64,000 nt of DNA from Lysobacter sp. BMK333-48F3. Lineage in GTDB: Bacteria > Pseudomonadota > Gammaproteobacteria > Xanthomonadales > Xanthomonadaceae. Made by a program: the position numbers and the translations under genes. This document shows, piece after piece, positions 1 to 64,000 of this stretch. Location: contig NZ_JAIHOO010000001.1 of the NCBI RefSeq assembly GCF_019733395.1, forward strand, positions 4,092,501 to 4,156,500, in the 5' to 3' direction. Numbering within the stretch: the stretch's first letter is position 1; every line of letters begins with the position of its first letter. The notes under the pieces are model-generated. The model did no database searches. It was not told where the DNA came from and worked only from the letters and a program-made list of their open reading frames with translations.

Positions 1-9
1 TGCATCCGT

Positions 10-45
10 AGAGGTAGGGGCGGCGTAAGGCACGACCACGACCTT
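10..45. repeat. Degenerate REP-like sequence at window edge
   Basis: The bases around 20-40 (GGGGCGGCGTAAGGCACGAC) resemble the REP-type core GGAGCGGCGTAAGCCGCGAC, whose reverse complement occurs in this window at about 20981-21010. The match is imperfect, so this may be a decayed copy or chance. It matters because it makes a coding reading of the first 115 bases less likely. Confidence 0.3.
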
Positions 46-143
46 GCCGCTGCAATAAGCTGTCGACGAACGTACTCTGAACCGGTTGATCTGCGTCAAC
101 TACGGTAGAATCCATTGCGATCAGTCAATTTAAAGTGACATCT

Positions 144-1163
144 ATGCGAGCGCAGCCCGCTACGACACTTGTCTACGACAGCTATTGGAAATTTGCGGCC
201 GAGCGGCTTGCAATATACTACCGGCGCTTGTCCAGCCCCCAGGGGCCTTGGACTTTAGACCCGATTCTTCACGAATATCGATTCACTAACGTGTTCCGGG
301 CTTCCGACAGGGTGAGTCAGTATCTTATTCGGGAAGTTCAGTATGGGGAGGGGCGCCCCCAGGAGCCTGCGGAAGTTTATTTCAGAACGCTGTTATTCAA
401 GATTTTCAACCGGATTGATACTTGGAGAGCGCTCGAAGAAAGACTCGGGAGGCTGAGTTGGAAACATACGAGTCTGCAAGCCATCGAAGATGCTCTCGAT
501 GAGATGTTGCGATCGGGGCGGAAGATCTACTCCGCGGCATACATCATGCCCTCTCCGAAGTTTGGAAGGGATCGCAAACACTCCAATCACTTGATTTTGC
601 TCGCCAGAATGATGGCTGAAGATATGCCTTTAAGAATGGCTAGGGCGCGATCATTGCGCTCGGTCTATGAGCAATTGCTGCAATATCCTGGCGTTGGGAG
701 TTTCTTGGCATTTCAGTATGCGATAGATCTAAACTATTCGTCTTTGATGGATTTCGACGAGTCAGATTTTGTCGTGGCAGGCCCGGGGGCGCTTGACGGA
801 ATCTCTAAGTGTTTTGTGAAGGGGCATTCATTTTCACCGGGCGAAATAATCAATATGATGGTTGATCGACAGTTTGAGGAGTTCAGCCAGAGGGGTCTGA
901 GGTTTGATGGCTTGTTTGGGCGGCCACTGAAGCCCATCGATTGTCAAAATATTTTCTGTGAGATTTCGAAATACGCGAGGGCGGCTTATCCGGAGATGGT
1001 TGGTGCTGCCGGGCGAACGCGGATCAAGCAGAAGTATCGAGGCTGTATCGCTGAGGCGATCCCCCTCCCCATGTTTCCGCCAAAATGGAATTTGAATGCG
1101 CAGCGATCAGAGCCGCTGTTCATCGAAAAAACTCCCGAGCTAGTTCAGGGTGAGCTCTGTTAG
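144..1163 (+). CDS. 5-hmdU DNA kinase helical-domain / thymine-hypermodification family protein
   Basis: A 339-aa protein. It opens with a YDSYWKFAAERL block, then ILHEYRFTNVFRASDRVSQY and FFR/LLFKIFNR-type helices, a helix-hairpin-helix-like stretch (YPGVGSFLAFQYAIDLNY, about residues 181-198) and a late DCQNIFCEISKYAR block ending in TRIKQKY. These are hallmarks I know from the HMUDK helical domain, part of the alpha-glutamyl/putrescinyl-thymine pyrophosphorylase superfamily with a DNA-glycosylase-like fold. Phage members act in thymine hypermodification; bacterial stand-alone members have no firmly known reaction. No P-loop kinase domain is fused here. An in-frame GTG lies at 135; ATG 144 is preferred because of a weak GTGA upstream, but neither start has a clear ribosome site. 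It converges on the MazG gene with 3 bases between stops. Base composition is far lower in G+C than the rest of the window, suggesting transfer. Confidence 0.8.
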   Translation: MRAQPATTLVYDSYWKFAAERLAIYYRRLSSPQGPWTLDPILHEYRFTNVFRASDRVSQYLIREVQYGEGRPQEPAEVYFRTLLFKIFNRIDTWRALEERLGRLSWKHTSLQAIEDALDEMLRSGRKIYSAAYIMPSPKFGRDRKHSNHLILLARMMAEDMPLRMARARSLRSVYEQLLQYPGVGSFLAFQYAIDLNYSSLMDFDESDFVVAGPGALDGISKCFVKGHSFSPGEIINMMVDRQFEEFSQRGLRFDGLFGRPLKPIDCQNIFCEISKYARAAYPEMVGAAGRTRIKQKYRGCIAEAIPLPMFPPKWNLNAQRSEPLFIEKTPELVQGELC

Positions 1164-1166
1164 TGG

Positions 1167-2801
1167 TTATTCGTCGGATAGGGCGAGTGCATTGCATAAC
1201 CAATGTCTATCAAGCTCAATGACTGTTGTGCGAAATGCAACGGCCTTCTTCCTCCACATGGCGTTGCGAGCTGCACCGGTTGCCCGCACGCTGATCTCGT
1301 TGTTGGGTAGTTCAACCAGGCTCAATAAGTCTAATTCGGCGGCGTCAGGTGAGAAAAATCCCAGCGAGGCGAGAACTGCGCGTCTCTTTACATCAATACG
1401 CCCAGGTTCGATCTGGTCACTGTCAATGTTGGGGCAAGACTTTGTGCTCGGTTTCTCAAGAAGTGCCGTCCCGAATCCTACAACTCTGCCGGCGATAGGG
1501 ATGTGCACGTCCGGGCGATAGCTGAGGGACCGGCTATCAAGGTCCACCGTGACAGTGCCTTGGCCCTCCAAGCGCAGTCGGTGGTAGGCCTCGTACCCTT
1601 CTGTTATGGCGTCTTCCCATTCCCACGCTCTATTGGCCGACACCTCTAAGCCAGTCACAAGGCTCTGGATAAATTTGAGAAATTTGAACGTAATATCATG
1701 TTTATTTGAAAACAGCCTGATGGGCTCTCCAGCCGAGGGTTGATTAGGGGCCGCCAATCGCTCCCCTTCACAATGAATCGCCTTGATGACTGCCTCTTCT
1801 ACTATCTTTGCTCTGGCGCCGTCTTCTACTTCATCAGTCTTCGAGTTGGCCTTTCTCTTTCGCCCCATGAGGCTACGTACAACAGGAGACCATCCTAGGT
1901 GCGCGATGTTTGCTAGGTGCATGACGTCATGAAATCTGTAGCCGTCATCGCTATAGGAATTGTCTGTAAGCTGATCCCCTAATCGTTTTCCTTCGAGATA
2001 CATTTGAGCTCTGCCCTCGCTGACAGTTACAAAAGCCACCTCAAATTTTCTAGGAAATTGCTGGTCGACTGGGGATTCGCGATCATGAACGATAACGGGG
2101 TGGTTTCTGTTTCGACGGTAAGAGACTTTATCTATATTGTGCTGAGCGACTTCGTCAAGATTCAATCCATAGATGCTGGCTAAAGCTGATATATGCCATG
2201 CAATCTCGCCAAGGATATTATTGAATGGCCTGTCATTAAGTGATTTATTAAGTTGGCGCTCGATATCTGGCAACAATACCCTGAATAGTTCTGCGCAGAG
2301 CCGGTAAAGAACTGCGATGCAAACTTCAACTAGAACTCTTTCTTTAGTGCGGGCTGTCAGGTAGGCAACCGCTTGGTAATCTTGGAAGTTCATGTGCCTC
2401 GTGGATCGCCGGAAGGATTCGGCAGCATCAAGAAATGCTTGGCGATTATCGCTTCCGATTACGATTCTGATTTGCTCTGATCTCGAATTATCAGCCGAAA
2501 GTTCGGCCTTTAGGTTTTCAATGTCGTGAATGAAGATATTTATCGGTTTTTCGGTATTTGCTACACGGGCCAGGGCGAAGCAGTACCACATAACATCGCC
2601 GAGCTCCTCCTTAATTTCTAAGTTCGGCTCGTTCCATGCGCTTATTCCATCTTCCTGTAGTAGCTTTTTCTTGATTGCTGAGGCGACAGAGCCAATCTCA
2701 GAGGCTAATCCGTAGATCGCAATTTCCTTGCGCTCTTCTGGGCTTCGGTGTCTGAACTGATCGGTATCTTGAACGAATTTGTCATATTCTGATATTTTCA
2801 T
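1167..2801 (-). CDS. MazG-type nucleotide pyrophosphohydrolase with long C-terminal domain
   Basis: 544 aa. Residues about 25-80 carry the all-alpha NTP pyrophosphohydrolase signature: GLASEIGSVASAIKKKLL, then EIKEELGDVMWYCFALARV, giving the E..(E)/E..D metal-binding pattern. MazG enzymes hydrolyse (deoxy)NTPs to NMP and pyrophosphate in the cytoplasm. The remaining about 300 residues match my memory of the MazG C-terminal domain found in bacterial nucleotide-modification neighbourhoods, including a DDGYRFHDVMHLANIAHLGW segment rich in conserved His and Asp. ATG at 2801 is preceded by GGAAGG at good spacing. It is the last gene of a three-gene operon (30-base gap from the Nmad2 gene). A size roughly four to five times that of a minimal MazG domain implies a second activity or a partner-binding role. 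Low G+C like its neighbours. Confidence 0.82.
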   Translation of the reverse strand: MKISEYDKFVQDTDQFRHRSPEERKEIAIYGLASEIGSVASAIKKKLLQEDGISAWNEPNLEIKEELGDVMWYCFALARVANTEKPINIFIHDIENLKAELSADNSRSEQIRIVIGSDNRQAFLDAAESFRRSTRHMNFQDYQAVAYLTARTKERVLVEVCIAVLYRLCAELFRVLLPDIERQLNKSLNDRPFNNILGEIAWHISALASIYGLNLDEVAQHNIDKVSYRRNRNHPVIVHDRESPVDQQFPRKFEVAFVTVSEGRAQMYLEGKRLGDQLTDNSYSDDGYRFHDVMHLANIAHLGWSPVVRSLMGRKRKANSKTDEVEDGARAKIVEEAVIKAIHCEGERLAAPNQPSAGEPIRLFSNKHDITFKFLKFIQSLVTGLEVSANRAWEWEDAITEGYEAYHRLRLEGQGTVTVDLDSRSLSYRPDVHIPIAGRVVGFGTALLEKPSTKSCPNIDSDQIEPGRIDVKRRAVLASLGFFSPDAAELDLLSLVELPNNEISVRATGAARNAMWRKKAVAFRTTVIELDRHWLCNALALSDE

Positions 2802-2831
2802 TGAGGCCTTCCGGTTGGCTGTACTATTTGC

Positions 2832-3434
2832 TCAGCTCCAATTAATCGGTCGTCCCAAGTTCCCCCTGGGTAACTGATTGAACCATCTCTCTATTGCCCT
2901 GATAAAGTTAGGTGAAAATTGCGATCGATAATCTCTCGTGCTGGGGTACAAATCGTCGTTCGCAAAAGACCTCAATTTTTTAGGTATGGGGATTGAGTCT
3001 CTGCCAAAGTAAACGAATTCGTAACTTATAAGCACCATTTCAGAGGTCGTTGTGTCGCGATCTAGATTGGCTTGGTTTACGGATCCGTCAGCGTAACTGT
3101 GGTGCGACCTCTCTTGCTTCCATTTTTTGCGGGCATTGCGATGGTAGATGTTGTCGCCATAAGCATGTGCTGGGCTGGCGTGGAAATTCGGGCGTTTCAC
3201 AGCGTAGCTGGGATCATCCCAGTATTCCTGGAATGTAATTTTCTTGCTGACGCGCATGGCGCAAATTAGCTCGCCTGGCCGCTTGTTTGCTTTGCTTCCA
3301 CAGCCAAATACGAGGTCTCCAATTTTCGCGGCTTTTCGAATCTTCGGTTTGCATGTCGCGAGAGTGCACGCGCCATGGAAAGGGTTGGGTGCAAATCCAT
3401 AGTCGCGAGTAATCTTGTAGGAATAGACCTGCAT
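2832..3434 (-). CDS. Nmad2-like nucleotide-modification-associated protein
   Basis: 200 aa. The N-terminus MQVYSYKITRDYGFAPNPF, followed by CTLATCKPKIRKAAKIGDLV and a GCGSK turn, is the pattern I associate with nucleotide modification associated domain 2, a PUA/EVE-like beta-barrel-type domain predicted to bind modified bases or nucleotides. A basic stretch (NARKKWKQERSHHSY) lies mid-protein. ATG 3434 sits two bases after the stop of the upstream TIR-like gene, so translation is probably coupled; an in-frame GTG at 3446 would overlap that gene and precedes the conserved start. Genes of this family are known by association with base-modification enzymes, which fits the convergent neighbour. 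The biochemical role is unproven. Confidence 0.72.
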   Translation of the reverse strand: MQVYSYKITRDYGFAPNPFHGACTLATCKPKIRKAAKIGDLVFGCGSKANKRPGELICAMRVSKKITFQEYWDDPSYAVKRPNFHASPAHAYGDNIYHRNARKKWKQERSHHSYADGSVNQANLDRDTTTSEMVLISYEFVYFGRDSIPIPKKLRSFANDDLYPSTRDYRSQFSPNFIRAIERWFNQLPRGNLGRPINWS

Positions 3435-3436
3435 AG

Positions 3437-3898
3437 CTATTGACACTTCTGATGATCAATAACGCGGTCCTTGATGGGTGCGTTGTCTGCTGATTCCCAT
3501 ACGTCTTCACCCTGAATAACGTTGGCCAGCCGAGCGCTGGAAATTCGGATGATCGCGCCAGCAATATCAAATTCCTGGGGATACACTGTCCGAGCCCCAC
3601 CAACAAGACCTACCATGCGCTTGCCGAGCTGGCCAGCTACACTGGCAGCGCCGTGAATTTCCCCGTCTTGCTCTAGTTCTTCTGGGATAAGGAAGATGCA
3701 TAGCTCTGCATTGCTAATGCAATTTCTAATCGTCTCAGATACGTCGCTCTCATCGTGGAGCAGTCCTCGGGCGGCTTCAGTGCTCGCTAGCGCCGAGCAT
3801 ACCGCGTAGCCATTCTGCTCCAGCTCTTCCTGAACGCGAGGCAGTTCGTCTTTGTTTGAATTTACATATATTACGCATGCCTTTTTCTGTCGGCTCAT
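3437..3898 (-). CDS. Small TIR-like or nucleoside-deoxyribosyltransferase-like protein
   Basis: 153 aa and promoter-proximal in the cassette operon. The first strand KACVIYVNSNKDE, a helix with ELEQNGYAV, then SETIRNCISNAELCIFLIPE and DGEIHGAASVAGQLGKRMVG form an alpha/beta Rossmannoid layout in which 'I..AELCIFLIPEE' resembles the core strand of TIR and nucleoside 2-deoxyribosyltransferase-like folds. That superfamily cleaves N-glycosidic bonds (NAD+ or nucleosides) or senses them; a conserved Glu (PEE region) could be catalytic, but I cannot assign it from sequence alone. No membrane segment or signal peptide is present. It could equally be a nucleotide-sensing component. ATG 3898 has only a weak purine-rich upstream site. 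Confidence 0.55.
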   Translation of the reverse strand: MSRQKKACVIYVNSNKDELPRVQEELEQNGYAVCSALASTEAARGLLHDESDVSETIRNCISNAELCIFLIPEELEQDGEIHGAASVAGQLGKRMVGLVGGARTVYPQEFDIAGAIIRISSARLANVIQGEDVWESADNAPIKDRVIDHQKCQ

Positions 3899-4334
3899 GT
3901 TGGTCTCTGATTGTTAAGATGCCAGGGCGTTAAAAAGGTTGCATGGTTGCGTTGTTTATGGGCATGGCTTAGAAAGTTCTTCTTCGCGCTATATGCATTT
4001 GAGAAGTGGCGTCAGGTGGGGTGATATCGATTTTTAACGCCAGAAAATTTCCTCGATAATTGCTGCGGGTCGGTGCTGGGGCGGCCATCGATTCAGTCCT
4101 CATCAGGGCTTTATTTCTAATCCCCTACGTAAAAATGAGCGAGAACAGGCCAATGTACTGCTCCGAGTAACAAGGTGGCTCGGCGGGTTGTGAGCAGGCG
4201 GTGTGCCTTTTGCGTTTGCAATTGCTCTCAGTTTCGTGGGTCATCGTCTCATTCAGTGAGGCTCAATCGCGGCAGGCTGGATATGCGTGAGAGCAGGGAC
4301 GGCAGCGCGCATGACGTGGCTGCTTAGTTCAGCG
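3899..4334. other. Non-coding stretch upstream of the cassette operon
   Basis: About 440 bases without a credible gene. It must hold the promoter of the TIR-like/Nmad2/MazG operon on the minus strand; several A/T-rich candidates lie within 3915-4000 but none is a clean -35/-10 pair. The part near 4100-4330 abuts the insertion element and may be leftover flank. G+C rises towards the element. Confidence 0.5.
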
Positions 4335-4338
4335 GTTG
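4335..4338. repeat. Left target-site duplication (GTTG)
   Basis: GTTG directly outside the left inverted repeat is repeated outside the right one at 5535-5538. A 4-bp duplication is usual for one of the IS3 subgroups (IS407-like). Confidence 0.7.
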
Positions 4339-4352
4339 CGTAAGCTCCCCCG

Positions 4353-5192
4353 TCAAGCACAGAGTTCAGAAGTAGAACCTCCGGCGGATCGTTGGCGCGC
4401 CTCGGTAGGCGTCTGATTACCCAACGAATCGTGTGGTCGCAGTTCGTTGTATTCGATCATCCACCCGTGCGCGGCCTCGCGGACATCGTCGAGACGGGCG
4501 AACAGGTGCGGGTCCAGCACGTCCTCGCGGAAGGTGCGGTTGAAGCGTTCAATGTAGGCGTTCTGGTTTGGCTTGCCGGGCTGGATGTACTGGAGCGCTA
4601 CGCCGTTGGCCTTGGCCCAAGCCGTGAAAGCCTCGCCCAGGAACTCCGGACCGTTGTCCGAGCGCAGCACCTGCGGCAAGCCGTGATCGCGCTTGAGTTG
4701 CTCGAAGACTCGCACCAGGCGGCTGGAATTGATCGACGTGTCGATCTCGATATGCAGCGCCTCGCGGTTGAAGTCGTCGACCACGTTGAATGTCCTGAAA
4801 CGTCGGCCACAGGTCAGCGCGTCATTCATGAAGTCCATGGACCAGACCATGTCCGGCAGCCGTGGCACGTACAGCGCGGTGCGTTCCCTCTTGGGCAGGC
4901 GCTTGCGCGCAGCCCGTCGCAGATTCAGTCGCATCGCTCGGTACACGCGGTAGATCCGTTTGTGGTTCCACTGTGGATGGCTGCGCCGAAGGAACGCGCG
5001 GCACTTCCAGAACCCACGGCTGGGCCGCTCTTCGACCAGCCTGGCCAGCGCAGCGATCAACTCTGCGTCGCGCACGGCCCAGTCCAGCGGCGGCCGGTAC
5101 CACGCCGCCTCCGACAGGCCCACGCAGTTACAGCGACACACCGGCCGCGCGTGCACCTCCACCAGGTATCGCACTGCCTCGCGCTTGCGCAC
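4353..5192 (-). CDS. IS3-family transposase OrfB (DDE integrase domain)
   Basis: 279 aa counted from a GTG at 5192, but normally made as the C-terminal part of an OrfAB fusion by -1 frameshifting. An N-terminal HTH-like region (SRGFWKCRAFLRRSHPQWNH) precedes the retroviral-type integrase core with the catalytic triad in VWSMDFMNDAL (D), LRSDNGPEFLG (D) and NAYIERFNRTFRED (E), and the family's ELRPHDSLGNQTPTE tail. It performs strand cleavage and transfer at the element ends. Length is normal for the family and nothing is truncated. Confidence 0.93.
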   Translation of the reverse strand: MRKREAVRYLVEVHARPVCRCNCVGLSEAAWYRPPLDWAVRDAELIAALARLVEERPSRGFWKCRAFLRRSHPQWNHKRIYRVYRAMRLNLRRAARKRLPKRERTALYVPRLPDMVWSMDFMNDALTCGRRFRTFNVVDDFNREALHIEIDTSINSSRLVRVFEQLKRDHGLPQVLRSDNGPEFLGEAFTAWAKANGVALQYIQPGKPNQNAYIERFNRTFREDVLDPHLFARLDDVREAAHGWMIEYNELRPHDSLGNQTPTEARQRSAGGSTSELCA

Positions 5193-5197
5193 CGGCC

Positions 5198-5212
5198 CTA
5201 CAGTTTTTTTGC
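5198..5212 (-). promoter_or_regulatory. Programmed -1 frameshift site (A7 run)
   Basis: On the minus strand the end of orfA reads GCAAAAAAACTGTAG. Slipping back one base on the run of seven A (5204-5210) bypasses the TAG and joins orfA to orfB without an intervening stop, as is standard for IS3-family elements. Confidence 0.8.
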
Positions 5213-5464
5213 GATCAAATCCTTCATCGCAGCGTTGTCCAGCGCCAGCTCCGCATACATCCGTTTAAGCCGCGCGTTCTCCGCCTCGAGCTCCTTTACC
5301 CGGCGCAGCTCGGAGGCTTCAAGCCCGCCGTACTTGCTCTTCCACTGGTAGTAAGTCGCCACGCTGATGCCAGCCTGGCGACAGACGTCCTTGACCGGCA
5401 CCCCAACATCTGCCTGCTTGAGGATCGAGACGATCTGCGTCTCGGTGAACTTCGAAGTCTTCAT
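5198..5464 (-). CDS. IS3-family OrfA (HTH DNA-binding protein)
   Basis: 88 aa. It starts KFTETQIVSILKQADVG with an HTH (VKDVCRQAGISVATYYQWK) and ends in a leucine-zipper-like helix (ELEAENARLKRMYAELALD) used for multimerisation. It binds the terminal repeats, regulates the element, and supplies the N-terminus of the OrfAB transposase. ATG 5464 is preceded by a perfect AGGAGG. The downstream orfB lies in the -1 frame. Confidence 0.93.
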   Translation of the reverse strand: MKTSKFTETQIVSILKQADVGVPVKDVCRQAGISVATYYQWKSKYGGLEASELRRVKELEAENARLKRMYAELALDNAAMKDLIAKKL

Positions 5465-5534
5465 TGGAACCTCCTGGTAGGAACATGCCAGAAAGTTCTA
5501 CTTTCAACATCTGTGTCAGGCGGGGAAGCTTACG

Positions 5535-5538
5535 GTTG
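5535..5538. repeat. Right target-site duplication (GTTG)
   Basis: Matches the GTTG at 4335-4338 and lies immediately outside the right inverted repeat of the IS3-family element. Confidence 0.7.
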
Positions 5539-5926
5539 CATTGGCGTGTCAGTCGTCCGGATATATCGGCAGTTTTGTAGTCGGACAAAGGAGACGCCAG
5601 AAGACGCCTGCACATGCTCCAGCCTCCTTTGGCGCTGATCAAAATTTCAGCAATCGTTGCCGACTTGACCGCGTGCTTACGGAAGCCCGTGTTGGCGGCA
5701 GGGCGGGCGCTCTCCGGCTTGGTCTGGGGCGGCTAGGCGGAGCGGCCTGTTGCGAGAGTAGAGACGTCAGGGGCGCAGCTGTTGAGTGGATGGGGTAGTT
5801 CTAGATCCACGTCAAGAGCGTCGCTTTCAATTCCAGAGCCTCTTCCACTTCGGCCGCACATTCGACCTGGCAAGGAGGCGGCCTGAGGCGCTACTAGCGG
5901 CTCAAAGGCGGGGCGGGCTTGATCTA

Positions 5927-6142
5927 TCAAAGCCTGGTCAGTACTGCCCATAGCCCCAACATATAGAGCGCCAGAGCAAAACCCATGAGGAAATCTTGCG
6001 CGAACTTCGGAGCAATCCAGGTAATCGCTAGAACAATTCCCCGCCATAAGAGCCATGCCAGCGCGAGGATGAAGGCCCAAACCACGGGAGGGAACAGGCC
6101 TAGGGGTCCGAAAAGCGGGGTCAGAGTGACTTTCTGACGCAT
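5927..6142 (-). CDS. Possible small two-helix membrane protein
   Basis: 71 aa with two hydrophobic segments (VVWAFILALAWLLW and LMGFALALYMLGLWAVL) separated by a short basic/acidic loop. The first ten codons coincide with the interspersed GGGGTCAGAG-type repeat, and no ribosome-binding site is visible upstream, so either the start is wrong or this is a chance reading frame. No family recognised. Confidence 0.3.
   Translation of the reverse strand: MRQKVTLTPLFGPLGLFPPVVWAFILALAWLLWRGIVLAITWIAPKFAQDFLMGFALALYMLGLWAVLTRL
6115..6136 (+). repeat. GGGGTCAGAG-type interspersed repeat, copy 1
   Basis: GCGGGGTCAGAGTGACTTTC at 6115-6134. An inverted copy lies at about 8834-8853 (complement ACGGGGTCAGAGCGCCTTTC). 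I recall this motif as a recurrent short repeat in Xanthomonadaceae genomes. Confidence 0.6.
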
Positions 6143-6500
6143 CTAGAAGAGAGGTGCTCTAACCCAGCGTCCGCCGAGGGTCGCAAGGAGCAAGCGACTC
6201 GTGACCTTCATGTTGGGGCATAGTCAAACGACAATGCATGTGCAGCGCGGCGACGCGATTGCTTTAGCTGACATCGAGCAATCTACTGGGCCGAAGCCGC
6301 TTTGCGGCTAGGCCTGGATTCGCGCGGGTGTGGACGGATAGCGCGGCCCAGTGATGCTGGAAGTTGAAGGCGCGCTCGGCGTAGTGGGCGCCCCAGGTCT
6401 CACCGACTCCAGTGCGTCCAGCAGGGCGACGGCTCGCGCCTTTGCGCGGCGGATCGAGAGAGGCGTGTGGCAGCTCGGGTATAGGCCACACCCCACCGCC

Positions 6501-6887
6501 TCACTGCGGCGGACCCACCCAAGCCAGCGGATCCAGCATCAGCCAAAAGCCTTCGGCGCCTTTCTCCGCCAGCACCATCTGCGCGCCGAGGTCGCTGGCG
6601 CGTTCGCGGAACTCCAGCTCCAGTGCGGTCCAGGCTTCGACTTCGTCGTCGCCGTCGTCGTAGATCTGGCGCACCAGCAAATGCCCCGGCGCTTGCATCC
6701 GCCATTCGAATGGCAGCGTTTCCTGGCCGAACGCCGGCGACCAGCTGTGCAGTACGCCGTGGCCGCCGTCGTGGAATTCGATGCGGTCGCCGGTCAGGCC
6801 GGCGGCGGTGCCCAGCGCCGATTGCCAGCGCCCGACCGGGCCGCGCAGCAGGATGTGCGATCGATGTTCTGCGTTCATGGCCTGCAT
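6501..6887 (-). CDS. Hypothetical protein, possible partner/immunity of the upstream gene
   Basis: 128 aa, soluble and acidic, with no signal peptide or membrane helix. It opens with MNAEHRSHILLRGPVGRWQSAL and is rich in Trp, Gly and Asp (ALELEFRERASDLGAQMVL, WLMLDPLAWVGPP). It lies 55 bases downstream of a 536-aa toxin-like gene on the same strand, so the two are likely co-transcribed; that order and size are typical of an effector followed by its cytoplasmic neutraliser. This is inference from layout only; I recognise no domain. The first Met (6887) or the fourth residue could be the start. Confidence 0.55.
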   Translation of the reverse strand: MQAMNAEHRSHILLRGPVGRWQSALGTAAGLTGDRIEFHDGGHGVLHSWSPAFGQETLPFEWRMQAPGHLLVRQIYDDGDDEVEAWTALELEFRERASDLGAQMVLAEKGAEGFWLMLDPLAWVGPPQ

Positions 6888-6942
6888 TTTGCCGCAATCG
6901 GGTCGGTCTCGGAGCGGGGCGGGCCGCTGTCGGCCCGCGCCG

Positions 6943-8553
6943 TCAGCCGCCGACTTCGATCGGTTTACCTTCCACCACCAACTCGTAGATGGTCTTGGTG
7001 ATTTCCGAGCCGGCCATGTAGCCGAACGCGCCGGTCGCGAGCGTGCCGACGCCGTACGCGGCCCAGCCCCACGGGCCGGTGGTGTTGACCGGCGCGGCGA
7101 CGGTCGCGAATGCGCCGCCGGCGGCGGCCGCGCCGGCCCAGCCGCCGGCTACTTCGACCACGGTCTTGACCTTGTCCTCGGCGGTGTAGATCCGGTACGC
7201 GTCGGCGGCCACGCCGACCACGATCAGCACCCGTCCGCCGACCCGGAACGCGCCTTCGACCTTGCCGGCCCAGCCCTCGCGCGCGGCCAGGTCGTTGGCC
7301 GACTTGAGCACCTCCGGATCGGCCTTCACGCCGTGGTTCTTGATCACGTCGACCAGACCTTGCGCGCCGCCCTGGACGCGTACGTTCTCGGGGCGGCTGG
7401 TCAGGGTGAACTCGCCGTTGGCCGAGCGCGAGAACATGCTGTCCTGCAGGCTGACCTTGCCGACGCCGCTCTCGGACTTGGCCACGGTCTCGCCGACTTC
7501 GGTCCACATCTGCCGCTCGGCCATCTTGCTGGCGCTGCGGTCGATGGCGTGCTGGTTGCGCTTGGACAGGGGGTCGTCGGGGCCCTTGCCGGCCTTCTCG
7601 CGCACCTGCTGCTCGACCGCTTCGGCGGCGGCGGCGTACTTGCGGTCGTAGATCTCCAGCAGTTCGCGCTCGCCGAACTGCAGCGGCGGCTTGCCGCTGG
7701 TGTTGGCGACTTCCACCGGCACCACCACGCTCTTGTCGCCGCCTACGCCGACGTGCGGATTGCCTTCGGTGACGAACCACGACACCGGGCCGACCTGGCC
7801 CAGTTCGGGACGGAACGGCGGCTTGCCTTCGGAGATGTTGCGCAGCATTTCGGCGGCGACTTCCGGCGTGACTGCGCCGTTGCCGGGCGCGCCGGCGCGG
7901 CTGCCGTCGGGCATGAACGGAATGCCGGCGGCGGCGCCGGTCGGCGCGTTCGGATCCAGGCCGGCGCGGTCTTGCGCGGCCAGCAGCTTAAGCAGGCCCG
8001 ACTGCGCCGAGGTCGGCGCCAGTTCGATCTTGCCGTCGCGGGCGGCCGACAAATCGATGGCCGGGCCCTGTTTTTGCGGATCGCTGGACGGGGCGTGCAG
8101 GGTGCCGTCGTCCAGCGCCGGCGCGCGGCGCGCGAACTCGGCGGCGGCCTGCGGCGACAGCCCGGCGTCGGCGGCCATCTGCTGGTAGCCCTTGTCGAGC
8201 ACGCTACGCGCGCTGTCGCCGGGGGCGACCTCGACGGCGACGCCGTGCTGGGTGCCGATCGGCTTGGCCTGATCCAGGCGCTGCACGGTCTGTACCGCAC
8301 TGGTCAGGGCGATCTGATCCATCGGCAGCAGGCGCGAGCCGACCGCGTCCTGCAGCTGCTGGCCCTGATCGGGATGCTGGCGCGCGTAGTCGGCGATCGC
8401 GTAGGCCATGCCTTCCACATCGGTGTGGCCGCAGTACTGGTGGTCCGTGACGATGCGGTTGGCTTCGGCCAGCACCGCAGCGTCGTAGCTGGAGCCGGTG
8501 GTGGGCAGCAGGAAGATCGGCGGAGGCGCGACGGGACGGGTGGGGTCGGTCAT
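6943..8553 (-). CDS. Large hypothetical protein with glycine-zipper C-terminus, toxin/effector-like
   Basis: 536 aa. The N-terminal about 120 residues include a DHQYCGHTDVEGMAYAIADYA segment; the middle is Pro/Gly/Ala-rich and disordered. The last about 90 residues (GGRVLIVVGVAADAYRIYTA, then GGWAGAAAAGGAFATVAAP and GWAAYGVGTLATGAFGYMAG) form a glycine-zipper, potentially membrane-inserting region seen at the ends of many contact-dependent or type-VI-type toxins. There is no signal peptide and no recognisable XVIPCD type-IV secretion tail, so any export route is unknown. A small cytosolic protein follows immediately, which would suit a toxin/immunity pair. ATG 8553 has a poor ribosome site. 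Antibacterial function is a hypothesis. Confidence 0.6.
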   Translation of the reverse strand: MTDPTRPVAPPPIFLLPTTGSSYDAAVLAEANRIVTDHQYCGHTDVEGMAYAIADYARQHPDQGQQLQDAVGSRLLPMDQIALTSAVQTVQRLDQAKPIGTQHGVAVEVAPGDSARSVLDKGYQQMAADAGLSPQAAAEFARRAPALDDGTLHAPSSDPQKQGPAIDLSAARDGKIELAPTSAQSGLLKLLAAQDRAGLDPNAPTGAAAGIPFMPDGSRAGAPGNGAVTPEVAAEMLRNISEGKPPFRPELGQVGPVSWFVTEGNPHVGVGGDKSVVVPVEVANTSGKPPLQFGERELLEIYDRKYAAAAEAVEQQVREKAGKGPDDPLSKRNQHAIDRSASKMAERQMWTEVGETVAKSESGVGKVSLQDSMFSRSANGEFTLTSRPENVRVQGGAQGLVDVIKNHGVKADPEVLKSANDLAAREGWAGKVEGAFRVGGRVLIVVGVAADAYRIYTAEDKVKTVVEVAGGWAGAAAAGGAFATVAAPVNTTGPWGWAAYGVGTLATGAFGYMAGSEITKTIYELVVEGKPIEVGG

Positions 8554-8857
8554 GGACGAACGCAGGCGCGAGTGGGGTTTGGCAGAAACCTTAATAGGGG
8601 ATTGGACGCGCGCAAGCTAGGAACGACCCTAGCGCCGCGGCGACGCCTGCGCGGCCGCGGCTTCGCGCCCAGCCGCGGTCGCGGCTCGGCGCTTTTCACT
8701 GTGACGGCGATCACGTCGATGCGTGGCAAATGATACGGCGCCGTGCTTGCGCGGCTGCCGAATAAGGTCGCGACCTGGCTTGGCTTGGCAGCGGTGAGAC
8801 GGCTGGGCTACACCGGCGAGACATCTTGAATGAAAGGCGCTCTGACCCCGTTTCCGC
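8554..8857. other. Intergenic region with second GGGGTCAGAG repeat
   Basis: About 300 bases upstream of the toxin-like gene. It carries its presumed promoter and, at 8834-8853, the inverted copy of the repeat at 6115. The stretch 8630-8700 is very G+C-rich with CGCGGC runs. No gene seen. Confidence 0.5.
8832..8855 (-). repeat. GGGGTCAGAG-type interspersed repeat, copy 2 (inverted)
   Basis: The complement reads ACGGGGTCAGAGCGCCTTTC. It shares the GGGGTCAGAG core and the CTTTC end with copy 1 at 6115-6136, in opposite orientation. The pair brackets the toxin-like gene and its partner. Confidence 0.6.
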
Positions 8858-9535
8858 CTACCGGGAACTATTCGTCGCCTGCACGGCTTCGGAGTCAGGA
8901 GCCGCGATGAGTTCCCCCGGCACCTGCGTGTCCCCGCCCATGGGCGACGTCGGCGGCTGCGGCGGTAACGGAGGCAGCGGCTGCTCTATGTGCTCGGGTA
9001 TTGGATGAGGGCGCGGAAGGATCCGATCGATGACGACGCTGGCGATCTGCTTTCCATCGACGTCGTGGCCGATGATGATCTTGTTCCGGCCTTCCTGCTG
9101 CGACCATGCGACGCCCAGCTTGTGCGAACCCACCAGCTCTGGCTGGCTATGCGGCCAGAACCTCTTGGCGAACTCGGAGGCCAATGGCCCCGGCTCGGCC
9201 AGTTCGGCGATGAGCAGGCACTCGTCCGGGTAGTAGTCGAGGCAACGCAACTCGACCGCTCTCAAGGGGCGCCCTGCCAACGTGCCGCTCTGGGCTTCGA
9301 ACGATGTGGACGCACCGTTGTCGCTGGTCTTGATCAGGCGCGTCGACAGCGCTTTGCCGACGTTTGCGGCGTTCCAATGCTCGATGGCCGTCAGGGCGTC
9401 GACCCCGCGCTTGAACGTTTCCATCTCGCCTGCCGGGCGCGCGTCGTCGCACCCGCCCAGCCAGAGGGCGAGGCCCACGATCAATGAGCCTCTCAGGCGC
9501 GCAGCGGCGACGGACGGTGTAGCGATGCGGGTCAT
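8858..9535 (-). CDS. Putative outer-membrane lipoprotein, unknown function
   Basis: 225 aa from ATG 9535, chosen because AAGGAG precedes it at ideal spacing and because a lipoprotein signal follows at once (SLIVGLALWLGGCDDARP; lipobox LGGC, mature Cys after about 29 residues). The residue after the Cys is Asp, which by the +2 rule would favour inner-membrane retention if that rule holds here. The mature part contains a globular region with a Cys pair (RCLDYYPDECLLIAEL) and ends in a Pro-rich tail (EQPLPPLPPQPPTSPMGG). No family recognised. The frame is open further upstream, but that part lacks coding character. Confidence 0.72.
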   Translation of the reverse strand: MTRIATPSVAAARLRGSLIVGLALWLGGCDDARPAGEMETFKRGVDALTAIEHWNAANVGKALSTRLIKTSDNGASTSFEAQSGTLAGRPLRAVELRCLDYYPDECLLIAELAEPGPLASEFAKRFWPHSQPELVGSHKLGVAWSQQEGRNKIIIGHDVDGKQIASVVIDRILPRPHPIPEHIEQPLPPLPPQPPTSPMGGDTQVPGELIAAPDSEAVQATNSSR

Positions 9536-9731
9536 GACAGCTCCTTGTCGGCCCGGGAACGGATTCGCCAATCTATCCGCGGTTCGACTGCCCCAGCAAC
9601 CCAGCGCGGGGCGCCTGAGCGAAAGCTGGCTGGCTCGGGCGCCTGGAACAAGCTGGTCAGGATCAGCAGCAGGCAGAACAGCGCGATTGCGATTGCGTGC
9701 AAGCAGCCCGGCTTTGCGCCAGGCCGGCCGC

Positions 9732-9986
9732 TCAGTTCCCCGCAGGCGGCTCGGCCAGCAGTGCCGAGCAGCGTCGGCAGGCATCGCGCACCCGGCGCAG
9801 ATTGTCGCGCACGGCCGGGTCGTCGGCGGCGCCGGCCTCGACCAGGCCGCTCGCGGCGGCGCTGGCCATGGTCACGGTGTTGATCTCGTTGCGTAGCCGG
9901 TGCAGCCAGTGCGCGAACTCGGCCGGGTCCGGTCCGGGCCCGTGCTGTGCGTCCGAACCCGGCTTGGGCGCGGCCTCAGACGTCAT
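9732..9986 (-). CDS. Mini histidine-phosphotransfer/DHp-like protein
   Basis: 84 aa. The core HWLHRLRNEINTVTMASAAA resembles the H-box helix of sensor kinases (H..RNE/N), and a second helix (DNLRRVRDACRRCSALLA) could complete a DHp hairpin; there is no ATP-binding domain. It overlaps the end of the sigma-54 response-regulator gene by 11 bases on the same strand, so the two are co-translated. The obvious proposal is a phosphorelay partner, sink or phosphatase for the REC domain next door. H29 would be the phospho-acceptor. Family assignment is tentative. Confidence 0.6.
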   Translation of the reverse strand: MTSEAAPKPGSDAQHGPGPDPAEFAHWLHRLRNEINTVTMASAAASGLVEAGAADDPAVRDNLRRVRDACRRCSALLAEPPAGN

Positions 9987-11322
9987 GGCCGTTCTCGCGC
10001 AGGCGCGCCAACTGGTTGTGGATGGTGCGTACGCTGACCCCCAGCGACTGGGCGGTGCGGGTGCGGTCGCCGTCGCAGTGGGCCAGGGTCTTGAGTAGCA
10101 TTTCCTGTTCGACCTGGGCGTAGGTCATGCCGACCGAGAACGAGACCTGGGTGGCGTCGTGGTGCACCGGTGCCAGCTTTCGGAACCCCGGCGCGATCCG
10201 GATCTCGTCGTCTTCGGCGGTCAGGAAGGCGCGCTGCACCGCGCTGCGCAACTCGCGCACGTTGCCGGGCCAGTTGTGCCGCAGCAGCACCCGGTCGGTG
10301 CCGGCGGCGAAGCGTTTGCGGGTGCCGTAGCGGGCGTTGAGGCGTTCGAGGAAATTGTCCGCGATCAGCAGGGTGTCCTCGCCGCGGCTGCGCAGCGGCG
10401 GCAGGTCCAGGGCGATGTCGGCCAGGCGGTAGAACAGGTCCTCGCGCAAAAGGCCTTCCTCGACGCTGCCTTGCGGGTCGCGATTGGTCGCGGCGACCAC
10501 GCGTACGTCGATCTCGACCGCCTCGCTGCCACCGACCCGGGTCACCGTGCCGGTTTCGAGCACGCGCAGCAGATAGACCTGCAGCGCCGGCGGCATCTCG
10601 GTAATTTCGTCGAGAAACAAGGTGCCGCGGTTGGCCTGCTCGAAATAGCCGCTATGGCGCGCGGCGGCGCCGGTGAAGCTGCCGCGTTCGTGGCCGAACA
10701 GATGGCTGGCGAGCAAGTCGGGCGCGATCGCGCCGCAATTGACCGGGACGAAGGCGCCGCTGCGGCCGCTGAACTCGTGGATCGCGCGCGCGACCAGTTC
10801 CTTGCCGGTGCCGCTTTCGCCGCTGACCAGCACGGTGGCCTCGGAGGGGGCGATCCGCTCCAGGCTGTCGACCAGCCGGCGCATCGCCGGCGACTGGCCG
10901 ATCATGCCGCCGCGGGCTTCCTCGCGCGGCTGCGGCGGGCGGGCGCGCGCGGCGGCGTGTGCGAGCAGGGTGGAGAACTGCTCCGGACACAGGGGTTTGA
11001 CCAGATAGTCCACCACCGGCAGCGACACCGCGCGCGCCGCGCTCTCCACCGAGGGCTGGCCGGTGACGATGGCGATCTGGCCGTGTTCGGGCAGGTCGAT
11101 GTCGTCGAGCAGGTCGAAGCCGTTGCCGTCCGGCAAGTCCAGGTCGAGCAGCAGCAGATCCACCGCCGGCAGGCGGGCGAAACCGCGCGACTGTTCCAGC
11201 GAGTGCGCCATGTAGGGAATGAACCCGCGCGCCCGGGCGAAGTCGGCGGCGGCGGAGGCGAAATCGTGATCGTCGTCGACGATCAACACGGTGGGGCTGG
11301 GGGCGGATGCGTTTGCGGCCAC
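9976..11322 (-). CDS. Sigma-54-dependent response regulator (REC-AAA+-Fis HTH)
   Basis: 448 aa from GTG 11322 (VAANASAP..TVLIVDDD); the frame is open further upstream but that stretch is not protein-like, and another in-frame GTG lies ten codons earlier. The REC domain spans about residues 10-125, with the acidic VDDD and phospho-Asp near residue 60 (LLLDLDLPDG). The AAA+ domain has Walker A GESGTGKE (about 168-175), a GSFTGA loop (about 214-219) that contacts sigma-54, and arginine-finger and GNVRE motifs. The C-terminal Fis-type HTH ends TRTAQSLGVSVRTIHNQLAR. It activates -24/-12 promoters. A near-perfect one lies in the divergent intergenic region in front of the 11751 operon, its likely target. 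Confidence 0.9.
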   Translation of the reverse strand: MAANASAPSPTVLIVDDDHDFASAAADFARARGFIPYMAHSLEQSRGFARLPAVDLLLLDLDLPDGNGFDLLDDIDLPEHGQIAIVTGQPSVESAARAVSLPVVDYLVKPLCPEQFSTLLAHAAARARPPQPREEARGGMIGQSPAMRRLVDSLERIAPSEATVLVSGESGTGKELVARAIHEFSGRSGAFVPVNCGAIAPDLLASHLFGHERGSFTGAAARHSGYFEQANRGTLFLDEITEMPPALQVYLLRVLETGTVTRVGGSEAVEIDVRVVAATNRDPQGSVEEGLLREDLFYRLADIALDLPPLRSRGEDTLLIADNFLERLNARYGTRKRFAAGTDRVLLRHNWPGNVRELRSAVQRAFLTAEDDEIRIAPGFRKLAPVHHDATQVSFSVGMTYAQVEQEMLLKTLAHCDGDRTRTAQSLGVSVRTIHNQLARLRENGHDV

Positions 11323-11654
11323 GTCCAGTCGTCCGTTATCCGGGGGTCTCACGCTAGCTGAGCGCGAGTTAACGAGGCGTTGGCGGAAAATGATTCCGAC
11401 GTGATGAAAGAGTTGCTGCAACCGGGCGCCTGCGTCGCGACGGCCGCGCCGCACGCGCGGCGAAGTGAATTCGAGCACGTGTTTAGCGGGGATTCGTTCA
11501 TCGATCGAAGGCAGGCGCAGTCAGTTTCGTCGATGCGCGCAGCGGCTGCGGCGAGCCTGGCCGCCTGCGCTCGCATCGGTCCTTTCTGAAGCATTCAGCC
11601 CCGCACCGCGACCGGCGTCGCCGATCGCGGGCGGTGCGCTGCTGCGCAATCGGC
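11323..11654. other. Divergent intergenic region upstream of sigma-54 promoter
   Basis: Space between the sigma-54 regulator and the -24 element. It should contain the regulator's own promoter and upstream activator sites. Apart from short GAATTC/CGATCG palindromes (near 11466 and 11500) nothing is conclusive, and no gene is supported. Confidence 0.4.
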
Positions 11655-11669
11655 TGGCACGGGAGTTGC
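11655..11669 (+). promoter_or_regulatory. Sigma-54 (-24/-12) promoter
   Basis: TGGCACG-GGAG-TTGC, identical to the RpoN consensus TGGCACG-N4-TTGC with the GG and GC doublets correctly spaced. Transcription should start near 11681, about 70 bases before the ATG at 11751. The divergent gene encodes a sigma-54 activator, so a self-contained regulatory pair is likely. Activator-binding sites should lie between 11350 and 11600; none is obvious by eye. Confidence 0.82.
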
Positions 11670-11750
11670 GTCATCGCTGGTAGGCGACACGGCCATGCGC
11701 TATCGACACGGTCTTCGTCGCCGTCATCCATCCATCACCAGGAGACGCAC

Positions 11751-12218
11751 ATGGCTTACTCGGCACACCGCGCTTTTCCGGCTCCGTTCGCTTCCGTTTC
11801 CTCCGCGGGTCAGGGCCGCGCTGGCGCGCGAGTGCAGCCGTCATGGTCGTCGGACTATGCGATCGCCGTTGCCACGCATGCGCCGCAGGTTTCCGGCGAA
11901 GCGGCTGCGGACGGCGGCCCCGCGTCGATGCAGTCGCTGGACGTCGTCGACATGGAGTCCGAACTGAGCTACTGGCGCAGCCATTACCGCGGCCTCACCC
12001 ATTGCGAAGGCCTGCGCTACAGCGACCACGAACCGGCGCTCAAGCTCGGCCTGGACGCCTACATGCGCAGCCACGGCCGCTCGATCGACGAGATGGAGCG
12101 GGAGCTGCGCGACGGCTACCGCCGCACTCGCGGCGGCGCGCGCCTGGACTGGGACCAGGCCCGCGTCGTGGTCGAGGCGGCGTGGCATCGATTGAACAAC
12201 CGGGGCGGCGCCGGATGA
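11751..12218 (+). CDS. Conserved hypothetical protein, first gene of sigma-54 operon
   Basis: 155 aa from ATG 11751 with GGAG six bases upstream. The first about 60 residues are low-complexity. The C-terminal about 80 form an acidic/aromatic helical domain (MESELSYWRSHYRGLTHCEG, DAYMRSHGRSIDEMERELRD, RLDWDQARVVVEAAWHRLN) resembling small conserved proteins I associate with stress islands, without a known activity. Its stop overlaps the next start (ATGA), so the operon is translationally coupled. It lies directly behind the sigma-54 promoter. Confidence 0.8.
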   Translation: MAYSAHRAFPAPFASVSSAGQGRAGARVQPSWSSDYAIAVATHAPQVSGEAAADGGPASMQSLDVVDMESELSYWRSHYRGLTHCEGLRYSDHEPALKLGLDAYMRSHGRSIDEMERELRDGYRRTRGGARLDWDQARVVVEAAWHRLNNRGGAG

Positions 12219-12712
12219 AGTGGCATGAGGCGTTCGAGCGCGGCGCCAAGGCCGCCGCGCGCTTCACCGGCCACCCGCTGTGCTTCTGCCTGGCGGTCGG
12301 CGTGGTCGTGCTGTGGCTGCTCAGCGGGCCGGTGTTCGGCTTCAGCGACACCTGGCAGTTGATCATCAATACCGGCACGACCATCGTGACCTTCCTGATG
12401 GTGTTCCTGATCCAGAACTCGCAGAACCGCGACGCCGCCGCGGTGCAGATCAAGCTCGACGAACTGATCCGCGCCACGCTGAAGGCCGAGAACGCCTTGC
12501 TCGACCTGGAAGAGCTGGACGAGGACACGCTGGAGCGGTTCCGCCGGCGCTACGAAGCGCTGGCGCAGAAAGCCCGGGCCCGCAGCGGCCGCAGCCAGCG
12601 CGACTGTCCCGCCGATGCCGACGACGCCGATGAGGCCGACGACAGCGGTTCCGCACCGGCGCGCGACATGGCTCCACCACGAGTTTCCCCACCACGAGGC
12701 GATACGACATGA
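12215..12712 (+). CDS. Low-affinity iron permease family membrane protein
   Basis: 165 aa. Two transmembrane segments (HPLCFCLAVGVVVLWLLSG and TWQLIINTGTTIVTFLMVF), then the family motif FLIQNSQNRDAAAVQIKLDE and a cytoplasmic helix LIRATLKAENALLDLEELDE, give the short bacterial version of the low-affinity iron/ammonium permease-like (FET4-related) family. Iron transport is not established for bacterial members; many sit in stress regions. The C-terminus is an acidic, Pro-rich tail. Start and stop both overlap neighbouring genes by ATGA, so its level is tied to both. Confidence 0.85.
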   Translation: MKWHEAFERGAKAAARFTGHPLCFCLAVGVVVLWLLSGPVFGFSDTWQLIINTGTTIVTFLMVFLIQNSQNRDAAAVQIKLDELIRATLKAENALLDLEELDEDTLERFRRRYEALAQKARARSGRSQRDCPADADDADEADDSGSAPARDMAPPRVSPPRGDTT

Positions 12713-13317
12713 AGAAGACCCAACCCGAAGCCGCGCAGGTGCGCGAGTTGCTGTTCCAGGCCCTGCAGACCGAGCAGGGCGGGGTGAAGATCTACGAAGC
12801 CGCGGTCGACAGCGCGATCAACGACGACCTGCGCAAGGAGTGGAAAGGCTACCTGGACGAAACCCGAACCCACGTGCGGGTGCTGCTGAACGTGTTCAAG
12901 GAACTCGGCCTGGACCCGGAACAGACCACGCCGGGGCGCGAGGTAGTCGGCCATATCGGCGAGTCGCTGGTCGCGGCGATCCGCAAGGCGCAACAGGCCG
13001 GCGATCCGGCGGCGGCGCAGCTGGTCGCGGCCGAATGCGTGGTCCTGGCCGAAACCAAGGACCATATGAACTGGGAACTGATCGGTCATCTGGTCGAGCA
13101 CGCCAAGGGCGACGGCCTGGAGGTGCTGAAGACCGCGTTCGAAGCGGTCGAGTCCGACGAGGACCATCATCTCTACCACACCAAGGGCTGGGCGCGGGAA
13201 CTGTGGATCGAGTCGCTGGGCCTGCCTGCGGTGCTGCCGCCGCCGGAAGAGGTCAAGCAAGTCGAGACCGCGATCGGCGCTGCGCGCGCCGAACAGGCCC
13301 GTTCGCGGATGCTGTGA
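12709..13317 (+). CDS. Ferritin-like four-helix protein
   Basis: 202 aa, all-helical and acidic. Repeated Glu/His helices (LLFQALQTEQGGVKIYEAAV, KGYLDETRTHVRVLLNVFKE, AAECVVLAETKDHMNWELIG, AFEAVESDEDHHLYHTKGW) fit the ferritin-like superfamily with a possible di-metal site formed by E and H residues in helices 2-4. Probable role: iron handling or damage protection under stress, in keeping with the iron-permease-like gene whose stop overlaps this ATG. I cannot place it in a named subfamily. It is the last gene of the sigma-54 operon. Confidence 0.72.
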   Translation: MKKTQPEAAQVRELLFQALQTEQGGVKIYEAAVDSAINDDLRKEWKGYLDETRTHVRVLLNVFKELGLDPEQTTPGREVVGHIGESLVAAIRKAQQAGDPAAAQLVAAECVVLAETKDHMNWELIGHLVEHAKGDGLEVLKTAFEAVESDEDHHLYHTKGWARELWIESLGLPAVLPPPEEVKQVETAIGAARAEQARSRML

Positions 13318-13525
13318 ACGCGGCGCATGCCTGCGTCGTTCGGCGGACCCGCGATGCCGGTGCGCGGGTTTCCTGCACGGCGCGATCCGGCCGCGCGCAG
13401 CGCCGTCGCCGCATGCGCGGGCCGGCGCCGGGTAAACGCGATGCGGCCCTCGTTCACCCGTCTTGGACGGTCGCGGTCGCACAGTTGGAAGCTCCGCTTC
13501 CCGTCACGCATTGCGAGGTGCCGCC

Positions 13526-14449
13526 ATGGCCCGCCCGATCTGGACCGGAACCCTGTCGTTCGGCCTGCTCAACATCCCGGTCAAGCTGATGACCGGCGAG
13601 CGCCGGGTCGACCTGCATTTCCGCATGCTCGACAGCCGCAATAAGGCGCCGATCCGCTACGAGCGGGTCAATGAGGAGACCGGCGAGGAAGTGCCGTGGA
13701 AGGAGATCGTCAAGGCCTTCGAGTACGACAAGGGCAATTACGTGGTGATCGAGGAGGCCGACATCGCCGCGGCGGCGCCGGACCACAAGGAAACCGTCGA
13801 TATCGACACCTTCGTCGACGCCGCCGCGATCGGGCCGCAGTTCTACGACAAGCCCTACGTGCTCGAGCCGGGCAAGAAGGCGGAGAAGGGCTATGTGCTG
13901 CTGCGCGAAGTGCTGCAGCGCACCGGCAAGGTCGGGGTGGGGCGGGTGGTGATCCGCACCCGCGAGTACCTGGCCGCGGTGATGCCGCACGAGGACGCGC
14001 TGCTGCTGATGATCCTGCGCTACGCCCAGGAGATCGTCGACCCGGCCGACTACAAACTGCCCGAGGGCGGGCTGGCGAAGTGGAAGATCTCCTCGCGCGA
14101 GGTCGACATGGCCCAGCAGCTGATCGACTCGATGAGCAGCGGCTGGAAGCCGGAGCAGTACAAGGACGACTTCCGCCAGCGCCTGCACAAGGTGATCGAA
14201 CAGCGGGTCAAGTCCAAGCAGGTGGTGCGCGGCAAGGTCAGCGACGAGAGCAAGTTGCCGGAGAACGCGGCCACCAACGTGATCGACTTCGCCGAGCTGC
14301 TCAAGCGCAGCCTGGCCAAGAAGGGCGGGCGCGGCGCCGCCGAGCCGGCCAAGAAGAGCGCCAGGAAAGCGGCCAAGAAGACCGCGACCAAGGCGGCCAA
14401 GAAGGGCGCCCGCAAGGTCGCCCGCAAGAGCGCGCGCAAGTCGGCCTGA
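13526..14449 (+). CDS. ku: Ku protein (bacterial non-homologous end joining)
   Basis: 307 aa from ATG 13526 (GAGGTG upstream). It begins MARPIWTGTLSFGLLNIPVK, the invariant start of bacterial Ku, followed by the ring-forming core with KAFEYDKGNYVVIEEADI and TREYLAAVMPHEDALLLMIL and the dimerisation region near DMAQQLIDSM. Residues after about 265 form a Lys/Ala/Arg-rich tail (KKSARKAAKK and repeats) that binds DNA non-specifically. Ku homodimers ring broken ends and recruit ligase LigD; no ligD lies in this window. The surrounding genes (ferritin-like, MgtC, BON) suggest a stress-survival context. Confidence 0.95.
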   Translation: MARPIWTGTLSFGLLNIPVKLMTGERRVDLHFRMLDSRNKAPIRYERVNEETGEEVPWKEIVKAFEYDKGNYVVIEEADIAAAAPDHKETVDIDTFVDAAAIGPQFYDKPYVLEPGKKAEKGYVLLREVLQRTGKVGVGRVVIRTREYLAAVMPHEDALLLMILRYAQEIVDPADYKLPEGGLAKWKISSREVDMAQQLIDSMSSGWKPEQYKDDFRQRLHKVIEQRVKSKQVVRGKVSDESKLPENAATNVIDFAELLKRSLAKKGGRGAAEPAKKSARKAAKKTATKAAKKGARKVARKSARKSA

Positions 14450-14508
14450 GGCGCTGCGTGGGACGCTGGCGCAATCGCCGCTGCGACCGCCGCTTCCGAT
14501 GCGGCTAA

Positions 14509-14533
14509 GGCTTTGCCGGAAGCCGGCAAAGCC
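14509..14533. terminator. Bidirectional terminator-like hairpin between ku and mgtC-type genes
   Basis: GGCTTTGCCGG (14509-14519) pairs perfectly with CCGGCAAAGCC (14523-14533) over 11 bp with an AAG loop. It lies between convergent genes. No strong T-run follows on either strand, so termination efficiency is uncertain. Confidence 0.6.
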
Positions 14534-14554
14534 TGCCTGGTGCTTGAGCGCGGC

Positions 14555-15097
14555 TTAGCGCGGCGGCCCGCGCCGGTCGCGGTCGCGCCCGGCGCGCTCT
14601 CCATGCACGCGATCCTCGTGCTCGCCGTCGTCGCGATGCGGCGGGGACTTGCTGCCGATCTTGCGTTCGACCACGTTCAACAGAGTCAGCACGCCCAGGG
14701 TCAGCGCGGTCGCGGCCAGCGCCAGCACGTAGTAGTGCAGGCCAGTGCAGGCGCCGATCACCGCGACCATCAACAGCGAGGCGGCGGTGGTGATGCCGGC
14801 CACGGCCGGGCCGCTGCGGCGGGCGAAGATGGTGCCGGCGCCGATGAAGGACACGCCGGCCACGACCGCTTCGACCAGGCGCAGCGGGTCGATGTTGACC
14901 AGGAACGGCAGCCGGAACCGCGGGTCGGCCGCGACCAGTTGGCCCAGGCCGACCAGCAGCGCCGAGGCGCCGGCGACCAGCATATGGGTGCGGAAGCCGG
15001 CCGGCCGGTTCTTGAATTCGCGCTCCAGGCCGATCGCGCCGCCGAGCAGCATGGCGTAGGCGGTGCCGGCGACGACCCAGAGTTGTTCGGTCTGCAT
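14555..15097 (-). CDS. MgtC/SapB family membrane protein
   Basis: 180 aa. It has the family core with four to five transmembrane helices: AMLLGGAIGLEREFKNRPAG (the conserved GLEREF.N..AG motif), HMLVAGASALLVGLGQLV, VVAGVSFIGAGTIFARR and VAGITTAASLLMVAVIGACT. The C-terminal cytosolic tail is charged (RDRDRRG) and lacks the ACT-like domain of long MgtC. The family aids survival at low magnesium or acid and inside host cells, acting in the inner membrane, probably by modulating transport rather than carrying Mg2+ itself. Confidence 0.9.
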   Translation of the reverse strand: MQTEQLWVVAGTAYAMLLGGAIGLEREFKNRPAGFRTHMLVAGASALLVGLGQLVAADPRFRLPFLVNIDPLRLVEAVVAGVSFIGAGTIFARRSGPAVAGITTAASLLMVAVIGACTGLHYYVLALAATALTLGVLTLLNVVERKIGSKSPPHRDDGEHEDRVHGERAGRDRDRRGPPR

Positions 15098-15301
15098 GAA
15101 CGGCCTCCGTTGTCCGGCGCCGCAACGGCCGCGACGCCGACCGATAGATAGCGGCCGCCGCGTGAGCCGGTCGTGACCGCAGGCGCATACGCCATCGTGA
15201 CGGCGCCTAGACGTAGCCCATACCTATCCCTAACGCCGCGCTGCTGCCGGGTTAACTGCGCCGCGGGTAGCGTCGAATCGAACCAGCAACGGGAGCCAGC
15301 C

Positions 15302-15484
15302 ATGTCGCGCGGCGAAAAATCGGCTTACACCGACAAGCAGAAGCGTCAGGCCGAACACATCGAAGCAGGCTATCGCAAGGACGGCGTCTCCAAGAAAGAA
15401 GCCGAAGCGCGCGCCTGGGCCACCGTCAACAAGCAGGACGGCGGCGGCAAGAAATCGGGCTCCGGACGCAAAGACCATCACTGA
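15302..15484 (+). CDS. Small stress/'plasmid stabilisation'-type protein
   Basis: 60 aa, very hydrophilic. The sequence SRGEKSAYTDKQKRQAEHIE, then GVSKKEAEARAWATVNKQ and a GGGKKSGSG tail, is a widespread short protein annotated as plasmid stabilisation or stress-induced; the real role is unknown. GGGAG lies at good spacing before ATG 15302. It is transcribed divergently from the MgtC-type gene, with about 200 bases between them for both promoters. Confidence 0.8.
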   Translation: MSRGEKSAYTDKQKRQAEHIEAGYRKDGVSKKEAEARAWATVNKQDGGGKKSGSGRKDHH

Positions 15485-15632
15485 AGCCTGGCGCCGGAAT
15501 GAAGGCTGCCCGGGCCACGGTCACCTGGACCACGCCCACCTGGACCCGGCCACACCGACAAGACATCGAGATCTCCGATTCGCCAACCCATGCGCCGCCC
15601 CTGGTCGCGGCGCCACCGCGAGGACTATCTGC

Positions 15633-15995
15633 ATGAAAGCCATCCGCACCGCGAGTTTCCTGCTCGGCCTGAGCCTGTGCGCCGCGGCCGTCGCCGCGCC
15701 GCAATCGGCCGGTACCGCCGCTGCCCAAGACCCGGCCACCACCGCCGCCGGCAACGAGTCGGCGCAGCCGGTCAGCGACACCTGGATCACCACCAAGGTC
15801 AAGACCGAACTGTTGGCGACCAAGGGCGTGTCCGGCACCGACATCAGCGTCGAGACGGTCAACGGCGTGGTCAAGCTGTCCGGTCATGTGGCCGGCAAGG
15901 CCGAGTCCGACAAGGCGGCCGCGGTCGCGCGCAACGTCGACGGGGTCAAGAGCGTCGACACCAGCGCCCTGGTCGCGGCCAAGAGCGGCAAGTAA
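15633..15995 (+). CDS. Periplasmic BON-domain protein (OsmY-like)
   Basis: 120 aa. A signal peptide (MKAIRTASFLLGLSLCAAAVAA, cut near AAA-PQ) precedes an Ala/Thr-rich linker and one BON domain (VSDTWITTKVKTELLATKGV, DISVETVNGVVKLSGHVAG, VARNVDGVKSVDTSALV). BON proteins bind phospholipid surfaces and are induced by osmotic or envelope stress. Only one BON copy is present, whereas OsmY has two. Expected in the periplasm. Confidence 0.88.
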   Translation: MKAIRTASFLLGLSLCAAAVAAPQSAGTAAAQDPATTAAGNESAQPVSDTWITTKVKTELLATKGVSGTDISVETVNGVVKLSGHVAGKAESDKAAAVARNVDGVKSVDTSALVAAKSGK

Positions 15996-16118
15996 GTCAA
16001 TAGCCGAAGTAACAGTAACCGTTTGGGGGACGGCCGCGGGCGCCGGCGGATCGACGCCGTCCGGCGCCCGTGGGTCTGCGGCCCGTTGCGGCGGCCGTCC
16101 TCCTTACCCGCGTATTCG

Positions 16119-16172
16119 CCGATTCCCAATTCCCGATTCCCGATTCCCGATTCCCGTCCTGATACCCGATTC
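16119..16172. repeat. Tandem CGATTCC repeat
   Basis: Seven- to eight-base units (CGATTCCC / AATTCCCG) repeated about six times immediately upstream of the DUF3247-type gene. I know such GGGAATCG arrays as common intergenic repeats in Xanthomonadaceae. It lies where the 16182 gene's promoter or leader would be, so copy-number change could affect expression. Confidence 0.8.
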
Positions 16173-16181
16173 CATCCGGCC

Positions 16182-16502
16182 ATGACCCAGCTCGCCGACC
16201 GCGTCGTCACCGACTCCGCCGATATCGCCCGCCTGACCCGTCTGATCGAGCGTCTGCCGGACGAAGGCCTGGTCGAGCTGGTGCTGGTCGACGGCAGCCG
16301 GCGCAGCGGAGTCGTGACAACCCGGCCCAGTCTGCAGACCTTTCTCGATCCCAGCGGCCGCGAAGGCATCAATGCGATCCTGCGCTTCGACGACCTGCGG
16401 ATCGAGAACCGCAGCTGCTATCTGTGGCTGGACGAGATCCTCGAGATCCGTCCGATCCAGTCCGACCGGCGCGACTTCGCCCGGCCCGCGCCGGGCGAGT
16501 GA
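16182..16502 (+). CDS. DUF3247-type conserved protein
   Basis: 106 aa. MTQLADRVVTDSADIARLTR, then a compact beta-rich body LVELVLVDGSRRSGVVTTRP and GINAILRFDDLRIENRSCYLWLDEI (read as two adjacent blocks), matches the Xanthomonadales-restricted DUF3247 pattern as I remember it. Small cytosolic protein of unknown function with an SH3-like look. The start directly follows the tandem CGATTCC array and lacks a clear ribosome site. Confidence 0.7.
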   Translation: MTQLADRVVTDSADIARLTRLIERLPDEGLVELVLVDGSRRSGVVTTRPSLQTFLDPSGREGINAILRFDDLRIENRSCYLWLDEILEIRPIQSDRRDFARPAPGE

Positions 16503-16573
16503 GGCGCGCCCGGGTCGGCACGCCACGCTCGGCATCGGCCGGCCCCGTCCGGGCGCACCACCAGGAGCACGCC

Positions 16574-16807
16574 ATGGCCACCTGCGATGTCTGCGGCAAC
16601 CAGTACGACAAGACTTTCACCGTGAACATGGCCGGACAGACCGGCACATTCGATTCGTTCGAGTGCGCGATCCATGCGATGGCGCCGCGCTGTACGCATT
16701 GCGACTGCCGCATCGTCGGCCACGGGGTCGAGAACGACGGCCACTTCTATTGCTGCGCGCATTGCGCGAAAAAGTCCGGCGTACGCGGCGTCGAAGACCG
16801 GATCTGA
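16574..16807 (+). CDS. Small zinc-ribbon / metallothionein-like protein
   Basis: 77 aa with nine Cys and several His in zinc-knuckle pairs: CDVCGNQYDK, FDSFECAIHAMAPRCTHCDC and FYCCAHCAKKSG. AGGAG lies six bases before the ATG. The arrangement (two CxxC ribbons around a C..IH) suggests structural Zn binding or metal sequestration. I recognise it as a widely conserved short 'hypothetical' protein without assigned function. Confidence 0.78.
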   Translation: MATCDVCGNQYDKTFTVNMAGQTGTFDSFECAIHAMAPRCTHCDCRIVGHGVENDGHFYCCAHCAKKSGVRGVEDRI

Positions 16808-17020
16808 GGTCTGCGCGCCGCCGCCATCGCCGCTACGGACGCCGATTCGCCGACCGGGTTCGCGGTTGCGAACGCCGCCCCGGTCACGTCGACGGCGCCG
16901 CTGCGACGGCGCGCCGGTGCGAAGCGCGCCGGCGGTCACGCCGCCGTTTCGCGCCGCATTTACGTGGCCGCGCGGATGCTCTGCGCAACGGCCCGCGGGC
17001 GGGCCCGACGGAAATCCGCG

Positions 17021-17662
17021 ATGCCGGCGCATGCCGACCGAGACTTGGCCTTCCTGCGCAGCGCCGACCCGGACACCGGTCCCGGCGCGAGCGAAGGGCA
17101 GTGCTATCTCTACGTATTGCCCAGCGCCGGCGAGGACCTGCTCAAGCTGGGTTTTTCGCGCGATCCGCTGGGCCGGATGCAGGCGCTGCATCCGCGCTAC
17201 TACGAGTTCTTCGATCTGGAACGCGGCTGGCTGGCGCAGACCGATACGGTGCGCGAGGCGCGACGGCTGGAACGCGATCTGCACCGCAGCCTGGGCGAGT
17301 ACAACGCCCCGGCGCCCCTGACGGTGCGCCGCGCCGCGGCCGGCCACGGCGAGTGGTATCGCGGCGCCTACGCCGGCTTGCTCGGCGAGTCCGAGCGCCT
17401 GTTGGGCCTCGGCCACACCGTGCATCGTCCGCTGCGCGACTGGGCCGGCGCCGAACTGGCGCGCCAGGGCGAACGCCTCTACGACCGCGGCGAGGCCCTG
17501 CTGAGCCAGTTGCAGGGCGAGCCTGGCCTGCTCGACGACCTGGCGCTGGCCGACCTGCGCCGCAACCTGATCGACACCCTGGACGCCTATCCGGCGCTGG
17601 CGCTGGCGCTGGAACTGCGCCTGCCCGAGCCTCTGCTGCACTGGTACTACGCCGCGCGTTAG
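17021..17662 (+). CDS. GIY-YIG / T5orf172-like domain protein
   Basis: 213 aa from ATG 17021 (the frame is open upstream but unlike protein). Residues about 28-90, CYLYVLPSAGEDLLKLGFS with RMQALHPRYYEFFDLE and ARRLERDLHRSL, look like the GIY-YIG-type fold: a 'YLYVL' strand in place of GIY, a 'KLGFS' strand with Arg, and a Glu helix. The C-terminal half is helical (LARQGERLYDRGEALLSQLQ). Family nucleases cut DNA, but catalytic residues are only partly recognisable, so activity is uncertain. Confidence 0.6.
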   Translation: MPAHADRDLAFLRSADPDTGPGASEGQCYLYVLPSAGEDLLKLGFSRDPLGRMQALHPRYYEFFDLERGWLAQTDTVREARRLERDLHRSLGEYNAPAPLTVRRAAAGHGEWYRGAYAGLLGESERLLGLGHTVHRPLRDWAGAELARQGERLYDRGEALLSQLQGEPGLLDDLALADLRRNLIDTLDAYPALALALELRLPEPLLHWYYAAR

Positions 17663-17711
17663 CGGCGCAGGTCACGGCGCGAACGCGCCCCTCACGACTG
17701 GAGCCGACCTC

Positions 17712-17903
17712 ATGACCCCACTCGATAAACCGATTCGTCGCGAACTGGAGATCGAAGGCAAGGCCTATACCCTGATCCTGGAGCCGGACGGCTTCAAGCT
17801 GGCCGAAAAAGGCCGGCGCAAGGGCCTGGAACTGCGCTGGGCCGACCTGGTCTCCGGCGATGCGGCCCTGGCCGCGGCGCTGCAGGCTTCGCAAGCCGAT
17901 TGA
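17712..17903 (+). CDS. Small conserved hypothetical protein
   Basis: 63 aa: MTPLDKPIRRELEIEGKAYT, then LILEPDGFKLAEKGRRKGLE and LRWADLVSGDAALAAALQA. A beta-rich core and no membrane segment. 50 bases downstream of the GIY-YIG-like gene on the same strand. GGAG lies upstream of the ATG. Such short 'IEGKxYTLxLxPxGFKL' proteins are widespread in proteobacteria with no known role. Confidence 0.72.
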   Translation: MTPLDKPIRRELEIEGKAYTLILEPDGFKLAEKGRRKGLELRWADLVSGDAALAAALQASQAD

Positions 17904-17913
17904 ACGGGAGCGA

Positions 17914-17996
17914 GAGGCGAGTGCGAAGGAACGAGCAACGAGTGCCAACCGCACTCGTTCCTGGCTTGTTCCTCTCCACTCGTTCCTCTCCGCTCA
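17914..17996. repeat. Inverted AACGAGTG/CACTCGTT repeat cluster
   Basis: AACGAGTG (17937-17944) pairs perfectly with CACTCGTT (17952-17959); further copies (GGCGAGTGCGAAGGAACGAG on one side, CTCTCCACTCGTTCCTCTCC on the other) extend the symmetry. It lies between convergent genes, so it may act as a bidirectional terminator or be an interspersed palindromic repeat. Confidence 0.6.
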
Positions 17997-18572
17997 CCCC
18001 GGCCGGACCCGAAACGCGAGGCTGATCCGCGCTTCGCTCACGCCGGGCGCCTTGGGTATGCCGTGGTCGTAGTGGCGCTGGGAGGCGTGGCTCATGACCA
18101 GCAGGCTGCCGGGTTCCAGCTCGACCTGCCATTGCCGGTGCGGCGGGCGCTTGGCGCGCAGCAGCATGCGCCGGGTCGCGCCCAGCGACAGCACCGCGAT
18201 AGGCTGGCCGGCGATCAGTTCGTCCAGCTTGTCGTTGTGCAGGGCGACGCTGTCGGCGCCGTCGCGATAGAGATTCAGGCCGACGCTATTGAAGGCCGTC
18301 TCGAGCCGTTCGCCGACCCGCTGCGCGGTCTGCGCCAGCAAGGGCGGCAACCGGTCGCGGTCGAGCCGGTAGGAAGCGATGCGCCGCGGCACGTCGACCA
18401 GGCGCTCGTACATCATCCGGGTCTGCGCGTTCCAGTCGGCCTGCGCCAGCAGGCTGTCGAACAGCTGCGCGGCCTCGTCCGCGCCGAACACGCCCGGCAG
18501 ATAACGCACGCCGCCTTCGGCATCGGCGATGAACTGTTGCGGCGTCGGGGCGAACAGCGAGGCCTGGTGCAT
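17994..18572 (-). CDS. alkB: AlkB-type 2-oxoglutarate/Fe(II) dioxygenase
   Basis: 192 aa. It contains the dioxygenase facial triad: HND (H112, D114 in SVALHNDKLDEL) and the distal His in HYDHGIPK (H170), plus the oxoglutarate-binding Arg in ARISLAFRVR. The N-terminal part (RYLPGVFGADEAAQLFDSLL, RIASY, LNLYRDGADSVALH) is the nucleotide-recognition region typical of AlkB homologues of the ALKBH2/3-like short type. It repairs N1-methyladenine and N3-methylcytosine in DNA/RNA by oxidative demethylation in the cytoplasm. Start at ATG 18572. No Ada or other alkylation gene is adjacent. Confidence 0.9.
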   Translation of the reverse strand: MHQASLFAPTPQQFIADAEGGVRYLPGVFGADEAAQLFDSLLAQADWNAQTRMMYERLVDVPRRIASYRLDRDRLPPLLAQTAQRVGERLETAFNSVGLNLYRDGADSVALHNDKLDELIAGQPIAVLSLGATRRMLLRAKRPPHRQWQVELEPGSLLVMSHASQRHYDHGIPKAPGVSEARISLAFRVRPG

Positions 18573-18623
18573 GGGTCATTCTCGCCGTTCTCCGTCTCAG
18601 GCTGCGAGACGCGTCGCCGGCGC

Positions 18624-19895
18624 TCAGTCGGTGCGGCGTTCCAGCTTGGGCAGGAACCAGGCCAGCAGGCCGATCGCCGGCAGGTAGGCGCACAGCCCGT
18701 ACACCGCCTCGATGCCGATCCGGTCGGCCAACTGGCCCAGCGCGGCCGCGCCCAGTCCGCCCATGCCGAAGGCGAAGCCGAAGAACAACCCGGCGATGAC
18801 GCCGGTGCGGCCCGGCACCAGTTCCTGCGCATAGACCAGGATCGCCGAGAACGCCGAGGACAGCACCAGGCCGATGATCACGGTCAGCGCCGTGGTCCAG
18901 AACAGGTTCGCGTGCGGCAGCAACAGGGTGAAGGGCAGCACGCCGAGGATCGAAAACCAGATCACGTAGCGGCGGCCGATGCGGTCGCCGATCGGGCCGC
19001 CGAGCAGGGTGCCGGCGGCGACCGCGCCGAGGAAGACGAACAGATGCAGTTGCGCGTCGCGCGCGGCCAGGTGGAACTTCTCCATCAGGTAGAAGGTGTA
19101 GTAGCTCGACAGGCTGGCCATGTAGAAGTACTTGGAGAAGATCAGCACGCCCAGCACCAACATGGTCGCGACGACGGTCCGCCGCGGCAGCGGCGCCGCG
19201 TTCGCCGCGCGGCCGCGTTGCTGGCGCTGGGCCGGGATCTGCGCGCGGTACCAGACGCCGATCCGGCTCAGGATGACGATCGCGGTCAGCGCCGCCAGCG
19301 CGAACCAGCCGACGCTGCCCTGGCCGTGCGGCATGACGATGTACGCCGCCAGCAGCGGCCCCAGCGCCGAGCCGACGTTGCCGCCGACCTGGAACAGCGA
19401 TTGGGCCAGGCCATGGCGGCCGCCGGAGGCCATCCGCGCCACCCGCGAGGATTCCGGGTGGAACACCGACGAGCCCGAGCCGACCAGGGCCGCGGCCAGC
19501 AACAGCATCGGGAAGCTCGACGCCCGCGACAGCAGCAACAGGCCGACCAGGGTGAAGCCCATGCCGATCGCCAGCGAGTACGGCATCGGCCGTTTGTCGG
19601 TGTAGATGCCGACCAGCGGCTGCAGCAGCGAAGCGGTGAGCTGGAAGGTCAGGGTGATCAGGCCGATCTGGCCGAAGTCGAGCGCGAAAGCGTCCTTGAG
19701 CAGCGGATAGATCGCCGGCAGCAAGGACTGGATCATGTCGTTGAGCAGGTGGCAGACGCTGAGCATCGCCAGGATCGGCAAGGCGATCCGCGCCGGCTCG
19801 GTAGCGGCGGGTTGCGCGAACTCCGGCACCGCGGCCGGCTCGATGGCGTCGTTGGACAGGCTGGATTCGTTGCGGGCGGCGTCTAGGGAATTCAT
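18624..19895 (-). CDS. fsr: MFS transporter, fosmidomycin-resistance (Fsr) type
   Basis: 423 aa from ATG 19895 (MNSLDAARN). After a hydrophilic N-terminus come about twelve transmembrane helices; family markers include SVCHLLNDMIQSLLPAIYPL, FQLTASLLQPLVGIYTDKRP and VGSGSSVFHPESSRVARMAS, the FHPE loop being diagnostic of Fsr-type transporters. Proton-driven export of fosmidomycin and related or endogenous compounds across the inner membrane. 51 bases upstream of alkB on the same strand. It diverges from an AraC regulator at 20066, which probably controls it. Confidence 0.9.
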   Translation of the reverse strand: MNSLDAARNESSLSNDAIEPAAVPEFAQPAATEPARIALPILAMLSVCHLLNDMIQSLLPAIYPLLKDAFALDFGQIGLITLTFQLTASLLQPLVGIYTDKRPMPYSLAIGMGFTLVGLLLLSRASSFPMLLLAAALVGSGSSVFHPESSRVARMASGGRHGLAQSLFQVGGNVGSALGPLLAAYIVMPHGQGSVGWFALAALTAIVILSRIGVWYRAQIPAQRQQRGRAANAAPLPRRTVVATMLVLGVLIFSKYFYMASLSSYYTFYLMEKFHLAARDAQLHLFVFLGAVAAGTLLGGPIGDRIGRRYVIWFSILGVLPFTLLLPHANLFWTTALTVIIGLVLSSAFSAILVYAQELVPGRTGVIAGLFFGFAFGMGGLGAAALGQLADRIGIEAVYGLCAYLPAIGLLAWFLPKLERRTD

Positions 19896-20065
19896 GCGGC
19901 AGTGCGGGCCGTCGGCCCGTCGCAGGGACGGCTGCGCGGGCGCGGCGGCGCAGGGCCGGCGTGCGTGTCGCGAGGCGTCGGGGGGAGGGAGGTCGTGGCT
20001 CAGTAGACGCCCCAGCGACGCTGCCCGCATTATTGTTCAGGTCAACAGTCTTCGAGTTCGGGCCA

Positions 20066-20839
20066 ATGCGCAATGTCTTGGCGACCCATGTCGACGCCCT
20101 GCCGGGTCGGGTCGTGGCGACCGCGAACGACCACCGGACCGACCACCGCATTCCCGCGCATAGCCATCGCCGCGCGCAACTGCTGTACGCCGCGCACGGG
20201 TTGATGCTGGTCACCACCGTGGCCGGGCGCTGGATCGTGCCGCCGGAGCGCGCGGTGTGGATACCGGCCGGGGTCGAGCACGAGGTGCAGGTGCTGGTGC
20301 GGATCAGTACCCGCAGCGTCTACATCGAGCCCGGGGTCAGCGCCGGCCTGCCCGAGGATTGCCGGGTGCTCGGCGTCGCGCCGCTGTTGCGTCAATTGCT
20401 GCTGGAGACCCGCGACCTGCCGTTGCCGGGCGAAGCCGACGCGCGCGCCCAGCTGATCTACGCGTTGATCGTGCAGGAGATCGAGCGCGCCCCGGTGTTG
20501 CCGCTGGACATTCCGTTTCCGGCCGAGCCGCGCCTGGCCAAGCGCTGTCGCGCCTACCTGGCGCATCCCTCGCCGCACGACGGCATCGACGACTGGTGCC
20601 GCGACCTGGCGATGAGCCGGCGCACCTTCACCCGCCGCTTCCGCGCCGAGACCGGGATCAGCTTCGCCCAATGGTGCCGGCAGGCGGCGATCTTCGCCGC
20701 GCTGCCGCGCCTGGCCGCGGGCGAGCCGATCACCGCCCTGGCCCTGGACCTGGGTTACGACAGCGCCTCGGCCTTCAGCACCATGTTCAAGCGCATCGTC
20801 GGCCTGCCGCCGAGCCGGTACCTGGGCAACGCCGCGTAA
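20066..20839 (+). CDS. AraC-family transcriptional regulator (cupin + HTH)
   Basis: 257 aa. The N-terminal cupin-like sensor has HRIPAHSHRRAQLLYAAHGL and WIVPPERAVWIPAGVEHEV; the C-terminal double HTH runs DDWCRDLAMSRRTFTRRFRA and ALALDLGYDSASAFSTMFKR with the PSRY end. This layout matches the short, usually repressing AraC type that sits divergently from an efflux gene. Here the 170-base gap to the Fsr transporter should hold both promoters and the operator. ATG 20066 chosen as the first Met before the conserved region. Confidence 0.88.
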   Translation: MRNVLATHVDALPGRVVATANDHRTDHRIPAHSHRRAQLLYAAHGLMLVTTVAGRWIVPPERAVWIPAGVEHEVQVLVRISTRSVYIEPGVSAGLPEDCRVLGVAPLLRQLLLETRDLPLPGEADARAQLIYALIVQEIERAPVLPLDIPFPAEPRLAKRCRAYLAHPSPHDGIDDWCRDLAMSRRTFTRRFRAETGISFAQWCRQAAIFAALPRLAAGEPITALALDLGYDSASAFSTMFKRIVGLPPSRYLGNAA

Positions 20840-20885
20840 CGTCGTTGCTGCGGCCAGAGCGCACGCCGCTGCCGTCCCCGCTTGC

Positions 20886-21184
20886 AGTCCCCCTTTGGAA
20901 AGGGGGGCAGGGGGGATTTGCTGTTGCTGTTGCCGTTGCTGTTGCCTTCGCTGTTGCTTTCGCCGCCTCCCCCCGCAAGTCCGCGGTCGCGGCTTACGCC
21001 GCTCCTACAAGGGGGCATGCGTCGCGCAAGGGGGCGCGCCGCGCTGTTGCTGTTCCCCCCTTTGGAAAGGGGGGTAGGGGGGATTTGCTGTTGCCTTCGC
21101 TGTTGCTTTCGCCGCCTCCCGCAAGTCCGCGGTCGCGGCTTATGACCGGAGGAAATCCCCGTGGGACGCCGCTCCTACAGGGGC
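20886..21184. repeat. Duplicated composite repeat: GGGG hairpin, TTGCTG runs and REP core
   Basis: Two copies in direct orientation, about 20887-21015 and 21052-21184. Each has a CCCCCTTTGGAAAGGGGG palindrome, a GGGGGATTTGCTGTTGC run of TTGCTG/TTGCCG hexamers, then GCAAGTCCGCGGTCGCGGCT and a GCCGCTCCTACA end (a REP-type sequence read on the other strand). Copy 2 lacks some hexamers and carries about 20 extra bases between the last two parts. No gene lies here. Confidence 0.8.
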
Positions 21185-21205
21185 ACGCGCCGCGCTGGGG
21201 GCGGA

Positions 21206-21892
21206 CTACACCGATGCGGCCGCCTCGTCGATCAGGGCGGCGACTTCGGCGGCGCGCGAGGCCAGCGAGGCGTGGCTGGCGTCGAGTTCGATCACCTTCT
21301 TCGCGCCCAGCCGGGCCGACATGCGGCGCTGGTTGTCCGGCGAGATCATCCGGTCCTGGCTGGAGATCTGGTACCAGCTCGGCTTGCTCTTCCATGCCGG
21401 GGTCGAGATGGCGTCGCCGAAGGTGCCGGCCAGCGGCGCCTTCTGGGTCACGCCCATCACCAGGCCTTCGTCGGCGCTGAGGTCCTGGCAGAAATCCTGG
21501 TGGAACTTGTCCGGGCTCAGCCACAGATAGCCGTCGCTGTCCGGGGCCAGGTCCGGCGCGGCCTGCGGCAGGCTCTGCTGGGTGATGCCGCCGGGGCTTT
21601 CGCCGGCGTCGGGCGCGAACGCGGCGATGTAGACCAGGCCGACCACGTTGGGCTGGTCGCCGGCCTCGGTGATCACCGCGCCGCCATAGGAATGGCCGAC
21701 CAGCAGCACCGGCCCGTCGACCTGGGCGACCATCTTGCGGGTGCGCTCGGCGTCGTCGGCCAGCGAGGTCAGCGGCAGCTCGACCGCGCGCAGGCGATGG
21801 CCCTTGCGGGCGAGTTCGACGATGACCCGGCTCCAGTGGGCGGCGCCGCCCCAGAACCCGTGGACGAGGACGATGGTCGGCTGACTGCTCAT
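21206..21892 (-). CDS. Alpha/beta hydrolase
   Basis: 228 aa from ATG 21892. Oxyanion loop IVLVHGFWGGAAHW, nucleophile elbow LLVGHSYGGAV (Ser68), probable catalytic His near residue 207 (LDASHASL). The overall layout resembles the short esterase group with salicylate esterase-like or EstC-like members. Substrate unknown. No signal peptide, so cytosolic. It diverges from an AraC-family regulator (22139) across a 246-base gap that holds a long perfect inverted repeat, suggesting regulation by that protein. Confidence 0.85.
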   Translation of the reverse strand: MSSQPTIVLVHGFWGGAAHWSRVIVELARKGHRLRAVELPLTSLADDAERTRKMVAQVDGPVLLVGHSYGGAVITEAGDQPNVVGLVYIAAFAPDAGESPGGITQQSLPQAAPDLAPDSDGYLWLSPDKFHQDFCQDLSADEGLVMGVTQKAPLAGTFGDAISTPAWKSKPSWYQISSQDRMISPDNQRRMSARLGAKKVIELDASHASLASRAAEVAALIDEAAASV

Positions 21893-22021
21893 GATCGTGT
21901 TCCCGAATGAAGGCGCCAACGAAAGGGAGCGTAGGGAGCCCGTTGGCGGAGATCCCGTACGGCCGGTGTCCGGCCGGCGCGAGCGCGAGGGTTTCATGTC
22001 CGCGCGCTAGCCGTCGTGAAG

Positions 22022-22061
22022 CCGGGCGCAGGCGTTGCGCAGCCGCAACGCCTGCGCCCGG
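22022..22061. promoter_or_regulatory. 18-bp perfect inverted repeat in divergent promoter region
   Basis: CCGGGCGCAGGCGTTGCG (22022-22039) pairs exactly with CGCAACGCCTGCGCCCGG (22044-22061) around a CAGC loop. It lies between two divergent starts, so it is not an ordinary terminator. It could be an operator, an attenuating leader hairpin for the plus-strand gene, or a mobile palindrome. Confidence 0.65.
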
Positions 22062-22138
22062 GCTTGTGACCGTGCCGGCCCGAGCGCTTAACTTAGCCAG
22101 CCGCCGCTGCCGCGGCGTGACCGAAACGCCGCCATCCG

Positions 22139-23257
22139 ATGCCGAAACGCCAGACCGCCCGCAGCCCCCGATCTTCCCGCTCTTCCGAGCCGGCCGCGGC
22201 CGCCGAGCCGGCATCGCTGGCGATGCCGAAGCGTTCGTCGCGCACCCGGGCAGCGCCGGCCGGCGGCTCCAAAACGGGCTCGCGACCGACCGAATCGTCG
22301 GAGTTCGACCCGCGGCGGATAGATTCGCTGCAGACCGACCCGCGGCAAACCGACCCGCTGCAAACCGATGTGTTCTTCGAAGCCTTTCGCCTGGCGCGCC
22401 TGAACGGCGAACTGGTGCGCGAAGGTGCGCTGCTCGCCGGCCAGCCGCTGCGCTATCCGCGCGGCCGGGCGATGTTCCATTTCGTGCGCGAGGCGCCGTG
22501 CAGCTTCGCGATCGAAGCCGGCCCGGGCCGGCGCAGCCGCGTGCAGGCGCAGCCGGGCGATCTGCTGATCCTGCCGCAGGGCTGCGCGCACCGGATCGAG
22601 GCCGGCGCCGGCGCGGGCCCGCAGCTGACCAGCGGCGCGTTCGTGTTCGAAGCGCTCAGCGGCGCCGCGCTGATGCGCGCCTTGCCCGGCCTGTTGCACG
22701 TGCGCACGGCGGAGCGGGGCGCGGCCGACGAGTCGCCGGCGCAGTGGCTGGCGCTGACTTTCGAGGCGATGCGCAAGGAGACCCGGCAGCCGAGCATCGG
22801 CAGCCGGATCATGATCGCGCGCCTGATCGACATGGTCTTCATCTGGGCGGTGCGGCATTGGCTGGCGCAAGCGCCGGCGCAGCAGCGCGGCTGGATCCTC
22901 GCCCTGCGCGATCCGCTGGTCGCCCGCGCGTTGGCCTTGCTGCATGCCGAGCCGGCGCGCGACTGGACGGTGGACGCGTTGGCGGCGCGCCTGCATCAAT
23001 CGCGTTCGGCCCTGGGCCAGCGTTTCGCCGAGCGCGTCGGCGAGCCGCCGATGCGCTATCTGGCCGGCTGGCGCATGCAGTTGGCGGCCGATCTGTTGGC
23101 GCGCACCGATGCGCTCGTCTCGCTGGTCGCGGCCCAGGTCGGCTACGGCTCCGAACCCGCCTTCAGCCGCAGCTTCCGCCGCGCCTTCGGCCTGAGCCCG
23201 AGCGAGTACCGCCGGCGCGTGCGCGAGCCGCTCAGCCCGGCAGCACCTGCAGGGTGA
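22139..23257 (+). CDS. AraC-family regulator with cupin sensor
   Basis: 372 aa. The first about 75 residues are a Ser/Arg-rich, probably disordered leader ending in a short direct repeat (LQTDPRQTDPLQTD). A cupin-type ligand domain follows (MFHFVREAPCSFAI, GDLLILPQGCAHRIEAG), then a linker helix with QPSIGSRIMIARLIDMVFIW and a C-terminal double HTH (TVDALAARLHQSRSALGQRF, VAAQVGYGSEPAFSRSFRRA, SPSEYRR). A later start at about 22226 (MPKRSSRT) is possible. It likely controls the divergent hydrolase. Its last 26 bases overlap the convergent 23232 gene. Confidence 0.85.
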   Translation: MPKRQTARSPRSSRSSEPAAAAEPASLAMPKRSSRTRAAPAGGSKTGSRPTESSEFDPRRIDSLQTDPRQTDPLQTDVFFEAFRLARLNGELVREGALLAGQPLRYPRGRAMFHFVREAPCSFAIEAGPGRRSRVQAQPGDLLILPQGCAHRIEAGAGAGPQLTSGAFVFEALSGAALMRALPGLLHVRTAERGAADESPAQWLALTFEAMRKETRQPSIGSRIMIARLIDMVFIWAVRHWLAQAPAQQRGWILALRDPLVARALALLHAEPARDWTVDALAARLHQSRSALGQRFAERVGEPPMRYLAGWRMQLAADLLARTDALVSLVAAQVGYGSEPAFSRSFRRAFGLSPSEYRRRVREPLSPAAPAG

Positions 23258-24464
23258 TCACGCACAGCGGATTGCCCTTGCTGTCCTGGCTCCATTCCAC
23301 CGACTGGACCAGGAAGCTGGTGCCCGGGGCGAAGGTGTACTCGATCTTGTCCGGACCGTCCGACAGCGGGGTGATGTAGCTGGCCGCGTCCCAGACCCAG
23401 GCGCCCGGCGGCGGATTGGCGATCAGCACGATCCCGTTCTGGTACTGCAGGGCCTCGTCGTAGGTGCTGCCGAAGCTCCACACCATCTTGGTGGTCAGGG
23501 TGTCGCCGGGCTGGATGTAGTCGTCCAGCGCCTGCTGCAGCGGAATCTGCAGCGGCACGGTGGCGGGGCCGGCGTTGAGCGGGCATTGCAGGAACTCGAT
23601 GCCGAAATGCTCGGTGCCGAGCTGGTAGATGTCGACCTGGCCGCTGAACAGCTGCGCCTGGTCGACGATGCTGGTGCGCGGCATGGCCTGGAAGCCGGCG
23701 GCGAGCAGGCGGTTCTCGACGTCGCTGAAGCGTTGCAGCTGGATCGCCACCGCGGCCAGTTGGGTCTGCACGCTCTGCAGCGAATCGGCCGGCACCATCA
23801 AAAACGAGCGCATGTAGTCGGGGTTCTGCGGGTTGTAGGTGTTCCAGTTCGATTCCCAGATCGCATCGGCGATGCTGGGCTGGTCCAGCGGCGGCGGCGA
23901 GTGGCCCATCGCGGTGTAGCCGAAGATCTTCATCAGCACCAGGCGGGTGAACGAGGCCGTGGTCCAGTCGTAGATCGACATCGCCAGCTGGAACGAATAC
24001 GGCGTGAACGGAAACAGCCGTTCGCCCAGTGCGCGGATTTCGGCGGTGCTCTTGCCCGGCGCATCCGGGATGTCCTGATACGGCACGTACTTCTGCGCGA
24101 TCATCGCTTCCAGGTAAGCCGCATCGGCCGGGTCGATCGCCGGCAGCGGCTTGAGCGCGCCGGCGCCGCTCTGGCCGCTGCCGACCGCGGTCACCGCGAA
24201 GCGCGCGTCCGCGCTCAGGCTGAGGTCCAACTGCACGCTGGGGTTGGGCGTGTAGTCCAGGCTGACCCCGTTGCAGTCGACCAGATCCATCACCGGTCCG
24301 TTCGGAAAGCCGTTCTGGAAATCGGTGATGTCCAAAAAGCCCAGGCCGTCGACGATCAGCCGGCTCGATGCGCCGCTGCCGCCGCGCATCGCGGTCAGCG
24401 GTTGGCCGTCGCTGAACCACAGCGCCGCGCCGCTGGGGTTGTCGATCGTGCGCAGCTGCCACAT
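23232..24464 (-). CDS. Hypothetical protein with possible ADP-ribosyltransferase-like C-terminus
   Basis: 410 aa, no signal peptide. Residues 310-410 read like the second half of a bacterial ADP-ribosyltransferase: YIQPGDTLTTKMVWSFGSTY (where F-x-ST matches the STS strand, S333), GIVLIANPPPGAWVWD, then GPDKIEYTFAPGTSFLVQSV (E375 just before the x-PGT turn, as in the E-x-E motif). The first motif Arg appears replaced (DIYQLGTEHFG) and the upstream E of E-x-E is Lys, so the site is degenerate or the match is only fold-level. The N-terminal 300 residues contain mixed alpha/beta sequence with no family I know. It converges on an AraC gene. Confidence 0.5.
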   Translation of the reverse strand: MWQLRTIDNPSGAALWFSDGQPLTAMRGGSGASSRLIVDGLGFLDITDFQNGFPNGPVMDLVDCNGVSLDYTPNPSVQLDLSLSADARFAVTAVGSGQSGAGALKPLPAIDPADAAYLEAMIAQKYVPYQDIPDAPGKSTAEIRALGERLFPFTPYSFQLAMSIYDWTTASFTRLVLMKIFGYTAMGHSPPPLDQPSIADAIWESNWNTYNPQNPDYMRSFLMVPADSLQSVQTQLAAVAIQLQRFSDVENRLLAAGFQAMPRTSIVDQAQLFSGQVDIYQLGTEHFGIEFLQCPLNAGPATVPLQIPLQQALDDYIQPGDTLTTKMVWSFGSTYDEALQYQNGIVLIANPPPGAWVWDAASYITPLSDGPDKIEYTFAPGTSFLVQSVEWSQDSKGNPLCVITLQVLPG

Positions 24465-24609
24465 GCGGACCTCGGCGACGGCGGGGCGGGGCGCCCGCCG
24501 ATATTCCGCCCAACGCCAAGCCGCCGCCGGCGAGGCCAGCCCGCCGCGGCCGCCGGCCGCAACTGCGACCGCGGTCGGGATTCGCCGCGGTCGCGTTCCT
24601 GGGGGCGGG

Positions 24610-26961
24610 CTATTTGGCGATCAGCAACAGCAGCGAGCGCGCCTGCAGGCCATAGCCGGTGTTTTCGCCGCCGATCAGGGTTTCCGCGCCGGGCAGGGCG
24701 ACCGCGTTCGGGCCCTCGTTCCAGGTCGCGGTATCGGTCACCCGATACCACTGCTTGCCGTTGCCCGGCCAGGGCAGGACGAAGTTCACCGGCCCCGACC
24801 AGCCGTTGTAGGCGACGTAGATCGCGCTGGCCGGATCGGCGAACTCGCTGCCGTCGATGCGCCAGGCCAGGGCATGGTTGTCGGTCGCGTTGAAGTAGGC
24901 CGCATCGGCCTGGGCGCCGTCGGGCTTGAACCAGCGCAACTGCTCCATCACGTTGCCGTTGTTGTCCGCGCCGGAGTAGAAGCCGGCCGGGCGCAGGGCC
25001 GGATGCGCCTTGCGGAACGCGATCAGGCGGCGGGTGTAGGTTTCGTGGTCGGCTTCGATCGCGCTGCGGGTCCAGTACAGCCAGTTGGCCGGCGAATCCA
25101 GGTTGTAGCTGTTGTTGTTGCCGAACTGGGTGCGCAGCGCTTCGTCGCCGCCGGTGATCATCGGCACCCCGGCGCTGAGCATCACGAAGGCCAGGCCGGT
25201 GCGCGCGGCCTTGCGCTGTTCGGCGACCGCGCCGCCCTGGTCCCAGCTGAGATTGTGGTCCTCGCCGCCGTCGGAGGGGCCGTAAGGCCAGGGCTGGTTG
25301 TTCTGCTTGCTGTTGTAGGCGTACAGGTCGTTGAGGGTGAAGCCGTCATGGGCGACCATGAAGTTGACCGAATGCCAGGGCTTGCGGCCGTCGTCGCCGT
25401 ACAGGTCGCTGGAGCCGGCGAAGCGCGTGGCGAGGGTGCCGGCGGTGACGGTTTCCTGGCCGAGCTTGTTCTGCTTCTTGCGCAGCGCGTCGCGGTACAG
25501 GCCGTTCCACTCCGCCCAGCCGGCGGGGAAATTGCCGACCTGATAGGAGTTGCCGCCGATCGCCCAGGGCTCGGCGATCAGGTCCAGGCCGGCGCCGCCG
25601 CCGGCCGGGCGCGGCGGCAGCTCGGCGACGATCCGGTTCAGCGCGGTGCCCGAGTCGAGCTTGTCGTAGTTGAAGCAACCGTGCTGGCAGGTGTTGCCGA
25701 GCACCGAGGCCAGGTCGAAGCGGAAACCGTCGACGCCGAGGGTGTCGCGCCAATAGGCCAGCGAGTCGACGATCAGGTTCTGCGCCGTGGGGTGGCGGGT
25801 GTTGTAGTTGCCGCCGACGCCGGTGTTGTCCCAGGGGTGCTGGTAGTCGCTGCTGAGCGAGTAGTAGCCCGGGTTGTCGAGGCCGCGGAACGACAGCAGG
25901 TTGTACACGGTCAGACCGTCGCTGCCGCCCCAGGGGCCGCCTTCGCCGGTGTGGTTGTAGACCACGTCGATGTAGACCTTGATCCCGGCGTCGTGGAAGG
26001 CCTTGACCATCGCCTTCCACTCGCGGGTCGGCCCGCCCGGCGACTTGTCGGCGGCGTAGCGACGGTCCGGAGCGAAGTAGTTCAGGGTCATGTAGCCCCA
26101 GTAGTTGTCGCCGGCGGTCGAGTTCGGGGCGATGTCGTTCTGGTCGTTCTGGGTCTCCTGCACCGGCAGGAACTCGACCGCGGTGACCCCGAGCGAGGCC
26201 AGGTGGGCGGCCTTGCGCGCCGCGCCGGCGTAAGTGCCGCGCTCGGCCGCGGGCACGCTGTCGTCGTTGCGGGTCAGGCCGCGCACGTGCACTTCGTAGA
26301 CCACTTCGTCCTTGAGCGGACGGCTGGGCTTGCTGCCGATCGAGCCGGACTGCGGCGCCAGGGCGATGCCCTTGGCCGCGCAGGCGCCGCTGTCCTTGTG
26401 CCGGTGCGACGCGCCGCTGGCGTAGATCGTGCCGTCGGGGCAGGCGGCGGTGTTCGGGTCCTGGCTGATCTCGCGCGCGTAGGGGTCCAGCAGCAGCTTG
26501 TTCGGATTGAAGCGGTTGCCGGCGGCGTCGACGTCGCTGACGAAACCGGTGCTGCTGCCCTTGGTCCACGAGGCCGAATACGGCCAGTTCGGCCCCCAGG
26601 CGCGGTAGCCGTAGTACACCGCGCCGGTGATGCCGTAGCTGTTCTTGATCGTGGCCACCGGCAGGGTGGTCGACCAGACGTTGCTGGCCGCGTCCTTGCT
26701 CAGGGCGATGCGCGCGACCTCCTGCGAGCCCGAGCCGGCCTTGTACAGCCAGACCTCGACCCGGGTCGCGCGCGAGGACCAGACCCGGAAGGCGAGGTTG
26801 GCCTGCGCGGCGTCGTAGCGCGCGCCGAGCTGCTGGGCGTCGATCGCGGCCGATGCGGCCAGCGGCCAGGCCGTCGCGGCCGACAGCGCCAGCAAAGCTA
26901 TCGCAATGAAGTTGCCGCGACCGGCTGCTGCCGCAATCCCTTGCCGTTCCGTGTTCCGCAT
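24610..26961 (-). CDS. Secreted isoamylase (GH13 glycogen/starch debranching enzyme)
   Basis: 783 aa with a signal peptide (FIAIALLALSAATAWPLAASAA, about residues 18-39). An N-terminal CBM48-like domain (ANLAFRVWSSRATRVEVWLY, GYRAWGPNWPYSASW) precedes the GH13 barrel: VYIDVVYNHTGEGG (region I), DGFRFDLASVLGN (nucleophile Asp near residue 415), LIAEPWAIGG (acid Glu near 464) and VAHDGFTLNDLYAY (Asp near 536), then a C-terminal beta domain. Closest in layout to Pseudomonas-type isoamylase, which cuts alpha-1,6 branches of glycogen and amylopectin outside the cell. Cys pairs such as CQHGCFNY fit an extracytoplasmic enzyme. Confidence 0.92.
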   Translation of the reverse strand: MRNTERQGIAAAAGRGNFIAIALLALSAATAWPLAASAAIDAQQLGARYDAAQANLAFRVWSSRATRVEVWLYKAGSGSQEVARIALSKDAASNVWSTTLPVATIKNSYGITGAVYYGYRAWGPNWPYSASWTKGSSTGFVSDVDAAGNRFNPNKLLLDPYAREISQDPNTAACPDGTIYASGASHRHKDSGACAAKGIALAPQSGSIGSKPSRPLKDEVVYEVHVRGLTRNDDSVPAAERGTYAGAARKAAHLASLGVTAVEFLPVQETQNDQNDIAPNSTAGDNYWGYMTLNYFAPDRRYAADKSPGGPTREWKAMVKAFHDAGIKVYIDVVYNHTGEGGPWGGSDGLTVYNLLSFRGLDNPGYYSLSSDYQHPWDNTGVGGNYNTRHPTAQNLIVDSLAYWRDTLGVDGFRFDLASVLGNTCQHGCFNYDKLDSGTALNRIVAELPPRPAGGGAGLDLIAEPWAIGGNSYQVGNFPAGWAEWNGLYRDALRKKQNKLGQETVTAGTLATRFAGSSDLYGDDGRKPWHSVNFMVAHDGFTLNDLYAYNSKQNNQPWPYGPSDGGEDHNLSWDQGGAVAEQRKAARTGLAFVMLSAGVPMITGGDEALRTQFGNNNSYNLDSPANWLYWTRSAIEADHETYTRRLIAFRKAHPALRPAGFYSGADNNGNVMEQLRWFKPDGAQADAAYFNATDNHALAWRIDGSEFADPASAIYVAYNGWSGPVNFVLPWPGNGKQWYRVTDTATWNEGPNAVALPGAETLIGGENTGYGLQARSLLLLIAK

Positions 26962-27188
26962 CGTCGTTGCCTCGTCGTTCCGCCGCGCACATCGCGCGGG
27001 AACACTCTAGGCGCGATGCTGCGCCGCTCCGGAGCGACTGCAATCGTATTCACGGCGGGATTCGTGACGCGCAACGCTTCTGCGCGACGGTAGCGGCCGG
27101 CGCGATCGCAGTGTCGCAAGCGCTTTCTAACGACCGGATTCGGCGGACGGGCGTGCCCTCTGCTTCACGAGCTTCGTTTCGGCCCGCT

Positions 27189-27734
27189 TCACTTCACCCG
27201 ATGCTTCCCCAGCTTCCGCGCCAGCGTCCGCCGGTGCATGCCCAGCCGTCGCGCGGTTTCGGAGATGTTGAAGTCGGTTTCCGCCAGAACCTCGTGGATG
27301 CGTTCCCATTCCAGGGTCTTGATCGAGGTCTGGCGTTCGGTCAGTTCGACCGAGGCGTCGCCTTCGGCGCGGGTGAAGGCGGCTTCGATGTCGTCGGTGT
27401 TGGACGGCTTGGCCAGGTAGTGCAGGGCGCCGAGCTTGATCGCTTCGACTGCGGTGGCGATGCTGGCGTAGCCGGTCAGGACCACGATCAGCATGTCCGG
27501 GTCGTGGGCGTGCAGGGCCTGCACGCAGGCCAGGCCGGAGTCGCCGCCGGCGAGCTTGAGGTCGACCACGGCGTAGCCGGGCGAGTGCTCGCGCAGCAGT
27601 TTGCCGACCTCGGCCAGGTTGGCGGCGTGGTGCACCCGGTAGCCGCGGCGTTCGAACGAGCGGCTCAGGGTGCGGGCGAAGGCGGCGTCGTCTTCGACGA
27701 TCAGCAGCCGGCGCGGGGCGGCGTCCTCACTCAT
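27189..27734 (-). CDS. regA: Response regulator RegA/PrrA/ActR family
   Basis: 181 aa. REC domain with LLIVEDDAAF and phospho-Asp58 (AVVDLKLAGGDSGL), switch Thr (LTGYASI) and Lys (YLAKPS). A short linker leads to a Fis-type HTH, ISETARRLGMHRRTLARKLG, the nearly invariant end of RegA-type regulators. It overlaps regB by 8 bases (start inside the regB stop region), so the pair is co-translated. RegA proteins adjust respiration, carbon and nitrogen genes to redox state; the cyo operon just upstream is a natural target. Confidence 0.92.
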   Translation of the reverse strand: MSEDAAPRRLLIVEDDAAFARTLSRSFERRGYRVHHAANLAEVGKLLREHSPGYAVVDLKLAGGDSGLACVQALHAHDPDMLIVVLTGYASIATAVEAIKLGALHYLAKPSNTDDIEAAFTRAEGDASVELTERQTSIKTLEWERIHEVLAETDFNISETARRLGMHRRTLARKLGKHRVK

Positions 27735-29094
27735 CGGCGGGGGCCTCGTTGAGGGTCAGGGAGGACAGCGGCAGGCTGACCGTGACCACCGCGCCGCTGG
27801 GTTCGCGGTTGCGCGCGGCGATGCTGCCGCCGAGCTGGCGGGCGACGTTCAAGGATAGGAACAGGCCCATGCCGCGGCCGGGGCGGCCCTTGCTGGACTG
27901 ATACGGCTTGCCGAACTGGCTGAGCATGGCCGGGGCGAAGCCGGGACCGGCGTCGCTGACTCGCAGCACCAGCCGGTCCTCGTCGCGCCAGGCTTCCAGG
28001 CCGACCCAGTCGGGCGAGGCTTCCAGGGCGTTGTCGAGGACGTTGCCGATCATCTGCTTGAGGCCCGAGTCGGAGACGATGGCGACGTCGGCGCCGAACT
28101 CGTTGGCGTAGTCGAAGCCGCGCACCGGGCGGGTGCTGCGCCATTCGGCGACCAGGTCGTCGAGGAACTCGCCGACCGTGGTCTCCACTGGCGCGTCGCC
28201 GCGCGCTTCGCCGGCCGAGAGCAGGATGCCGGTGACGATCGACTTGCAGCGCTGCAGCTGGGTCTGCATTTCGTCGAGTTCCTGCAGCAACTCGGGTTGT
28301 TCGGTGAACGGCTTCATCCGCCGCCAGTCGCCGAGGATCACCGACAGCGTCGCCAGCGGCGTGCCCAGCTCGTGCGCGGCGCCCGAGGCGAGCAGGCCCA
28401 TGCGCACGATGTGCTCTTCCTCGGCGGCGCGCTGGCGCAGGTCGGCCAAGTGCTGGTCGCGAGCGCGCAGGATCCGGCCGATGCGGGTGATGAACACCAC
28501 CAGCAGGGTCGCGTTGAGGGCGAAGCACAGCAGCAGACCCTGCACGTACGGATCGGCGAGGCCGCGGGTCGGGTCGGCCGGGATCACCACCGGTCCGGAG
28601 AAGGTGGTCAGGGCGACGAAGCAGGCGGTGGTGACCAGGACCATCGCGCAACTGGCCCAGGTGCGCAGCAGCACTGCGGCCAGGGCGACCTGCAGCAGGT
28701 ACAGGAACACGAACGGATTGGCCGCGCCGCCGCTGAGGTAGAGCTGCGCGGTCAGGGTCATCACGTCGATCAGCAGGGCCAGGAACAAGGCGCCGTTGGT
28801 GACTTTCTCGCGATGCCGCCAGCGCAGCGTGCTGACCAGGTTGAACGCCGCCAGGCAGGCCAGCACGATCGCCATCGGCGCCAGCGGCAGCTGGATGCGG
28901 AAGCCGAAATGGACGAACAGGATGGTCGCGACCTGGCCGATCACCGCGATCCAGCGCAGCTGGATCAGCTGGTGCATGTTGCGCACCCCGGCGCTGGCGC
29001 GCAGGGCCGGAGACAGCAGCGGCGCGGGCGACCCGGAAAGGGGCGGCGATGCAGGCCGGGCGTCGGTCGCGCGGGGGGGCGAAGTGTCCTGCAT
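27727..29094 (-). CDS. regB: Redox-sensing histidine kinase RegB/PrrB family
   Basis: 455 aa. Five to six transmembrane helices (about residues 45-205) include the quinone-sensing signature LSGGAANPF (GGxxNPF at 122-128). The DHp domain has the H-box SGAAHELGTPLATLS (H241) and, downstream, QRCKSIVTG with Cys283 at the place of the redox-active Cys of RegB. The HATPase part has N (NVLDNALEAS), G1 (SDAGPGF) and G2 (GRGMGLFLS) boxes. It senses quinone/thiol redox state in the inner membrane and phosphorylates RegA. It follows surf1 by 9 bases, so one transcript is likely. Confidence 0.93.
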   Translation of the reverse strand: MQDTSPPRATDARPASPPLSGSPAPLLSPALRASAGVRNMHQLIQLRWIAVIGQVATILFVHFGFRIQLPLAPMAIVLACLAAFNLVSTLRWRHREKVTNGALFLALLIDVMTLTAQLYLSGGAANPFVFLYLLQVALAAVLLRTWASCAMVLVTTACFVALTTFSGPVVIPADPTRGLADPYVQGLLLCFALNATLLVVFITRIGRILRARDQHLADLRQRAAEEEHIVRMGLLASGAAHELGTPLATLSVILGDWRRMKPFTEQPELLQELDEMQTQLQRCKSIVTGILLSAGEARGDAPVETTVGEFLDDLVAEWRSTRPVRGFDYANEFGADVAIVSDSGLKQMIGNVLDNALEASPDWVGLEAWRDEDRLVLRVSDAGPGFAPAMLSQFGKPYQSSKGRPGRGMGLFLSLNVARQLGGSIAARNREPSGAVVTVSLPLSSLTLNEAPADE

Positions 29095-29103
29095 CGGCGG
29101 GCC

Positions 29104-29874
29104 TCAACGAACCTCATCGGTCGGCGGCGGTACGGCACGGCGCCGCCGGCGTTGCTCCAGGGCCACCCGCCAGGCCGCGCCGGCGACCATCAGCGCCAGC
29201 CCGAACCAGGTCAGCGCGTAGACCAGGTGACTGTTGGGAAACTTTATCACCGTCAGTCCGCCGACCGGTTCCTGCGCCGGGTCGGCGCCGGCGTCTTTCG
29301 CCCGGTCGGCGTCGACGAAGTAAGGCGCGACCGGCTCGCCGGCGAGGCCGCGGGCCACGGCTATGGCGGCGACGTCGCGCGAATGCCAGCGGTCCTGCGC
29401 CGGTTCGTTCTTGCGCAGGAAACCGCCGCCGGGCTCGCTGAGCCGCAGCAGGCCGGTCACTTCGCCGGCGGCCGAGGGCGGCGGCGCCTTGCGCTCGCGG
29501 ACGAAGCCGCGGTTGACCAGTACGATCTCGCCGGCGTCGGTGCGCAAGGGGCTCAGCAGCCAATAGCCGGGGCCGAGCTCGGTGACCGCCTGGGTGTAGG
29601 TGTCGTGGCCGGCGAGATAACGGCCGCTCAGGCGCACGTGGCGGTACTCGTCGCGGGCCGCGCTCACGCTCGCCCAATCGGCCCGCGCCGGCGGCGCCCC
29701 GGGCGGCGCGTGCACGCGCGCTTCGACCCGCTCGATCAGGTCGAGCTTCCAGGCGCGGCGCTGGACCTGCCAGCTGCCGAGCGCGATCAGGCCCGCGAAC
29801 AGGGTCGCGAACAGCAGGTACAGCGCGACCAGCGCGAAAACGCCGCGCGGCCGCCGGGCCGGGGTCGCCGTCAT
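29104..29874 (-). CDS. SURF1 family oxidase assembly protein
   Basis: 256 aa from ATG 29874 (GAGGTGG upstream; an in-frame GTG lies three codons earlier). An N-terminal helix (FALVALYLLFATLFAGLIAL) ends in the motif GSWQVQRRAWK (SURF1 has LGxWQxxRxxWK), then come a periplasmic domain with YWLLSPL and VLVNRGFVRE, and a C-terminal helix NSHLVYALTWFGLALMVAGA with the conserved NxHxxYAxTWF. SURF1 helps insert haem a into oxidase subunit I. Here it lies downstream of a bo3-type operon and a terminator, grouped with regBA, so it may serve another oxidase. Confidence 0.92.
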   Translation of the reverse strand: MTATPARRPRGVFALVALYLLFATLFAGLIALGSWQVQRRAWKLDLIERVEARVHAPPGAPPARADWASVSAARDEYRHVRLSGRYLAGHDTYTQAVTELGPGYWLLSPLRTDAGEIVLVNRGFVRERKAPPPSAAGEVTGLLRLSEPGGGFLRKNEPAQDRWHSRDVAAIAVARGLAGEPVAPYFVDADRAKDAGADPAQEPVGGLTVIKFPNSHLVYALTWFGLALMVAGAAWRVALEQRRRRRAVPPPTDEVR

Positions 29875-29953
29875 GGGTGCCACCTCGCGAACTACGGGTA
29901 CGAAGCCGCGACTGCGTCGGGGCTCATCCTAACAGCACGGGCCTTCCCGGGCC

Positions 29954-29998
29954 CTGAAAACGCGATGCCCGGAACGGTGCATCCGCCCGGGCATCGCA
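29954..29998 (-). terminator. Rho-independent terminator after cyoD
   Basis: GCGATGCCCGG (29962-29972) pairs perfectly with CCGGGCATCGC (29987-29997), 11 bp with a 14-base loop. Read on the minus strand the stem is followed by GTTTTC. It separates cyoABCD from surf1-regB-regA, which must therefore use read-through or a promoter within 29875-29955. Confidence 0.75.
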
Positions 29999-30056
29999 TC
30001 GTTTCAAAGCGGCGAAGAGCCATTGGATCCCAGCTCTCCTACGCGGTCTCCCCGCC

Positions 30057-30485
30057 TCAAGGCATGGAGCGCATATCGTGCGGCACCGGCATCATGTTGA
30101 CGTTGAGGTGGTGCATGACCCACAACGAGCCGGCCAGCATGATCACCACCAGCACCAGGGTGAAGATCAGCGCGAGCATGTTCCAGCCGCCCTCCGACTT
30201 CGTGTTCATGTGCAGGAAGTAGATCATGTGCACGACGATCTGCACGACCGCGAAGGCCAGGATCACGAAGGCGGTGGTGCCCGAGCTCGGGATCGCCTTG
30301 GACATGACCAGCCAGAACGGGATCGCGGTCAGGACCACCGACAGCAGGAAGCCGATCGCGTAGCCCTTGACGGTGCCGTGGTAATCGTCGCCGTCGTGGT
30401 GGCCGTGGCCGTGATCGTCATGGCCGTCGTGGCCGTGATGATCGTGGCCGTTGTCGTGGTGTTGATTGGCGACCGGGTGGCTCAC
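30057..30485 (-). CDS. cyoD: Cytochrome o ubiquinol oxidase subunit IV
   Basis: 142 aa from GTG 30485, which overlaps the cyoC stop (GTGA). The N-terminus is an unusual His/Asp/Gly-rich stretch of about 40 residues ([20 protein letters not shown]) that may bind metal. Three transmembrane helices follow ([60 protein letters not shown]) with the subunit IV motif [13 protein letters not shown]. It stabilises Cu(B) insertion in the oxidase. The His-rich tail is longer than in the E. coli protein as I know it. Confidence 0.93.
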
Positions 30486-31111
30486 GGCAGCGCTCCCATC
30501 AGGTAGACGAAGGTGAAGACGCCGATCCAGACGACGTCGAGGAAGTGCCAGAACATCGACAGGCACAGCAGGCGGCGGCGGTTCTCCGGGATCAGCCCAT
30601 GCTTGCCCAGCTGGACCATCAACACCACCAGCCAGACCACGCCGAAGGTGACGTGCAGGCCGTGGGTGGCGACCAGGGCGAAGAACGAGGACAGGAACGC
30701 GCTGCGCTGCGGGCCGGCGCCCTCGTGGATCAGATGGGCGAACTCGTACAGCTCCAGGCCGAGGAAGGCCAGGCCGAACAGGCCGGTGATCGCCAGCCAG
30801 CCCTGCACCGCGGCCAGCTTGCGCTTGGTCATCGCGATCATCGCGAAGCCATAGGTGATCGACGACAGCAACAGCATCGCGGTGTTGATCGCGACCAGCT
30901 GCAGGTCGAACAGGTCGGCGCCGGACGGGCCGGCCGCGTAGCTGCGGCCGAGCACGCCGTAGACGGCGAACAGCACCGCGAACACCAGGCAGTCGCTCAT
31001 CAGGTACAGCCAGAACCCGAGCAGGGTGCCGTTCTGCGGATGGTGCTTGCCCTTCAGGTCGAAGAAGACCGGGCGCCCGTCGGCGGTTTGGGTGGCGATG
31101 GCGTCAGACAT
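30482..31111 (-). CDS. cyoC: Cytochrome o ubiquinol oxidase subunit III
   Basis: 209 aa with five transmembrane helices: [80 protein letters not shown] and [20 protein letters not shown]. The motifs THGLHVTFG and WHFLDVVWI are those of haem-copper oxidase subunit III. It overlaps cyoB by 8 bases at its start and cyoD by 4 at its end, so all are translationally coupled. Inner-membrane assembly/stability subunit without redox centres. Confidence 0.95.
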
Positions 31112-33110
31112 GGGCGGCGGCCAGTTGTTGCGTGCGCTGGTTCTCCGTAGCGGTGACTTGCTCCGCCGGGATGTAGTAGTCGCGCTTGTAGTTGAAGGTG
31201 TGGACGATGGCGGCGATCAGCATGGCGACGAAGGACACGCCGGCGACCAGCCACATCTGCCAGATCAGGGCGAACGCGCACAGCGTGCTCAGGCCGGCGA
31301 TGACCACGCCCGCGGCGGTGTTCTTGGGCATGTGGATCGACAGGAAGCCCGAAGTCGGACGCTGATAGCCGCGCTGCTTCATGTCGTGCCAGGCGTCGTT
31401 GTCGTGCACCACCGGGGTGAAGGCGAAGTTGTAGTCCGGCGGCGGCGAGGAGGTCGACCATTCCAGGGTGCGGCCCTGCCACGGATCGCCGGTTTCGTCG
31501 CGCAGCGCCTTGCGGTTGCGGATCGAGACCGCGACCTGGATCAGGAAGCTGAGGATGCCCAGGGCGATCAGCGCCGCGCCGAAGGCGGCGATCACGAACC
31601 AGATCTGCAGCGAGGAGTCCTCGAAATGGCTGACCCGGCGGGTCACGCCCATCAGGCCGAGCACGTACAGCGGCATGAAGGCGAAGAAGAAGCCGATCTG
31701 CCAGAACCAGAACGAGCACTTGCCCCAGAACGGATCGAGCTTGAAGCCGAAGGCCTTGGGCCACCAGAAGTTGATGCCGGCGAACAGGCCGAACAGCACG
31801 CCGCCGATGATCACGTTATGGAAGTGGGCGATCAGGAACAGGCTGTTGTGCAGGACGAAGTCGGCCGGGGGCACCGCCAGCAGCACGCCGGTCATGCCGC
31901 CGATGACGAAGGTGACCATGAAGCCCATCGTCCACAGCATCGGCACTTCGAACCGGATCCGGCCGCGGTACATGGTGAACAGCCAGTTGAAGATCTTCGC
32001 GCCCGTCGGGATCGAGATGATCATCGTGGTGATGCCGAAGAACGAGTTGACGCTGGCGCCCGAGCCCATGGTGAAGAAGTGGTGCAGCCACACCAGGTAG
32101 GACAGGATGGTGATCACCACCGTCGCGTAGACCATCGAGGCGTAGCCGAACAGGCGCTTGCCGCTGTAGGTCGAGACGACCTCGGAGAAGATGCCGAAGC
32201 AGGGCAGGATCAGGATGTAGACCTCCGGGTGGCCCCAGATCCAGATCAGGTTCACGTACATCATGGGGTTGCCGCCCAGATCGTTCGTGAAGAAGTTGGT
32301 GCCCGCGTAGCGATCCAGCGACAGCAGCACCAGCACCGCGGTCAGCACCGGGAACGCGGCCACGATCAGCACGTTGGTGCACAGCGAGGTCCAGGTGAAC
32401 ACCGGCATCTTCATCATGCTCATGCCCGGCGCGCGCATCTTGACGATGGTCGCGATCAGGTTGATGCCGGATAGCAATGTGCCGACGCCTGCGATCTGCA
32501 GCGCCCATATGTAGTAGTCGACGCCGACCCCTGGACTGTAGGCGATGCCCGACAGCGGCGGATAGGCCAGCCAGCCGGTGGTGGCGAACTCGCCGACGAA
32601 CAGCGAGACCATCACCAGCGCGGCGCCGCAGGCGGTCATCCAGAAGCTGAAGTTATTGAGGAACGGGAAGGCCACGTCGCGCGCGCCGATCTGCAGCGGC
32701 ACCACGTAGTTCATGAAGCCGGTGACCAGCGGCATCGCCACGAAGAAGATCATGATCACGCCGTGGGCGGTGAAGATCTGGTCGTAGTGGTGCGGCGGCA
32801 GGTAGCCGGCGTTGTCGCCGAACGCCATCGCCTGATGCAAACGCATCATGATCGCGTCGGCGAAACCGCGCATGAGCATGACCAGCCCCAGCACGATGTA
32901 CATGATGCCGATCTTCTTGTGATCGATGCTGGTGAACCACTCGTTCCAGAGGTAGCCCCAGAGCTTGTAGCGGGTAAGCAGGGCGACCACGCCGATGCCG
33001 CCCAGCGCGACCATGGCGAAGGTCGCGATCAGGATCGGTTCGTGCAGCGGGATCGATTCCCAGCTGAGCCGGCCGAAGATCAGGTGGGCGGGGTGGGGTT
33101 GTTCTGTCAT
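31104..33110 (-). CDS. cyoB: Cytochrome o ubiquinol oxidase subunit I
   Basis: 668 aa from ATG 33110. This is the catalytic haem-copper subunit. The quinol-binding residues known from E. coli are present ([10 protein letters not shown] with Arg/Asp; [11 protein letters not shown] with His/Gln), as are [12 protein letters not shown] (Cu(B) His and cross-linked Tyr), [10 protein letters not shown] (two Cu(B) His) and [12 protein letters not shown] (haem His pair). There are about 15 membrane helices. It reduces O2 to water with quinol electrons and pumps protons. Length is normal (E. coli about 660). The reading frame continues upstream of the ATG, but that overlaps cyoA and is not coding. Confidence 0.96.
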
Positions 33111-33196
33111 CTTGACTCCGAAGGTCCGCTGCCGGACCTGGCGCCCGCGGGCGCGCTGGCTAAACGAATGCGGTGGCTGAGCGGCGGCTGCGCGGC

Positions 33197-34249
33197 TTAG
33201 GGCGCGAGAGTGGCGACGCCCCAGTTCGGGGTCGCGGCGTTGGGCGAGGTCAGGCACATCGCCGACGCCACGTACGGACCGCCGCGCAGGTCGCCGATGC
33301 GGCGCTGGGCGAGCGCGTCGGTGCTCAGGCCGAGGCCGCCGGCGGCGTCGATCGCCATCATCTCGTCCATGCACATCCGGCTGGAGTCGACGCAGCGGTT
33401 GAGGATCGCCTGGTACAGGCCCGGCGCGACCGCGCCGTAGCGGCGTACCGGTTCCTTCTCGCTGGGCTTTTCCAGCTCCAGGTAGCCGGCGCGCTCCAGG
33501 GTCGTGCCGCTGGCGCGGTTCTTCGCCACCCAGGCGTCGAAGCCGGCCTGGTCCAGACCGTGGAAGCGGAAACGCATGTGCGAGAAGCCGGCGCCGCTGT
33601 AGTTGGCGGAGAAGCCCTCGAAGTCGCCGGGCTTGTTGATCACCGCGTGCAACTGGGTCTGCATGCCCGGCATGGCGTAGATCTGGCCGGCCAGGGCGGG
33701 AATGTAGAAGGAGTTCATCACCGTCGAGGCGGTGATCTTGAACTGGATCGGCCGGTCGACCGGCGCGGCCACTTCGTTGATCGTGGCGATGTTCTGTTCC
33801 GGGTACAGGAACAGCCACTTCCAGTCCATCGCCACCACTTCGATCACCAGCGGCTTGACGTCGGCGGCGACCGGCTGGCCGGGCTTGATCCGGTCGAGCG
33901 GACGGTAGGGATCCAGGGTGTGGGTGCTGACCCAGGTGATCGCGCCGAGGACGATGATGATCAGCAGCGGCGCCGACCAGATCACCAGCTCGAGCTGGGT
34001 GGAGTGGTCCCAATCCGGCTTGTAGGTCGCCTTGGTGTTCGAAGCGCGGTAGCGCCAGGCGAAGAACAGCGTCAGCGCGATCACCGGCACGATGATCAGC
34101 AGCATCAGCACGGTCGAGATCACGATCAGGTTGCCTTGCTGCTGGGCGATATCGCCCGACGGGTTCAGCACCACGGTGTTGCAGCCGGCCAGCGCCAGCG
34201 CGGCGCCGGCGACGAGCAAGGGTCGGAACAGAGTCTTGAGAGCGTTCAT
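33197..34249 (-). CDS. cyoA: Cytochrome o ubiquinol oxidase subunit II
   Basis: 350 aa from ATG 34249. Lipoprotein signal with lipobox ALALAGC (Cys23), two transmembrane helices ([40 protein letters not shown]) and a periplasmic cupredoxin domain ([20 protein letters not shown]). The Cu(A) ligands are absent ([13 protein letters not shown] where cytochrome c oxidases have two Cys), as expected for a quinol oxidase. The C-terminal extension carries [16 protein letters not shown]. First gene of the operon; 86 bases separate it from cyoB. Confidence 0.95.
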
Positions 34250-34575
34250 TAATCTGACGCGTAGGCACGAGCGGGGCCGCGACGGCCGCGGCGATGGGCG
34301 CGATCCTAAAGGCCGGGCGCGGCGCGGACGATTGGACGTTTTGTCCCATGCGCTGCGCTGCAGCATCGACGAGGCGGGCGGCGGGCGAGGGCGGGGCCGT
34401 CGCGCCGTCTTCACGAAACCCAACAACGGCGCGGCCTGGCGCTGAACAGGGCGTCCGCGGGACGGTATTGGCGTCGTCCGCAGACCGGAGTAACGTCGGA
34501 GAGGCGGGTTAAGCGACCCGCCCGTTCCGGCACAGCCGCCGACCACGGACCGCAACCCGTACCGAGCGCCCGCCT
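34250..34575. other. Divergent promoter region between cyoA and an MFS gene
   Basis: 326 bases between divergent starts. It should hold the cyo promoter and that of the 34576 transporter. TTGGACGTTTTGTCCCAT (34332-34349) shows a small GGAC/GTCC inverted repeat, and GCG/CGC runs that could suit RegA-type binding are frequent, but no site can be called. No gene seen. Confidence 0.45.
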
Positions 34576-35904
34576 ATGATGCCTATGCCCAGCCATGCCC
34601 TCCCGGAGTCGTCCCGCACCGTTTCCGTCCATGGCCCCGAGCCGCACGGCGAGGTCAAGCCGGGCGAGATCGCGGTCGGGGTGGTGATCGGGCGGGCCTC
34701 GGAGTACTTCGACTTCTTCGTCTACGGCATCGCTTCGGCGCTGGTCTTCCCCTCGGTGTTCTTCCCCTTCCTCGACAAGCTCGAGGGCACCCTGTGGTCG
34801 TTCGCGATCTTCGCCCTGGCCTTCGTCTCGCGGCCGCTGGGCACGGTGCTGTTCATGTGGATCCAGCGCCGCTGGGACCGCAGCACCAAGCTGACCGCGG
34901 CCCTGTTCCTGCTCGGCAGCTGCACCGCCGGCATCGCCTTCCTGCCCGGGTTCGCCAAGATCGGCAGCCTGTCGATCGTGCTGCTGGCCCTGTTCCGGCT
35001 CGGCCAGGGCGTGGCCCTGGGCGGCTCCTGGGACGGCCTGCCCTCGCTGCTGGCGCTCAACGCGCCCAAGGAGCGGCGCGGCTGGTACGCCATGCTCGGC
35101 CAGCTCGGCGCCCCGGTCGGCTTCATCATCTCCGCGGCCCTGTTCGCCTACCTCTACGGCGCGCTGTCGCCGACCGACTTCTTCGACTGGGGCTGGCGCT
35201 ATCCGTTCTTCGCCGCCTTCGCGATCAACGTGGTGGCCCTGTTCGCCCGCCTGCGCCTGGTGCTGACCCACGAGTACGAACGCGAACTGGGCGAGCACGA
35301 GCTGGAGCCGACCCCGGTGCTGGAACTGGTCGGGGCCAAAGGCCGGCACGTGGTGATCGGCGCCTTCGCCGCCCTGGCCAGCTATGCGCTGTTCCATATC
35401 GTCACCATCTTCCCGCTGTCGTGGATCCTGCTGTACTCGGACCAGTCGGTGCCGCAGTTCCTGGCGGTGCAGATCGTCGGCGCCTTCCTCGCCGCCGGCG
35501 CGGTGGTCGCCTCGGGCTCCATCGCCGACCGTTTCGGCCGGCCGCGCACCCTGGCCGCGCTGGCCGCGGCGATCGCGATGTTCAGCGGTTTCGCGCCGAC
35601 CCTGCTCGGCAGCGGCGCGATCGGGCAGGACGCCTTCATCCTGATCGGCTTCGTCCTGCTCGGCCTGTCCTACGGCCAGGCGGCCGGCTCGGTGACCGCG
35701 AACTTCGGCTCCAAGTACCGCTACACCGGCGCCGCGCTGACCTCCGACCTGGCCTGGCTGATCGGCGCCGCGTTCGCGCCGCTGGTCGCGCTGGGCCTGT
35801 GCGCCCGCTTCGGCCTGGCCTTCGTCGGCGTCTACCTGCTGTCGGGCGCGGTCTGCACGATGGCCGCGCTGGCGGTCAACCGGGCGCTCAAGCTGCGCAG
35901 CTGA
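34576..35904 (+). CDS. MFS metabolite:H+ symporter (MHS/ShiA-like)
   Basis: 442 aa with about twelve transmembrane helices. Family marks: IGRASEYFDFFVYGIASALV (MHS proteins open with 'G...EWYDFFxYG'), FVSRPLGTVLFMWIQRRWDR (the loop 2-3 MFS motif) and LFRLGQGVALGGSWDGLPSL. Typical substrates are organic acids or osmolytes such as shikimate, citrate or proline/betaine; none can be chosen here. Several Met codons cluster at the start (34576, 34579, 34585) with no clear ribosome site. A strong terminator follows. Confidence 0.88.
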   Translation: MMPMPSHALPESSRTVSVHGPEPHGEVKPGEIAVGVVIGRASEYFDFFVYGIASALVFPSVFFPFLDKLEGTLWSFAIFALAFVSRPLGTVLFMWIQRRWDRSTKLTAALFLLGSCTAGIAFLPGFAKIGSLSIVLLALFRLGQGVALGGSWDGLPSLLALNAPKERRGWYAMLGQLGAPVGFIISAALFAYLYGALSPTDFFDWGWRYPFFAAFAINVVALFARLRLVLTHEYERELGEHELEPTPVLELVGAKGRHVVIGAFAALASYALFHIVTIFPLSWILLYSDQSVPQFLAVQIVGAFLAAGAVVASGSIADRFGRPRTLAALAAAIAMFSGFAPTLLGSGAIGQDAFILIGFVLLGLSYGQAAGSVTANFGSKYRYTGAALTSDLAWLIGAAFAPLVALGLCARFGLAFVGVYLLSGAVCTMAALAVNRALKLRS

Positions 35905-35937
35905 TCCCGCCCGCGCCGGCGACGCCGGCGGATCGAC

Positions 35938-35975
35938 CACGACGGCCTGCGCTTGCGCGGGCCGTCGTGTTTTGC
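35938..35975 (+). terminator. Rho-independent terminator after MHS transporter
   Basis: CACGACGGCC (35938-35947) pairs perfectly with GGCCGTCGTG (35960-35969), followed at once by TTTT (35970-35973), 34 bases after the stop codon. Confidence 0.85.
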
Positions 35976-36977
35976 GAGGTCGTCAAGGCATGAGTTGCGG
36001 AACGGGCCGGAGCCCGGCGCTGCAGCGGATCGGCAACGGCCGGTAGTGCCGCGCGTCGCCATGCGTCTTCGCATATATATATATAGGCCTACGTCGCGCG
36101 ACGCCCGGCGTAACCCGGCGCCGATTTTCTTTTTGCCGAATTTGGCGGATTGCGCTCGCGGGTTCATGCCGTCTCGACGGCAGGCTGAGACGGCGATGCG
36201 TCGCATGCCCCGTCGCTCGAACTCGCGATCGTGGCGGCGATGCGCGTTGCGGGCCGTCGCCGAATCCGCTGGCGACGTTCGCTTCGTCGTTGCGCATACG
36301 TCGGCGTACGCGATCGTGCGCCCGCTGTCGGCGTGGCTGGCGCTCCAGAGCAGCGGCTGCGCGTCGCAACGGCGGCCCTCGCGCGCAACCGTATCGTTCG
36401 CCGGTCGCGCAGCGACCGCGTGTGACGCGCATTCGTGGCGAACGGTCCGCGCAATCGCCGAAGCGACGGCTGCGGCGAAGAATGCGGCGCCGCATGTCGC
36501 GCCGACGCGGCGCGAGAAACCGGCCGTTAATCGCCGATAACGAATCGCATGCACATGCATTGCGGTCGAGGCAGGTGCGGTGCGACCGGATATTGCAGGT
36601 CATCGGCAAGCGATACGCGCATTCGAGTTGCGCAAGAATTGCCGCGAATTCGCGGGGTTTGCGCAGTGGCGTCGACGTTCTCTGTCCGAGTGCGCGTTCG
36701 GTTCGCACCTGAATGTGACGAAGCCACGCGAACGAGTTGAATGGAAACAAGCCGTCCGCGCAGAGTTTGATCGGGTACTCCGTTTGCAAACTTGCACCGC
36801 ATCGTGCGTAAAGAATTTTCAACACGACGATATATGTTATCGGCGCAGTCAGCGTACCCAAGCCTGTTGCGCTAGCCGGATTCACGAAGCGCCACGCGCT
36901 TCCAAGCCACGCGACCGAAGCTCGCCACGAGTAGTACCCGCGACGCATGGCGCGCGGGAACCAGAGAGAGCGCACGT
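35976..36977. other. 1-kb non-coding leader upstream of the NRPS cluster
   Basis: No credible gene on either strand. Notable items are an (AT)n run at 36071-36086 (CATATATATATATAG), an IR-like GCATGCACATGC at 36548-36559, and an A/T-rich patch at 36780-36845 (TAAAGAATTTTCAACACG, ATATATGTTATC) that is the best candidate for the promoter of the exporter/NRPS operon. The rest is dominated by short GCGATGCG/CGTCGC-type words. Such a long empty gap is unusual in this gene-dense window. Confidence 0.5.
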
Positions 36978-38363
36978 ATGCAGGAGGCGACCGTCGAGCA
37001 AGCGCCGACATCGTCGAGCGAACAGCCGAGCACGCCATCGCCGCAAGCGCCGTCGCACGCGCGCTCGACATTCGGGCTGCTGTGGCTGAGCGAGACCGCG
37101 TTCGACCTGGGCACCACCCTGGTCAGCTTCGCGGTCGGCGTATGGATTTTTTCGCAATCGGGATCGACCCAGGATTATTCGTTGTCGGTGCTCGCCGCGG
37201 CCTTGGCGGCGATGCTGGCGACGCCGTTCGCCGGCGCGTTCGCCGACCGCTACGACCGGCGCTGGGTGGTGCTGTGCTGCGATCTCGGCGCGATCGCAGG
37301 CACCTTCGCGATCGCGCTGGCCCTGGTGTACGGACGCATCGGCATCGCCGCGCTGTATCTCTATGCGGCGGCGGCCTCGGCGCTGGGCGCTTTGCGCAGA
37401 CCCGCGATCCGCGTCGCGATCAGCCGGTTCGTGCCCAAGGACCGCTTCGCCCAGGTCGGCGGCCTGACCGGCATTTCGCGCGCCTTGGTCCAGGTCGGGG
37501 CGCCCACCGCGGCCGGCTTCCTGATGGCGCGCCTGGGCCTGCAGGGCGTGATGGCGACGCAGCTGTGCCTGCTGTTGGCCGGCGCGGCGCTGGTGTTCGC
37601 GGCGTTGACCCGCGCCGGCGACGGCGTGCGCGGCGGCGAGGCGGTCGCGGCGGCGACGCTGCTGGGAGGCGCCAGGAACAGTCTCGGCGGCGCGTTCGAC
37701 TATCTGCGCGAGCAGCCGCTGATGCGCGCCTTGCTGCTGTACGGGGCGCTGGTGCAATGCCTGATGGTGCTGGCGACGACGCTGCTGACGCCGATGGTGC
37801 TGTCGACCCATTCCAGCGACGTGCTCGGCCTGGTCATGTCGGTCGGCATCGTCGGTGGGTTGCTCGGCTCGGTGCTGGTGGCGACGGCCTGGATCCGTCG
37901 CGAGTTGATGCGCTGGATCCTGGTCTGCGACGCCCTGCAATGCGCGGCGGTGTTGGTCGCGGGCTACGCCACCGGCCCGGCATGGTGGTGTGCGGCCGCG
38001 TTCGTCTGCCTGTTCTGCGGCAGTACGTCGGTGGCGTGCTCGCATGCGCTGTGGATGCGCAAGGCGCCGTTATCGCGCCAGGGCAGCGTGTTCGCCCTGA
38101 TCGCCGCCAGCAACATGCTGGTGATGTGCGTCGTGCTGCTGTTCGGCGGCTGGCTGGCCGACGCGGTGCTGGAGCCGGCCTTGCGCGAAAGCGGTGCGCT
38201 CAGCGCCACGGTCGGCGGCTGGTTCGGCACCGGGCGAGGGCGCGGCATCGGTTTTCTGTTCTTCCTTAGCGGTGCGATCGGCCTGACGTTGACCTCGATC
38301 GCGCTGGGCAATCGCCGCCTGCGCCGGCTCGAAACCCTGGTGGCGGACCGCAGCGATCCCTGA
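36978..38363 (+). CDS. MFS exporter of the NRPS cluster (EntS/MFS_3-like)
   Basis: 461 aa. A hydrophilic Ser/Pro-rich N-terminus (about 30 residues) precedes about twelve helices with FGLLWLSETAFDLGTTLVSF, AGAFADRYDRRWVVLCCDLG (loop 2-3 D-R-x-DRR motif) and RPAIRVAISRFVPKDRFAQV, typical of the EntS/MacB-like drug and siderophore efflux branch. It lies 99 bases upstream of the first NRPS gene on the same strand and probably exports the lipopeptide or protects the producer. The start ATG is preceded by GAGAG. Confidence 0.85.
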   Translation: MQEATVEQAPTSSSEQPSTPSPQAPSHARSTFGLLWLSETAFDLGTTLVSFAVGVWIFSQSGSTQDYSLSVLAAALAAMLATPFAGAFADRYDRRWVVLCCDLGAIAGTFAIALALVYGRIGIAALYLYAAAASALGALRRPAIRVAISRFVPKDRFAQVGGLTGISRALVQVGAPTAAGFLMARLGLQGVMATQLCLLLAGAALVFAALTRAGDGVRGGEAVAAATLLGGARNSLGGAFDYLREQPLMRALLLYGALVQCLMVLATTLLTPMVLSTHSSDVLGLVMSVGIVGGLLGSVLVATAWIRRELMRWILVCDALQCAAVLVAGYATGPAWWCAAAFVCLFCGSTSVACSHALWMRKAPLSRQGSVFALIAASNMLVMCVVLLFGGWLADAVLEPALRESGALSATVGGWFGTGRGRGIGFLFFLSGAIGLTLTSIALGNRRLRRLETLVADRSDP

Positions 38364-38462
38364 TCGCGCCGGCGCCGCTCCACCCACGCGATTCCGCCAG
38401 GTACGCGACGGCACGGCGCGCATCGGCAACCGACTCTTCCGACTTTCCATTCAATCGACCCC

Positions 38463-41400
38463 ATGAGCAGCGAAGTCCTCCATCCTTTAAGCTCTCCCCA
38501 GCACGCCGTGTGGCTGGACCAGTCGCTGGCGCCGGATCTGCCTTGTTACAACATCGGCACCGCGGTGCTGTTCGAGGGGCCGGCCGACCCCGATCGTTTC
38601 GAGGCGGCCGTGCGCCAGGTCGCGCAACGCCATGCCGCGTTGCGGATCGTGCTCGAACGCAGCGGCGACGGCGTCCGGCAGCGTTTCGCCGACATCGCCG
38701 GGGCTAGCCTGCAGCGGATCGACCTTTGCGGCCGCGCCGATGCCGAGGAGCTCGCCTGGCAGCGCATGCGCGCGGCGTTCGATGCGCCGTTCGACTTGTA
38801 CGGCCAGCCGTTGTGGCGCATGCAGTGGTTGCAGGTGACGCCGCAGCGCGCCTATTGGCTGCTGTGCTTCCATCATCTGGTCGCCGACGGCTGGGCCGTG
38901 GCGCTGATCGGACAGGCGGTCAGCCAGGCCTACAACCGTCTGTCGCGCGGCGAAGCGCCCGAGCCCGAAGACGGCTCGGACGACGAAGCCGACTATCGCG
39001 ATTTCATCGCCCGCGACGCCGAGTACCTGGCTTCGCCGCGCTACGCCAAGGACCGCGAGTTCTGGACCCAGCGCTACGCTCGGCTGCCCGATCCTCTGTT
39101 CGAGCAAGCGCCCGGGCGGCGCGGCCGCTTCGATCGGCGTTTCGGCCAAGCGGTGTGGTCGCTGGAGCGCGCGCGCTACCAGCGTCTGAGCGACGTCGCC
39201 GCCGCCCAGGGCGGATCCGGCACGCACTTCATCGCCGCCGCGCTGGCCGTGTACTTCGCCCGCATCGCCGGCCGCGAGGACGAAGTGGTGATCGGCATGC
39301 CGGTGCACAACCGCACCGGCGCCGCGCAACGGCGCACGGTCGGCATGTTCGCCGCAGCGATGCCGGTCGGCATCACGGTCGATGCGCGGGCGCCGTTCGC
39401 TGCGGTGTTGGCGCAGACGGCGGCGGAGACGAAGCGCTGCTACCGGCACCAGCGATACCCCTTGGCGGACCTGCATCGCGAGCTGCTCAGCGGGGTCGGC
39501 GACCGTCGCGGCCTGTTCGACCTGTCGCTGTCGATGGAAGGGTTCCAGGGCGATCTCGAAATGGACGGCGCCGCCAGCACGGCGTATCCGTTGCACAACG
39601 GCTACGAGCGCCAGCCGTTGGCGGTCTACGTGCGCGATTACGAGCAGCAGCGCCCGGTCCGGATCGAGTTCAACTACGACCCGGACGCGTTCGGCGAGCA
39701 CGACATGGCCGCGCACTTGCGGCGGTTGGAGCGGCTGGTCCTGGCCGCGATCGAGACCCCTGAAGCCGCGGTCGGCGACCTGCCGCTGATGGACGAAACC
39801 GAGCGCACACTGGTCCTGCATCGGTTCAACGAACCGCAGTTGGACACCGGTGCGCCGCAGCCGATGCATCGGATGTTCGAAAGGCATGCGCAGGCCACGC
39901 CCGACGCGATCGCGGTGCAGCACGAAGACCAGGCCCTGAGCTACGGCGAGCTCAACCGGCGGGCCAATCGCCTGGCCCATCATCTGCGCGGGCTCGGCGT
40001 CGGCCCGGACGCGCTGGTCGCGATCGGCCTGGAGCGCGGGCTGGACCTGGTCGTCGCGATCCTGGCCACGCTCAAGGCCGGCGGCGCTTACGTGCCGCTG
40101 GACCCGGTCTATCCCGACGAGCGCCTGCTGCACATGTTGGACGACAGCGCGCCGGTCGCCTTGATCGGCGATGAGGACTTGATCCGGCGCCTGCAGCCTT
40201 CGGCCGACTGCCGCCTGGTGCGGATGGACTCGGCCGAGGCGGAGCGGCCGTGGGCGCGCGCGAGCAGCGACAACCCCGAAGTCGAGGGGCTGACCCCGGC
40301 GCACCTGGCCTACGTGATCTACACCTCCGGTTCGACTGGCCTGCCCAAGGGGGTGATGGTCGAACACGCCCAGGTCAGCCGCCTGTTCGCCGCGACCCAG
40401 GCCGATTTCGGTTTCGGCCGCGACGACGTCTGGACCCTGTTCCATTCCTTCGCCTTCGACTTCTCGGTGTGGGAACTGTGGGGCGCGCTGATCCACGGCG
40501 GACGCCTGATCGTGGTGCCGCATGCGATCAGCCGGGCGCCGGCCGAGTTCCATCGCCTGGTCTGCGAGCAGGGCGTGACCGTACTCAACCAGACCCCGAG
40601 CGCGTTCCGCCAGTTCGTCGCCGCCGGCCAGGCCGCGCCGCGCCCGCATGCGTTGCGCTACGTGATTTTCGGCGGCGAAGCGTTGGAGATGGCGAGCCTC
40701 AAGCCGTGGTACGCGCAGCCGCACAATCTCGCCACGCGCCTGGTCAACATGTACGGCATCACCGAGACCACGGTGCACGTGACCTACCGGGCGCTGCAGC
40801 CGGCCGATGCGGAGCGACCCGGCGCCAGCCCGATCGGCACGCGCATCGGCGACCTCAGTCTGTACGTGCTAGACCCGCAGGGCCGGCCGCTGCCGGTCGG
40901 CTGCACCGGCGAGATGTACGTCGGCGGCGCCGGCGTGGCCCGCGGCTATCTGCGCCGCCCGCAACTGGATGCGCAGCGTTTCCTGCCCGACCGGTTCAGC
41001 GGCGCGCCGGGGGCGCGCATGTACCGCACCGGCGATCTCGGCCGCTACCTGGCCGACGGCACGCTGGAGTACTTCGGCCGCAACGACCAGCAGGTCAAGA
41101 TCCGCGGCTTCCGCATCGAGCTGGGCGAGATCGAAGCGCAGCTGAGCCAAGTCGAGGGTGTCGGCGAAGCGGTCGTGGTCGCGCGCGCGGACGTGCCGGG
41201 CGACCAGCGCCTGGTCGCTTACCTGGTCGCCGGCGACGACGCGCCGCTGCCGGAACCGGCGCGTCTGCGCGAGGCCTTGCGCGACCGACTGCCCGATTAC
41301 ATGCTGCCGGCGGCGTATGTGCGCCTGCCGGCGTTGCCGCTGACCGCAAACGGCAAACTGGACCGCAAGGCGCTGCCGGCGCCGGACGACCAGGCTTATC

Positions 41401-44400
41401 GGCAGCGCGCCTACGAAGCGCCGCGCGGCGGCGCCGAACAGGCCTTGGCGCGGATCTGGGCCGAGCTGCTCGGCGTCGAACAGGTCGGTCGCGACGACAA
41501 CTTCTTCGAGCTCGGCGGCCATTCCATCCTCGCCGTGCAGCTGGTCGAACGCCTGCAGCGCGAAGGCCTGCCGACGACCATCCGCGATCTGTTCTCGGCG
41601 CCCAGCCTGGCCGCGCTGGCCGCGAACCTGGCCGGGCAAGGGCAGGGCGAGCCCGTCGCGGTGCCGGCCAACGCCATCGCCGAGGGCTGCGAGCGCATCG
41701 TCCCCGAGATGCTGCCGTTGGTGCGCCTGGATCAGGCCCAGATCGACCTGGTCGCCGCCGCAGTGCCGGGCGGCATGGCCAATATTCAGGACATCTATCC
41801 GCTGGCGCCGCTGCAGGAAGGCATCCTGTTCCACCACCTGCTGCAACGCGACAGCGATGCCTACGTTCTGCCGGCGCTGCTGCGCTTCGACGACCGCGCC
41901 CGCCTGGACCATTTTCTGGACGCATTGCAGCGGGTCATCGCACGTCACGACATCTTGCGCACGTCGGTTCAATGGGAGGGGCTGGACGAACCGGTGCAGG
42001 TAGTCTGGCGCCGCGCCGAAATGAATCTGCACACGCTGGCGCTGGACCCTGCCCGCGGCGACGTGCAGGCGCAGTTGCAGGACCGGGCCGATCCGCGCCG
42101 AGCCCGACTGGACCTGCGCCGCGCGCCGATGCTGCAGGCCTATGCCGCTTTCGATCCGGCAGGCGGGCATTGGCTGCTGCAGTTGCTGCATCACCACCTG
42201 ACCCTGGATCACACCACCACCGAACTGATCCTGCACGAAGTGGTCGCGCTGCTGCAGGGGCGTGGCGACGAGTTGCCGGCGCCGGTGCCTTTCCGCGACT
42301 TCGTCGCGCGGGCGCGCCATGGCGTGGGCGAGGCCGAACACGAGGCTTACTTCCACGCCATGCTCGGCGATCTGGACGAGCCGACCGCGCCGTTCGGCTT
42401 GCTCGACGTGCAGGGCGACGGCTCGCAGGTCGAGCAGGCGCGGCGCACGTTGCCGGCGGAACTGTCGGCGCGGTTGCGACGCCTGGCCCGCGCCCACGGC
42501 GTCGGCGCGGCCAGTCTGTTCCATCTGGCCTGGGCCCAGGTGCTGGGGCAGTGCAGCGGCCGCGACGACGTGGTGTTCGGCACCGTGCTGTTCGGACGCA
42601 TGCAGGGCGGCGCCGGCATCGACCGCGCCATGGGTATGTTCATCAACACCTTGCCGGTGCGCATCGTCCTGGGCGGACGCGACGCGGCGCAAGCGTTGCG
42701 CGAAACCCACGAGCGCCTGAGCGGGTTGTTGCGCCACGAGCAGGCCTCGCTGACCCTGGCCCGCCGTTGCAGCGGACTCGGCGCGGGCGCGCCGATGTTC
42801 TCGGCGCTGCTCAACTACCGCCATAGCCGCGCCGAAACGTTCGGCGAGAGCCGCATCGCCGACGGCATCCAGTACCTCGGCGGGCGCGATCTGACCAATT
42901 ATCCCTTCAGCCTGTACGTCGACGACCTCGGCAGCGACTTCGTGCTGACCGCCGAGATCCATGCCTCGGTCCGCGCCGAGCGCATCGCCGATTTCGTCGA
43001 GCAGGCGCTGACCGCCCTGGCGCAGGCGCTGGAACGATCTTCCGATGCGCCGCTGAGCGCGCTCGACGCGCTGCCGGCGGCGGAGCGCCAGTGCGTGCTC
43101 TACGGTTACAACGACACCCGCCGCGACTATGCCGCGCCGGCCTTGGTCCACGAAGCCTTCGAGCAGCAGGCCGCGGCGCATCCGGAGCGGATCGCGCTGG
43201 AACTGGACGGTGCGCAACTGAGCTATCGCGCGCTCAACGAACAGGCCAACCGCCTGGCGCGGCATCTGCGCGGCCTCGGCGTCGGCCCCGACCAACGCGT
43301 GGCGATCTGTGTCGAACGCAGTCTGGCGATGGTGGTGGCGATCCTGGCCACGCTGAAAGCCGGCGGCGCTTACGTGCCGCTGGATCCGGCCTATCCGGAC
43401 GAGCGCCTGGCGCAGATGCTGCGCGACAGCCGGCCGGCGGCAGTGCTGAGCCAGCACCGGCTGTTGCCGCGGCTGGCGCCGGGCGAGGCCGCGCTGGTGC
43501 TGCTCGACGAGGCGGCGCCGGCCTGGGCCAAGGCCTCGGCCGCCAACGTGCACGGCGGCGAGCTGGGGCTGAAGCCCGAGCACCTGGCCTACGTGATCTA
43601 CACCTCCGGCTCGACCGGCGTGCCCAAGGGCGTGGCGATGCCGCATCGCGGCCTGGTCAACCTGCTGGCCTGGCAGCGCGAACAGTTGCCGGAACCGGCG
43701 CGGACCCTGCAGTTCGCCGCGCTGGGCTTCGATGTCGCGTTCCAGGAAATCTTCAGCACCCTGGGCAGCGGCGGCACCCTGGTGCTGCTGCACGAAGAAC
43801 TGCGCCAGGATCTGCCGGCGCTGGCCGAGTGGTTGGCGCAGGAGTCGATCGAACGGCTGTTCCTGCCGTACATCGCTCTGAGCACGCTCAGCGAACTGTG
43901 GTCGCAGCGCGCCGAGCCGCTGCCGATGCTGCAGGACCTGATCACCGCCGGCGAACAACTGCGCATCACCCCGGCGATCCGGCGCATGTTCGCCAAGCAC
44001 CCGCAGGCGCGGCTGCACAACCACTACGGCCCGACCGAAAGCCACGTGGTCAGCGCGCATACCCTGGACGGCCCGGCCGAACACTGGGAAGACCTGCCGC
44101 CGATCGGCCGGCCGATAGGCAACAGCCGGGTCTATCTACTCGATGCGCAGCGGCGGCCGGTGCCGGTCGGCGTCGCCGGCGAGCTGTACCTGGGCGGGGT
44201 GCAGGTCGCGCAGGGCTATCTGCAGCGGCCAGAGCTGAGCGCGCAGCGCTTTCTGGCCGACCCCTTCGACCGCCGCGGCGGCGGCCGCATGTACAAGACC
44301 GGCGATCTCGGCCGCTGGCGCGAAGACGGCACGATCGAGTACCTGGGCCGCAACGATTTCCAGGTCAAGGTGCGAGGCTACCGGATCGAGCTGGGCGAGA

Positions 44401-47400
44401 TCGAGGCGCAGCTGACGCGCGCCGACGGCGTGCGCGAGGCGGTGGTGATCGCCCGCGACGGGCGTCCGGGCGAAACCCGGCTGGTCGCCTATCTGATCGT
44501 CGAGCCCGGCGCAGCGAAGCCGGAGGCGGCGCAACTGCGCGCGCAGCTGAGCCAGCGCCTGCCGGACTACATGCTGCCGGCCGCTTACGTGGTCCTGGAG
44601 GCCTGGCCGCTGACCCCGAACGGCAAGCTCGAACGCAAGGCGCTGCCGGCGCCGGACGGCGAATCCTACGGCCGCCGCGCCTATGCCGAACCGCAGGGCG
44701 AGGTCGAACAGGCCCTGGCCGCGATCTGGTCGCAGTTGCTGGGCGTGGAGCGGGTCGGACGCGACGACGACTTCTTCGAACTCGGCGGACATTCCTTGCT
44801 GGCGATCCGGTTGTTGGAACAACTGCGCCGCCGCGGCTGGTCGACCGATATCCGTTCGCTGTTCGCTCATCCCACCTTGGCCGCGCTCGCCGCTGCGGTC
44901 CAGGGCGAGGGCGGAGAGGCGAGGGTGGCGGTGCCGCCGAACCGGATCCCGCCCGGCTGCGAGGCGATCGCGCCGGCGATGCTGCCGCTGGTCGCGCTCG
45001 ACGCCGCGGCGATCGAGCGCATCGTCCGCGCCACGCCGGGCGGCGCGGCCAATATCCAGGACATCTATCCGCTGGCGCCGCTGCAGCAGGGCATCCTGTT
45101 CCACCACCTGCTGCAGAGCGAGACAGATACCTACGTTCTGCCGACCCTGCTGGAGTTCGACGACCGCGCCCGCTTGGACCGCTTCGTCGCCGCTCTGCAG
45201 CGGGTCGTCGCGCGCCACGACATCCTGCGCACCGCCGTGCATTGGGAAGGCCTGGCCGAGCCGGTGCAGGTGGTCTGGCGCCGCGCCGGGCTGGAGCTGC
45301 GTACGCTGGAGTTGGCGCCGGGGCCGCAGCCGGCCGAGCAGCGTCTGCGCGAACATCCGCAGGTGCGCGGCTCGCGCATCGACGTGCGCCGCGCGCCGAT
45401 GCTGCACGGCTACGCCGCCCGCGCCGAGCGCGGCGAACGCTGGCTGTTGTTGCTGGCCTATCACCACCTGGTGATGGACCACACCACCCTGGAACGGCTG
45501 GTCGAGGAGATCGCCGCGATCGAACGCGGCGACGAGGCCGAGCTGCCGGCGCCGGTGCCTTTCCGCGACTTCGTCGCCCAGGCCCGGCTCGGCATCGGCG
45601 AGCGCGAGCATGAGGGCTTTTTCCGCGCCATGCTCGGCGATCTGGACGAGCCGACCGCACCGTTCGGCCTGCTCGACGTGCAGGGCGACGGTTCGCAGAT
45701 CGAACAGGCGCAACGCCGCTTGCCGGCCGAGCTGGCGGCGCGGCTGCGTCGGCAGGCGACGGCGCACGGCGTCGGCGCGGCCAGCCTGTTCCATTTGGCC
45801 TGGGCCCAGGTGCTGGGGCAGTGCAGCGGCCGCGACGACGTGGTATTCGGCACCGTGCTGTTCGGGCGCATGCACGGCGGCGCCGGCGCCGACCGCGCGG
45901 TCGGCATGTTCATCAACACCTTGCCGCTGCGCTTGCGGTTGGGCGGACGCAGTGCGCGCCAGGCGTTGCGCGAGACCCACGAGCGCCTGAGCGGCTTGTT
46001 GCGCCATGAGCACGCCTCGTTGGCGCTGGCCCAGCGCTGCAGCGCGATGGAAGCGCATACACCGCTGTTCTCGGCCCTGCTCAATTACCGCCACAGCCAG
46101 GTCGGCAGCGGCGCCCACACCCGGGTCCTCGACGGCGTGCGCCTGCTGGACGTGCGCGACCGCACCAATTATCCGTTCGGCCTCTACATCGACGACTCGG
46201 GGCGCGATTTCGAACTGACCGTGCAGGTCGCGGCCTCGGTCCGCGCCGAGCGCATCGCCGATTTCGTCGAGCAGGCGCTGACCGCCCTGGCGCAGGCGCT
46301 GGAACGATCTTCCGATGCGCCGCTGAGCGCGCTCGACGCGCTGCCGGCGGCGGAGCGCCAGTGCGTGCTCTACGGTTACAACGACACCCGCCGCGACTAT
46401 GCCGCGCCGGCCTTGGTCCACGAAGCCTTCGAGCAGCAGGCCGCGGCGCATCCGGAGCGGATCGCGCTGGAACTGGACGGTGCGCAACTGAGCTATCGCG
46501 CGCTCAACGAACAGGCCAACCGCCTGGCGCGGCATCTGCGCGGCCTCGGCGTCGGCCCCGACCAACGCGTGGCGATCTGTGTCGAACGCAGTCTGGCGAT
46601 GGTGGTGGCGATCCTGGCCACGCTGAAAGCCGGCGGCGCTTACGTGCCGCTGGATCCGGCCTATCCGGACGAGCGCCTGGCGCAGATGCTGCGCGACAGC
46701 CGGCCGGCGGCAGTGCTGAGCCAGCACCGGCTGTTGCCGCGGCTGGCGCCGGGCGAGGCCGCGCTGGTGCTGCTCGACGAGGCGGCGCCGGCCTGGGCCA
46801 AGGCCTCGGCCGCCAACGTGCACGGCGGCGAGCTGGGGCTGAAGCCCGAGCACCTGGCCTACGTGATCTACACCTCCGGCTCGACCGGCGTGCCCAAGGG
46901 CGTGGCGATGCCGCATCGCGGCCTGGTCAACCTGCTGGCCTGGCAGCGCGAACAGTTGCCGGAACCGGCGCGGACCCTGCAGTTCGCCGCGCTGGGCTTC
47001 GATGTCGCGTTCCAGGAAATCTTCAGCACCCTGGGCAGCGGCGGCACCCTGGTGCTGCTGCACGAAGAACTGCGCCAGGATCTGCCGGCGCTGGCCGAGT
47101 GGTTGGCGCAGGAGTCGATCGAACGGCTGTTCCTGCCGTACATCGCTCTGAGCACGCTCAGCGAACTGTGGTCGCAGCGCGCCGAGCCGCTGCCGATGCT
47201 GCAGGACCTGATCACCGCCGGCGAACAACTGCGCATCACCCCGGCGATCCGGCGCATGTTCGCCAAGCACCCGCAGGCGCGGCTGCACAACCACTACGGC
47301 CCGACCGAAAGCCACGTGGTCAGCGCGCATACCCTGGACGGCCCGGCCGAACACTGGGAAGACCTGCCGCCGATCGGCCGGCCGATAGGCAACAGCCGGG

Positions 47401-50400
47401 TCTATCTACTCGATGCGCAGCGGCGGCCGGTGCCGGTCGGCGTCGCCGGCGAGCTGTACCTGGGCGGGGTGCAGGTCGCGCAGGGCTATCTGCAGCGGCC
47501 AGAGCTGAGCGCGCAGCGCTTTCTGGCCGACCCCTTCGACCGCCGCGGCGGCGGCCGCATGTACAAGACCGGCGATCTCGGCCGCTGGCGCGAAGACGGC
47601 ACGATCGAGTACCTGGGCCGCAACGATTTCCAGGTCAAGGTGCGAGGCTACCGGATCGAGCTGGGCGAGATCGAGGCGCAGCTGACGCGCGCCGACGGCG
47701 TGTGCGAGGCGGTGGTGATCGCCCGCGACGGGCGTCCGGGCGAAACCCGGCTGGTCGCCTATCTGATCGTCGAGCCCGGCGCAGCGAAGCCGGAGGCGGC
47801 GCAACTGCGCGCGCAGCTGAGCCAGCGCCTGCCGGACTACATGCTGCCGGCCGCTTACGCGGTCCTGGAGGCCTGGCCGCTGACCCCGAACGGCAAGCTC
47901 GACCGCAAGGCGCTGCCGGCGCCGGACGGCGAATCCTACGGCCGCCGCGCCTATGCCGAACCGCAGGGCGAGGTCGAACAGGCCCTGGCCGCGATCTGGT
48001 CGCAGTTGCTGGGCGTGGAACGGGTCGGACGCGACGACGACTTCTTCGAGCTCGGCGGACATTCGTTGCTGGCGATCCGGTTGATCTCGCAGGTGCGGGA
48101 GCGGCTCGATGCCGAGCTGGCCTTGTCGAGCCTGTTCGCCCAACCGCGCTTGGCCGCGCTGGCCGTCGCGGTGGCCGCGGCTGGACGCAGCGCGCTCGCG
48201 CCGATCCCGCTCGCCGGCCGCTCGCAGCCCCTGCCCTTGTCGCCGGCGCAGCAGCGGCTGTGGTTCGTCGCCGGCGTCGATCCGCTGGCCAGCGCCGCGT
48301 ATCACGTCCCCGGCGCGCTGCGTCTGCGCGGCGCACTCGATCGTGCGGCGCTGCGCGCGGCACTGGACCGCGTCGTGGCGCGGCACGAATCGCTGCGTAC
48401 CCGTTTCGTCGCTATCGACGGTCAACCCTGGCAAACGATCGATCCGCCGCGCGGGTTCGCGTTGAGCGAGCAGGACGCGGGCGGTCTGACTCCGCAACAG
48501 ATCGAAGATTTGTGCCGCGAAGCCGCGGCGCAGCCCTTCGACCTCGCCGCGGGGCCGCCGATTCGCGGCCGCCTGCTGCGCGTCGCCGCCGACGAGCACG
48601 TGCTGCTGGTGACGATGCACCACATCGTGTCCGACGGTTGGTCGCTGAGCGTGCTGATGCGCGAAGTCGCCACCGCCTACAGCGCGTTGCGTGAAAACCG
48701 CGACCCGCCGGAGCCGGCGCTGCCGGTGCAGTACCCCGATTATGCGGTCTGGCTGCAGCACCGCCTGGACGCACCGGAGGCGCAGGCGCAGTTGGCGTCC
48801 TGGGTCGAACACTTGCGCGGCGCGCCGTCGCTGGTCGAGCTGCCGACCGACCGGCCGCGGCCGCCGTTGCAGGACTACCGCGGCGCCAGCCTCGACGTCG
48901 GCTTGGACGCGGCGGCGAGCGAAGCCGTGCGCAACCTGGCCCAACGTCATGGCGCTACTGCGTACATGGTGGTGCTGGCGGCCTGGGCGGCGGTAGTCGC
49001 GCGCTACAGCGGCCAGCGCCGGGTAGTGCTCGGCAGCTCGCACGCCGGCCGCGACCGGGTCGAGATCGAGCCGCTGATCGGTTTCTTCGTCAACACCCAG
49101 GCGATCCAGATCGACCTGGACGCGGCGGCGAGCGTAGGCGAGCTGCTGGCGCAGGTGCGGCAGGAGGCGCTGCGGGCGCAGGAACGCCAGCAGGTGCCGT
49201 TCGAACGGCTGGTCGAGGCCCTGAACCCGCCGCGCTCGATGGCGCACTCGCCGGTGTTCCAGCTGATGCTGACCTGGCACAACACCCCGGATGTGCGCCT
49301 GGAGCTGGCCGGGTTGGAGGTGGAGCGGGTCGAGAGCCTGCCCGCCAGCGCCCAGTTCGATCTGGCGCTGGACCTGCAGGAGCGGGACGGGCGCGTGCTC
49401 GGCAAACTCAACTACGCGACCGCGCTGTACGACGAGGCGACCGTGCGCCGGCATTGGGAAGGCGTGGCCGCGATGTTGCGCGGCATGGCCGCCGACGACG
49501 GTCAGCCGGTCGAGCGGATCGACTTGCTGGACGCGCCGCAGCGCCAACAGTTGCTGCAGGACTTCGCCTTCGGCGGCGCGGCCGTGCCGGCGCATGCGTT
49601 CGTGCAGACCGCGTTCGAACGCCAGGCGGCGCAACGGCCGGACGCGGTCGCGATCGAGCACGACGGCGAAGCCTGGACATACTCCGAGCTGGACCGGCGC
49701 GCCAATCGCCTCGCGCATTACCTGCGCGGACTCGGTCTGCAGGCCGACGACCGGATCGCGCTGTGCCTGCAGCGCGGACCGGAGCTGATCGTTGCGGTCC
49801 TCGCCACGCTCAAGGCCGGCGCGGCCTACGTGCCGTTGGATCCTGCGCATCCGGACCAGCGACTGGCCTGGCTGTTGCAGGATTGCGCACCGGCGGCGCT
49901 GTTGACCCAAAGCGCCTTGCGCGGGCGTCTGCAGCCTCCCGCGGGTTGCCGCGCGATCGCGCTCGACGCCACCGCCTGGGAGCATGCGCCCTGGGCGGCG
50001 GCGCCGGCGCATGCGCCGGATCTGCGGGCCTGGGCCGGCGACGGCTCGCACTTGGCCTACGTGATCTACACCTCCGGATCGACCGGCACGCCCAAGGGGG
50101 TGATGGTCGAGCATCGCCAGTTCGCGCACCAGGTCGCGGCCCTGCAGTCGCTGTACAGCTTCGTGCCGGAAGACCGTGTGCTGCAGTTCTCCGGGCTCAG
50201 CTTCGACGTCGCCGGCGAGGAGATCTTCGGTGCGCTCAGCCACGGCGCCACGCTGGTGCTGCGCACCGACGACTGGCTGGCCGAACCGCAGCGCTGGTGC
50301 GAGCTATGCGACGGTCACCGCCTGACCGTCGCCAACCTGCCGACCCTGTTCTGGCAGCGCCTGGCGCAGACGCCCGCGGCGAGCCTGCCGGCGCGGCTGC

Positions 50401-53400
50401 GCCAGATCGTGATCGGCGGCGACGCGGTCGGCGCAGCCGCGCTCGAAGCCTGGTGGCGCCGCGACGGCCATCTTCCGGCGTTGGCCAATGCTTATGGCCC
50501 GACCGAAACCACCATCAACGCCAGCGTGGCCCGCTGCCGCGCCGACGACCCGCCGGGCAGCATCGGCCGGCCGGTCGCCAATGCGCGCATCTATCTGCTC
50601 GATCCGCAGGGGCAGCCGGTACCGCTCGGCGCGGTCGGCGAAATCTGCATCGGCGGTGCCGGCGTGGCGCGCGGCTATCTGCATCGCCCGGAGCTGACCG
50701 CGCAGCGCTTTCTGGCCGATCCCTTCGCGCCGCCCGGCGCGCAGGCGCCGAGGATGTACCGCAGCGGCGATCTCGGCCGCTGGCGCAACGACGGCACGAT
50801 CGAGTTCCTCGGCCGCGACGACCAGCAGGTCAAGCTGCGCGGATTCCGCATCGAGCTCGGCGAGATCGAGGCCGAACTGGCGCGCCTGGACGGCATCGCC
50901 GAGGCGGCGGTGATCCTCGACGCAGGGCAGGGCGAGGACCGCCGTCTGCTGGCCTATGTGGTCGCCGCCGGCGAGCGCCTGGATCCGGCCGAGCTGCGCG
51001 CAGGGCTGGCCGAACGCCTGCCGGACTACATGTTGCCGGCAGCGTTCGTGCGTTTGCCTGCGCTGCCGCTCAACGCCAACGGCAAACTCGACCGCGCCGC
51101 ACTGCCGGCCCTGGAAGGCGCGGCTTATGCGCAGGCCGCATTCGAACCGCCCCAGGGCGAGCACGAGATCGCACTCGCGCGACTGTGGTCGCAATTGCTC
51201 GGCGTCGAAGCGGTCGGCCGCGGAGACGGCTTCTTCGAGCTCGGCGGACATTCGCTGCTGGCGGTGCGGATGATTTCGCAACTGCGCCAGCGGCTCGGCG
51301 TGGAACTGGCGCTGAGTTCGGTGTTCGCGCGGCCGAGGCTGGCCGAACTGGCGGCGGAGCTGGCCCGGTCTGCGCCCAGCGCGGCCGATCCGATCCCGCA
51401 AGCCGACCGCAGCCGGCCGTTGCCGCTGTCGCATTCGCAGCAACGGCTGTGGTACGTGACCCGGATCGACGCTCAGGCCGGCGCGGCCTATCACTTGCCG
51501 GGCGCGCTGCGCTTGCGCGGCGAACTCGACCGCGACGCCCTGCAAGCGGCGCTGGATCGCATCGTCGCGCGTCACGAAACCCTGCGCGCGCGGTTCTTCG
51601 CCGTCGACGGCCAGCCGCGGCAACGGATCGAGCCGTGGGCGCCGGCGGCGATCGGCTATCGCGTGCTGGAGGGGCTCGACGAGGCCGCACTGCGCGAGCT
51701 GTGCCGGGCCGAGGCCGCGGCCCCGTTCGATCTGGAGCGCGAGCCGCCGCTGCGCGTGCAGTTGCTGCGCCTGGCGCAGGACGAACATGTGCTGTTGTTG
51801 ACCTTGCACCACATCGTCGCCGACGGCTGGTCGCTGAGCGTGCTCGCGCACGAGTTCTCGACCCTGTACCGCGCCTTCCGCGTCGGCCAGGCCGATCCGC
51901 TGCCGGCCCTGCCGGTGCAGTACGCGGATTACGCCGCCTGGCAACGGCAGCGTGCGCAGGGGGCGCAATGGCAGCGCCAGTTGCAATACTGGGTGGAGCG
52001 CCTGGGCGAGGCGCCGCCGCTGATCGGGTTGGCCACCGATCGGCCGCGGCCGCCGAGCCAGGACTATCTCGGCGCCCGTTTCGACGTCGCCCTCGACCCC
52101 GCCCTCGGCGCCGATCTGTCCGCCTTGGCGCAGCGCCACGGTGCGACCTTGTACATGGTCGTGCTGGCGGCGTGGGCGGCCGTGCTGGGCCGACTCAGCG
52201 GCCAGTCGCAGGTGGTGCTGGGCAGCTCGCTGGCCGGCCGCGACCGCGCCGAGTTCGAACCGCTGATCGGCTTCTTCGTCAATGCCCAAGCGCTGCGTTT
52301 CGACCTCGATCAGAGTCTCGACGTCGCCGGTTTGCTGGCGCAGGCGCGCGAGGTCGCGCTGCAGGCCCAGCACCATCGCGAAGTGCCGTTCGAACAAGTG
52401 GTCGAGGCGCTCAATCCGGCTCGTTCGACCGCCTACAACCCGATCTATCAGGTGCGCCTGGCTTGGCAGAACACGCCGCCGACCCAGCTTGCCGCCGACG
52501 GGCTGGCGTTCGACAGCCTCGCCTCGCAGGCCGGGCATGCCCAGTTCGACCTGTCGCTCGATCTGGAACCGGCGGGCGAGGGCATCGTCGGCCAGTTCAA
52601 CTACGCTACCGCGCTGTACGACGAGGCGACGGTGCGCCGGCACTGGGACGCGTTGGTGGCGATGCTGCGCGGCATGGTCGCCGACGAGCGCGCGCCGGTG
52701 GCGCGGATCGGCCTGCTCGATGCCGAGCGGCGCGAACAGGTCTTGTACGGCTTCAATGCGTCCGGCGCCGGCGGCCACGACGATCTGCTGCACCGCCTGT
52801 TCGAGCGCCAGGCCGCGGCGCAGCCGCAGACCCTGGCTTTGGCCTACGACGGACAGGAGTTGAGCTACGCCGAGCTCAATGCGCGGGCCAATCGCATCGC
52901 CCACCATCTGCGCGGGCTGGGCCTGCGTCCGGACGATCGCGTGGCGCTGTGCCTGGAACGCAGCCTCGACCTGGGCGTGGCCTGGTGGGCCACGCTCAAG
53001 GCCGGCGGCGCCTGCGTGCCGCTGGATCCGGTGCATCCCGACGAACGTCTGGCGCACATGCTGTCCGACAGCGCGCCGGTCGCGGTGCTGACCCAGTCGC
53101 ACCTACTTTCCCGCCTGCAGGTGCCGGCCGGCTGCACGGTGCTGTCGCTCGACGAAACGGCGGAACATGCGCTGGAAGCGGCGCCCTGGGCGCAAGCCTC
53201 GGCGCAGGATCCGGATCCGGCCGAGGTCGGCTTGTCGCCGGCGCATCTGGCCTACGTGATCTACACCTCGGGCTCGACCGGATTGCCCAAGGGCGTGATG
53301 GTCGAGCACCGCAACGTGCTCAATTTCCTGCACGGCATGGAGCAGCGCATCCATGGCCCGGCGCCGGACTGCCGCCGCATCGCCTGGAACTCCTCGTTCG

Positions 53401-54572
53401 GCTTCGACATGGCGGCCAAGGCCTGGGGGCAGTTGTGCTTCGGCCGCAGCGTGCACCTGCTGTCCGAGTGCATCCGGCTGGACGCCGAGGCCTTGCTCGA
53501 CTACCTGGAGCGGCATGCGATCGAGGCGATGGAATGCACCCCATCGCATTTGCGCATGCTGCAGGCGGCCGGTTTCCTGCGAGGCCGCGGCGCCGGCCTG
53601 CGCAAGCTGCTGCTCGGCGGCGAAGCCCTGGATGCGGCGAGCTGGGCCGCGCTGGTCGAAGCCGACGCGGTCCAGTTCCACAACATGTACGGCCCGACCG
53701 AGTGCAGCGTCGACGCCACCTGCGGACCGGTCGCCGGAGCGGTGCCGCAGATCGGCCGGCCGATGCCGGGCGCGCGGGTGTATCTGCTCGACGCGCACGG
53801 CGAGCCGGTGCCGATCGGCGTCGCCGGCGAGATCTTCATCGGCGGCGCCGGCGTGGCGCGCGGCTACCTGCATCGCCCCGAACTGAGTGCGGAACGCTTC
53901 GTCCGCGATCCCTTCGCCGACATCGCCGGGGCGCGCATGTACAAGACCGGCGACCTCGGCCGCTGGCGCGCGGACGGCACGATCGAGTACCTGGGCCGCA
54001 ACGACTTCCAGGTCAAGATCCGCGGCTATCGCATCGAGCTGGGCGAGATCGAAGCGCGCCTGGCCGGCCTGGACGGCGTGCGCGAGGCGGTGGTGCTCGC
54101 GCAGACGGACCGTCCCGGCGATCCGCGCTTGATCGCCTACCTGCTGCGCGAGCCCGATGCGCAACCGGATCCGGCCGATCTGCGCGCCCGGCTCGGCGCG
54201 CAGTTGCCGGACTACATGCTGCCGACCGCCTACGTCGCCCTCGACGCCTGGCCGCTCAACGCCAACGGCAAGCTCGACCGCAAGGCCCTGCCGTCGCCGG
54301 ACGACGAGGGCTTGGCGCGTCGCGACTACCTCGCTCCCGAGGGCGAAATGGAAGCCCGCCTGGCGGCGATCTGGGCCGGGCTGCTCGGGGTCGAGCGGGT
54401 CGGGCGCAACGACAATTTCTTCGAACTCGGCGGCCATTCGGCGCTGGCGATCCAGCTGATCCATCTGATGAGCGAGCAGCAGCTGCAGGTCGACGTGCAG
54501 ATGGTGTTCAACGCGCCGACGCTGGCCGACCTGGCGGCCGCCACCGCGCAATGGGAGGAAATCGAGCTATGA
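38463..54572 (+). CDS. Five-module NRPS, first synthetase of a tripropeptin-like lipodepsipeptide line
   Basis: 5,369 aa: C1-A1-T1-C2-A2-T2-C3-A3-T3-C4-A4-T4-C5-A5-T5, no thioesterase. C active sites: HHLVADG 137, HHLTLDH 1244, HHLVMDH 2334, HHIVSDG 3386, HHIVADG 4449. A-domain cores (YVIYTSGSTG) at 617, 1710, 2800, 3866, 4931; phosphopantetheine Ser in GGHS at 1021, 2111, 3201, 4264, 5326. Specificity codes: A1 DFWNIGMVH (Thr), A2 and A3 DVQLIAHVV (Pro), A4 DVENVGAIN (unassigned; Arg if the product is tripropeptin-like), A5 DMKELGMVD (unassigned; Asp/OH-Asp in the same model). C1 opens LSSPQHAVWLDQSLAPDLPC like lipo-initiating starter C domains. C2 and C3 carry HHxxxDH rather than HHxxxDG and may be dual condensation/epimerisation domains. 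The A2-T2 and A3-T3 DNA is almost identical. The stop overlaps the next start (ATGA). Confidence 0.95.
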   Translation: MSSEVLHPLSSPQHAVWLDQSLAPDLPCYNIGTAVLFEGPADPDRFEAAVRQVAQRHAALRIVLERSGDGVRQRFADIAGASLQRIDLCGRADAEELAWQRMRAAFDAPFDLYGQPLWRMQWLQVTPQRAYWLLCFHHLVADGWAVALIGQAVSQAYNRLSRGEAPEPEDGSDDEADYRDFIARDAEYLASPRYAKDREFWTQRYARLPDPLFEQAPGRRGRFDRRFGQAVWSLERARYQRLSDVAAAQGGSGTHFIAAALAVYFARIAGREDEVVIGMPVHNRTGAAQRRTVGMFAAAMPVGITVDARAPFAAVLAQTAAETKRCYRHQRYPLADLHRELLSGVGDRRGLFDLSLSMEGFQGDLEMDGAASTAYPLHNGYERQPLAVYVRDYEQQRPVRIEFNYDPDAFGEHDMAAHLRRLERLVLAAIETPEAAVGDLPLMDETERTLVLHRFNEPQLDTGAPQPMHRMFERHAQATPDAIAVQHEDQALSYGELNRRANRLAHHLRGLGVGPDALVAIGLERGLDLVVAILATLKAGGAYVPLDPVYPDERLLHMLDDSAPVALIGDEDLIRRLQPSADCRLVRMDSAEAERPWARASSDNPEVEGLTPAHLAYVIYTSGSTGLPKGVMVEHAQVSRLFAATQADFGFGRDDVWTLFHSFAFDFSVWELWGALIHGGRLIVVPHAISRAPAEFHRLVCEQGVTVLNQTPSAFRQFVAAGQAAPRPHALRYVIFGGEALEMASLKPWYAQPHNLATRLVNMYGITETTVHVTYRALQPADAERPGASPIGTRIGDLSLYVLDPQGRPLPVGCTGEMYVGGAGVARGYLRRPQLDAQRFLPDRFSGAPGARMYRTGDLGRYLADGTLEYFGRNDQQVKIRGFRIELGEIEAQLSQVEGVGEAVVVARADVPGDQRLVAYLVAGDDAPLPEPARLREALRDRLPDYMLPAAYVRLPALPLTANGKLDRKALPAPDDQAYRQRAYEAPRGGAEQALARIWAELLGVEQVGRDDNFFELGGHSILAVQLVERLQREGLPTTIRDLFSAPSLAALAANLAGQGQGEPVAVPANAIAEGCERIVPEMLPLVRLDQAQIDLVAAAVPGGMANIQDIYPLAPLQEGILFHHLLQRDSDAYVLPALLRFDDRARLDHFLDALQRVIARHDILRTSVQWEGLDEPVQVVWRRAEMNLHTLALDPARGDVQAQLQDRADPRRARLDLRRAPMLQAYAAFDPAGGHWLLQLLHHHLTLDHTTTELILHEVVALLQGRGDELPAPVPFRDFVARARHGVGEAEHEAYFHAMLGDLDEPTAPFGLLDVQGDGSQVEQARRTLPAELSARLRRLARAHGVGAASLFHLAWAQVLGQCSGRDDVVFGTVLFGRMQGGAGIDRAMGMFINTLPVRIVLGGRDAAQALRETHERLSGLLRHEQASLTLARRCSGLGAGAPMFSALLNYRHSRAETFGESRIADGIQYLGGRDLTNYPFSLYVDDLGSDFVLTAEIHASVRAERIADFVEQALTALAQALERSSDAPLSALDALPAAERQCVLYGYNDTRRDYAAPALVHEAFEQQAAAHPERIALELDGAQLSYRALNEQANRLARHLRGLGVGPDQRVAICVERSLAMVVAILATLKAGGAYVPLDPAYPDERLAQMLRDSRPAAVLSQHRLLPRLAPGEAALVLLDEAAPAWAKASAANVHGGELGLKPEHLAYVIYTSGSTGVPKGVAMPHRGLVNLLAWQREQLPEPARTLQFAALGFDVAFQEIFSTLGSGGTLVLLHEELRQDLPALAEWLAQESIERLFLPYIALSTLSELWSQRAEPLPMLQDLITAGEQLRITPAIRRMFAKHPQARLHNHYGPTESHVVSAHTLDGPAEHWEDLPPIGRPIGNSRVYLLDAQRRPVPVGVAGELYLGGVQVAQGYLQRPELSAQRFLADPFDRRGGGRMYKTGDLGRWREDGTIEYLGRNDFQVKVRGYRIELGEIEAQLTRADGVREAVVIARDGRPGETRLVAYLIVEPGAAKPEAAQLRAQLSQRLPDYMLPAAYVVLEAWPLTPNGKLERKALPAPDGESYGRRAYAEPQGEVEQALAAIWSQLLGVERVGRDDDFFELGGHSLLAIRLLEQLRRRGWSTDIRSLFAHPTLAALAAAVQGEGGEARVAVPPNRIPPGCEAIAPAMLPLVALDAAAIERIVRATPGGAANIQDIYPLAPLQQGILFHHLLQSETDTYVLPTLLEFDDRARLDRFVAALQRVVARHDILRTAVHWEGLAEPVQVVWRRAGLELRTLELAPGPQPAEQRLREHPQVRGSRIDVRRAPMLHGYAARAERGERWLLLLAYHHLVMDHTTLERLVEEIAAIERGDEAELPAPVPFRDFVAQARLGIGEREHEGFFRAMLGDLDEPTAPFGLLDVQGDGSQIEQAQRRLPAELAARLRRQATAHGVGAASLFHLAWAQVLGQCSGRDDVVFGTVLFGRMHGGAGADRAVGMFINTLPLRLRLGGRSARQALRETHERLSGLLRHEHASLALAQRCSAMEAHTPLFSALLNYRHSQVGSGAHTRVLDGVRLLDVRDRTNYPFGLYIDDSGRDFELTVQVAASVRAERIADFVEQALTALAQALERSSDAPLSALDALPAAERQCVLYGYNDTRRDYAAPALVHEAFEQQAAAHPERIALELDGAQLSYRALNEQANRLARHLRGLGVGPDQRVAICVERSLAMVVAILATLKAGGAYVPLDPAYPDERLAQMLRDSRPAAVLSQHRLLPRLAPGEAALVLLDEAAPAWAKASAANVHGGELGLKPEHLAYVIYTSGSTGVPKGVAMPHRGLVNLLAWQREQLPEPARTLQFAALGFDVAFQEIFSTLGSGGTLVLLHEELRQDLPALAEWLAQESIERLFLPYIALSTLSELWSQRAEPLPMLQDLITAGEQLRITPAIRRMFAKHPQARLHNHYGPTESHVVSAHTLDGPAEHWEDLPPIGRPIGNSRVYLLDAQRRPVPVGVAGELYLGGVQVAQGYLQRPELSAQRFLADPFDRRGGGRMYKTGDLGRWREDGTIEYLGRNDFQVKVRGYRIELGEIEAQLTRADGVCEAVVIARDGRPGETRLVAYLIVEPGAAKPEAAQLRAQLSQRLPDYMLPAAYAVLEAWPLTPNGKLDRKALPAPDGESYGRRAYAEPQGEVEQALAAIWSQLLGVERVGRDDDFFELGGHSLLAIRLISQVRERLDAELALSSLFAQPRLAALAVAVAAAGRSALAPIPLAGRSQPLPLSPAQQRLWFVAGVDPLASAAYHVPGALRLRGALDRAALRAALDRVVARHESLRTRFVAIDGQPWQTIDPPRGFALSEQDAGGLTPQQIEDLCREAAAQPFDLAAGPPIRGRLLRVAADEHVLLVTMHHIVSDGWSLSVLMREVATAYSALRENRDPPEPALPVQYPDYAVWLQHRLDAPEAQAQLASWVEHLRGAPSLVELPTDRPRPPLQDYRGASLDVGLDAAASEAVRNLAQRHGATAYMVVLAAWAAVVARYSGQRRVVLGSSHAGRDRVEIEPLIGFFVNTQAIQIDLDAAASVGELLAQVRQEALRAQERQQVPFERLVEALNPPRSMAHSPVFQLMLTWHNTPDVRLELAGLEVERVESLPASAQFDLALDLQERDGRVLGKLNYATALYDEATVRRHWEGVAAMLRGMAADDGQPVERIDLLDAPQRQQLLQDFAFGGAAVPAHAFVQTAFERQAAQRPDAVAIEHDGEAWTYSELDRRANRLAHYLRGLGLQADDRIALCLQRGPELIVAVLATLKAGAAYVPLDPAHPDQRLAWLLQDCAPAALLTQSALRGRLQPPAGCRAIALDATAWEHAPWAAAPAHAPDLRAWAGDGSHLAYVIYTSGSTGTPKGVMVEHRQFAHQVAALQSLYSFVPEDRVLQFSGLSFDVAGEEIFGALSHGATLVLRTDDWLAEPQRWCELCDGHRLTVANLPTLFWQRLAQTPAASLPARLRQIVIGGDAVGAAALEAWWRRDGHLPALANAYGPTETTINASVARCRADDPPGSIGRPVANARIYLLDPQGQPVPLGAVGEICIGGAGVARGYLHRPELTAQRFLADPFAPPGAQAPRMYRSGDLGRWRNDGTIEFLGRDDQQVKLRGFRIELGEIEAELARLDGIAEAAVILDAGQGEDRRLLAYVVAAGERLDPAELRAGLAERLPDYMLPAAFVRLPALPLNANGKLDRAALPALEGAAYAQAAFEPPQGEHEIALARLWSQLLGVEAVGRGDGFFELGGHSLLAVRMISQLRQRLGVELALSSVFARPRLAELAAELARSAPSAADPIPQADRSRPLPLSHSQQRLWYVTRIDAQAGAAYHLPGALRLRGELDRDALQAALDRIVARHETLRARFFAVDGQPRQRIEPWAPAAIGYRVLEGLDEAALRELCRAEAAAPFDLEREPPLRVQLLRLAQDEHVLLLTLHHIVADGWSLSVLAHEFSTLYRAFRVGQADPLPALPVQYADYAAWQRQRAQGAQWQRQLQYWVERLGEAPPLIGLATDRPRPPSQDYLGARFDVALDPALGADLSALAQRHGATLYMVVLAAWAAVLGRLSGQSQVVLGSSLAGRDRAEFEPLIGFFVNAQALRFDLDQSLDVAGLLAQAREVALQAQHHREVPFEQVVEALNPARSTAYNPIYQVRLAWQNTPPTQLAADGLAFDSLASQAGHAQFDLSLDLEPAGEGIVGQFNYATALYDEATVRRHWDALVAMLRGMVADERAPVARIGLLDAERREQVLYGFNASGAGGHDDLLHRLFERQAAAQPQTLALAYDGQELSYAELNARANRIAHHLRGLGLRPDDRVALCLERSLDLGVAWWATLKAGGACVPLDPVHPDERLAHMLSDSAPVAVLTQSHLLSRLQVPAGCTVLSLDETAEHALEAAPWAQASAQDPDPAEVGLSPAHLAYVIYTSGSTGLPKGVMVEHRNVLNFLHGMEQRIHGPAPDCRRIAWNSSFGFDMAAKAWGQLCFGRSVHLLSECIRLDAEALLDYLERHAIEAMECTPSHLRMLQAAGFLRGRGAGLRKLLLGGEALDAASWAALVEADAVQFHNMYGPTECSVDATCGPVAGAVPQIGRPMPGARVYLLDAHGEPVPIGVAGEIFIGGAGVARGYLHRPELSAERFVRDPFADIAGARMYKTGDLGRWRADGTIEYLGRNDFQVKIRGYRIELGEIEARLAGLDGVREAVVLAQTDRPGDPRLIAYLLREPDAQPDPADLRARLGAQLPDYMLPTAYVALDAWPLNANGKLDRKALPSPDDEGLARRDYLAPEGEMEARLAAIWAGLLGVERVGRNDNFFELGGHSALAIQLIHLMSEQQLQVDVQMVFNAPTLADLAAATAQWEEIEL
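42963..44815 (+). repeat. Near-identical A-T unit, copy 1 (module 2)
   Basis: From the end of C2 through A2 to T2. It aligns without gaps to 46233-48085 at a constant offset of 3,270 bases. By eye the first about 1.46 kb is identical; the few differences (for example at 44433, 44591, 44626) fall in the last 400 bases. Confidence 0.9.
46233..48085 (+). repeat. Near-identical A-T unit, copy 2 (module 3)
   Basis: Second copy of the 1.85-kb Pro-activating unit. It differs from copy 1 by about three amino acids (GVCEAV for GVREAV, YAVLEAW for YVVLEAW, KLDRKA for KLERKA) plus silent changes. The condensation domains on either side are clearly diverged. Confidence 0.9.
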
Positions 54573-57500
54573 ACGCTATCGAGTTGTTGCGGGCGCTGCA
54601 GGCGCGCGGGCTGTCGTTGCGCCTGGACGGCGAAAAGCTGCGCCTGCTCGGCGAGCCGCGTGCGCTGGCCGAGTCCGAGCTGGTGCAGGCCGTTCGCGAG
54701 CGAAAGCCCGAGCTGATCGCGCTGTTGCGCGAACGCGATGCCGCCACTGCCGACGACTACCGCATCGACGAGGGCACGACGGCGATCACCCCGAAGATGC
54801 TGCCGCTGGCCGGAATCGACCAGGCCGCGATCGACCGTTTGCTGGCCCAAGTGCCGGGCGGGACCGGCAACGTGCAGGACGTTTATCCGTTGGCGCCGCT
54901 GCAGGAAGGCATCCTGTTCCATCACCGTCTGCACGGCGAAGGCGAGAGCGATGCCTATGTCATGCCGACCCTGCTGCGCTTCGACAGCCGCGAGCGCCTG
55001 GACCGATTCGTAGATGCGCTGCGCGAGGTGGTCGCCCGCCACGACATCCTGCGCACCTCGGTGCATTGGGAGGGGCTGGAGCAGCCGTTGCAAGTGGTGC
55101 ATCGGCAGGCCGATCCGGTCGTCGAGATCCTGGCCGCTGCGCCGGGCGCGAGCGCGCGAGAGAGTCTGCAGGCCCAGGCCGATCCGCGCCGGTTCCGGCT
55201 CGACGTGCGGCAGGCGCCGATGTTGCGTGGCCACGCGGTCCGGGATCCGGCCGACGGCGGTTGGCTGCTGCAACTGCTGCACCATCACCTGATCCTGGAT
55301 CACACCGCGTCCGAGCTGCTGGTGCAGGAAGTGATGACGATCCTGCAGGGGCAGCGCGAGCGCCTGCCGGTGCCGGTGCCGTTCCGCCGCTTCGTCGCCC
55401 AGGCCCGGCGCGGCATGGGCCAGCCGGAGCACGAGGCGTATTTCCGTCGCGAACTCGGCGAGGTCGACGAAACCACCGCGCCGTTCGGCCTGAGCGACGT
55501 GCAGGGCGACGGCAGCGGCGTGGTCCGCGCCGGCATCGAGCTCGAACCGGGCCTGGCCCGGCGCCTGCGCGAACAGGCGCGGGCACGCGGGGTCGGCGCC
55601 GCCAGCCTGTTCCACCTGGCCTGGGCGCAGGTGCTGGGGCTGTGCAGCGGTCGCGACGAGGTGGTGTTCGGCACCGTGTTGTTCGGCCGTCTGCAGGCCG
55701 GCGCCGATGCGGCGCGGGCGATGGGCATGTTCCTCAATACCTTGCCGCTGCGGGTGAAGATCGACGGCCGCCCGGTCGAGGCGGCCCTGCGCGGCGTGCA
55801 TGCGTCTCTGGCCGAGTTGCTGGGTCACGAGCACGCTTCGTTGAGCCTGGCCCAGCGCTGCAGCGCCTTGCCGGCCAATGCGCCCTTGTTCGCCAGCCTG
55901 CTCAACTACCGCTACAGCCAGCGCGGCGACGCCGCGCCGGCGCTGGACGGGATCGAGGCGCTGGGCGGCCACGACCGGACCAACTATCCCTTCGTCCTGC
56001 ACGTCGACGACTACGGCGACGGCTTCGGCCTCACCGCCGAGGTCGAGCGCAGCGTCGATGCCCAGCGCGTCTGCGGTTTCGCCGAGCAGGCTCTGCGGGC
56101 CCTGGCCGACGCCCTCGAGCGCGAACCGCAGCGGCCGTTGGACAGCATCGAACGGCTGCCGGCGAGCGAGCGCGCGCAAGTGCTGCATGGTTTCAACGCC
56201 ACCGACACCGAGTACCCCCGCGGCTTATTGCTGCACCAACTGTTCGAGCGCCAGGCGGCGCAGCGTCCCGATGCCACCGCCGTGGTGTTCGAGGGGCGTC
56301 GCCTGAGCTACGCCGAGCTCAATGCGCGCGCCAACCGACTGGCGCGCCGCCTGCGCTTGCTCGGGGTCGGCCCGGACGCGCGGGTCGGCATTTGCCTGCA
56401 GCGCAGCGAACATCTGGTGATCGCGCTGTTGGCGACGCTCAAGGCCGGTGGCGCGTATCTGCCGCTGGACCCGGCGCAGCCGGCCGAACGCCTGCAGCAG
56501 TTGCTAGACGAAGCCGCGCCCGTCGCTGTGCTGACCGAAGCGGCCCTGGAAGCGCATCTGCCGGCGAGTTCGCTGCGCTGCCTGGTGCTGGATCGCGACG
56601 CCACGGCCTCGGTGCTGGCCGATACCGATTTGGACCCTGCCGATACCGGCCTGGGCGAGCGCCACCTGGCCTATGTGATCTACACCTCCGGCTCGACCGG
56701 GCGGCCGAAGGGGGTGATGAACGAGCATCGCGGGATCGTGAATCGCCTGCACTGGATGCAGCAGGCTTACGCGCTGACCCCGCAAGATGTCGTGTTGCAG
56801 AAGACTCCGTTCGGCTTCGACGTGTCGGTCTGGGAATTCTTCTGGCCGCTGATGATCGGCGCGCAGCTGGTGCTGGCGAAGCCGGAAGGGCATAAGGACC
56901 CGGCCTATCTGGGCGAACTGATCCGCGCCGCCGGGGTGACTACCCTGCATTTCGTGCCCTCGATGCTGCAGGTGTTTCTGGCCCGGCTCGACGCGGTGGC
57001 CGGCTGCGCCAGCCTGCGCCGGGTGGTCTGCAGCGGCGAGGCCTTGCCGGCGGCGCTGGCGCGGCAGTGCCGCGAGCGCCTGCCGCAGGTGCGTCTGTAC
57101 AACCTGTACGGGCCGACCGAGGCGGCGGTCGACGTCACCGCCTGGGACTGCAGCGAGGCCGATGTCGACACGGTGCCGATCGGGCGGCCGATCGCCAACA
57201 CCCGCATCTACCTGCTCGATGCGTCCCTGCGTCCGGTGCCGGTGGGCGTGGTGGGCGAGCTGTACATCGGCGGGGTGCAGGTGGCGCGCGGCTACCTCGA
57301 TCGCCCCGAACTGACCGCCGAGCGCTTCGTCGCCGATCCGTTCGAAGCCGGCGGACGTCTGTACCGCAGCGGCGACCTGGCGCGCTGGCGCGAAGACGGC
57401 GCGATCGAATACCTGGGCCGCAACGACTTCCAGGTCAAGCTGCGCGGCCAGCGCATCGAGCTGGGCGAGATCGAGGCGCAGTTGCGCGCGCTCGACGGCA

Positions 57501-58078
57501 TCGCCGATGCGGTGGTGGTCGCTCGCGAAGACCGGCATGGCGCGCTGGCCCTGGTCGCTTACGTGGTGCCGGAAGCGGGCGCCGAGGCGTCGCCGGCCGC
57601 GTTACGCGAGCGGCTGGCCCAGCGCCTGCCCGAGTACATGCTGCCGGGCGCCTATGTCGCGCTCGAGGCCTTGCCGCTCAGCGGCAACGGCAAGCTCGAC
57701 CGCAAGGCCCTGCCGGCGCCCGGCGACGCGGCGTTCGGCCGCAACGACTACGAGCCGCCGCAGGGCGAGGTCGAGCAGGCCCTGGCCGCGATCTGGTCGC
57801 AGCTGCTCGGCATCGAACGCATCGGCCGCCACGACGGCTTTTTCGCCCTCGGCGGCCATTCGCTGCTGGCGGTGCAGCTGCTGGAGCACCTGCGCCGGCG
57901 CGACTGGTCGATCGACGTGCGCGCGGTGTTCGCCCAGCCCGAACTGGCGGCGATGGCCGCCGCCGTGCGCCGCGCGGCCGCGCCCGGCCAGGGCGAGGTC
58001 GCGGTGCCGCGCAACGCCATTCCGGAGCGATTCGACGAATCGTCCAACGAACAAGAAACCGAGGAGTTCAGACTGTGA
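54569..58078 (+). CDS. Single-module NRPS (docking-C-A-T), serine-specific
   Basis: 1,169 aa from ATG 54569 (GGGAGGAA upstream). Residues 1-55 (MNAIELLRALQARGLSLRLD and EKLRLLGEP) are a TubC-type N-terminal docking domain that should take the chain from the preceding five-module protein. C6 has HHLILDH at 239-245 (DH instead of DG, dual-type), then A6 with YVIYTSGSTG at 702 and code DVWHVSLVD, the serine code. The carrier domain has Ser1098 in FFALGGHS, where Ala replaces the usual Glu of FFELGGHS. No thioesterase. ATGA and GTGA overlaps link it to both neighbours. It adds residue 6. Confidence 0.94.
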   Translation: MNAIELLRALQARGLSLRLDGEKLRLLGEPRALAESELVQAVRERKPELIALLRERDAATADDYRIDEGTTAITPKMLPLAGIDQAAIDRLLAQVPGGTGNVQDVYPLAPLQEGILFHHRLHGEGESDAYVMPTLLRFDSRERLDRFVDALREVVARHDILRTSVHWEGLEQPLQVVHRQADPVVEILAAAPGASARESLQAQADPRRFRLDVRQAPMLRGHAVRDPADGGWLLQLLHHHLILDHTASELLVQEVMTILQGQRERLPVPVPFRRFVAQARRGMGQPEHEAYFRRELGEVDETTAPFGLSDVQGDGSGVVRAGIELEPGLARRLREQARARGVGAASLFHLAWAQVLGLCSGRDEVVFGTVLFGRLQAGADAARAMGMFLNTLPLRVKIDGRPVEAALRGVHASLAELLGHEHASLSLAQRCSALPANAPLFASLLNYRYSQRGDAAPALDGIEALGGHDRTNYPFVLHVDDYGDGFGLTAEVERSVDAQRVCGFAEQALRALADALEREPQRPLDSIERLPASERAQVLHGFNATDTEYPRGLLLHQLFERQAAQRPDATAVVFEGRRLSYAELNARANRLARRLRLLGVGPDARVGICLQRSEHLVIALLATLKAGGAYLPLDPAQPAERLQQLLDEAAPVAVLTEAALEAHLPASSLRCLVLDRDATASVLADTDLDPADTGLGERHLAYVIYTSGSTGRPKGVMNEHRGIVNRLHWMQQAYALTPQDVVLQKTPFGFDVSVWEFFWPLMIGAQLVLAKPEGHKDPAYLGELIRAAGVTTLHFVPSMLQVFLARLDAVAGCASLRRVVCSGEALPAALARQCRERLPQVRLYNLYGPTEAAVDVTAWDCSEADVDTVPIGRPIANTRIYLLDASLRPVPVGVVGELYIGGVQVARGYLDRPELTAERFVADPFEAGGRLYRSGDLARWREDGAIEYLGRNDFQVKLRGQRIELGEIEAQLRALDGIADAVVVAREDRHGALALVAYVVPEAGAEASPAALRERLAQRLPEYMLPGAYVALEALPLSGNGKLDRKALPAPGDAAFGRNDYEPPQGEVEQALAAIWSQLLGIERIGRHDGFFALGGHSLLAVQLLEHLRRRDWSIDVRAVFAQPELAAMAAAVRRAAAPGQGEVAVPRNAIPERFDESSNEQETEEFRL

Positions 58079-61000
58079 ATGCGGAAGTCTCGAGTATGCA
58101 GGCCCTGGACGCGAAGGCGCTGATCGGCCTGCTCGAACAGCGCCAGGTGCAGGTGCGGGTGGAGCAGGGCGAGTTGGTGGTAAAGGCGCCGCGCGGAGTG
58201 TTGACGCCCGGCGTGATGGCTTCGCTGAAACTGCACAAGCAGGCCTTGTTGCAATGGGCCGCGGCCAACGGCGAGCGGGTCGCGCCGGCGTCGCCGGCGC
58301 CGCAGATCACCCCGCAGATGCTGCCGCTGGTGCGGCTGGAGCAGTCCCAGATCGACCGCATCGTCGCGGCCACCCCGGGCGGCGCCGGCAACATCCAGGA
58401 CATCTATCCGCTGGCGCCGTTGCAGGAAGGCATCCTGTTCCACCACTTGCTGCAGCAGCAGGGCGATGCCTATCTGACCCGGCTGCTGATGAGCTTCGAC
58501 AGCCGCGAGCTGCTCGAACGCTTCGTCGCCGCGATGGACGAGGCGATCGCGCGCCAGGACGTGCTGCGCACCGCGGTGCAGTGGGACGGCCTGGCCGAGC
58601 CGGTACAGGTGGTCTGGCGACGGGCGCGGCTGGAGGTGGAGACGTTGGAGTTCACGGGCGATGCGCAGCCGCAGTTGCAGGCCTACGCCGATCCCGGCCG
58701 CTACCGCCTGGACGTGCGCCGCGCGCCGATGATGCGCGGCTTCGCCGCCTACGACGCGCTAGGCCAACGCTGGCTGCTGCAGTTGCTTTACCACCACCTG
58801 GTCATGGATCACGTGACCCTGGAACTGCTGGTGCAGGAGGTCGGCCTGATCCTGCAGGACCGCCGCGGCGAACTGCCCGAGCCGGTGCCGTTCCGCAACT
58901 TCGTCGCCCAGGCGCGCCTGAACGCGCGCGAGGACGAGCACGAACGTCATTTCCGCGCGGAACTCGGCGACGTCGACCAGCCGACTGCGCCGTTCGACCT
59001 GCTCGACGTGCAGGGCAACGGCGCCGATGCGGTGCAGGCCAAGCTGCGCCTGGACCCCGGGCTGAGCGCCGACCTGCGCCGGGTCGCGCGCAATCGCAGC
59101 GTCAGCGCGGCGAGCGTATTCCATCTGGCCTGGGCGCAGGTGCTGGCGCGCTGCAGCGGCCGCGACGATGTGGTGTTCGGCACCGTGCTGTTCGGCCGCC
59201 TGCAGGGCGGCGCCGGCGCCGACCGCGCGATGGGCATGTTCATCAATACCCTGCCGCTGCGCGTGCGCCTGCAAGGCCGCAGCGCCGGCGAAGCCTTGGC
59301 CGACACCGCCGCCGGCCTGGCCGAACTGCTGCGTCACGAGCACGCGCCGTTGACCCTGGCCCAGCGTTGCAGCGGCATCGCCGCCAACACGCCGCTGTTC
59401 TCGGCCCTGCTCAACTACCGTCATAGCCGCGACGAGGGCGCGGCTGAGGCCGATGAGGGCATCGCCGGCATCCGCCATCTCGACAGCCGCGACCGCACCA
59501 ACTATCCGTTCGTGTTGCATGTCGACGACTACGGCGACGGTTTCGGCGTCACCGCCGAGATCGTCCAGCGCGTCGAGGCCGCGCGCATCGCCGAGTGGGT
59601 GCGCGAGGCGCTGGTGCATCTGATCCAGGCCCTGGAGCAGGCGCCGGATACGCCGGTGCTGGCGCTTGAAGTGCTGCCCGCCGGCGAGCGCGAGCAAGTG
59701 CTGCAAAGCTTCAACGACCGCCGCCGCGATCACGCCGGGCAGGGCGAGCTGGTGCATGTGCTGTTCGAACGCCAGGCCGCGGCGACGCCCGACGCGATCG
59801 CGCTGGAGTTCGGGCCTGAGCGGCTGAGCTACGCCGAGCTGGAGGCGCAGGCCAATCGCCTCGCCCGGCATCTGCGCGGGTTCGGGGTGGGGCCGGACCA
59901 GCGCGTCGCGGTCTGCCTGGAGCGCGGCCCGGCGATGGTGATCGCGATCCTGGCCGCCTTGAAGGCCGGCGGCGCCTACGTGCCGTTGGATCCGACCTAT
60001 CCGGACGAGCGCCTGGCGCACATGCTGCGCGACAGCGCGCCGCGCGCTCTGCTGACCCAGGAACGGCTGCGAGATCGCCTGAGCGTCGCCGACGGATGCG
60101 AATGCGTACTGCTCGACGATAGCGCCGATGCGCCCCGGGGCTCGTCGGACGCATCGCCGCCGCAGACCCCGGAGCTGGGCGGCGAGCACCTGGCTTACGT
60201 GATCTATACCTCCGGCTCGACCGGCCTGCCCAAGGGCGTGGCGATGCCGCACCGCGGCCTGGTCAACCTGCTGGCCTGGCAGCGCGGACCGCTGCCGGAG
60301 CCGGCCCGGACCCTGCAGTTCGCCGCGCTAGGCTTCGATGTCGCGTTCCAGGAGATCTTCAGCACGCTCGCCAGCGGCGGCACCCTGGTGCTGCTGCACG
60401 AGGAGCTGCGCCAGGATTTGCCGGCGCTGGCCGACTGGCTCGGCGAGCAGTCGATCGAACGCTTGTTCCTGCCCTACATCGCGCTCAACGCGCTCAGCGA
60501 ACTGTGGTCGCAGCGCGAGACGCCGCTGCCGGCGCTGCGCGACCTGATCGTCGCCGGCGAGCAGTTGCGCATCACCCCGGCGATCCGGCGCCTGTTCGAG
60601 GGCCGCAGCGGGGCGCGCCTACACAACCATTACGGTCCGACCGAAAGCCACGTCGTCACCGCCCACACCCTGTCCGGCCCGGCCGGACAATGGCCCGACC
60701 TGCCGCCGATCGGCGCGCCGATCGACAACAGCCGGATCTACCTGCTCGACGCGCAGGGCCGGCCGGTGCCGCGCGGTGTGGCGGGCGAGATCCACATCGG
60801 CGGCGTCCAGGTCGCCCGCGGCTACCTGCAACGAGCCGACCTCAGCGCCGAGCGCTTCCTCGCCGACCCCCATGCGGCGGCCGAGCCGGGCGCGGCGGCG
60901 CCGCGCCTGTACAAGACCGGCGACCTGGGCCGCTGGCGCGACGACGGCACGATCGATTATCTGGGCCGCAACGACTTCCAGGTCAAAATCCGCGGCTATC

Positions 61001-64000
61001 GCATCGAGCTGGGCGAGATCGAGGCGCGTCTGGCCGAGGTCGATGGCGTACGCGAGGCAGCGGTGATCGCGCGCGAGGACGTGCCCGGCGACAAGCGCCT
61101 TGTCGCGTACTGGGTCGGCGACGCCGGAGCGGCGCTGGACCCGGCCGAGCTGCGGGTGCGACTCGGCGCGGTGTTGCCCGACTACATGCTGCCGGGCGCG
61201 TTCGTGCCGCTGGAGGCGCTGCCGTTGACCCCGAACGGCAAGCTCGACCGCAAGGCCTTGCCGGCGCCGGACGGACTGGCCTTCGTCCATCGCGCCTACG
61301 AGGCGACCATCGGCGAGATCGAAACCACGCTGGCGCAGATCTGGTGCGAACTGCTCGGGGTCGAGCGGGTCGGCCGCCACGACAATTTCTTCGAACTCGG
61401 CGGGCACTCGTTGCTGGCCGTGCGCTTGATCTCGCAGTTGCGCGAGCGGCTCGGCATCGAGCTGCCGCTGTCGGCGTTGTTCACCCATCCGCAGTTGGCC
61501 GAGTTGGCCCAGGACGTGGCCGAAGCCGGGCAGAACACGCTCAGCGCGATCGCCCGCGCCGACCGATCCAAGCCGCTGCCGATGTCGTTCGCGCAGCAGC
61601 GGCTGTGGTTCATCGCCCGGGTCGACCCCGAGGCCAGCAAGGCCTACCACGTGCCCGACGCAGTGCGGTTGCGCGGCCCGCTCGACGTGGCCGCGCTGCA
61701 GGCCGCGTTCGACCGCATCATCGAACGCCATGAGGTGCTGCGCACGCGTTTCGTCGGCATCGCCGGCCAGGCGCTGCAGGTGATCGACGAACCGCGCGGC
61801 TTCGCCCTGCGTCGCGAAGACCTGCGCGGCGCCGGCGACGCCGAACTGGAAGCGATCTTGCGCGAAGAAGCGCTGCGTCCGTTCGACCTGGCGCTGGGGC
61901 CGCTGATCCGCGGCCGCCTGCTCGAGTTGGGCCAGGACGATCACGTGCTTTTGGTCACGATGCACCACATCGTCTCCGACGGCTGGTCGGGCGGGGTGCT
62001 GGCGAACGAGTTTTCGAGCCTGTATCGCGCATTCCGCGAAGGCCGCCCCGACCCGCTGCCGCCGCTGGCGATCCAGTACGCCGATTTCGGCATGTGGCAG
62101 CGCCAGTGGCTGCAAGGGCCGTTGCTGCAGCAGCAGCTGCAGCAGTGGGTGCAGCAGTTGCGCGGCGCGCCGAGCCTGCTCGACCTGCCGACCGACCGAC
62201 CGCGTCCGCCGATCCAGGACTACCGCGGCGCCAATGTCGAAATCGCCCTCGACGCCGAACTCGGCGACGGCCTGCGCGCGCTCAGCCAGCGCCACGGCAC
62301 CACCTTGTACATGACCATGCTGGCGGCCTGGGCGGCGGTGCTGAGCCGGCTCAGCGGCCAGGACCAAGTGGTGATCGGCAGCTCGCATGCCGGCCGCAGC
62401 CGGGTCGAGGTCGAGCCGCTGATCGGCTTCTTCGTCAACACCCAGGCGCTGAAGATCGACTTGTCCGGCAGTCCCAGCGTGCGCGCCTTGCTGGCCCAGG
62501 CGCGGCAGACCGCGGTGCAGGCGCAAAGCCTGCAGGACGTGCCGTTCGAGCGCCTGGTCGAAGCCTTGAATCCGCCGCGTTCGCTGGCCCACCATCCGGT
62601 ATTCCAGGTCATGCTGTCCTGGCACAACACGCCCAAGGCCGAGCTCGATCTGGCCGGCTTGCAGGCGCAAAGCCTCGGCGGCGGCCCGGACAGCGCCCAG
62701 TTCGAACTGTCGCTGGAGCTGCGCGAAAGCGAGGACGGCATCGGCGGCCAGCTCAACTACGCCAGCGCGTTGTTCGACGAGGCCACCATCCGCCGTCAGT
62801 GGCGCTGCCTGGAGGCGATGCTGCGCGGCATGGTCGCCGACGACAGCCAGCCGGTCGACCGGATCGACTTGCTCGACGCGGCCGAGCGCGAGCTGGTGCT
62901 GGAAGGCTTCAACGAAAGTCATGTCGCCGCCGCCGAGCCGGTGCTGGTGCATGCGCTGATCGAGCGCCAGGCCGCGGCGCAGCCGGGCACGACAGCGATC
63001 GAATACGGCGGCGAGCGCCTGAGCTACGCCGAACTCAACGCACGCGCCAACCGGCTCGCCCATCATCTGCGCGGGCTCGGCATCCGCCCGGACGACCGGG
63101 TCGCGGTCTGCGCCGAGCGCAGCCTGGAACTGGTGGTGGCCTTGCTGGCGGCGCTCAAGGCCGGCGCGGCCTATGTCCCGCTGGATCCGGTGTATCCGGA
63201 CGAGCGTCTGGCGCACATGCTCGAAGACAGTGGAGCGGTCGCGTTGCTGACCCAGCAAGGCCTCAGCCACCGCCTGCAGGCGCCGCCGGTCTGCAGGCGG
63301 CTGCTGATCGACGATCCGCAACCAGCCTGGGCGCAGGCTTCGGCCGAGAATCCGGACCCGGCCCAGATCGGCCTGACTCCGGCGCACCTGGCCTACGTGA
63401 TCTACACCTCCGGTTCCACCGGCACGCCCAAGGGGGTGATGGTCGAGCACCGCAACGTCGGCTACTTCCTGCACGCGATGGAAGCCTGCATCCACGGCCT
63501 GGCGCCGGATTGCCGGCGGGTGGCGTGGAACTCCTCGTTTGGCTTCGACATGGCGGTCAAGGCCTGGGGCCAACTGGCCCAGGGGCGCAGCGTGTACCTG
63601 TTGCCGGAAGCGGCGCGACTGAGCGCGGACGACTTGCTCGGCTTCCTCGAAACCCACGCCATCGAGGCGATGGAATGCACGCCTTCGCATCTGCGCCTGA
63701 TGCAGGGCGCGGGCCTGCTGCAGGGACGCGCACCCAGCCTGCGTAAGCTGCTGCTCGGCGGCGAAGCGATCGACTCGGCGACCTGGGGCGCGCTGGCCGC
63801 GGTCGAGGACCGGCTGTTCTTCAACATGTACGGCCCGACCGAGTGCAGCGTCGACGCCAGCTGCGGCGTGATCGACGGCCGCCGGCCGCATATCGGCCGG
63901 GTCATGCCGGGCGCGCGGATCTATCTGCTCGACGAGGCCGGCCATGCGGTGCCGGTCGGCGTGGCCGGCGAGATCCACATCGGCGGCGCCGGCGTGGCCC
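58075..64000 (+). CDS. NRPS, at least two modules (Pro, then same residue as module 5); runs off the window
   Basis: Starts at GTG 58075, overlapping the previous stop (GTGA), with GAGGAG upstream. 1,975 residues are visible. A TubC-like docking region (about 1-60, with LIGLLEQRQVQVRVEQGELV) is followed by C7 (HHLVMDH, 240-246), A7 (core at 708, code DVQLIAHVV, Pro), T7 (Ser1112 in FFELGGHS), C8 (HHIVSDG, 1297-1303, LCL type) and A8 (core at 1774, code DMKELGMVD, same as A5). The sequence ends inside A8. A final carrier and one or two thioesterase domains closing the lactone are expected beyond 64000. Confidence 0.93.
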   Translation, partial: MNAEVSSMQALDAKALIGLLEQRQVQVRVEQGELVVKAPRGVLTPGVMASLKLHKQALLQWAAANGERVAPASPAPQITPQMLPLVRLEQSQIDRIVAATPGGAGNIQDIYPLAPLQEGILFHHLLQQQGDAYLTRLLMSFDSRELLERFVAAMDEAIARQDVLRTAVQWDGLAEPVQVVWRRARLEVETLEFTGDAQPQLQAYADPGRYRLDVRRAPMMRGFAAYDALGQRWLLQLLYHHLVMDHVTLELLVQEVGLILQDRRGELPEPVPFRNFVAQARLNAREDEHERHFRAELGDVDQPTAPFDLLDVQGNGADAVQAKLRLDPGLSADLRRVARNRSVSAASVFHLAWAQVLARCSGRDDVVFGTVLFGRLQGGAGADRAMGMFINTLPLRVRLQGRSAGEALADTAAGLAELLRHEHAPLTLAQRCSGIAANTPLFSALLNYRHSRDEGAAEADEGIAGIRHLDSRDRTNYPFVLHVDDYGDGFGVTAEIVQRVEAARIAEWVREALVHLIQALEQAPDTPVLALEVLPAGEREQVLQSFNDRRRDHAGQGELVHVLFERQAAATPDAIALEFGPERLSYAELEAQANRLARHLRGFGVGPDQRVAVCLERGPAMVIAILAALKAGGAYVPLDPTYPDERLAHMLRDSAPRALLTQERLRDRLSVADGCECVLLDDSADAPRGSSDASPPQTPELGGEHLAYVIYTSGSTGLPKGVAMPHRGLVNLLAWQRGPLPEPARTLQFAALGFDVAFQEIFSTLASGGTLVLLHEELRQDLPALADWLGEQSIERLFLPYIALNALSELWSQRETPLPALRDLIVAGEQLRITPAIRRLFEGRSGARLHNHYGPTESHVVTAHTLSGPAGQWPDLPPIGAPIDNSRIYLLDAQGRPVPRGVAGEIHIGGVQVARGYLQRADLSAERFLADPHAAAEPGAAAPRLYKTGDLGRWRDDGTIDYLGRNDFQVKIRGYRIELGEIEARLAEVDGVREAAVIAREDVPGDKRLVAYWVGDAGAALDPAELRVRLGAVLPDYMLPGAFVPLEALPLTPNGKLDRKALPAPDGLAFVHRAYEATIGEIETTLAQIWCELLGVERVGRHDNFFELGGHSLLAVRLISQLRERLGIELPLSALFTHPQLAELAQDVAEAGQNTLSAIARADRSKPLPMSFAQQRLWFIARVDPEASKAYHVPDAVRLRGPLDVAALQAAFDRIIERHEVLRTRFVGIAGQALQVIDEPRGFALRREDLRGAGDAELEAILREEALRPFDLALGPLIRGRLLELGQDDHVLLVTMHHIVSDGWSGGVLANEFSSLYRAFREGRPDPLPPLAIQYADFGMWQRQWLQGPLLQQQLQQWVQQLRGAPSLLDLPTDRPRPPIQDYRGANVEIALDAELGDGLRALSQRHGTTLYMTMLAAWAAVLSRLSGQDQVVIGSSHAGRSRVEVEPLIGFFVNTQALKIDLSGSPSVRALLAQARQTAVQAQSLQDVPFERLVEALNPPRSLAHHPVFQVMLSWHNTPKAELDLAGLQAQSLGGGPDSAQFELSLELRESEDGIGGQLNYASALFDEATIRRQWRCLEAMLRGMVADDSQPVDRIDLLDAAERELVLEGFNESHVAAAEPVLVHALIERQAAAQPGTTAIEYGGERLSYAELNARANRLAHHLRGLGIRPDDRVAVCAERSLELVVALLAALKAGAAYVPLDPVYPDERLAHMLEDSGAVALLTQQGLSHRLQAPPVCRRLLIDDPQPAWAQASAENPDPAQIGLTPAHLAYVIYTSGSTGTPKGVMVEHRNVGYFLHAMEACIHGLAPDCRRVAWNSSFGFDMAVKAWGQLAQGRSVYLLPEAARLSADDLLGFLETHAIEAMECTPSHLRLMQGAGLLQGRAPSLRKLLLGGEAIDSATWGALAAVEDRLFFNMYGPTECSVDASCGVIDGRRPHIGRVMPGARIYLLDEAGHAVPVGVAGEIHIGGAGVA

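Follow-up and report, generated by a model that had tools for sequence, protein, structure and literature searches.

Base excision directed against phages with modified bases has been described for Brig1 and Brig3/BapA, relatives of uracil DNA glycosylases whose targets are 5hmC derivatives (PMC11078745, PMC13160076). MazG appears in neither of the main texts, and a Brig1 homologue is mentioned near a ThsA-like SIR2 protein (PMC11078745). Most of the domain types of the module considered here are already present as predicted defence in passages of the DefensePredictor paper (PMC13092281), where aGPT-Pplase, MazG, MazG-C and an NMAD domain are named in predicted, unvalidated defence systems (text of Fig. 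6F), UDG stands among the abbreviations of the same figure's legend, the domains validated in E. coli include 5-hydroxymethyluracil kinase and thymidylate synthase, the legend of Fig. 3C gives TS, dNMPk, 5hmdUk and NMAD, and Burroughs et al. 2015 is cited. The same passages contain neither the TIR-like/Nmad2 pair, the either/or rule, the pseudo-TIR nor the C-terminal Cys discussed below, and the string 'TIR' occurs in them 0 times. The original prediction knew of no described system with exactly these four genes, which is only partly correct, given the domain types named there. In the literature searched, outside of which most subscription papers lie, we found no other paper on the module and no account of the swap rule, the pseudo-TIR branch or the C-terminal Cys. 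Iyer et al. 2013 and Burroughs et al. 2015 are said to be the sources of the predictions regarding Nmad, HMUDK and nucleotide-centred conflict systems, and may describe part of the module's linkage.

The locus examined here lies in the window, by which we mean the whole 64 kb stretch of DNA that was analysed. Its relatives resemble the Brig systems in that a UDG-type gene is present in 28 of 80 sister loci (the best 80 of 224), but the window uses a protein of predicted HhH type, and not a UDG-fold glycosylase; our own UDG-type profile found nothing in the window or its left flank, and the HMUDK_hel model is HhH-like. As in Thoeris, the TIR-like partner belongs to ThsB_TIR, and some relatives add a TIR-SLOG protein; in contrast to Thoeris, however, it is paired with Nmad2 rather than ThsA, and at the window locus it lacks the presumed catalytic Glu and no effector was found by the searches given below. 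With phage thymidine hypermodification (HMUDK, aGPT/PUGT) the window shares the HMUDK_hel family and a predicted PUGT-like fold, but it has no TS-like match (own profile, window and left flank) and no kinase domain matched in HMUDK_hel, and Nmad2 was not found in annotated phage records. We read the four genes as a predicted anti-phage module of horizontal origin, one half of it devoted to base chemistry and the other to reading, and give this interpretation about even weight. As such, they would be one case of a widespread group of probable immune systems that act by reading altered bases in DNA or by removing them.

Composition and setting of the island

Table 1. Genes of the island and its transposase border, in window coordinates.
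Feature	Position	Strand	Remarks
HMUDK_hel gene	144-1163	+	339 aa; PF18723; alternative start GTG at 135
MazG/MazG_C gene	1167-2801	-	544 aa; PF03819 and PF18722
Nmad2 gene	2832-3434	-	200 aa from ATG; PF18753; alternative start GTG at 3446
TIR-like gene	3437-3898	-	153 aa; ThsB-type pseudo-enzyme; tail ends KCQ
Transposase ORFs, IS3-type by eye	4353-5464	-	island border, outside the system

The original prediction had pointed to four adjacent genes with a common low G+C content, three of them coupled, and both observations hold. The open frames of all four genes (144-3898) are intact, and their G+C content (0.512 for HMUDK_hel, 0.486 for MazG/MazG_C, 0.484 for Nmad2 and 0.519 for the TIR-like gene, or 48-52%) compares with 0.698 for the window from 10 to 64 kb. 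The coupled trio runs on the minus strand in the order TIR-like, Nmad2, MazG_C, with gaps of 2 and 30 bases, and HMUDK_hel is convergent upon it with 3 bases between the stops. Pfam assigns the families with E-values of 8.6e-102 (PF18723), 2.8e-62 (PF18722), 2.4e-9 (PF03819) and 2.8e-67 (PF18753). The start of the window falls within a variable stretch of 10 kb, on a chromosome of 70% G+C: host sequence that is shared with relatives stops about 460 bases to the left of the window, and the transposase pair lies to the right of the four genes. In one genome of the same genus (G019) synteny is lost at -464 and returns at 9740, with different genes in between, and in a second (G009) it is lost at -462, the contig ending soon after. 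The four-gene set was therefore probably acquired horizontally, and it occupies a variable site. Past the variable stretch, by eye, an ORF at 13463-14449 (+) resembles a Ku-type DNA-end-binding protein, and the start of a 5,369-codon open frame at 38463-54572 (+) resembles a non-ribosomal peptide synthetase.

The Nmad2 pair and its interchangeable partners

In a set of 398 genomes of the phylum that counts the window's own, 5 carry HMUDK_hel, 4 carry MazG_C and 6 carry Nmad2. Outside the window's genome, HMUDK_hel adjoins MazG_C in two (G344, G146), and in G339 some 5 kb separate it from a TIR-like/Nmad2 pair. Rare as the families are in the phylum, their linkage exceeds chance. Across 72,556 plasmid records, Nmad2 is found in 16, HMUDK_hel in 22 and both in 5. 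A lack of co-occurrence elsewhere had been set beforehand as grounds for refuting the original prediction, but the four families are found together on plasmids and in many phyla. Eight contigs from viral collections carry Nmad2, and four of these (L124, L125, L127, L128) carry at least two other module parts, and therefore some may be prophage-borne or host DNA.

A scan of the Nmad2 alignment against one genome per species (84,980 species) gave 224 relatives, and the best 80 of the 224 by similarity, taken together with flanks of up to 8 kb, form our locus sample. In these best 80, a TIR-like gene stands beside Nmad2 at 76 loci, MazG_C is present at 52, HMUDK_hel at 37, a larger TIR at 33, a UDG-type gene at 28, a TS-like gene at 20 (plus 7 of a second type) and a separate SLOG gene at 14. 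The neighbour labels (UDG-type, TS-like, large-TIR and others) come from our own profiles, built from few loci and applied at E<=1e-5; checked with Pfam, UDG was matched by 1 of 3 proteins, thymidylate synthase by 2 of 2 and TIR_2 by 3 of 3. Three further UDG-type seed proteins are uracil-DNA glycosylases in public records, one being the Pfam-confirmed one, and two of the 28 UDG-type matches, at L072 and L113, are weak (64-65 bits). Of the four loci with no adjacent TIR-like match, L073 and L078 begin at a contig edge, L091 has in its place a very divergent ORF with the same C-terminal tail, and at L085 no TIR-like partner was seen beside Nmad2. Judged by sequence, the TIR-like/Nmad2 pair together with a putative base-acting enzyme is a conserved module across many phyla.

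The identity of that enzyme follows an either/or rule. HMUDK_hel and the UDG-type gene occur together in 0 of the best 80 of 224 loci (p=5.7e-11), one or the other being present in 65 and neither in 15. In this same sample, the UDG-type gene is accompanied by MazG_C in all 28 cases, HMUDK_hel is joined by MazG_C at 16 loci and by the main TS-like type at 20, and MazG_C and the main TS-like type co-occur only once (1/80, p=1e-10). On a tree built from Nmad2 only, with 27 of 78 inner branches starred, the HMUDK_hel label requires 17 changes, of which starred branches force at least 7; shuffled labels change 27.2 times on average, and 0 of 500 shuffles were as low as 17. The UDG-type label changes 19 times against a shuffled mean of 23.6, with 11 of 500 shuffles as low. 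The label is therefore inherited in part along with Nmad2, and yet two apparently unrelated, predicted base-acting enzymes have been swapped repeatedly beside the same reading pair. The group can thereby be defined by a constant TIR-like/Nmad2 pair and one of two interchangeable enzymes. The swap also suggests that HMUDK_hel works as a base-flipping enzyme, which bears on a family that is often entered in public records as 'nucleotide kinase domain-containing protein'.

Predicted folds and the proposed mechanism

The term 'HMUDK-type' of the original prediction implied a kinase, which must be corrected: Pfam matches only the helical part of the window's protein and no kinase domain, and its structural model resembles, by a weak match, PUGT, an enzyme of phages, as well as HhH glycosylases. 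No convincing solved relative emerged from searches with sequence profiles for Nmad2, HMUDK_hel and the UDG-type family. In one source, relatives go by the name alpha-glutamyl/putrescinyl thymine pyrophosphorylase clade 1, and the HMUDK_hel family is matched in 479 phage records. HMUDK_hel is fused to an N-terminal P-loop part, dTMP-kinase-like by eye, at L070:12029-13723, L078:2869-4584 and L079:4868-6511, and a TS-like gene is present at each of these loci.

Such observations invite a reading as self-marking, wherein the genes would help to introduce a hypermodified thymine into the DNA of the host itself, with Nmad2 telling self from non-self. HMUDK_hel and PUGT-type enzymes do belong to phage thymidine hypermodification, and among the best 80 of 224 loci HMUDK_hel is paired with a TS-like gene in 20 and fused to the P-loop kinase-like part in 3. 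However, the window locus has no TS-like match, the single thymidylate synthase match in the genome lies far from it, and the UDG-type gene that takes the place of HMUDK_hel in 28 of these 80 is hard to fit with the making of a base; we consider self-marking quite unlikely.

The Nmad2 model is predicted, again by a weak match, to be PUA-like (ASCH/EVE/YTH-type), a fold class that is home to modified-base readers, and the PUA-like structural relatives found are, judged by their titles, binders of bases within nucleic acid. Nmad2 and HMUDK_hel of the window both retain the residues that are invariant in their alignments. The window's MazG motif keeps E35, E66 and D69, while Ser replaces the second Glu of ExxE; of 56 aligned rows, 35 likewise have Ser there and 5 have Glu. 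Residues from about 431 to 544 of the MazG/MazG_C protein match no Pfam family. It might be supposed that MazG_C and HMUDK_hel produce a modified nucleotide in free form, or sense one, with Nmad2 as its receptor. Such an alarm would suit the alternation of MazG_C with the main TS-like type in the best 80 of 224 loci, the constancy of Nmad2 amid variable enzymes, and a MazG motif that is changed at the same place in most rows. The nucleic acid binding of the PUA-like relatives argues against it, as does the best structural match of HMUDK_hel, PUGT, an enzyme that acts on DNA, and we regard the alarm as rather unlikely.

In the module that we favour, HMUDK_hel would flip out a modified pyrimidine in invading DNA by means of its predicted HhH-glycosylase fold, and would excise it or carry out a transfer there, a UDG-type glycosylase taking its place in sister systems. 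MazG_C would bind or hydrolyse the matching modified dNTP, and Nmad2, paired with the TIR-like protein, would recognise the modified base, the base after its release, or else the DNA as altered. In most relatives, the ThsB-type TIR-like protein probably makes an NAD+-derived signal, for the TIR-SLOG effector where one is present. The interpretation that we began from, a base-modification link and a conflict system, is partly supported as a whole: the families are linked to base modification, and the conflict reading fits.

The pseudo-TIR branch and its C-terminal cysteine

Pfam gives no match for the window's TIR-like protein, a single ThsB model of PADLOC matches it weakly (E 1.1e-4), and it recovered only itself from 5.8 billion proteins; its kinship is therefore drawn from the genes neighbouring Nmad2 and not from direct protein search. 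All 25 canonical partners scanned (22 from the 80 loci and 3 from plasmids) match Pfam ThsB_TIR and PADLOC ThsB, and a profile of nine pseudo-TIR clade proteins matches these 25 with 99.0% probability (E 7e-18). By this profile comparison, the window protein and the partners of L044-L053 are of the same family as the canonical ThsB-type partners. In these proteins the FISH and WVNWEIE motifs are gone, an Ala/Gly-rich stretch replacing the latter. A Glu that we take to be the catalytic residue of TIR NADases is conserved in 65 of 77 aligned TIR-like proteins; it is missing in L064 and in 11 rows (the window and L044-L053) that form one Nmad2 clade with support of 100/96. Apart from the window's own genus, six named genera are represented in this clade, which has long branches, with the tail and the Nmad2 partner retained.

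The loss extends to the neighbourhood. Within the best 80 of 224 loci, the larger TIR gene is found in 0 of 10 fetched pseudo-TIR loci vs 33 of 70 others (p=0.004), and the separate SLOG gene in 0 of 10 vs 14 of 70 (p=0.20); of three large TIR proteins tested, two carry SLOG as a fused domain. Our SLOG and large-TIR profiles found nothing in the 64 kb window or the 15 kb to its left, and a genome-wide search, which covered ThsB_TIR and SLOG cluster 2 (PF18163), matched neither, the positive control for SLOG cluster 2 having worked. Because the Glu is lost, the larger TIR gene is absent and neither family is matched in the genome, NAD+ signalling at the window locus is unlikely, and the suggestion of NAD+ depletion in the original prediction is not upheld. 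A Thoeris-like system, in which the TIR-like protein makes an NAD+-derived signal that switches on an effector, accords well with the canonical partners and with the larger TIR and SLOG genes, separate or fused, of many relatives; for the window locus these same absences make it very doubtful.

It could also be argued that the set is what remains of a system that once worked, now in decay and without function, as the TIR active site is dead, an IS3-type element is adjacent and no effector was found. We hold this to be very unlikely, since the four frames are intact, the invariant residues of Nmad2 and HMUDK_hel are kept, and the pseudo-TIR clade has preserved tail and partner across its genera despite long branches. 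With active site and effector gone in the window's branch, the favoured module would have to draw its defence from base chemistry and/or from a non-catalytic output of Nmad2 and the pseudo-TIR that needs the C-terminal Cys tail. The branch may be seen as a natural experiment wherein the pair persists without NAD+ chemistry, and its other function is therefore directly testable.

A Cys stands among the last four residues in 75 of 77 TIR-like partners, and is last or next to last in 71; the two exceptions are a truncated frame (L066) and a protein in which a residue close to the end is undetermined (L114). The Cys is present in 11 of 11 members of the pseudo-TIR clade, and the window's tail reads HQKCQ, its gene lying directly upstream of Nmad2 on the same strand. 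Only the tail Cys and one Pro are invariant in both the clade and the 64 other rows, a comparison that leaves out L066 and L114. The TIR-like stop falls within -20 to +40 bases of the Nmad2 start in 69 of 75 loci (by a rule-of-thumb start), and the stop codons comprise 36 TGA, 20 TAA and 20 TAG. That the Cys is a by-product of gene overlap was considered and rejected, many loci having no overlap. A check of its generality, covering weaker TIR-like ORFs and Nmad2 proteins, found a C-terminal Cys in 0 of 23 weaker TIR-like ORFs of the same loci and in 1 of 80 Nmad2 proteins.

One possible explanation for this conserved residue, which we advance tentatively and think improbable, is an immune sensor triggered by base removal, in which the pseudo-enzyme would act via its C-terminal Cys by one of two routes: the tail may sit in the Nmad2 pocket as an in-built mimic until displaced by a released or modified base, or the Cys thiol may be joined to a reactive site made by HMUDK_hel or UDG in phage DNA. 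If true, this would explain how the Cys has outlived the TIR active site, and how two unrelated base-acting enzymes can replace one another.

Some loci depart from the common arrangement. Relatives of the same genus (L034:4596-9293 and L032) hold a related locus whose genes are, by eye, HTH, ImmA/IrrE-like, papain-like, TS-like, UDG-type and MazG_C; Nmad2 was not seen alongside. In another Nmad2 group (L028:6343-7778 and L030:7729-9242), a second common gene, presumably Nmad3-like, comes after Nmad2, and no TIR-like partner was noticed. At L045:3122-7511 and L046:2710-6505, a MazG_C gene lies on either side of the pseudo-TIR/Nmad2 pair.
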